A program made the position numbers and the translations under genes. From the IMG/VR virus record IMGVR_UViG_3300037071_001308, positions 1 to 26,041 of that record: a stretch of DNA of 26,041 nt. One strand, 5' to 3'. Every line of letters starts with the position of its first letter. Positions within the stretch are counted from its first letter, which is position 1. Source of the DNA: a virus. The notes beneath the pieces are model-generated. The model was not told the origin of the DNA and ran no database searches. It saw only the letters and a program-made list of their open reading frames with translations. Shown piece after piece: positions 1-26,041 of the stretch.

Positions 1-191
1 AGGTAGGCGTGCGCCATCAGGGTGGTGAACGGCCTCAGCACGAGCTGCGGATAGAAGTTGGCGATGTTCGGGTAGGCGAGGTTGCCCTGCGTCTTGAAGT
101 CGATGCGTATGTCGCCCGGCATCCCTGTCGCTTGCGCAAAACCGATCGGGGCCGCGCCGGTCGGGTCGATGTGGATCGTGGCGTGGTGCAT
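1..191 (-). CDS. Partial virion-region protein, N-terminal 63 residues only
   Basis: The reading frame opens with ATG at 191 and runs off the left edge, so only the N-terminus (begins MHHATIHIDPTGAAP) is visible. A good Shine-Dalgarno GGAGG lies 6 bases upstream, just after the stop of the glycine-rich adhesin gene, so it continues the late operon with a short gap. No domain is recognisable in the visible part. Its position downstream of tail fibre and adhesin suggests another tail, lysis or host-interaction protein, but that is inference from position only. Confidence 0.7.
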   Translation of the reverse strand, partial: MHHATIHIDPTGAAPIGFAQATGMPGDIRIDFKTQGNLAYPNIANFYPQLVLRPFTTLMAHAY

Positions 192-205
192 CGCGGGCCT
201 CCCCG

Positions 206-1036
206 TTACAAGTCGAAGTCGAACGTGCCGTTAGACGTAAAGACGTGAACCCAGTAGCCGCCGCTCTGGTAAATGCTGTTGCCCCCGGTGGCGCGAACAC
301 GGGCCGAGGCATAGCGAATACAGACAAAGCCTTGGTAGCCGCTGCCGCCGTAGTGTTGCCCCGCTTCGGTATTCGCGCCGCCGCCGCCGCAGCCCCAATT
401 GGCGGCATTACCGCCGCCGCCGTTGCCGCCGCCAGTAGAGCCATTGCCTGCCGGAATGCCGACGGACGGCGTGCCGCCGCCGCCACCGCCGCCGCAGCAG
501 GTGTAGCCGGTAAGCGGGTCGGTACCGCCGCCGCCACCGTGGCCGCTGCCGATGCCAGCTTGCACGCCTGCGCCCCCGATGCCGCCGCCACCACCGCCGC
601 CGGAGCCGAAGCCGTCAGAGCCGCCGCCATTATTGCCGACGCCAGCAGTGCCGCTGCCGCCGACCGTGCCGCCGCTGGACTTATCGCCGCCGCCCCCGCC
701 CGAGCCGCCGCTCGTGCCGTCGGCTGTGCCCGCACCGCCGCGTCCACCCCCTACCGCGCCGATAAGGCCGTGGATGTAGGTGTTGCCGCCATTGACGTCT
801 GACGCGCCGCCAGCCCCGACTTCGATGCTGTAGGTCTTGCCGGGACTGCCGGTCGAGCCGGTCTGGAAGGCCCCTGCACCGCCCCCGCCACCCCCGGCGT
901 AGTTGCCTGTCGGCGCGGCGACGTAGGTTGATTGCCCGCCGCCGCCGCCCCCAGCCACGACAGTCCAGTCGATCACCGCCGGGCGCGGCTCGGCGTTGGA
1001 CGCCATCAGCAGGGCTTGGTGCGAGGCGCCCGCCAT
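206..1036 (-). CDS. Glycine-rich tail adhesin-like protein
   Basis: This 276-aa protein has many runs of 5-8 glycines separated by short polar or aromatic segments from about residue 28 to 225. It closes with a hydrophobic segment containing FVCIRYASA and a final YWVHVFTSNGTFDFDL strand. This is the pattern of the glycine-rich domain at the tip of phage tail fibres and adhesins, where packed polyglycine helices present receptor-binding loops outside the cell; the fold is inferred from composition. A CC pair lies in one loop. The ATG overlaps the tail-fibre stop by one base (TGATG), so the two are probably translationally coupled. Very GC-rich, low-complexity coding DNA creates long spurious frames on the other strand. 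Confidence 0.75.
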   Translation of the reverse strand: MAGASHQALLMASNAEPRPAVIDWTVVAGGGGGGQSTYVAAPTGNYAGGGGGGAGAFQTGSTGSPGKTYSIEVGAGGASDVNGGNTYIHGLIGAVGGGRGGAGTADGTSGGSGGGGGDKSSGGTVGGSGTAGVGNNGGGSDGFGSGGGGGGGIGGAGVQAGIGSGHGGGGGTDPLTGYTCCGGGGGGGTPSVGIPAGNGSTGGGNGGGGNAANWGCGGGGANTEAGQHYGGSGYQGFVCIRYASARVRATGGNSIYQSGGYWVHVFTSNGTFDFDL

Positions 1037-1959
1037 CAGGTCAGCCCGTTACCGGAGACAACCCAGTTGCCGGTCGTCCACTTCACGGCTGTCGCCACGC
1101 CATACTGGCCGAGGGTGCGGGTGCCGGATGTCGGCACCCCCGCCGCGTTGCGCCACATCATGGTCTCGGTGTTGGCGAGGACGACGTAATTGGAATAGGC
1201 GAAAATGCTGATCGTGGTGCCGAGCGGATACAGCGCGCCATTGATGGCGATGGTGATGGCGCGGCCCGCCGTGTTGCAGACTATCTTCTGGGCGTCGGCG
1301 GCGACCGTGGTGTAGTCGGTACCGACGTGGTTGGGCGGGATGCCCGCGAACAGTTGCGGGTCCTTGGCTTGGTAGGCGGCATCGGAATACTGCTTGGGGA
1401 CGATGCCGAGCGGTTCGGTCGGGTTGCCCAGTACCTTGCCGAGGCCCGTCGCGCGGTTGAAGGCCAACGGCATGGCCAGCACCGTGCCGTCGTTAGCGTG
1501 ACTGTTGAGGGCGAAATCCGATCCGGTATTGCCGGTCCCGGTCTCGGGCGTGGCGTCGCCAAGGTGCAAAGTCCAGCGCACCTTGCCGTCTTCCTTGCCG
1601 ACCAAGGTGTTATCGCCGCCGACATCGCTGTCGAGAATGACCGCCGGGTTGGTCTTGTCGATGGTCAGGTCGCCGGTCATGGGGGTGTCGCCACCCTTGC
1701 CCATCTTGGTGTCGGCATACGCCTTGGTGGCCGCGTCCTGCGGATTGGCCGGGTCCTGAAGGCCCGTGATCCGTTTCGAGTTCATTGGTAGGTTTTGGAT
1801 GACGGTGCTCTGGCCGTCCCGCGTGATGCAGTTAGACAAACCGGCGGCAAACCCATCATCTTCAGCATCGTGCCGATCAGCGCGGATTTTTATCCCTGCG
1901 GCAGCGTCGGCAACCCAGCTATGTAGTCTCTGGTAGATCCCTGATCCGTTATAAGGCAA
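1036..1959 (-). CDS. Tail fibre protein
   Basis: 307 aa. The N-terminus (MPYNGSGIYQRLHSWVADAA, then a DGFAAGL...CITRDGQ stretch at about 35-51) matches the virion-attachment region common to short podovirus/siphovirus tail fibres. A middle repeat-like segment (NSKRITGLQDPANPQDAATK, then AYADTKM) is the typical fibre motif around residues 61-87. The C-terminal part has alternating beta-strand character and ends before the glycine-rich adhesin gene. The start is unusual: no ATG is available, but TTG at 1959 sits about 8 bases after AGGAG, and the protein begins exactly where fibre homologues begin. That TTG lies inside the last codons of the upstream HNH-like gene (11-base overlap), suggesting the native start was altered by insertion of that gene. 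Confidence 0.85.
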   Translation of the reverse strand: MPYNGSGIYQRLHSWVADAAAGIKIRADRHDAEDDGFAAGLSNCITRDGQSTVIQNLPMNSKRITGLQDPANPQDAATKAYADTKMGKGGDTPMTGDLTIDKTNPAVILDSDVGGDNTLVGKEDGKVRWTLHLGDATPETGTGNTGSDFALNSHANDGTVLAMPLAFNRATGLGKVLGNPTEPLGIVPKQYSDAAYQAKDPQLFAGIPPNHVGTDYTTVAADAQKIVCNTAGRAITIAINGALYPLGTTISIFAYSNYVVLANTETMMWRNAAGVPTSGTRTLGQYGVATAVKWTTGNWVVSGNGLT

Positions 1960-2485
1960 GGGTTGTACTCCTCTTAGTTCTCGGCCTACGGTTGCGCGCC
2001 TGTTCTACCAACGGTATCCAGCGACAATTACCGGGCGTGTAGTTGCCGTCGTTGTCGCTGCGTTCGATGGTGAGATGATCGGCGTAGCCATTGGCTAAGG
2101 CCCAAGCCCTGAACACTGCATAGTCATTCCAGAGCGGATCAACGCTGATGCCGCGCCCGCCGTAATCCTTGAACTGCTTGTATTTTGGGTTGCGGCAACG
2201 CTTCAGCATACCGCTCCAAATTTCATACAGGCGCTCTTGAGTGCCACCGTGCCGGAAGTTCTTCGCCACCAGCTTCTCGGTTTGCAGGCATCCGCATGAC
2301 GGATCAGGTCGCTGCTTGAGATTGGAGGACATCGCTTCAAGTTCGGTGCCGCAATCGCAGCGGCAGCGCCAGTAGCGGCGGGTGTAGCCGTTAGGTCTTC
2401 GGCGAGTAGTGGCGGAGGCCACGACAACGAGGCGGCCAAAACGTTGGCCGGTGATGTCTATCTTTTTCATACCATACAATGGCAT
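1949..2485 (-). CDS. HNH-like mobile endonuclease family protein (copy A)
   Basis: 178 aa, of a family present three times in this window. It has an N-terminal DITGQRFGRLVVV motif, cysteine pairs (WRCRCDCG, SCGC) that probably bind zinc, then HGG...LYEIWSGM..RC, KDYGGRGISVDP..W, and a C-terminal IERSDNDGNY..GNCRW....Q..NRR core. The last part resembles the beta-beta-metal part of HNH nucleases (DH.DGN...N..W....N.R), but the general-base histidine position is R/S here, so catalytic activity is uncertain. The ATG at 2485 has AAAGG about 9 bases upstream; an internal ATG (2470) lacks an obvious ribosome site. Sits between the 60-aa gene and the tail fibre as a probable intergenic mobile insertion. 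Confidence 0.7.
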   Translation of the reverse strand: MPLYGMKKIDITGQRFGRLVVVASATTRRRPNGYTRRYWRCRCDCGTELEAMSSNLKQRPDPSCGCLQTEKLVAKNFRHGGTQERLYEIWSGMLKRCRNPKYKQFKDYGGRGISVDPLWNDYAVFRAWALANGYADHLTIERSDNDGNYTPGNCRWIPLVEQARNRRPRTKRSTTLAL

Positions 2486-2498
2486 GTTTCTTAGCCTT

Positions 2499-2681
2499 TC
2501 AGAAACCTTTCTTCGACTTCCTCTTGTTCATCAGCTTGTCGCTTGGCGGCAGGTTGAACTGGCCCTTGTCCTTGGGCATCGGCGGCTTGTCCGAGACGAA
2601 CGGGGGCTTGCCTTTGACTTTCATCACCGGGTCGTCGGTGGTGCCGTCGTCCTCGCCCTTCAGGCTTTTGATGAATTTCAT
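2499..2681 (-). CDS. Small charged protein of unknown function
   Basis: 60 aa, very lysine-, aspartate- and proline-rich (segments such as VMKVKGKPPF and MNKRKSKKGF at the end), probably disordered. No family recognised. ATG at 2681 overlaps the stop of the 555-aa gene by four bases (ATGA), which supports it as a real, translationally coupled late gene rather than chance. It may be a minor virion component by location only. Confidence 0.6.
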   Translation of the reverse strand: MKFIKSLKGEDDGTTDDPVMKVKGKPPFVSDKPPMPKDKGQFNLPPSDKLMNKRKSKKGF

Positions 2682-4345
2682 TTCCGGTTGTCCTTGTTGT
2701 TGTCGAACAAACTGCCGGTGTAGCGGGCCCCGCTCCGCTTCAACTGTTCTACTGCCAGCACTTTCGCCAAAGCCTCACGCGGTACGTTCTGGATGGCGGG
2801 CATGTCGGTGCTGCCGGTGACGATGTTGCGGATCAGATCATCGACACGCTTGCCACCGCGTTCGGTAGCCTTGCGGGCCAGCATGCCGCTGCCGCGCTTT
2901 GACAGCAGGCCCGCACCTATCGCAAGCGCACCGGGGGCCGCGCCTGCGCCGGACCCGATAGGGGATTGGTCGCCAAGTAAAAACGGTAAGCCCGCCCCGC
3001 CAACCGCTCCAGCGGTGCCGTAGCCGAGTAGGTTGTTGCCCCAGCGTTCGAGCGACCGTGATGCGCCCGATAGTTTGGGATCGCCTTGCGCGATCTTCGT
3101 CATCAGGTCCATTTGTTCGGGAGTATTCGGGTTGAAGCGCCCCGGCTTGGTGACCCGGTCGATCTCGCTACCGAAGTTCTGCTCCAGCTTACGGACGGGG
3201 TCCTTGGACGTGGTCATGCCTTTGTCGGCGAGATATTCGGCATTCTCGGCTTGCGAGCCCCGTCGCCATAGGTCGCGAGCCGTCTTGGCGTCTTCGCCGA
3301 CATTGACCTGTCCGACGCTGCGTGCGGGCATTGTCGGCTTGGCGTGCTCGATGAAGTCATCCAGCACGTTGCCGACTTCGCCCGCCATCTTGCGCACCCG
3401 CTTGTCGGGGCTGGCCTTGGCATCACTAAGCTGGGTGCGAAGGTTCTGGATTTCGGTCCACGTTCCGGGCTTGGCCTTGGCGTTCTCGATCTGCTTGAGG
3501 ACCGGCACCAACTCCTTGTGGATTTCCTCGTTGAAGCCCTTGTCCTTGATCTTGTCCGCCACGCGCTGCGCCAGCGCCGGGGTGTCCTTGAAGCTGATGC
3601 CCGCGTTGTCGAGCTTCTTGTAGATCGCGCCGCCTTCTTCCTTGAGCGTTTCCGAGCTTCCTCCCCGGCTGGCCTCGGAAACCTCTTTCTTAGCGCCTTG
3701 CACGCTCTTGAGGCGGTTCGCCAAGGCCCCGATCAAGCCGCCAGTGACGCCGCCGACGGCGCCGCCAACGGCAGCGCCCGTGCCTGCTTGCCCTACGCTC
3801 TCCGAGTTTCGGGCCGCGCCTTCGAGGGCTCCTTGGCCCGCGCTGGTGAGTGCGCCGCTGGTGATCTGCGCGAGCCTAGAAGGCGCTCCCACCGCAATTT
3901 TCGCCGCGTTGCTGGTGACGGCCCCGGCGGGCCCGCCAGCAGCGAGGCCCCCGACAACGTCTACTGCTGTCCCGAGCGGGCCCTTGGTGTTCTCGACGGC
4001 TTGCGCGGCGTAATCGTCTTCGGCCCCGACGCCGCCGCGCCAGCGTTCACCGGCTGTTGCAGGCTTTCCGCCAAAGTATTCGCCGATCTCGCCGCCGAGC
4101 ACCGACATTGCGCCGCCGAGCGGACGAGAAAGCCCCATCGTGACAGCGTCTTTGATCCGAGCCGTATAGCCGGGTTCGGGCTGGGCGGCCAATAGCCGCT
4201 TCAGTGCGTCGCGGCGGATTTCCTGCTCGCGGGTCGGCGCGACCGGGCCTTCCGCCTCCGGGGCTTTCGATCCGGCCAGATATGCGTCCGGATCAAAAGC
4301 CGTGGTGGGTTTAGCCGCCAGATATGCGTCAGGGTCGAATGGCAT
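2678..4345 (-). CDS. Candidate DNA-ejection / internal virion protein
   Basis: 555 aa. The N-terminus carries a direct repeat of FDPDAYLA (residues about 3-10 and 17-24), a feature often seen in virion proteins of alphaproteobacterial phages. It is followed by a basic segment and then long Gly/Ala-rich hydrophobic stretches (about 90-215, and again about 440-480) that could insert in membranes, flanking a charged helical middle part. Composition and placement next to the peptidoglycan hydrolase suggest an internal virion protein ejected through the envelope, analogous in role to T7 gp14-gp16; no sequence identity to these is claimed. The start ATG follows the stop of the upstream 405-aa gene after 3 bases, with GGGGAAATGAGCC as ribosome site. 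Confidence 0.6.
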   Translation of the reverse strand: MPFDPDAYLAAKPTTAFDPDAYLAGSKAPEAEGPVAPTREQEIRRDALKRLLAAQPEPGYTARIKDAVTMGLSRPLGGAMSVLGGEIGEYFGGKPATAGERWRGGVGAEDDYAAQAVENTKGPLGTAVDVVGGLAAGGPAGAVTSNAAKIAVGAPSRLAQITSGALTSAGQGALEGAARNSESVGQAGTGAAVGGAVGGVTGGLIGALANRLKSVQGAKKEVSEASRGGSSETLKEEGGAIYKKLDNAGISFKDTPALAQRVADKIKDKGFNEEIHKELVPVLKQIENAKAKPGTWTEIQNLRTQLSDAKASPDKRVRKMAGEVGNVLDDFIEHAKPTMPARSVGQVNVGEDAKTARDLWRRGSQAENAEYLADKGMTTSKDPVRKLEQNFGSEIDRVTKPGRFNPNTPEQMDLMTKIAQGDPKLSGASRSLERWGNNLLGYGTAGAVGGAGLPFLLGDQSPIGSGAGAAPGALAIGAGLLSKRGSGMLARKATERGGKRVDDLIRNIVTGSTDMPAIQNVPREALAKVLAVEQLKRSGARYTGSLFDNNKDNRK

Positions 4346-4348
4346 GGC

Positions 4349-5566
4349 TCATTTCCCCAGCCGCTTTTTGATTTCCACCGCGCGCGGATCGCTGGAGTTA
4401 GCGTTGGCCCACGCCAATGCCTCCGCGTCTGGGGATCCCGCCGCCGCGGGCCCCGCTCCTGTTGCCGCTGGCCCTTGAGGGACTTGCAGCTTGCTGCGCT
4501 TAAGCTGATCTTGCTGCAAAGCCTCATGAGCCTCGCCTTTTGCGATCATGTTGTTGAGCGCCTGCACCTTGGTTTTGCCCTCGGCGTTGGGGTCGTTCAT
4601 CAGCGCGACGAATTGCTTCAACTCGAAGTCGGTGGTCGCGCCTTTCAGCTTCTCGGCCATCGCGGTGATGGCTTCAGCGCTCATGATCTGATTGAAGCGT
4701 TCGGTGCGCTGAGTGGCCTGCGGGTCGCTTATCCCCAAGTAGTCGCCGCCCCACTTGGCCCCGATTTGCTTGCTCCCGGCACCCGCGCCCGCGCGGATGC
4801 CGGTGCCGTCGGGCCCCAGCAGGTCCCGCGCTTCCTTCAAGTCGTGGAGGGCCCCCTGCGTGGCGAGATTTGTATTTTGTAGCTCGTTGCCCGCCTTCAT
4901 CTCCGAGGCGGCGGGTGTGGTCTGCTTGGCCTTCCATGCGTCGAACGTCTCTTGGTCAATCTTGCCGCTCTTCAAAGCCTCGGTCATTTTGACCAGTTCC
5001 GGGGCCTGCCCCGCCAGCGTGACCTCCTGCTGTTTCGCCGCCGCTTGCCGGGCGTCTTCCGCCGCCGCCTGCCGCGCCAGTTCGTCCGTCTCGGCTTTCG
5101 CCCTCGCCGCGGCATCGGCGTGCGTGAAGCCCGCCGTCTGCGCGGTATCCGAGTGCGTGAAGGTCCGCTGCTGCGAGGCTTCCGCTGCGGCACGCGCGGC
5201 GGCGTGTTCCTGAGCGGACGCGTTCTGCTGCATCAGCCGCGCCCCTTCTTCGGGGTCAAGCGCATAGATTTGCGCGATCGTGCTCTGCGACGCGCCCGCC
5301 TTCGGGTCGATCCCCGCGATCAATTGCGACAGGTGCCCGCGCTGCTCCGCGAGGGTCGCGGCGGCACGGCTCTGCTGCATACTGTCGCCAAGCTGGCTAA
5401 GAACGCTCCCGATGCCCCCCGGTATAGTCGCCATCGAAGCGGCGTCGGGTTGGTGCTGCGCTTGCGCCGTCAGCAAATCCTTCTGGCGCGCTTCAAGGGC
5501 TTTGATACTGAGCGCCTTCATCGGGTCGCTGTAGCCCGACGTTGTGGTGGGTGCGAAGATCGCCAT
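4349..5566 (-). CDS. Helical virion-associated protein, possible ejection protein
   Basis: 405 aa beginning MAIFAPTTTSGYSDP. Mostly alpha-helical and Ala/Gln/Glu-rich, with a long coiled-coil-like region at about residues 95-190 (many EA, RQAAA and AKAE heptad-like stretches). It ends with an ALAWANANSSDPRAVEIKKR motif that recurs at the C-terminus of virion proteins in related phages (from memory, not searched). The start chosen is ATG 5566: it lies two bases after the TGA of the inserted HNH-like gene, with GGGGGA upstream. Longer in-frame starts would run back through that HNH-like gene and are rejected. Likely a structural or ejection protein given its neighbours. Confidence 0.65.
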   Translation of the reverse strand: MAIFAPTTTSGYSDPMKALSIKALEARQKDLLTAQAQHQPDAASMATIPGGIGSVLSQLGDSMQQSRAAATLAEQRGHLSQLIAGIDPKAGASQSTIAQIYALDPEEGARLMQQNASAQEHAAARAAAEASQQRTFTHSDTAQTAGFTHADAAARAKAETDELARQAAAEDARQAAAKQQEVTLAGQAPELVKMTEALKSGKIDQETFDAWKAKQTTPAASEMKAGNELQNTNLATQGALHDLKEARDLLGPDGTGIRAGAGAGSKQIGAKWGGDYLGISDPQATQRTERFNQIMSAEAITAMAEKLKGATTDFELKQFVALMNDPNAEGKTKVQALNNMIAKGEAHEALQQDQLKRSKLQVPQGPAATGAGPAAAGSPDAEALAWANANSSDPRAVEIKKRLGK

Positions 5567-5567
5567 T

Positions 5568-6047
5568 TCAGGTCCCCCGCTTTCGGCGATTGGCGGCTTG
5601 CTGTTTCGGGGTCGCCCACCGGCAATTGGCGGGCTCGTAGCTGCCATCGTTGTCAATACGATCTATAGACAGGCCAACCCGATAGCCGTTCGTCACCGCC
5701 CAATCACGAAAAGGCTCGAAAACACTCCAATCCGCACACACCGTAATGCCCCTTCCCCCGTAGCGATGATAGTAATACGCCGTAGGGGCGTGACATCGCT
5801 TCTTCATGCCTGACCAAACCTTGTAAAGACGTGTAGAAGCCCCACCGTGCCGCCAACGATTATTTCGTTCTCGCCGAATGCACCCGCAGGATCGACTGTC
5901 TCCTCGCGCAAAATACACACACGGAATAAACTCTGTTCCGCAGTCGCATCGGCACAACCACCGGGGTCTTTCCCCCGAAGCGTTGGCGCGACGAAGAACA
6001 GTCAATCGACCGAATTTTCGGCCAGTAAGGTCGATAAGTGCTGGCAT
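5568..6047 (-). CDS. HNH-like mobile endonuclease family protein (copy B)
   Basis: 159 aa, same family as copies A and [33 protein letters not shown]...[22 protein letters not shown], then [19 protein letters not shown] and QQAANRRKR. The probable zinc site uses the four cysteines of CRCDCG and SCGC. ATG 6047 has CAGGAG 7 bases upstream and fits the family start. An alternative GTG at 6068 has a perfect AGGAGG just after the hydrolase stop; that strong site may be the original ribosome site of the downstream virion gene, displaced by this insertion. Its TGA lies one base before the next ATG, so the insertion was tidy. Confidence 0.7.
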
Positions 6048-6083
6048 GATACGCTCCTGCTGTAACACGCCCTTATACCTCCT

Positions 6084-8054
6084 CTAGACCAAACGGCCAC
6101 TGTTGAGCCGCTGCATCGCCTGCGCCAGCTGCTGCCGCTGCATGTCAACCATCTTGGGGTCTACGATGGGCTGCATGCCGGGCGGACGCGGCAGGTTCAC
6201 CATCGGGACGGTGGTAGGGCCCGAGGCCTGTCCGCCGCCCCGCGCCGCGCCGCCGTACATGCCGCCCGCCATGCTCTGCAAGGCATCGCCGAAGCCGCCC
6301 ATGCCGCCGCCGGGACTATGATGCCCGGCGTCGGCTGTCGGCGTGATGTCGGCTGTCGGCGTGATGTCGGGTGTCGCGGAGGTAGCTGCCGGGGCTTCCG
6401 TTGTGCCGCCTGCGGATGCGGTCACCGGGTCGCCTTTGTCCGTCGCCAGCAGCCCTTCGTAGTATTTGGTCATGTCGGCGAGGGAGGTGGTGCCAAGCGC
6501 GCTGGCTTGATGCGTCGTGGTGACCGGGGCATTGGCGTCGCCGCCGATCCAGTCCGAGACGGCGGGTGAAAACTGGAAGCCTTGCAGATACGCGGCCTGC
6601 TGGGCCGGGGTCATGGTCGAGAGGTCGACCTTGGCGTTCTTGAACTTGTCGGCAAACCCGTAGTGATCGAGCCACGCCCCGTAGGTATCCACCTGCTTGT
6701 CCGGTGAAGCCTTGAGGTACTCGTCGTAGCTCAGTCCGCCGAGCTTACCGCCCGCCTCCTTGAAGGTGTCGGGCCCCATCTGGGTGAGGCCGTGGTAGCT
6801 CCCGGTGCCCGCTTGCGGGTTCCAGTCGCTTTCGGTCTTGATGACCCCGGCAATGGCGGCCGGGCTGACGCCTAGCCGGGCCGAGAGCGCGCCGATCGAC
6901 GCCACCGTGGCCGGGTCGGTGCCTTTCGGGAAATAGTGCGCGGTGTCGGGCACAGCCGCCGGGCCCCCCGCCGGGGCAGGTGCCGGGCCGTTGCCCCCAT
7001 AGGCCGGTTGCCGGGGGGTGTCGCGGGCCATCTCGACGTGCACGTCGTCGCCTTTCACCGGGAACGCCAGCCCATACTTCGTGGCGTGAGAGCGCAGCCA
7101 GTTCAGGAACGGGCCGGAGGGAACGTCGAACGCCTCGCCGTGCAGGTGGTTCGAGCCCCGGTGCGTGGCGTCCTGTGGGTGCGCGACCGCGCCCAGTCTG
7201 CCGCCTTCGAGGTTCTTGTAGTGCACCGCCTGCACGTCGTTGCCGCGCGTGCCCTCGCCGAAGCGGGGCTCCTGCCCGGTCTCAGCGGTGTAGGCCTGAG
7301 CCGCCTTGTACAAGCGCGAGCCGAAAGCGGGATCGAGGTTGTTATACTGCCCCGGCGTCCCCAGCGGCACACGGACAATCTTGCCGTCCTTGACGACGCT
7401 GGCGTGCGCGCCGTGCTGGTTCAAGTAGTCCTGCCAAGGTCCCGACGCGGCTTCTGCCGGGTGCGGCACTGCCGGGCCCGCCGCTGCCGGTCTCGCCTGC
7501 GGTAATATTGCGGGGCCCGCTGCCGGGGCCGCCGCCGCTGCTGGCGCTGTTGCAGGCGCTGCCGCAGCGGCGGGGGCCGCAGGGGCTACCGTCGGCGGCG
7601 CAGCCACCGCCGGTTTTCCTGCGACGGCGGGCTGCGGGAGTGTCGTGGAGCCTTTCGACGGCAGGGGTGCCGAAGCGGTGACTGCTGGGGCCGGGGCGGT
7701 ACCTGCCAGTGCAGGGGGCTTGGCGGCCGGTGCGGCGACCTCGGGCGGTGGCGGCGGCTGCTTGGCGGCGCTTTCGATATCGGCCGCGGTGACGCCCTTC
7801 GGCAGGAACGACCCCATCATCGACATCACCATGCTGCGCATGATGAAGTTGCTGTTGTTCAGCGCGTGGCGAAAGGTCTGGTTCGCCATGTCGGCGGGGA
7901 CTTTGTCGGCGAACTGCGGGGCCAGCTGCTTCACCAAGACGCCGACATTGGTGTCGAGCATCGTGTGCGCCATGCGGACGCTCGGCGGCACCCCGGGGGC
8001 CCCCGGAGGGCCCGCCAGAGATTGCCGTTCGGGCAAGGCGTACTGGCCAACCAT
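6084..8054 (-). CDS. Virion-associated peptidoglycan hydrolase: M15 peptidase plus lytic transglycosylase
   Basis: 656 aa (start ATG 8054; GGGAGGG upstream overlaps the end of the 121-aa gene; an in-frame GTG at 8078 is less likely). Order: helical N-terminus (1-95); Pro/Ala-rich linker (about 98-205); M15/VanY-like peptidase with the zinc motif SxHxxGxAxD as SNHLHGEAFD (about 301-310) and DDVHVEM (about 336-342); then a soluble lytic-transglycosylase domain (about 385-510) with LGVSPAAIAGVIKTESDWNP, whose Glu at about 408 is the expected catalytic acid, followed by YHGLTQM. The C-terminal tail is Thr/Pro/Gly-rich. One domain would cut peptide cross-links and the other glycan strands. The genes on either side are virion proteins and no holin is adjacent, so it is probably carried in the particle for genome entry rather than being the endolysin. 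Confidence 0.85.
   Translation of the reverse strand: MVGQYALPERQSLAGPPGAPGVPPSVRMAHTMLDTNVGVLVKQLAPQFADKVPADMANQTFRHALNNSNFIMRSMVMSMMGSFLPKGVTAADIESAAKQPPPPPEVAAPAAKPPALAGTAPAPAVTASAPLPSKGSTTLPQPAVAGKPAVAAPPTVAPAAPAAAAAPATAPAAAAAPAAGPAILPQARPAAAGPAVPHPAEAASGPWQDYLNQHGAHASVVKDGKIVRVPLGTPGQYNNLDPAFGSRLYKAAQAYTAETGQEPRFGEGTRGNDVQAVHYKNLEGGRLGAVAHPQDATHRGSNHLHGEAFDVPSGPFLNWLRSHATKYGLAFPVKGDDVHVEMARDTPRQPAYGGNGPAPAPAGGPAAVPDTAHYFPKGTDPATVASIGALSARLGVSPAAIAGVIKTESDWNPQAGTGSYHGLTQMGPDTFKEAGGKLGGLSYDEYLKASPDKQVDTYGAWLDHYGFADKFKNAKVDLSTMTPAQQAAYLQGFQFSPAVSDWIGGDANAPVTTTHQASALGTTSLADMTKYYEGLLATDKGDPVTASAGGTTEAPAATSATPDITPTADITPTADAGHHSPGGGMGGFGDALQSMAGGMYGGAARGGGQASGPTTVPMVNLPRPPGMQPIVDPKMVDMQRQQLAQAMQRLNSGRLV
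6331..6375. repeat. Short tandem repeat in hydrolase C-terminal linker
   Basis: Two exact 18-base units (TCGGCTGTCGGCGTGATG) followed by a partial third encode repeated DITPTA residues in the C-terminal tail of the hydrolase. Its multiple-of-three length keeps the frame, so copy number can change without breaking the gene. Confidence 0.7.
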
Positions 8055-8058
8055 CGTC

Positions 8059-8424
8059 TTAGTACCCTCCCGCGCCACCGAATTGCGGCTTGGTGCCCAT
8101 GCCCCCGAACGGGTTCTGTTGCTGGTTCTGCTTCGCCATCAGGCTGGCGAGGTCGGAACGCAGGCTCTCGATCCCGAGCGTGTCGTTGCTGGGAGCAGTG
8201 ACGCCGGTTGGCGACTTGAACTGAAACATGTCGGGCCTCAGCCCCGTCGCCATCGGGTTCTGACCTTCAGCCTTGATGTCAGGAAGAAAGCTCTGAAACT
8301 CGCCGTACTCGTAAGGACTGCCGATCGTGCTGTCCGCACCCGCGATGGGAAGTCCTTCCATCGGCGCGGCATTTCGCATCAAGGCAGACGGATCGCTGCT
8401 ACCACCACCACCACCTGAACCCAT
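8059..8424 (-). CDS. Small virion-region protein of unknown function
   Basis: 121 aa, starts MGSGGGGGSSDPSALMRNAA and ends in a Gly-rich GGMGTKPQFGGAGGY tail with a central LRSDLASLMAKQNQQQN helix. No domain recognised. ATG 8424 has GGAGAG 5 bases upstream (CGGGAGAGAAACA), and the stop overlaps the ribosome site of the hydrolase gene. Co-transcribed with structural genes; probably a minor structural or assembly protein, by context only. Confidence 0.6.
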   Translation of the reverse strand: MGSGGGGGSSDPSALMRNAAPMEGLPIAGADSTIGSPYEYGEFQSFLPDIKAEGQNPMATGLRPDMFQFKSPTGVTAPSNDTLGIESLRSDLASLMAKQNQQQNPFGGMGTKPQFGGAGGY

Positions 8425-8437
8425 TGTTTCTCTCCCG

Positions 8438-9367
8438 TCACATCATCGGCATCATCTTGGCGAGACCGCCGACCATGCCGAAGATGCCTGCATTGGTTTG
8501 CGCCGCTGCTTGGCTTTCCGCTTTGTAGTTGTCGTTGATGTACTGCGCGATGTTGGACGCCGCGATTGGCGAGCCTTGGAACGGCTGGAATTGCGGAATG
8601 GTCGCCTGCCCGCCGTTCATCAGCGCAGTAATTTCGTTGATCGGCTGGTTGCGCATCGCGATGGCTTCTTGCGCTTGGCTGCCGCGCATCGCGTTGTAGT
8701 ACTCTGCCAGCGACTTATCCATGTTGTAGCGGCCCGTGGCCACGTCGTTGTAGGCGGCTTGCGCGCGCCGGGCCTCGTCGCCTGATCCGAGATAGGCTTT
8801 ACGCGCGGCTTCAGCCCGAGAGTCGTCGCGCTGCATTTGATATTGGCCGTAACCCTTGCCGCCCGGTGAAAGACCTCGCGCCGCGAGCTGGGCCTCTTGG
8901 GCCTTTTCGGTCGGCGCGGTGGAGCGGTTGTAGCTCTCCATCATCGCCTTCTCGATGCCCGCGCGATCCGTCGGGCCCTGATCCTGACGGAGTTGCTGCG
9001 TCGTGAGGCCGGTCTGCCATGGCTGCCACTGGCTGCTGTCGAGCGAGGTATTAAGGTGCTCGCGCAGCTTCGCCGACTGCTCCACGGCAGTCGTGCCCAT
9101 GTTGTATTTGGATTGCGTTTCTAGTCCCAACAGCTTCTGCTGATCGGGGGAGAGCGTCGTTGTCCTTTGGTACCGAGGAGCGTAGCCGGTGATTTGACCA
9201 TTGGTGTAGATCGGCACCTGCTCTATCGCCTTATACGATACGGTACCGTATGGATTTTGCTCGTTCGCGTTCGACGATACGCTGTTGTATTGACTAGCCG
9301 ATTGGTTCTGCGCGTTCTGCGCAGCAGCCGTTTCGTAGGGGTTGGGCGGCGACGGTTGACTAGCCAT
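8438..9367 (-). CDS. Helical virion protein, possible internal/ejection protein
   Basis: 309 aa from ATG 9367 (AAGGGG about 9 bases upstream; an in-frame TTG at 9385 is less likely). It is Gln/Asn/Ala-rich and begins MASQPSPPNPYETAAAQNAQ. It has a long helical middle (about 80-230) with RGLSPGGKGYGQYQ at its centre and a YNDVATGRYN stretch. It ends with a hydrophobic AGIFGMVGGLAKMMPMM segment that could touch membrane. This layout is common in internal virion proteins of podovirus-like phages of alphaproteobacteria (family recollection, not searched). Its upstream neighbour was the GNAT gene before the HNH insertion at 9438-9896. Confidence 0.6.
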   Translation of the reverse strand: MASQPSPPNPYETAAAQNAQNQSASQYNSVSSNANEQNPYGTVSYKAIEQVPIYTNGQITGYAPRYQRTTTLSPDQQKLLGLETQSKYNMGTTAVEQSAKLREHLNTSLDSSQWQPWQTGLTTQQLRQDQGPTDRAGIEKAMMESYNRSTAPTEKAQEAQLAARGLSPGGKGYGQYQMQRDDSRAEAARKAYLGSGDEARRAQAAYNDVATGRYNMDKSLAEYYNAMRGSQAQEAIAMRNQPINEITALMNGGQATIPQFQPFQGSPIAASNIAQYINDNYKAESQAAAQTNAGIFGMVGGLAKMMPMM

Positions 9368-9401
9368 ACTATTCAACCCCTTCAATAGTTTGACTAGCCG
9401 T

Positions 9402-9430
9402 TTGCGTTACTCCGCTGTTAGGGCTAGAAT
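9402..9430 (+). promoter_or_regulatory. Weak promoter-like site before the antisense HNH gene
   Basis: TTGCGT (9402-9407), a 17-base spacer, then TAGAAT (9425-9430) match a bacterial sigma-70 layout with a good -10 and a poor -35. The expected transcription start would fall about one base before the ATG at 9438, implying a nearly leaderless message. It is attractive because this HNH gene runs against the late operon and has no clear Shine-Dalgarno, but one short match is weak evidence. Confidence 0.25.
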
Positions 9431-9437
9431 TAAGAGC

Positions 9438-9896
9438 ATGACGCAACGCGGCCAAGCTCTTCAGTTTTTTGAACAAGCCCTGATCGCCGATACAGAAGAA
9501 TGTATCCTGTGGCCCTTTTTCTTGGACCCCAGCGGTTACGGCATGATTAGCCACCGTCGAGGAAACACAAAAACGCGAGGAGCGCATAATTTGATGTGCG
9601 AGCGCGTACATGGTCTACCTCCTTCCAGCAGTATGGATGCGGCTCATAAGTGTCGGCAGCGCGCCTGCATTAACTGGCGGCATTTGCGCTGGGCCACTCG
9701 TAGAGAAAACGTTGCTGACCAAATTCGAGACGGGGTGCATATCCGGCCGTCGAGAGCCAAGCTGACGCTCGCGCAAGTGCGGAAAATCCGCGCTTCCAAA
9801 AAACCCAGTGCTGAACTCGCGCGCCGTTTCGGCGTCTCCTACTATACTGTCTGGGATATTAGGGCTGGGCGAAGCTGGCCGAACGTAACCGGGTAG
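9438..9896 (+). CDS. HNH homing-type endonuclease with C-terminal helix-turn-helix
   Basis: 152 aa. The core has DAAHKCRQRACINWRHLRW then RRENVADQ (about residues 67-95), a clear H...C...CIN..HL.W...N HNH signature with the catalytic His, the Asn and the metal His all present. A C-terminal segment KLTLAQVRKIRAS...AELARRFGVSYYTVW (about 116-143) looks like a DNA-binding helix-turn-helix, as in many phage homing endonucleases. It is read against the surrounding late genes, and its last approximately 280 bases overlap antisense to the 3' end of the GNAT gene. ATG 9438 is chosen because the frame upstream lacks another ATG; the ribosome site is weak. Likely a mobile gene inserted here. Confidence 0.8.
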   Translation: MTQRGQALQFFEQALIADTEECILWPFFLDPSGYGMISHRRGNTKTRGAHNLMCERVHGLPPSSSMDAAHKCRQRACINWRHLRWATRRENVADQIRDGVHIRPSRAKLTLAQVRKIRASKKPSAELARRFGVSYYTVWDIRAGRSWPNVTG

Positions 9897-10319
9897 ATAG
9901 CGGCATTCGTTCTTGAGCATGTCGAACACCATCACATCCCGAGTGCCTTCGATCCCCAGCCTGCGATAGCCGGTGTACTGGAAACCGAGCCGCTGCACCT
10001 GCTTCAGGGCGCGGCGGTTATGCGGCTCGACTTCGGCGGTGAGCCGTCGTGCTTGCGAGAAGGCCGCCGTGAAGATCGCGCGCAGTACGCGCCGCGACAT
10101 GCAGCGTTGATCAAGCACCAAGATCGTGACGTAACCGTCGAACCAATACTTGAACTCGATAGCGAAAATTCCGGCGAAGCTGTCGTCTTCGTCATAGGCC
10201 CACGCCGAGAACCAGCGCGGCGCTTTGAAGTCGCTCATGCTGAAATCGAGATCGAACGTCCGCGTCAGCAGGGCTTGCCCTGCTGCTGGAAGATCGCCAA
10301 AGTGAGGGGTGTAAGCCAT
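9615..10319 (-). CDS. GNAT-type acetyltransferase-like phage protein with an antisense-encoded tail
   Basis: 234 aa. Residues about 1-140 fit a GNAT fold: strands around WFSAWAYDEDDSFAGIFAIE and YVTILVLDQRCMSRRVL, then AEVEPHNRRALKQVQRLGF.YTGYRR, the usual C-terminal GNAT motif. The acetyl-CoA loop motif is not clearly canonical, so activity is uncertain; such proteins occur in podovirus structural clusters with unknown substrate. From about residue 142 to the end, the coding DNA is the reverse strand of the HNH gene, and composition turns disordered (Ser/Pro/Arg-rich), so the native protein probably ended near LPGYV. ATG 10319 overlaps the stop of the gp10-like gene (TGATG) and follows AGGTGG. 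Confidence 0.65.
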   Translation of the reverse strand: MAYTPHFGDLPAAGQALLTRTFDLDFSMSDFKAPRWFSAWAYDEDDSFAGIFAIEFKYWFDGYVTILVLDQRCMSRRVLRAIFTAAFSQARRLTAEVEPHNRRALKQVQRLGFQYTGYRRLGIEGTRDVMVFDMLKNECRYLPGYVRPASPSPNIPDSIVGDAETAREFSTGFFGSADFPHLRERQLGSRRPDMHPVSNLVSNVFSTSGPAQMPPVNAGALPTLMSRIHTAGRR

Positions 10320-11896
10320 CACACTAGACCACCTAGCTCGTAAAGTACGTCCACGCCGGTCAGCGAGAAGGTGCAGCCTAAAACACTCACGCGCACTCTT
10401 GCGGCACCCACTCGTCCGAGGCCCGTCACGCCCTGCCAGTTCTGCTTCGGCTGGGTGCTGGCGGCCCAGTCGTCAACGTCCCACGTCGCCAAGTCCCACT
10501 CGGCGCCGCCGGAAGGCCCGGCGGTGACTTCGGGCTGGTTGGTCGGGGCTAAGTTGTTGTAGTCAACTTCCAAGTCCATGTACGGGCGCGGCAGTCCGTC
10601 GGTGAGCGAGTACAGCCGCACCATCTTGAAATTCTTCTTGGCGGCGCTCTTGTAGCTCGACCACGCGAAGCGCACGTCGGCGTTGATGGCCGCGCCGTTG
10701 TCGCTAAGGTATTCGGAGCCGCCATAGTAAATCTTGCCGTCTTCGCTGCCGAAGTAGGCGTGGTTGTTGAGCCAGCCCCAGCACCGCGCCGGAACGTCGT
10801 GCCACTTGGTCCAAATTTGATGCGGCATCTTCCGCACCATCTGCTGGTACTTGCCGTTGCCGATCGGCATGTTGCAGATAGCGTGATTGGTGTGGTGGTT
10901 AAGAAACGCCTGCCAGCCGTACTCGTCGCGATGGGACTTCGAGACATCCTCGAAATCCTTCATGACGTTGCGATCGGACTTGCCCAGTTGTTCGGTCTCG
11001 GCGCGGATCATGGTGGACATCGGCACCAACCCCGTCGAGATCATGACGTAGAGGTCGCCGCCGAAATTGATGATGCTGTCCTTACTCATTGGGGCATCAA
11101 AACGAAAAATGCCGACCAGTTTGAAATCGCTGTCGGGATCGACGCCCGAGTAGATCGCGGCTTCGCCGTTACTGGTGAAAATCACCAGCGCGTCGTCGAG
11201 GCCGACGCCGCCGTCAATCGACCAAGTGTAGACCGCGCGGACGCTGCCGCCGCGTTTGAAGATGACGTTGAGCGGAAACAGTTCGAGCGCGCCGGTCTTC
11301 TGCTGAATGGGAAGATAGTAGATCGCGAGGTTCTGGCTGTCGGCGAACCATAGCCGGTTCATGTGCGAGTGCACCTTGTCGAACTTGAGCGGGTCAATCC
11401 ACGGCTCGCCAGTCGGCGCCGTCACAGTTTCGGTCACGAACGTCGCGCCGTCCCACGACACCACGCCGTCGGCGCCGTTGACCATGATGGTGTAGTCGGT
11501 ATCGGAGAGGTCGCTGTAGGACGTCCACGCCCAGTCGTCGCTGCCGTAACCGCTGGCGATTTCGGTACCCGATAGATCATAGATTTTTGTACCTGCCGCG
11601 CAGGCGAGTTCTGACGGCGCGCCGTAGTACGGGATCATGGTCGAGATCGACGGGTTTCCGACGATCTCGCCGACTTGAAGATAGCCGGGCCGCACGGTGA
11701 TGCGGTCGTCCTCAACCACCCAGTTGGTCAGCACCGATGCAAGAAGCGGGTCGGTTTCGCTGAGTTCGGCGTGGTTGGACAACCCTTTCAAGGGCGCGCT
11801 GAAGTGCGCGACCTTGGCCGCAGGGGCTCGCTTGACGCGAACCGGCGTACCCTTGCGGTTCTTCAGCGGCAGCAGTCCTGCGGGGGCCATTCGCAT
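10319..11896 (-). CDS. P22 gp10-like neck / packaged-DNA stabilisation protein
   Basis: 525 aa, beta-rich, with many aromatic-ended strands and repeated W-D segments (for example WDGATFV, WSIDGGVGLDDALVIF, WKHDVP-like WTKWHDVPARCWGWLNN, GKIYYGGSEY). This suggests a beta-propeller as in the P22 tail factor gp10, which plugs and stabilises packaged DNA at the neck. The length is slightly above the P22 protein. The assignment rests on fold-like pattern plus its position immediately after a gp4-like adaptor gene, the order seen in P22-type necks; no close identity is asserted. A tail tubular or other neck protein is the main alternative. ATG 11896 overlaps the upstream TAA (TAATG), indicating coupling. 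Confidence 0.55.
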   Translation of the reverse strand: MRMAPAGLLPLKNRKGTPVRVKRAPAAKVAHFSAPLKGLSNHAELSETDPLLASVLTNWVVEDDRITVRPGYLQVGEIVGNPSISTMIPYYGAPSELACAAGTKIYDLSGTEIASGYGSDDWAWTSYSDLSDTDYTIMVNGADGVVSWDGATFVTETVTAPTGEPWIDPLKFDKVHSHMNRLWFADSQNLAIYYLPIQQKTGALELFPLNVIFKRGGSVRAVYTWSIDGGVGLDDALVIFTSNGEAAIYSGVDPDSDFKLVGIFRFDAPMSKDSIINFGGDLYVMISTGLVPMSTMIRAETEQLGKSDRNVMKDFEDVSKSHRDEYGWQAFLNHHTNHAICNMPIGNGKYQQMVRKMPHQIWTKWHDVPARCWGWLNNHAYFGSEDGKIYYGGSEYLSDNGAAINADVRFAWSSYKSAAKKNFKMVRLYSLTDGLPRPYMDLEVDYNNLAPTNQPEVTAGPSGGAEWDLATWDVDDWAASTQPKQNWQGVTGLGRVGAARVRVSVLGCTFSLTGVDVLYELGGLV

Positions 11897-12318
11897 TATT
11901 GCACCCGTCCCGGATCGTAGTTGAGGTCGATCACAGGCGCGTTGCGGCCCGCGAGCTTGTTAAGCCGCGCGATGAAGTCGCGCTGTTCTTCGCCGTATTC
12001 AAGGCCCTTGGCTTTCAGGAAACGGTACTTAAGGCCGTCCACCGCGAGCCTTGCATCAAACAAGATGATGTCGTTGTCGGCGGTCGGCCGTGACTTTCGC
12101 ACTTGCTCGCCCGCGTCGATCAGCCAGTTGCCGTCGCCCAACTGTTCACGATAAGGCGGGTCGAGCAGCAGTTCGTCAGCGACGTTCTGCAACAAGGCCG
12201 TCATCTGCGCGATGTCCTGATCGGCAGTGCCGATGACTTGCGTCACGGGCCGCTGCACGATGCCGATTTCAAGCGAGGCGTCGGACACCGCGTCAACGAT
12301 GGTGGCGAGCCTCGCCAT
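11896..12318 (-). CDS. P22 gp4-like head-tail adaptor (tail accessory factor)
   Basis: 140 aa. The helical N-terminus (VDAVSDASLEIGIVQRP, then VIGTADQDIAQMTALLQNVA, DELLLDPPYR) is the recognisable pattern of the gp4-type adaptor that docks under the portal after packaging. The second half carries the usual KARFDARLAVDGLKYRFLKA-like helix (here FDARLAVDGLKYRFLKAKGL) and ends in a short acidic/polar tail. The family is usually about 140-170 aa, so the length fits. ATG 12318 overlaps the upstream TAA by one base. Its product would connect portal to the gp10-like protein encoded next. Confidence 0.65.
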   Translation of the reverse strand: MARLATIVDAVSDASLEIGIVQRPVTQVIGTADQDIAQMTALLQNVADELLLDPPYREQLGDGNWLIDAGEQVRKSRPTADNDIILFDARLAVDGLKYRFLKAKGLEYGEEQRDFIARLNKLAGRNAPVIDLNYDPGRVQ

Positions 12319-12869
12319 TATGCCGCCGCCTTCAGTCTAAGGGTGTCGATCAGGGTTTTTTGCGCCGAGATGGTGCTGATCGCCTCGGCGAACTGCTCTT
12401 TCAGCGCCGCAAGTTGGCCTTCCAGATCGGTGACGATGGACTCGTACTGCCCGGCCTTGCCGTGCAGCTCCATCATCTTCACGGCGCGGTCGGCAATCTC
12501 GATGATGTCGGGCGGGACGGTCTTGACGGCTTCGGCACGCCGCTTCCGGCTGACGACTTGCGCCAACTGTTCCACAGTATGAATATCTCGTACGGCGCAC
12601 ATCTCGAAAATATGCGGCGGGCAGGCGGGCCACAGCGCCAGCGGATACCCCACGACGGTTTTGCGGGCCTCGCAGCTCTTGCGGTAAAGCTCATAGGGGC
12701 CGGGATGGTCGGTGATGTCGGCGTCCTCGGCCTCGCGCTCGATGGAGAGGTAAGGCGGGCGGTCCATCCGCACGCGCGTGGTCTCGCGAAACAGCGGCAA
12801 GCCGTCGGGCCCGTTGCCGTCTCTCTCCCAGCCCGTATAGAACCGAACGAGTGTTGGGGTATCTGACAT
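12318..12869 (-). CDS. Virion-operon protein of unknown function with C-terminal coiled coil
   Basis: 183 aa starting MSDTPTLVRFYTGWERDGNG. The middle (PYELYRKSCEARKTVVGYPL and a WPACPPHIFEMC stretch) is compact and cysteine-containing. The C-terminal 70 residues (from KMMELHGKAGQYESIVTDLE through an Ala/Leu-rich stretch to TLIDTLRLKAAA) form a probable coiled coil. No family is recognised. The chosen ATG 12869 has AGGA about 7 bases upstream (ATAGGATTACAA). A longer frame reaching 13466 would run antisense through the HNH-like gene and is rejected. Between capsid and neck genes, so a head completion or assembly role is plausible but unproven. Confidence 0.65.
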   Translation of the reverse strand: MSDTPTLVRFYTGWERDGNGPDGLPLFRETTRVRMDRPPYLSIEREAEDADITDHPGPYELYRKSCEARKTVVGYPLALWPACPPHIFEMCAVRDIHTVEQLAQVVSRKRRAEAVKTVPPDIIEIADRAVKMMELHGKAGQYESIVTDLEGQLAALKEQFAEAISTISAQKTLIDTLRLKAAA

Positions 12870-12902
12870 TTGTAATCCTATATGTCTGGTGCTATGGGGG
12901 AA

Positions 12903-12935
12903 GCGGCGGGCTGTGCTCCCCAACACGCCCGCCGC
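12903..12935. other. Perfect 9-bp inverted repeat (stem-loop) between 183-aa gene and HNH-like gene
   Basis: GCGGCGGGC (12903-12911) and GCCCGCCGC (12927-12935) can pair around a 15-base loop, extended by GTG/CAC after a one-base bulge. It lies in the only gap between the divergent 183-aa gene and HNH-like copy C. No T-run follows on either strand, so a simple intrinsic terminator is not supported. It could affect late-operon readthrough or be part of the mobile gene's flank. Confidence 0.5.
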
Positions 12936-12965
12936 TGGATCAGACAACCGTTGAGGGCGGCTATC

Positions 12966-13463
12966 ATGACCATTCGGATTGACTTGACCGATCAACGGTT
13001 CGGGTACTGGACTGTTGTCGATTACAGCCACAGTGACAAAGGCACTTATTGGAATTGCCGGTGTGAGTGCGGCAGGTTTGAAAAAGTCTTGTCCGGCAAT
13101 CTCCGCACTGGAAAAAGTACGCGGTGCCGAGGCTGTATGCCTCGTGCCGAGAACCGGCGTACGCACGGCAATAGCCATACTAAGCTGTACTGGATTTGGG
13201 CCGCGATGCGGGACCGTTGCAGCAACCCGAATTGCCCGTCGTACAAAAACTACGGAGGACGCGGCATCGCCGTCGATCCGCGTTGGCATGACTTTGCGGT
13301 ATTCGCTGCCGACATGGGCCTTCCTCCCGGTCATAAGCTCACGTTGGATCGCGTGAACAATGACGGACCCTATTCTCCCGACAATTGCCGGTGGGCGACG
13401 AGGGTCGAACAAGCGGCCAACAGGCGTCAAAGAAGCTGCTCCCGGAAGCTGGAGGCGACTTGA
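12966..13463 (+). CDS. HNH-like mobile endonuclease family protein (copy C)
   Basis: 165 aa, third member of the family: [24 protein letters not shown], a CRGC pair, [33 protein letters not shown], then [19 protein letters not shown] and EQAANRRQR. It is on the plus strand, against the late operon, between the capsid gene and the 183-aa gene. ATG 12966 has GAGG about 8 bases upstream and matches the start of the other copies; in-frame codons further upstream are non-homologous. The three copies differ clearly in amino acids and codons, so they look like separate acquisitions rather than recent duplications. Confidence 0.7.
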
Positions 13464-13518
13464 CATCGCCCCCAGTATTAACTAACCTTGTATACTATGC
13501 AGAAACAAGCTTCGTATA

Positions 13519-14472
13519 CTACGTCCCTGTTGCAGTAAGTCTTCCTTGCATTGAGCGGTTAGAGAGGCTTAAAGCCCCCATAAAAGCAAGGTGACGCGTC
13601 ACGGCATCCATGTCGGGCGATTGGTCGGGAAGGTCTAGGCTTTCGAAGTTGCGGCCACTATAGATTTCGAACTTCAGATATTTTGTATTCAAGAAGTAGG
13701 CGCCTGTAATACCCGTCGCGGCACCGTCGAACACCAGCGGCGCAGACTTGTATTTCAGGGTTTCAAAGCCGAGGGCCCCGAGCCTTGCGTCGGCGTATCT
13801 TTGGTTTTCCTGCAAGCCGCTTTCATAGGTGCCGTAGATTTCACCGTCGGTGACGATCAGGTCGGGCTTCTCGGCACCGCGAATGAGCTTCATCCACAAC
13901 GCGTTCATTCCCGCTTTCAGCGCCGGGTACTGAAGACCGGTAGCTCTGGCGACCACCTGAAACTGGTTCTTCCAGAACGTCCAAGTGCCGCTGTCGATGC
14001 CGCCGATGGTGCCGGTGCCGTCCGGCGTGACCATGCCCTTCAAACCCACGAAGGATTTCGCCACCGTGCCGTCACCATAAACCGCCTTGGTGATGTTGTT
14101 CTTCATGGTGGCTTCGGCGTTGTCGATCTTGCCCTCAAGTAAATTCAAGACGCGCTCGCGCGAACGGTTCTTAGCCAGATCGGGGCCCGACAGGGTGACT
14201 GACGCAACGGCGTTCGCCGGGTCGTAATGCGCCTCGGAGATGGTCTCTTTGGTCGCGCGGGACAGCAGCTCGGTGCCGGTATACCAAGCGAAAGTCTCTT
14301 CGGCGTACGTCAGCGGGCAGGCGATGGCGCGACCGCCCTCGATGACGCGCACGCGGTTGCCCTCACGCAAGAGCGCGGTGACCGCGTTGGAGTTCGAGAC
14401 GTTATCGGCGAATTGCTTGTGATAGTTCTGAAGTGTAGTGGCGACGAGTTGGTTGACGGTCGGCTCTGCCAC
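13519..14472 (-). CDS. Major capsid protein
   Basis: 317 aa. The N-terminus (VNQLVATTLQNYHKQFADNV, NAVTALLREGNRV) and segments LEGKIDNAEATMKNNI, then GGIDSGTWTFWKNQF, LVFDGAATG and the closing FLNTKYLKFEIYSGRNF followed by SLSNRSMQGRL all match a widely distributed phage major capsid family with an HK97-like fold. The length is typical for the family. It forms the icosahedral shell around the scaffold encoded immediately upstream. The start is GTG 14472 with AGGAG 7 bases upstream, inside the short gap after the scaffold stop. About 55 bases after its stop lies the 3' end of HNH-like copy C on the opposite strand. Confidence 0.9.
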   Translation of the reverse strand: MAEPTVNQLVATTLQNYHKQFADNVSNSNAVTALLREGNRVRVIEGGRAIACPLTYAEETFAWYTGTELLSRATKETISEAHYDPANAVASVTLSGPDLAKNRSRERVLNLLEGKIDNAEATMKNNITKAVYGDGTVAKSFVGLKGMVTPDGTGTIGGIDSGTWTFWKNQFQVVARATGLQYPALKAGMNALWMKLIRGAEKPDLIVTDGEIYGTYESGLQENQRYADARLGALGFETLKYKSAPLVFDGAATGITGAYFLNTKYLKFEIYSGRNFESLDLPDQSPDMDAVTRHLAFMGALSLSNRSMQGRLTATGT

Positions 14473-14489
14473 GGCAGGCTCCTATGGGG

Positions 14490-15689
14490 TCAATACCCGA
14501 CCTCATCGGCAGAACGCTCGATCGCATCTCGTATGCCGCCCTTGGAAGGCCCGTCCGCGCCGTTGGGCCTCGCGACAGGGGTGGTAACCCCTCTCGTGTT
14601 GAGGCGCTGCGCACTACGGGCTCTTGCAATGTCGTTCTGCGACTGGCTGCGATGGTGCTCCGCTGCCAGCATTTGCTTCCTGACATCCGGGTGAGCCCAG
14701 CACGCAGTCTCATATGCTTCGGCCATCTCCCGCTGGGGATTGGCCTTGAACAGGTCGATGATAAGCGGGAGTACGGCATCGAAGTGCGGGCGCAATGGCC
14801 TGCCGTCGCTGCTTTTCTCGTCCGCGAAATGATCGACGCTGGTTCGTGCATAGTGAAGACCTTGTTGCTCGCGGGCTTGTTGCTCCGCGCGCTCGCGCTG
14901 CTGTAGCTGACCCTCAAGGGCCGAGATTTTGCTCGTCGTCTTGCCGAATTGATCGGCGAGAAATTTGACTGCCGGGTCCTTAAGGTCTTCTTCTGTTAGA
15001 CCTGTTGGGCTCGACGGCGACTGGCTCTGCAAGGCTGAGAAAATGCGCGCTGGGTCGAGGCCCATGCGTTGCGTCAGGTCTACCAGCAGCGTGAATTTAT
15101 CCTGTTGGTTCTCTGACGTTCCCAGCTTGTGCCAATTGGCCCATTCTTGGATCGCCTGAACCGGATGAACTCCCGCCTGCTGCAACGACTTCGCGATTTG
15201 CGGGTCGTTGAAAACCGGCGCAAGCGCCTGAGCGAACTGGACTGCTCCCGCACTCGCCTGCGATTTGCGCGTGAACTCGGCTTCCATGTCGCCGTGACGC
15301 TTAAGGAGAAACGCTTGCCCCTCTTGCGGCAGTTTGGCGAAGGTCGCCTTGTCTTCCGCGCTCCAGTGCTCCGGGGCCTGATTGCTTTTCGCTGCGGTTT
15401 GCGCAGCAGCTGGATCAGTCGGCGGCGTCTGGGTATCTTGAATAGGTTTCTTCGGGGCTGGATCGAGGGGTTCGATTGCTTCGCCCGGCTGAGTAGCTTC
15501 CGATTTAGCTACCCAACGACCTGATTTATCGCGCGGTCTCGCGTCTTGCGCAAGGGGTTCATCGTCGAGGGGCCCTTCTGAGGGCTCTTGAGGCTCGACG
15601 GCAGGGCCGTCTTCAAGGTCGTCATACGCCTGTTCAGCAATATCGCGGAGCGAGGACGGCGGTGCGTTTTGCGGATTGTCGGCGGACAT
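14490..15689 (-). CDS. Capsid scaffolding protein
   Basis: 399 aa from ATG 15689 (AAGGA about 8 bases upstream). The first 130 residues are acidic and Pro/Gln-rich, probably disordered. They are followed by a conserved-looking APEHWSAEDKATFAKLPQEG block, FLLKRHGDMEAEFTRKSQ, a helical core, a coiled coil (KISALEGQLQQRERAEQQAR) around 255-285, and a basic C-terminal tail (about 360-399) of the kind that binds the capsid protein. It lies directly before the major capsid gene, the classic position. The first 56 bases overlap the end of the preceding small gene in another frame. A protease-scaffold fusion is not supported. Confidence 0.85.
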   Translation of the reverse strand: MSADNPQNAPPSSLRDIAEQAYDDLEDGPAVEPQEPSEGPLDDEPLAQDARPRDKSGRWVAKSEATQPGEAIEPLDPAPKKPIQDTQTPPTDPAAAQTAAKSNQAPEHWSAEDKATFAKLPQEGQAFLLKRHGDMEAEFTRKSQASAGAVQFAQALAPVFNDPQIAKSLQQAGVHPVQAIQEWANWHKLGTSENQQDKFTLLVDLTQRMGLDPARIFSALQSQSPSSPTGLTEEDLKDPAVKFLADQFGKTTSKISALEGQLQQRERAEQQAREQQGLHYARTSVDHFADEKSSDGRPLRPHFDAVLPLIIDLFKANPQREMAEAYETACWAHPDVRKQMLAAEHHRSQSQNDIARARSAQRLNTRGVTTPVARPNGADGPSKGGIRDAIERSADEVGY

Positions 15690-15918
15690 TTCGGGCTTCC
15701 TTGAAGGCTTGGGGAATATCGCGGGGATCGTAACTCCCTGACTTGTCGAGATCGCGCTCACGCTGGCGGTGCGAAGAAATGGACTGGCCAGTCACGGGTG
15801 ATGGGTAGCTTTCAAAACTCTGCACGGTGGGGGCCGGATGAGTGGACTTCGCTAATGCGCCGGATGGACGGAAGCGCTTGTCAATTATCCGGCCCCTGTG
15901 CAGCACGTAAGTCGGCAT
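15634..15918 (-). CDS. Small protein of unknown function overlapping the scaffold start
   Basis: 94 aa starting MPTYVLHRGRIIDKRFRPSG, a basic N-terminal motif that recurs in small genes before phage scaffolds (recollection). The rest is Arg/Ser/Pro-rich and likely disordered. Its end overlaps the scaffold gene by 56 bases in a different frame. ATG 15918 starts 2 bases after the stop of the 67-aa hairpin-like gene and has GAAGAA upstream. Function unknown. Confidence 0.6.
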   Translation of the reverse strand: MPTYVLHRGRIIDKRFRPSGALAKSTHPAPTVQSFESYPSPVTGQSISSHRQRERDLDKSGSYDPRDIPQAFKEARNVRRQSAKRTAVLAPRYC

Positions 15919-15920
15919 GG

Positions 15921-16124
15921 CTATTTCTTCGTTGTTACGAGTTTCACCGCCCACATCGCGGCATCCTCGAAATGCGTCTGCGCCAGCGCGGCGAGGCGCG
16001 GGTCAAGGTCTTTGTGCTCTTCACAGAAGTCGATGCAATCAGCGGCCCACCGCTTGATCTTGTCCACGTTGCTATCCATCGACGGATTGAAAGCCTCACG
16101 CACGCGATCAGAACCAATACTCAT
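15921..16124 (-). CDS. Acb2/Tad1 hairpin-like small protein (possible anti-CBASS/anti-Thoeris sponge)
   Basis: 67 aa: N-terminus SIGSDRVREAFNPS, then two predicted helices, VDKIKRWAADCIDFCEEHKD and LAALAQTHFEDAAMWAVKLV. The A.....HFEDAAMWAV second helix resembles the A.t.lEeA.MWA signature of the Acb2/Tad1 hairpin family, phage proteins that bind signalling cyclic nucleotides and blunt CBASS or Thoeris immunity. Family assignment is from the motif only and ligand binding is not shown. ATG 16124 begins one base after the previous stop with GAGGAG upstream, so it is coupled to the similar next gene. The generic 'small phage helical protein' remains possible. Confidence 0.6.
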   Translation of the reverse strand: MSIGSDRVREAFNPSMDSNVDKIKRWAADCIDFCEEHKDLDPRLAALAQTHFEDAAMWAVKLVTTKK

Positions 16125-16125
16125 G

Positions 16126-16398
16126 CTATCCGTCTCCTCGATTAAGAATGGCGGCTTCCGCCCACATCACGCTTTCTTCTAGCTTGGTGAACGCCATCAA
16201 CATGCGGCGGTCGCCGGGGCGCGAGCCCATCGTAGTGCCATCAAGGGCATGGAGGACGGCGCGCAGGTTCTGTTCGGCGTCCTTGAGCTGCCGCAGCCGG
16301 TCGAGAATGACTTGTTTGATCGGGTGTCCGGTCTGCGGATCCACCGGGATGCCAATTCCCGGCAGGCTCATTTGGTCGTTGGGTCGCATTCCACTCAC
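16126..16398 (-). CDS. Second Acb2/Tad1 hairpin-like small protein
   Basis: 90 aa. The first 30 residues (PNDQMSLPGIGIPVDPQTGH) look flexible and precede helices VILDRLRQLKDAEQNLRAVL and DRRMLMAFTKLEESVMWAEA, ending AILNRGDG. The AFTKLEESVMWAEAAI motif is close to the signature of the first copy and of Acb2-like proteins. The two adjacent genes are not near-identical, so this is an old duplication or two separate gains of a similar fold. The start is probably GTG 16398, overlapping the upstream TGA by four bases (GTGA); ATG 16389 is an alternative. Function is inferred from the motif only. Confidence 0.6.
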   Translation of the reverse strand: MSGMRPNDQMSLPGIGIPVDPQTGHPIKQVILDRLRQLKDAEQNLRAVLHALDGTTMGSRPGDRRMLMAFTKLEESVMWAEAAILNRGDG

Positions 16399-16748
16399 GG
16401 GTACACCGACGGGTAGGGCGTGCGGGGCGTGATGGTGCCGGTGCGGCCCTCAAGCCCGGTATAGTCCCCGTAGTCGATGCCGATGTCGTAGGCGATGACC
16501 AGTGACGGCACCATCGCCTGCCCCTTGGCGACCTGCGTGCGCGGGGCGTAGGGGGCCTGATCGGCGGCGGTGGTGGCGGCGGCACTTTTCAACGAAACGT
16601 TCGATGTCGCCGCGTTGATGTCATTGCCGGGCGCGCCACCCTGCCAGTCACCTGCCACGCCAGCGCCAGTGTAGCGCGGGCGGTCGAAGTTCGGGTTGGC
16701 GGGGGCCAGCATGGCGGCGGTCAGCGGCAGTGGAAGGCTCTGGGTCAT
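16395..16748 (-). CDS. Virion-operon protein of unknown function
   Basis: 117 aa; begins MTQSLPLPLTAAMLAPANPN and is largely polar and Ala/Thr/Pro-rich, with a short predicted strand cluster (AMVPSLVIAYDIGIDYGDYT) near the end. No domain recognised. ATG 16748 has AAAGGA 6 bases upstream, adjoining the stop of the 141-aa gene. Lies between the portal and the hairpin-like genes. Confidence 0.55.
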   Translation of the reverse strand: MTQSLPLPLTAAMLAPANPNFDRPRYTGAGVAGDWQGGAPGNDINAATSNVSLKSAAATTAADQAPYAPRTQVAKGQAMVPSLVIAYDIGIDYGDYTGLEGRTGTITPRTPYPSVYP

Positions 16749-16751
16749 CGG

Positions 16752-17177
16752 TTATCCTTTCGGACGGACGAAGGGATTGGGCGGGGTCTTGTCTCCAGCG
16801 GGGCCCGAACTCGAACCGGGCTTGGCGGACGGCTTGTCGGTGACGCCCTTGATGCCCTGCGAGAAGGTGGTGCTCTCGGCGGCTGGCGGCGGGCTGCCGG
16901 TCGGATATGGCGTACGCGGGCCGATGCCCTGATCCTCGATGGTCTCGACCGGGCCCGAGGTGGTCTCGGACGCCGGGACGGGCCCGACGCCGGGGACGTT
17001 GCCGTCGGTCGCCTCGCCACCGGCCTTGGCGGCCTTTTCCTGCTCCGTCAGCAGCTCGTCGGGCGGCACGGTGATGCCTTCGGCGGCGGGACGCGGTATA
17101 GGCTCTCGTTCTGGCGAGAGAGTCTTGTTGGCCGGGTGATCCGGGTCCTGATCGCGGTTGTCGATATGGTTCGGCAT
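16752..17177 (-). CDS. Disordered Pro/Gly/Thr-rich protein
   Basis: 141 aa starting MPNHIDNRDQDPDHPANKTL. It has little hydrophobic content and many P, G, T, E and D residues, so it is probably unfolded on its own. No family recognised. ATG 17177 has CAGGAG about 7 bases upstream, directly after the portal stop. Might act as a minor head or assembly factor; there is no direct evidence. Confidence 0.55.
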   Translation of the reverse strand: MPNHIDNRDQDPDHPANKTLSPEREPIPRPAAEGITVPPDELLTEQEKAAKAGGEATDGNVPGVGPVPASETTSGPVETIEDQGIGPRTPYPTGSPPPAAESTTFSQGIKGVTDKPSAKPGSSSGPAGDKTPPNPFVRPKG

Positions 17178-17190
17178 CGGGTAGCTCCTG

Positions 17191-19671
17191 TCACATCATG
17201 CCGGGCGGGGGGCCGCCCATGCCGGGAGGGGGTGGCGACTGGCCGGGGGCCGGTTGGGGCGGGCCCTTGCCGTTCTGACCTCGCGTAGGGCCCGGAGGCG
17301 GGCCACCGGGAGGGCCTTTGTTGCCCGGAGGGCCCGGAGGTGCGGGCGGCGGCGGACGCATCAACGCCCCCGTGGGGTCCATCTGCATGTACGCGCCGAG
17401 CATCTCTTGGTAGCCGTTGATGAGGTCGATGACGCCGCGGGAATGCCTGACGGGGTGCAGCAGCATTTTAATCATCTCAAGTGAGAGGTTAATAATCATC
17501 GGCGGCGGTAAAATTCCTGTTTGTAGAAGCCCCTGAGCGGCGGTGAGGGTCCCACCCACCACCTGCATAATCTGGGCGTTGGCTTCCTTCTCGGTGGCTT
17601 CATCCTGTTCGACGGTGCTGTCGGTCTCGATGTCGATGGAGCAGAACCGGGCGAAGTCGTTGCGCAGGATGTCCATCACGGCAGGGGTGACGTCTTCGCC
17701 GGTCATCCGGGTGAGCGTTTCGGCATCGAAGTTACGGGCAATGAGGTCGGACTTCAGCCGCATCAGATCGCGGACGAAATTAGCGACCGCGGCTTTGACC
17801 CCAGCCATGCGGCCCGAGCCGACCGTGCCTTTCATTCTCTGGGCCGTCGCCGTCTCGTACGGGTTGGTCGCGCCGCGGATGATGTCGGCAATACCAATTA
17901 TTTCATAAATTGCGTTCTTCTGCTGGTCGCGGGAATTATAGAGCTCCTTGAGCGCGTTCACCCACTCAAGTATCGGCACCAGCCATATGTGATTTTGGAG
18001 GCCGCCAGACATAAGATCGACGCCGTCCACAGGGAGCAGCTTGCCGTCATCCGCAGTAAGTAGGTTCGCGATATCCTTGTTCGCAGCGTTGTAGCCGCCA
18101 CGAACTTTGATCTTTGCCGTAAGATCACTGATGCGTCGTGAAGTGTCATCCAGATCGGCGGCGAGATGGGCGTAGAGGTCATAGAACGCCTTCGGGATCA
18201 TTGAGTCGGTGGTGACGACGGAGCAGATCGGTTTCGGGATCGGATAGAAGCCTTGCAGTCCAAGAACATCGGGATCGACCCGCAAAGCGCAGCCGCCGCC
18301 TTCACGAATGATCCAGAGGATTTCGCGAGTCGAGCGGTTCCAAATCTCCCACACCATGGCCTTACGGACCACACTGTCGAGCTTGCTAGCGGCTTTCGGC
18401 GCTGGCCCGCCCCCGACCGGGGACTTTGCGGCGGTTTCCTCAGTCCATTTCAGCAGCTCCGATAGCTTGTTGGCGTTCTGGTATTCCTGAAGTTTCTCGC
18501 TGTCGCCGAACTCACTGAGAAGCGCCTTCTCTGCGAAAAGATGTCGAAACGCGATCCACTCGACGTCGCCGTGTTGGCGCACCGGGTCCAGAAGGATGTC
18601 TTCCCAGAACACGTACTCGTCGTCCACGGTCTCCCAGATTTTGGCGTCCTTCATCTGAGGCTCGCCCGTCGCCGGGTTGGTCAGGGGCCCGCCACTTATG
18701 GGGTCTTCGACGGGTATCTGCTTCAGCACCGGCTTCCAGCGCACGCGACAAATTCCGCGTCCCGGCAAGAGCATGTCTCGGACGGCGGCCTTGACCGCTT
18801 CGTGTGAGGCTTCGTCGTCGACGACGATCTCCAGCGCCTTCTCCATCACCGCAGCGGCGGTCTCGATATCCTGCTGCGCGGGCATTCCCGGGGGCATCGG
18901 CGCGGGCTGCGGCACGGTGCTGGGGCCCACCGGCTGTTGCGGCGGGCTGATGGTGGGGCTGCCCGGCAGCATTCCCGGAGGTGGGGGTGGCGGGACCCCG
19001 CCGTCTTGGGCGGGCGGCGGGGCCCCGGCCCCCGGCGGAAGCCCGACAGCGGCAGGGGGCTGCGCTGGCGGACCCATGGTCGCGCCGGGAGGTAACGGGG
19101 GAGGTAACGGGGGAGGTATCGGCGGGACTGGGCCGCCGGGCGCCGGGCCTGCGGGAGGGCCTTCGGGGCCCAACGGCAGACCACCTGCATCCGGCGGGCC
19201 CATCCCCGGAGGGGGTAGTTGCCCTGAAGGGCTGCCAATGCCAAAGCCCCCCGGAATGATCGGTGGCGGCGGCGGTGGCGTGGGGACCGCTGATTTCTTG
19301 ACGAAACGGCTACGAACGACGGGATCGGGCGGCTTGGCGTAGGCCGCAGGCAGCATGACTTCGGTGTTGGCGTAGAGGATGTTGAAGGCGCTGGAGCCTT
19401 GTGCGGTATTGCCTCTGCCGGTCAGTCGTCCCGGCTTGGGGCGGGTGATCGGGATGTCGCCCCGGTAAATCTGCACGATCTCGCGTCCGCGGGCGCGCCA
19501 ATCCTTTTCGGCACGCTCGGCATCCGCGAGGGCTTTCTCCCAGAAGCTGATGTCGATGTCTTTGGGATCGCCTTGCGCAACTTCCGGCTTGTCGGGATTG
19601 TCAGCTTCTGGCGAGCGCGGGTTGACACCTTGAGGGCGTTCTTCACCCTTGGTGTAACTGGTCTCCGCCAT
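17191..19671 (-). CDS. Portal protein (P22-type) with large Pro/Gly insert
   Basis: 826 aa. Portal regions are recognisable: N-terminal helix with FWEKALADAERAEKDWR (about 43-60), GSSAFNILYANTEVMLPAAY (about 92-111), PPDPVVRSRF; then, after the insert, AAAVMEKALEIVV (about 272-284), YVFWEDILLDP, WEIWNR, long stem helices, and AIYEIIGIADIIRGATNPYE. The dodecameric portal is the DNA entry channel and motor seat. Two oddities: a Pro/Gly-rich segment of about 135 residues (about 130-265) sits where related portals have only a few residues, and the last 55 residues are also Pro/Gly-rich. Both are predicted disordered. ATG 19671 has GGGGG about 8 bases upstream. It lies downstream of the HNH gene. 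Confidence 0.9.
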   Translation of the reverse strand: MAETSYTKGEERPQGVNPRSPEADNPDKPEVAQGDPKDIDISFWEKALADAERAEKDWRARGREIVQIYRGDIPITRPKPGRLTGRGNTAQGSSAFNILYANTEVMLPAAYAKPPDPVVRSRFVKKSAVPTPPPPPPIIPGGFGIGSPSGQLPPPGMGPPDAGGLPLGPEGPPAGPAPGGPVPPIPPPLPPPLPPGATMGPPAQPPAAVGLPPGAGAPPPAQDGGVPPPPPPGMLPGSPTISPPQQPVGPSTVPQPAPMPPGMPAQQDIETAAAVMEKALEIVVDDEASHEAVKAAVRDMLLPGRGICRVRWKPVLKQIPVEDPISGGPLTNPATGEPQMKDAKIWETVDDEYVFWEDILLDPVRQHGDVEWIAFRHLFAEKALLSEFGDSEKLQEYQNANKLSELLKWTEETAAKSPVGGGPAPKAASKLDSVVRKAMVWEIWNRSTREILWIIREGGGCALRVDPDVLGLQGFYPIPKPICSVVTTDSMIPKAFYDLYAHLAADLDDTSRRISDLTAKIKVRGGYNAANKDIANLLTADDGKLLPVDGVDLMSGGLQNHIWLVPILEWVNALKELYNSRDQQKNAIYEIIGIADIIRGATNPYETATAQRMKGTVGSGRMAGVKAAVANFVRDLMRLKSDLIARNFDAETLTRMTGEDVTPAVMDILRNDFARFCSIDIETDSTVEQDEATEKEANAQIMQVVGGTLTAAQGLLQTGILPPPMIINLSLEMIKMLLHPVRHSRGVIDLINGYQEMLGAYMQMDPTGALMRPPPPAPPGPPGNKGPPGGPPPGPTRGQNGKGPPQPAPGQSPPPPGMGGPPPGMM
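18877..19284. repeat. Pro/Gly-coding low-complexity insert within the portal gene
   Basis: This stretch encodes portal residues about 130-265, dominated by P, G, A and Q. It contains three tandem 12-base units (GGGAGGTAACGG type) at 19087-19122, coding PPLP repeats. All changes keep frame. It is extremely G-rich on the plus strand (C-rich in the mRNA sense), unlike the flanking portal DNA. Confidence 0.75.
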
Positions 19672-19713
19672 ATCTGGTACCCCCGCACCCCTGCTTTGTT
19701 CTACATATACCCC

Positions 19714-20346
19714 TTATTGCGGTTCCGGAAGCTGCTTTTTAGCCCGACGACGGTGGCGCTTGCCACACGCGCTGGTGCAGAACCGCGCCCGCTTGTCGTG
19801 CGCTGTCGCAGGGGAGCGGCACCCCTCGCACGTAAAGGCGAAAGTCTGGCGCTGGTAGGTGCCGCGACCCGCGCACGTATACGAACAGAAATCCTGTTTG
19901 GCGTAGCGGTTGACGATGAATGTGCCGCCGCATTTCGCGCAGGTCCGCTTCTCGTCGTCGATCCCTGACGCCCTGCGCCACGCGGACTTGCAGGCGTTGG
20001 AGCAGAAGACGCCAGCAGGGTTTCGGGTGATGCGGGTGAAAGTTACGCGACAATAACGGCAGCGTCTGGTGACAGGCGGAGTTTCGGCCAGATGGTGCCG
20101 GACATGGGCGCTCGCCGTCATGAGGGCGAGATTTTCCAGCCGGTTGTCGAGCGGGTCGCCGTTGACGTGGTGGACGACGTATTTTTTGGGGATCGGCCCG
20201 TACGCGGCTTCCCAGATGTCGCGATGCAGCGATTTCCTCCCCGCCCAGTAGTAGACGCGGCGATGCCGCATCGGGCTGAGTGGGTCACGGGTATAGACGC
20301 GGTTTTGGAATGTAATACTTGTTTCGATCATGAGTGTGTAATACAC
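19714..20346 (-). CDS. HNH endonuclease with three zinc-knuckle motifs
   Basis: 210 aa. An HNH core (KKYVVHHVNGDPLDNRLENL, about residues 54-73) contains the double His, the Asn and further His residues (HVRHHL). It is followed by three CxxC...CxxxC treble-clef-like elements (CRYC/CSNAC, CAKC/CSYTC, CEGC/CTSAC) across about 95-195, then a basic tail. Such HNH_3-type proteins are typical free-standing homing endonucleases in phages. It lies between large terminase and portal in operon orientation. The start is uncertain: GTG 20346 has AGGA 5 bases upstream; ATG 20331 lacks a ribosome site. A short inverted repeat covers both. Confidence 0.8.
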   Translation of the reverse strand: MYYTLMIETSITFQNRVYTRDPLSPMRHRRVYYWAGRKSLHRDIWEAAYGPIPKKYVVHHVNGDPLDNRLENLALMTASAHVRHHLAETPPVTRRCRYCRVTFTRITRNPAGVFCSNACKSAWRRASGIDDEKRTCAKCGGTFIVNRYAKQDFCSYTCAGRGTYQRQTFAFTCEGCRSPATAHDKRARFCTSACGKRHRRRAKKQLPEPQ

Positions 20347-20350
20347 TCAT
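20330..20350. other. 8-bp inverted repeat at the HNH gene start
   Basis: ATGAGTGT (20330-20337) and ACACTCAT (20343-20350) flank a five-base spacer, directly after the large terminase stop. In the mRNA it would sequester the possible GTG and ATG start codons of the HNH gene, so it could restrict its translation. It may also be an operator or a target-site feature. Confidence 0.4.
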
Positions 20351-20353
20351 ATC

Positions 20354-21769
20354 CTACGTCGCGTCTAGCTCGTGTAGTCTAAACGCGTTGCTTACCCTAA
20401 GTGGGTTTAAATCCTCATCACTTTCGACGCGGGTCCCGAAGGGCCTGCTCATGCAGGCGTAACGACAATCATCAACTGCATGATCCTCACCTTCGGTGTC
20501 TAAATCTTCCGGCCTGTTCTCGTCATGCTGTTGCATGGGAAGGGTGCGAATGATGTCTTTGCAATGATCGACGAAGAACATCATCGGCTCGCCGTCATCG
20601 TTACCCCTGAGACGCCAGCGGACTTGATCCCAGCCGCCCATACGCTTCGGGGTGCTTACTCTGGAATTATCGGCGCGGCGGAAGTAGACGCCCTGTCTGG
20701 CGAACGTCTCACCAATCGAAGGCCCACTGACCACGGCGAAGGCGCTGGGGTCCATGATGCCGTAGGCGATGGGTTCTCTAAAGCCCCGGCCGTCAGTTTC
20801 CCTGCGGACCACTTCCTTAGCTACATTCTCCGCAGGCAAGTGTAAGCCTTTGTTTGGACTACTACTTCCATACCATTCTCTGTATCTCACGATGCTGTTC
20901 TTCGGCAGGAGTTTCTTGTCGTGGATCATGTCCTCTTGGACGACGATCCACCAGCCGATGCTGAAGGGGCTGGCTGATCCCCAGTCCATGCTGCGGAAGC
21001 GTGTCCAGTGCAGCGGAAATCTTGGAGGCGTAATGACATGCCGGTTGGGGTCGAACTCGGGGAAGAACGCGCCCTCGATGATATTCCAATCGCCATCCAG
21101 CCATGCCCGCACCAGCGCGGGGCTTCCTGACGCGCGTAGCCGGTTGATGTAGTTGGGGTCGTTGTTGAGAAGGCTCGGGTTGTCGCTGATCTTGGCCGGG
21201 ATGAAAATCCGTATCAGGCCGGTGTCGGGGTCTTTGACAGGACGATAGGGCCCGTTGTCGATCACCCAGTTTTTGACCCAGTGGTGGCCCGGGCCCCCGG
21301 GATTGCAGGTCGCCCTAAACTGACAGCGCGCGCCGGATGTTGTTCTTAAGGTAGCGAACAATCTGAAGATACCGGCACTGCTTGCGTATTGCGTCAGTTC
21401 TTCGACATAAACTCTGGTGAGGGACCAGCCCTGATAGTTCATGGCATCGGCATCGCTCTCCAGATACGCCATATGGAAAACCGCACCGTTCTTGAACCTG
21501 AACTGCTTCTCCTTGTCCTTCCATTCGGCAGCCGTCCCGTACATTTGCCGTGCCACGTCGATGGTGTCTTTCAAGTCTTCACGGGAGCGTCTCAGCATGA
21601 GGCCCTTCGCATGAGGCCCCCAGTCCTCGGCATGGCACCAGAACTCGCCGAGGCTCGCGAAAGATTTCCCGCCACCTCGGGCCCCGCCGTAAACAACGAT
21701 ATCGGCGGGACAAGTGAGAAAGTGATGCTGGGGGCCCGGCTGGGGCTTGAAGCCAGTTATGATCTTCAG
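20354..21769 (-). CDS. terL: Terminase large subunit, CTG start
   Basis: 471 aa if begun at CTG 21769. The ATPase domain starts DIVVYGGARGGGKSFASLGE (Walker A at about 28-36), with Walker B RVYVEEL (about 119-125) and the coupling motif in CNPGGPGH (about 155-162). The C-terminal nuclease has SMDWGSASPFSIGWW and the late acidic HAVDDCRYA. It packages DNA into proheads together with the small subunit encoded upstream. The first in-frame ATG (21598) would delete Walker A, and no ATG, GTG or TTG exists before it. CTG 21769 has a perfect GGAGG 7 bases upstream and overlaps the small-subunit TGA (CTGA), so it is the favoured start; an error in the sequence or a frameshift from the upstream gene are alternatives. 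Confidence 0.9.
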   Translation of the reverse strand: MKIITGFKPQPGPQHHFLTCPADIVVYGGARGGGKSFASLGEFWCHAEDWGPHAKGLMLRRSREDLKDTIDVARQMYGTAAEWKDKEKQFRFKNGAVFHMAYLESDADAMNYQGWSLTRVYVEELTQYASSAGIFRLFATLRTTSGARCQFRATCNPGGPGHHWVKNWVIDNGPYRPVKDPDTGLIRIFIPAKISDNPSLLNNDPNYINRLRASGSPALVRAWLDGDWNIIEGAFFPEFDPNRHVITPPRFPLHWTRFRSMDWGSASPFSIGWWIVVQEDMIHDKKLLPKNSIVRYREWYGSSSPNKGLHLPAENVAKEVVRRETDGRGFREPIAYGIMDPSAFAVVSGPSIGETFARQGVYFRRADNSRVSTPKRMGGWDQVRWRLRGNDDGEPMMFFVDHCKDIIRTLPMQQHDENRPEDLDTEGEDHAVDDCRYACMSRPFGTRVESDEDLNPLRVSNAFRLHELDAT

Positions 21770-22857
21770 AACAAATCCTCCATCGACGGCACCGGGACCT
21801 TCGGGCCCTTCGGGCCTTTCGGGCCCTTCGGTCGCGCTTGAGCTGGCACGGCCGTAGTTTTAATTCGCCGATTTTTCACTACGACTTTTCCCTTGACACG
21901 TCCCGGTACCTGTCTCTTGCGGAGGGGGACCCGTTTTTCCTTGATGGGGGGTCGGGGGTGTACCCCCTTGCCTAATGGCTCAGAGCGCCCGCGCTCTAAT
22001 AGGCTGGAGCGCCCGCACGCGGCGGGGGTCCCAGTTACCGCCATCGTTGGGGCCCCGTTTTCGGGTCGCCCCCCGGCAGGGCCCGAGCCTCGGGATAAGT
22101 TATTGATCTTATTAGGTTTTTCCAGCCCTGAGCCCCTTGAAGGCTCGGGGCTTAGGGCTTCTTGAGATGTTTGAGCTGTTTGAGGTATTTGATGAGCTAT
22201 TTGAGATGATAAATACTTGATATCATTGGAAAATATACTTTGGGGCCCGGAGGCTTCCTCAAGAGCTTCCTCAAAATTTAACCCTAATAGCGGGGCCCCG
22301 GGGCCCGAAAGCGGGGCTAAAAAGACTTCAGGCTCAGGCTCGGGAGGCTCGGGTTCAGGGCCAGCAGCCCCGGGCCCGTTCAGGGCTGGAAGCCCCGCAA
22401 CCCAGTCCGCGAGAGCTGCTTCACTGGGAGCATCCGGGTCACGACTAGGGCGCCGTATCACTTCCAGAACATTGCGATCGGTGACATGGCCATATACGCG
22501 GGCCAAGCTAAACGCGGCATTGTGCGCGGCGGAATATTCTTCTTTGTGCAAAGCCCCCGTAAAAACGCGTTGCAGCATGTCCGTGACTTGCGGCAGCGTG
22601 ACAACGCCTTGTGTGGCCCGGGCTTCAAGTATGGCGTTAGCCCGTTCCTGAACGCGCCTAACGTGCCACAAATTGGAAGGGGCGTTTCTGTCCTTTGACG
22701 TGAAACCCGCTTTAGAGAACGCCGTCCCCATCGGGACACCGTCGCAAACCATGCGGACAAACTGTTCTTCCCTAGCATCCTGCAAATCACGGCCTAGCAA
22801 CATGACGCCCTTTTCGCGTTTGCCTTGATGCAAGCCCCTTGGAATTAGAGCAGACAT
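21766..22857 (-). CDS. terS: Terminase small subunit-like protein with long disordered C-terminus
   Basis: 363 aa from ATG 22857 (GAGGA upstream). Residues about 25-135 carry the expected DNA-recognition helices (AREEQFVRMVCDGVPMGTAF, WHVRRVQERANAILEAR, then oligomerisation-like SAAHNAAFSLARVYGHV). It should bind the packaging start and stimulate the large subunit. About 200 further residues are unusual: Pro/Glu-rich, then basic, with GPK repeats (RPKGPKGPKGPK), ending SMEDLF. The corresponding DNA has inverted repeats and iterated TTGAG units. Such small subunits are usually 100-200 aa, so either the tail is a true extension or part of it is packaging-site DNA that happens to be open. Confidence 0.75.
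   Translation of the reverse strand: MSALIPRGLHQGKREKGVMLLGRDLQDAREEQFVRMVCDGVPMGTAFSKAGFTSKDRNAPSNLWHVRRVQERANAILEARATQGVVTLPQVTDMLQRVFTGALHKEEYSAAHNAAFSLARVYGHVTDRNVLEVIRRPSRDPDAPSEAALADWVAGLPALNGPGAAGPEPEPPEPEPEVFLAPLSGPGAPLLGLNFEEALEEASGPQSIFSNDIKYLSSQIAHQIPQTAQTSQEALSPEPSRGSGLEKPNKINNLSRGSGPAGGRPENGAPTMAVTGTPAACGRSSLLERGRSEPLGKGVHPRPPIKEKRVPLRKRQVPGRVKGKVVVKNRRIKTTAVPAQARPKGPKGPKGPKVPVPSMEDLF
21777..21781 (-). promoter_or_regulatory. Shine-Dalgarno site that decides the CTG start of the large terminase
   Basis: GGAGG in the mRNA sense, 7 bases before CTG 21769, placed inside the last codons of the small subunit gene (MEDLF). Its ideal spacing is the main support for the non-canonical start. 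Confidence 0.65.
21792..21827. repeat. Four 9-base repeats at the 3' end of the small terminase gene
   Basis: Units of type TCGGGCCCT, period 9, encode GPK-GPK-GPK-VP in the small subunit. They lie just upstream of the large terminase ribosome site. Confidence 0.7.
21954..22205. other. Candidate packaging (pac) region: inverted and direct repeats in the small terminase gene
   Basis: Within the 3' half of the small terminase gene lie GGGGGT/ACCCCC (21954-21967), AGAGCGC/GCGCTCT (21982-21997), a 13-bp stem with one mismatch (22124-22136 with 22147-22159), and four 9-base-spaced TTGAG-type units from 22162, with another copy at 22201. Direct repeats and hairpins inside the small terminase gene recall P22-type pac sites. 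Function is inferred; no cleavage site can be seen. Confidence 0.35.
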
Positions 22858-22991
22858 GGTCTCTTGCTTCCTCAAAACGCGGGGCTCGAAAATATAACCC
22901 CGAAGGGGGGTTGACAATCGGGCCCCGATCGTTGACAAGTGGGGCTCGTTACTCGTTTCCCGTTACTCCGAAAAACAAAAGGGCCCCCGTT
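22858..22991. promoter_or_regulatory. Divergent regulatory region between the late and plus-strand units
   Basis: On the plus strand, TTGACA at 22911 and 22932 could be -35 elements, though no matching -10 is seen. On the minus strand TATATT (complement of 22891-22896) lies 15 bases from TTGTCA (complement of 22912-22917), a weak promoter for the late block. Also present are a palindrome ATCGGG-C-CCCGAT (22917-22929), GGGGCTCG twice (22881, 22941) and CGTTACTC twice (22947, 22961). The TTGACAATC stretch and later CCCGTTA segment recur before the next plus-strand gene. Confidence 0.4.
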
Positions 22992-24479
22992 ATGCTTACC
23001 ATCAATACCCGTATTCCTACCATCGCTCGCGGCAAGATTAGATCGCTCGTGAAAGCGCACGCTGGCTGGCGCACGTTCATAGAAGGGAAAGGCAAAGTTT
23101 CAGCACAAGCCCTCAACTCTGAAATTTTAGAATTTGCTTTGACCGATCCGGGTCTCGTTACCGCGATCGAAGCTATTCTGAGTGCTTCCCCGGCAAACGC
23201 GGCGACCGATGCCCCCGAAACAATGGATGAAAACGATATGGCCGACATGGAAAACGACGACATGGCCAACGCCCCCAGCCTTACAGGTTTTGCTTTGAAC
23301 GATATCCTGTCAAGCGTAGATCAATTCCTATCGCCCTTAGTTCGGAGTGAACTTAGCAACGTTCTGGGCCCTGTACTCGCGGCAGCAAATAAACCTGCCG
23401 TAGAGATTGAGCGCGTCATTGAGGTCGAGCGTATTGTTGAGGTAGCCCCCGGCGAAGCCCCCCGCGTATCGGCGCCAAAAGCCAGACGCGACAAGCGCGT
23501 AACATTCAGAACGTTGTACCCGTCACGTTCCACAAAATGCAGCGCGTATTTTGACGCCCCTTTGACACTTTGGACGGGCGCCGCGAATAGCCCTGCGGCT
23601 GATCCGTTCTACGTTGTTGATAAGCAACACATGGCGTTGCTCATGACGGGCATGGAACGCAGCACAAATATCTGGCTCACCGGCCCGGCTGGCACCGGCA
23701 AGTCAACTTTGCCGGAACAAGCCGCTGCCACGCTAGGACGGCCCTTTGTAAAAATAGGTATGACGCGGCAAACCGAAGTTGAGGCTTTGATCGGCGGCAT
23801 GGCGCTGCGCAACGGTGCAACCGTGTGGGAAGATGGCGCGCTTATCAAAGCTATGCGCCAGCCGGGCACAGTGATCTTGATTGACGAACTCACGTTTGCC
23901 CCGGCGGGCGTACAAGCGATCATTCAGCTTGTAGCGGATGACCATCGGTCGATTACGCTGCCAACGGGCGAGCTTGTAAAGGCGGCGGACGGCGTTGTTT
24001 TTGTAGTGGCAGATAACACCGCAGGCAGCGGCGACGAAGGCGGTTTATATGCTGGCACCAACGTTTCAAACGCGGCCCTCGTAACCCGTTTCAAGCGTAT
24101 GATCCATGTTGATTATTTGTCGGCGCAAAAAGAAGCCGAAGCTCTCGCCAATCATACCAAATGCCCAATGGAAGCAGCGCGACACCTCGCGGATTTTGTC
24201 GCGCAAGTCCGCCGTATGCCAGCCATGCAAGGCGTTGTTATTTCACTACGGCAAATGGTCGGTTTCGTACAATGCGTCCAAGACGGTTTTAGCTCAAAGG
24301 ACGCTTTTGTCGCAACCATATCATCCCGTATGCCAGCAACCGAACGGGCTACAATTGACGGGCTTTGCGATCTTCGATGGAACGAAAACTTTGAGGCTTT
24401 AGTCCACGGCAAGGCAGCCCCCGTTATCGCCCCGAGTGATAGCCCTGCGGCGACAGCGTTCGGGGACACATCTTTCTAG
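22992..24479 (+). CDS. MoxR/CobS-like AAA+ ATPase
   Basis: 495 aa from ATG 22992 (AAGGG about 9 bases upstream). The N-terminal 200 residues hold an RGKIRSLVKAHAGWRTFIEG helix, an acidic Met/Asp segment (MDENDMADMENDD) and a heptad-like VIEVERIVEVAP linker. The AAA+ module then has Walker A TGPAGTGKST (about 230-239), Walker B VILIDELTF (about 294-302), sensor-like FVVADNTAGSGD (about 337-348) and an arginine-finger candidate in LVTRFKR. This is the MoxR/CobS type of ATPase, which works with VWA-domain partners; the next gene encodes one. Phage copies are known, but substrates are generally not established. No CobN-like partner lies in this window. Confidence 0.85.
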   Translation: MLTINTRIPTIARGKIRSLVKAHAGWRTFIEGKGKVSAQALNSEILEFALTDPGLVTAIEAILSASPANAATDAPETMDENDMADMENDDMANAPSLTGFALNDILSSVDQFLSPLVRSELSNVLGPVLAAANKPAVEIERVIEVERIVEVAPGEAPRVSAPKARRDKRVTFRTLYPSRSTKCSAYFDAPLTLWTGAANSPAADPFYVVDKQHMALLMTGMERSTNIWLTGPAGTGKSTLPEQAAATLGRPFVKIGMTRQTEVEALIGGMALRNGATVWEDGALIKAMRQPGTVILIDELTFAPAGVQAIIQLVADDHRSITLPTGELVKAADGVVFVVADNTAGSGDEGGLYAGTNVSNAALVTRFKRMIHVDYLSAQKEAEALANHTKCPMEAARHLADFVAQVRRMPAMQGVVISLRQMVGFVQCVQDGFSSKDAFVATISSRMPATERATIDGLCDLRWNENFEALVHGKAAPVIAPSDSPAATAFGDTSF

Positions 24480-24482
24480 TTT

Positions 24483-24519
24483 GTTGACAATCAACCCCCT
24501 CTGATTTACAGAGGGGGTT
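24483..24519 (+). promoter_or_regulatory. TTGACAATC motif plus 11-bp stem-loop between the AAA+ and VWA genes
   Basis: GTTGACAATC (24483-24492) repeats the motif of the divergent region at 22910. It is followed immediately by AACCCCCTCTG and CAGAGGGGGTT (24493-24503 and 24509-24519), a perfect 11-bp stem with a 5-base loop. There is no T-run, so a classical terminator is not supported. A transcript-level regulator or processing site between the two genes, or an operator, is possible. Confidence 0.45.
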
Positions 24520-24550
24520 CGCTACCCGTTATCCTAAAGGACAAAAACAA

Positions 24551-26041
24551 ATGTACACCTATCCCGAAGCCCTGAACGCCCTGCAAAGCATTGCAAACGA
24601 TTACATCAAGCTACTACGCCCCAATGCCCTCTTTCCCGTAATGTTGACTACAGACGCCTCCGCGACAACGGCTTGCGTGACTTGGGATACCTATCACGCC
24701 AAGATCACCTTGCCCGTGCGCCCAGCCGTGTCCGTCATGAGCGAACACGAGTTTCAAGACTGGACGGCGTATCTGCTTCATGAGTTGGGCCACCCCACAC
24801 ACACCAATCAAACCGTATGGAAGGAGGCGATAGCGCGCGGTCTAGCCCGCTTGCTGAACGCGCTGGAGGATGTCCGCATGGAACAAGCGGTCATTGCATC
24901 GGGTATCGTCCCCAATGCCAAGGCGGTTTTGTCGCGCTTGCTGTCGCGCAAAGTGATCGAAGCCCGAACGGACGGTGCTTGGAAGCCCAATAGCCGAAAA
25001 GATATTGGCTGGACGATTTGCGTTCTAGGACGCGCGGCCAACGGCTACGCTTTTGACGCCAGTGACCTTGCATGGATCAAATCACAGATCAAAGCGGGTT
25101 CCACTGTTAACGCGGTGTTGGGATGGGCCCTGCCTGAGTTGGCAGCTTGCCAGTCAACAGAAGATTGTCTGGCGTTGGCAGCTAAAATTTCCACCACCAT
25201 TACAACCCCTATACCACAGAGCAATTTGCAGGGCAGTTCGCAGGGCAGTTCGCAGGGCAGTTCGCAGGGCAGTTCGCAGGGCAGTTCGCAAGGCAGTTCA
25301 CAAGGCAGCGAGGGCAGCGAGGGCAGCGAGGGCAGCGAGGGCAGTTCACAAGGCAGCGAGGGCAGCGAGGGCAGCGAGGGCAGCGAGGGTCGGGCCGGAA
25401 CGGGACGCTGCGGCAGTGGAGCAACGGACGAAGACGAAGCCCCCATCACAAGCGAAAAGGAGTTAACCGAAACCGACTTAGCCCCCCATCAAACCAAAGA
25501 GCCCGAACTGCCTTGGCAGGCAAAGCAGATCGAAAACAGTGTTTTAGATATCCTTCGCCGCGCGGCGGACCAAAGCCCCCCGCCCTCCGATAGCAAAAAG
25601 ATAACCCCACACCTAAACGCGGCGACGATTAAACTGCGGGACGGCGCCGCGAAAGCGTCACGGCAAAGAGCCGCGTTGGCGCGAGCCCTGCGAGCAAACG
25701 AAACCGACGACCGAGACGGCGGACGACGGGCTGGACGCCTAGACCGTGGGGCGTTGTCGAGGGCCATGTCAGGCGCGGTAAACGTTTTCGCAAAGCGTGA
25801 AATTTCCGAAGGTTTTGACACTGACGTCGCCGTGTTACTTGACGCTAGCGGCAGCATGACGGGGGCGAACTTGATGAGCGCGCTAGAAGCCGGGCTCGTG
25901 ATTGCGCAAGCGGCTGGCAGTGTCGGAGCTTGCTGCACAACTGAGATATTTAATTCCAGCGGCTACCAAAGAGCCGGAACACTGGCGAGCAAACGGCCCC
26001 CGGCGCTCGAAGAATACGGCGCCCTGACAAATAGCGCAGGC
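24551..26041 (+). CDS. CobT-like VWA protein with metallopeptidase-like N-terminus (partial)
   Basis: At least 497 aa, cut by the right edge, so the end is missing. ATG 24551 has AAAGGA 8 bases upstream. Residues about 70-110 contain YLLHELGHPTHTN (HExxH at 77-81) and ALEDVRMEQ (Glu106-Asp107), a pattern of zinc metallopeptidase-like N-termini in VWA/CobT-type proteins. A long QGSS/EGS repeat linker follows (about 227-280), then a basic/acidic stretch, and a VWA domain from FDTDVAVLLDASGSMTG, where D431-A-S-G-S is the metal-ion adhesion (MIDAS) motif. It is likely the partner of the upstream AAA+ ATPase in a chelatase-like or remodelling complex. The substrate is unknown. Confidence 0.8.
   Translation, partial: MYTYPEALNALQSIANDYIKLLRPNALFPVMLTTDASATTACVTWDTYHAKITLPVRPAVSVMSEHEFQDWTAYLLHELGHPTHTNQTVWKEAIARGLARLLNALEDVRMEQAVIASGIVPNAKAVLSRLLSRKVIEARTDGAWKPNSRKDIGWTICVLGRAANGYAFDASDLAWIKSQIKAGSTVNAVLGWALPELAACQSTEDCLALAAKISTTITTPIPQSNLQGSSQGSSQGSSQGSSQGSSQGSSQGSEGSEGSEGSEGSSQGSEGSEGSEGSEGRAGTGRCGSGATDEDEAPITSEKELTETDLAPHQTKEPELPWQAKQIENSVLDILRRAADQSPPPSDSKKITPHLNAATIKLRDGAAKASRQRAALARALRANETDDRDGGRRAGRLDRGALSRAMSGAVNVFAKREISEGFDTDVAVLLDASGSMTGANLMSALEAGLVIAQAAGSVGACCTTEIFNSSGYQRAGTLASKRPPALEEYGALTNSAG
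25229..25389. repeat. Tandem repeat linker in the CobT-like gene
   Basis: Five exact CAGGGCAGTTCG units, one variant, then GAGGGCAGC-type 9-base units interrupted once by a TTCACAAGGC variant. They encode QGSS then EGS repeats without stops. In-frame unit lengths allow copy-number change. The segment joins the N-terminal metallopeptidase-like part to the VWA part as a flexible linker. Confidence 0.85.

Follow-up and report, generated by a model that had tools for sequence, protein, structure and literature searches.

A probable Acb2-type sponge gene inserted beside a divergent hairpin relative in the head operon of a soil phage

Introduction

The closest described counterparts of the genes reported here are the Acb2 and Tad1 (Thoeris anti-defence 1) proteins, which share the Acb2/Tad1 hairpin and belong to a family that sequesters the alarm signals of bacteria. 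The hexamer of T4 Acb2 (Vs.4; PDB 7UQ2) binds three cGAMP molecules through contacts at Y8, H11, K23, R79 and F82, and hexamers need packing by L29, A66, A73 and A77 (PMC10097602). Changing T68 to Met weakens Acb2 binding (PMC12657230). The T4 gene encodes 88 aa and lies outside any head operon, unlike the two genes described below. Acb2 of Pseudomonas phages (p26; PDB 8H2J, 8H2X) has the same hairpin as both of our proteins but shows low sequence identity to them and a longer inter-helix loop. Tad1 (PDB 7UAV, 8KBB) differs from both in having an N-terminal beta-sheet domain.

Here, we compare these systems with two adjacent small genes (15921-16398) in the head operon of a soil phage, represented by a linear 26-kb IMG/VR virus record (26,041 nucleotides; hereafter the window). 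The initial annotation had proposed that they form a coupled two-component set of cyclic-nucleotide sponges with possibly different ligand preferences. The reading we favour, with fair but not high confidence, is that the downstream gene (B) is an inserted Acb2-type sponge and the upstream gene (A) a core member of the family with another ligand or a head-linked role.

Results and discussion

Organisation of the head operon

The operon is encoded on the minus strand in the order terminase, HNH-type gene, portal, two small genes, A, B, a small gene, putative scaffold and major head protein. The terminase large subunit (20354-21598; phrog_979 and phrog_2) is separated from the portal protein (17191-19671; phrog_12082, E 9.3e-118) by the HNH-type gene (HNH_3 endonuclease, 19714-20346). 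Two small head-module genes recognised by synteny follow, one directly after the portal (16752-17177) and one before A (16395-16748). Gene A (16126-16398), encoding a 90-aa divergent hairpin protein, starts with GTG and overlaps the stop of the preceding gene. Gene B (15921-16124), encoding a 67-aa Acb2-type hairpin protein, starts with ATG 1 nt past the stop of A, and its likely ribosome-binding site, GAGGAG (16134-16139), lies inside the end of A. Downstream, a small conserved gene (MPTYVLHRGR..., 15634-15918), syntenic in relatives, overlaps the frame of the putative scaffold (14490-15761). The latter had no PHROG or Pfam match and was assigned from synteny and because it immediately precedes the major head protein (13519-14472; phrog_9953, E 3.8e-78). 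Both reading frames reported initially were present, and their placement between portal and scaffold could be refined to two genes between portal and A and one between B and scaffold. Late expression of A and B would be expected from their position in the operon.

Family membership and fold

Both proteins scored above the curated gathering cut-off (27 bits) of the Pfam model for the Acb2/Tad1 hairpin, PF24729, as the initial annotation had anticipated (A, 33.0 bits, E 6.8e-8; B, 39.1 bits, E 8.5e-10). The same model gave zero matches across 14 control genomes, which excludes a chance match. B also matched phrog_717 (E 0.002), the group containing T4 Vs.4. The PHROG matches of A and B were unnamed families, and neither PADLOC nor NCBIfam provided a name for either protein. 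Single-sequence phmmer searches against the PDB returned chance matches only, e.g. G-protein gamma for B. For the profile of A, T4 Vs.4 and Tad1 were the best solved structures, both as weak matches, the profile reaching the Tad1 hairpin with its motif SRENACALTHVEEALMW.

AlphaFold2 models, all of single chains, showed two long antiparallel helices in each protein, confirming the helical-hairpin layout that had been noticed in the sequence. In B (pLDDT 95.6), helices spanned residues 3-7, 18-36 and 42-63, matching the short N-terminal segment and two long helices of T4 Acb2. In A, helices spanned residues 29-53 and 64-89, with pLDDT above 90 in the hairpin part. The best viral fold matches of the B model were annotated Acb2/Tad1 hairpin proteins (TM 0.91 and 0.88); in the Foldseek search against the PDB, solved Acb2 was not among the matches listed. 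Searches of the PDB with the A model (Foldseek, VIA-align) placed Acb2 and Tad1 amid many unrelated helical hairpins, the match to CmTad1 having Z 5.5 and 29% identity over 49 residues. Neither model had a Tad1-type N-terminal beta-sheet domain (no strands of at least three residues). A and B are not near-identical, as first observed; BLASTP gave no alignment between them and profile-profile comparison aligned the second helix alone. Taken together, membership of both A and B in the Acb2/Tad1 hairpin family is supported.

Conservation of ligand and packing positions in B

Residues of A and B were mapped to T4 Acb2 by sequence alignment of this short domain. In B, the aromatic contact Y8 corresponds to F12 (57/57 homologs) and the basic contacts K23 and R79 to K24 (56/57) and K61 (57/57), whereas the H11 and F82 positions hold Ser and Thr and are not kept. 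The packing alanines were equally constant, with A48 (A66) in 57/57, A55 (A73) in 56/57 and A59 (A77) in 57/57 homologs; small residues at these hexamer-interface positions were present both in B and in the close group of A. As the aromatic and two basic ligand positions are kept in nearly all 57 homologs, B is probably a genuine cyclic-nucleotide sponge.

Insertion, spread and selection of B

To place A and B in their lineage, 80 related virus contigs were gathered via the major head protein. The nearest relative (L207), whose gene A is 87% identical, carries the same operon without B, and there the stop of A overlaps the next start (gap -1). Aligning the two at the junction revealed exactly one additional reading frame in the window, B; the inserted stretch (15919-16125) consists of this frame plus three junction bases. 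In L207, GGGGAG, the counterpart of the GAGGAG of B, precedes the gene following A. The empty site indicates that B was inserted singly and recently beside a resident A. Of the 29 A-bearing relatives checked, 28 have the next gene directly behind A. In 21 of the 29, the next gene started -1 to 6 bases past the stop of A; in the remaining seven our script missed the start, which the printed sequence shows directly past the stop of A. Contig L034 has 168 extra bases between A and the next gene (5383-5552), with a possible frame of 51-65 aa unrelated to B, and the junction downstream of A may be an insertion spot.

Elsewhere in the lineage, B occupies other positions. In three relatives (L009, L034 and L181) it is found between terminase and portal, either ~4 kb from A or on a fragment that stops short of A. 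In the window, this interval is split by the HNH_3 gene. In L061, a B-type gene occupies the slot of A and A itself is missing. The closest protein kin of B (81-93% identity) come from unrelated phages, two of which (L127 and L128) carry it directly before the terminase. Compared with copies in phages lacking detectable head-protein similarity, B retained 93% protein identity at 76% DNA identity, with synonymous differences saturated and nonsynonymous differences at ~0.05. B is under extreme purifying selection.

Relatives of B were detected on 367 viral contigs, and B-type genes were also found in bacterial genomes ranging from Bradyrhizobium to Dyadobacter. Clear orthologs, recognised by the pattern RVRxxFNPS...EEAAMWAVK, occur in soil phages, prophages, Enterobacter EcP1 and Flavobacterium FCL-2, usually as a single gene with no A-type partner; our literature search found no description of any member. 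In other soil phages, B often lies beside genes for terminase, portal, head or internal virion proteins, but the B-type genes of cultured EcP1 and FCL-2 are located in accessory regions outside head modules. On this comparative evidence, B is a mobile, strongly constrained single gene. B remains near-identical while the neighbouring head genes differ strongly between phages, which makes a phage head protein an unlikely partner. A constraint that persists as the gene passes from one phage to another, unrelated one suggests that the partner is a small molecule or comes from the host, the simplest candidate being a host small molecule.

A is a core gene with altered ligand positions

Every close relative covering the slot has gene A there, flanked by the TIG-type gene on one side and the small pre-scaffold gene on the other. 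A belongs to the core of this phage lineage and has a fixed place in its head operon. Distant relatives have hairpin genes there too, but weaker ones. At the dinucleotide-contact positions of T4 Acb2 (Y8, H11, K23, R79, F82), A does not show the T4 pattern. Among its 26 close homologs the aromatic of the Y8 position is gone, and the R79 position holds Ala in 23/26 and a basic residue in none, although Lys or Arg stands there in 12/12 of the distant homologs. The K23 position, basic in 23/26, is the sole basic contact position left. Other features of the family are kept. These include R64 at the hairpin tip (26/26 close and 10/12 distant homologs), the packing alanines A69 and A80, and a Thr matching T4 T68. 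Across the close group, Ala is found at the A66 position in 26/26 and at A77 in 25/26, with Ala, Ser or Thr at A73 in 24/26. Both R64 of A and R43 of B align with an Arg that Pseudomonas-phage Acb2 has five residues before its A66-equivalent; in PaMx33 Acb2 this is R67, which we take to be a trinucleotide contact. Ahead of the hairpin, and absent from T4 Acb2, A has a nearly invariant N-terminal stretch of its own, RPNxQMxLPGxGxPVDP, modelled by AlphaFold2 with low confidence.

On this pattern, the likeliest readings are that A has switched to another ligand, perhaps a cyclic trinucleotide, or that it was recruited to a role linked to the head. It is an older, divergent relative, long resident in the head-gene cluster, and may or may not still be a sponge. 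The suggestion that A and B differ in ligand preference is plausible since A lost dinucleotide-contacting residues and kept others, but the same loss would allow A to be no sponge at all.

The strongest alternative, credible though in our judgement the less probable, is that A is a head-assembly or virion protein keeping only the hairpin fold, leaving B as the sole anti-defence gene and no sponge pair. The fixed place of A in all close relatives fits such a role, as do its invariant N-terminal stretch, its frequent translational coupling to the next gene (gap -1) and a divergence in step with that of its head-gene neighbours (mean identity 59%; flanking genes, 53% and 54%). Loss of the basic R79-equivalent, which distant relatives in the slot retain, is also in keeping with it. 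However, the hairpin-tip Arg, the packing alanines and the Thr matching T68 are still conserved, purifying selection on A exceeds that on the flanking genes (one pair compared), and ligand binding is what the rest of the family is known for. Moreover, a dedicated head part would hardly allow the B-type replacement seen in L061. A more specific version of the sponge reading, to which we give only a low probability, is that A acts as a head-operon sponge that no longer takes dinucleotides and binds another immune signal, such as a cyclic trinucleotide, via the conserved hairpin tip, and that the lineage widens its range with the mobile dinucleotide sponge B, placed directly behind A in the window.

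Adjacent pairs are rare

Whether pairing is a rule was assessed from the frequency of adjacent family members. Among ~175 virus and genome records, two carried adjacent family members, the window and contig L131. In L131 (1145-1591), an Acb2-like gene (PF24729, 68.8 bits; SYRDL...IKD...SREVSLARTKLEEAVMWAVK) with canonical residues is separated by 10 bases from a downstream B gene with 87% identity to that of the window; a terminase of another kind comes next. No head protein with detectable similarity was found on L131, a short contig, so that the head gene perhaps lies outside it. The occurrence of a second pair in an unrelated phage indicates that pairing arose at least twice, yet is rare. 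The few other records with two family members had them kilobases apart or on separate contigs, and A without B and B without A were far commoner than both together. Within the bacterial family that includes a B-bearing Bradyrhizobium, nine of 249 genomes had one match each and none had two. With L131 as the one further adjacent pair over the ~175 records and 249 genomes, we rejected the view that sponge pairs are widespread. A BLAST comparison did not support L129 having the same scaffold after B as the window, and a literature search for tandem or paired Acb2 genes returned nothing relevant.

These data bear on the possibility that A and B co-evolved as a two-component set of sponges, perhaps forming a hetero-oligomer whose members prefer different ligands. 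Compatible with it are the direct adjacency and coupled translation of the two genes, their complementary residue patterns, the independent pair in L131 and the carriage of both genes at a distance in L009 and L034. On the other hand, both members of the L131 pair keep the dinucleotide residues, and split specificity is therefore no rule of pairs. A dedicated set is possible but improbable, as the adjacency in the window stems from a recent insertion, missing from L207, that is rarely repeated. The initial proposal of a sponge-family pair thus stands as regards shared membership of PF24729 and the cyclic-nucleotide sponge pattern of B, whereas the coupled set is doubtful given that most relatives carry A alone.

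Chance resemblance between two short helical proteins, for which the short domain and the weak solved-structure searches might speak, is very improbable and was ruled out by two independent scores above the curated cut-off, the empty control genomes, family residues conserved over 57 and 38 homologs, and the match of the B fold to named family members. Least probable of all is tandem duplication, which adjacency and shared family would suggest but the missing BLAST alignment, the closer kinship of B to genes of other phages and the pre-insertion state of L207 rule out.

Proposed role of A and B

Under our favoured reading, B, which entered the operon immediately behind A as a precise insertion of one gene, would be translated together with the head genes from the ribosome-binding site inside the end of A. 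Its product would assemble into an oligomer and sequester CBASS-type (perhaps Thoeris-type) cyclic nucleotides made when head proteins appear. Gene A, the older hairpin of the lineage core, would bind another ligand or serve the head, with its dinucleotide-contacting residues gone and its packing alanines and hairpin-tip Arg retained. This anti-defence reading is well grounded for B and one of two possibilities for A. A phage prohead protease can trigger CBASS (PMC12409349), and the major head protein can trigger Thoeris (PMC12043709). This fits expression at the head stage, as a sponge produced alongside head proteins would arrive just when these defences begin to signal.

The abundance of B-type Acb2 relatives, on hundreds of soil-phage contigs with near-invariant ligand positions and often beside terminase, portal or head genes, gives these observations wider relevance. 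To our knowledge, characterised sponges come from few phages, namely T4, Pseudomonas phages and Tad1 phages. Acb2 itself has been described as relatively rare and restricted (PMC11722364). Should B prove to bind immune nucleotides, counter-defence by signal sequestration would be far commoner in soil than assumed, and placed where head-triggered defences demand it. Gene A offers a natural test of whether a hairpin can change its ligand or become a head part.

Other features of the window

Several further genes in the window resemble mobile elements or accessory functions. HNH_3 endonuclease genes occur twice inside the structural module (19714-20346 and 9390-9896). Three interrelated genes, at 12882-13463 (plus strand), 5568-6068 and 1949-2485 (both minus strand), resemble HNH/AP2-type mobile endonucleases with no Pfam match, and the plus-strand copy sits within the minus-strand head-tail operon. 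In the tail region, 9615-10322 encodes an acetyltransferase-like small protein, also with no Pfam match. Divergently transcribed on the plus strand are an AAA_5/MoxR-like ATPase (22839-24479) and a large protein (24551-26041); the latter had no Pfam match but contains SSQGSEG repeats and a DASGSM motif resembling that of vWA domains, and the two look like a MoxR-vWA pair. The portal protein carries a long proline/glycine-rich insertion (~residues 135-270) that is present in relatives too. Finally, the product of the gene before A is ~117 aa in the window and ~200 aa in many relatives, where it has a C-terminal TIG domain (e.g. L007, 3663-4265; PF01833, E 6e-15), indicating that this domain was gained or lost within the lineage.
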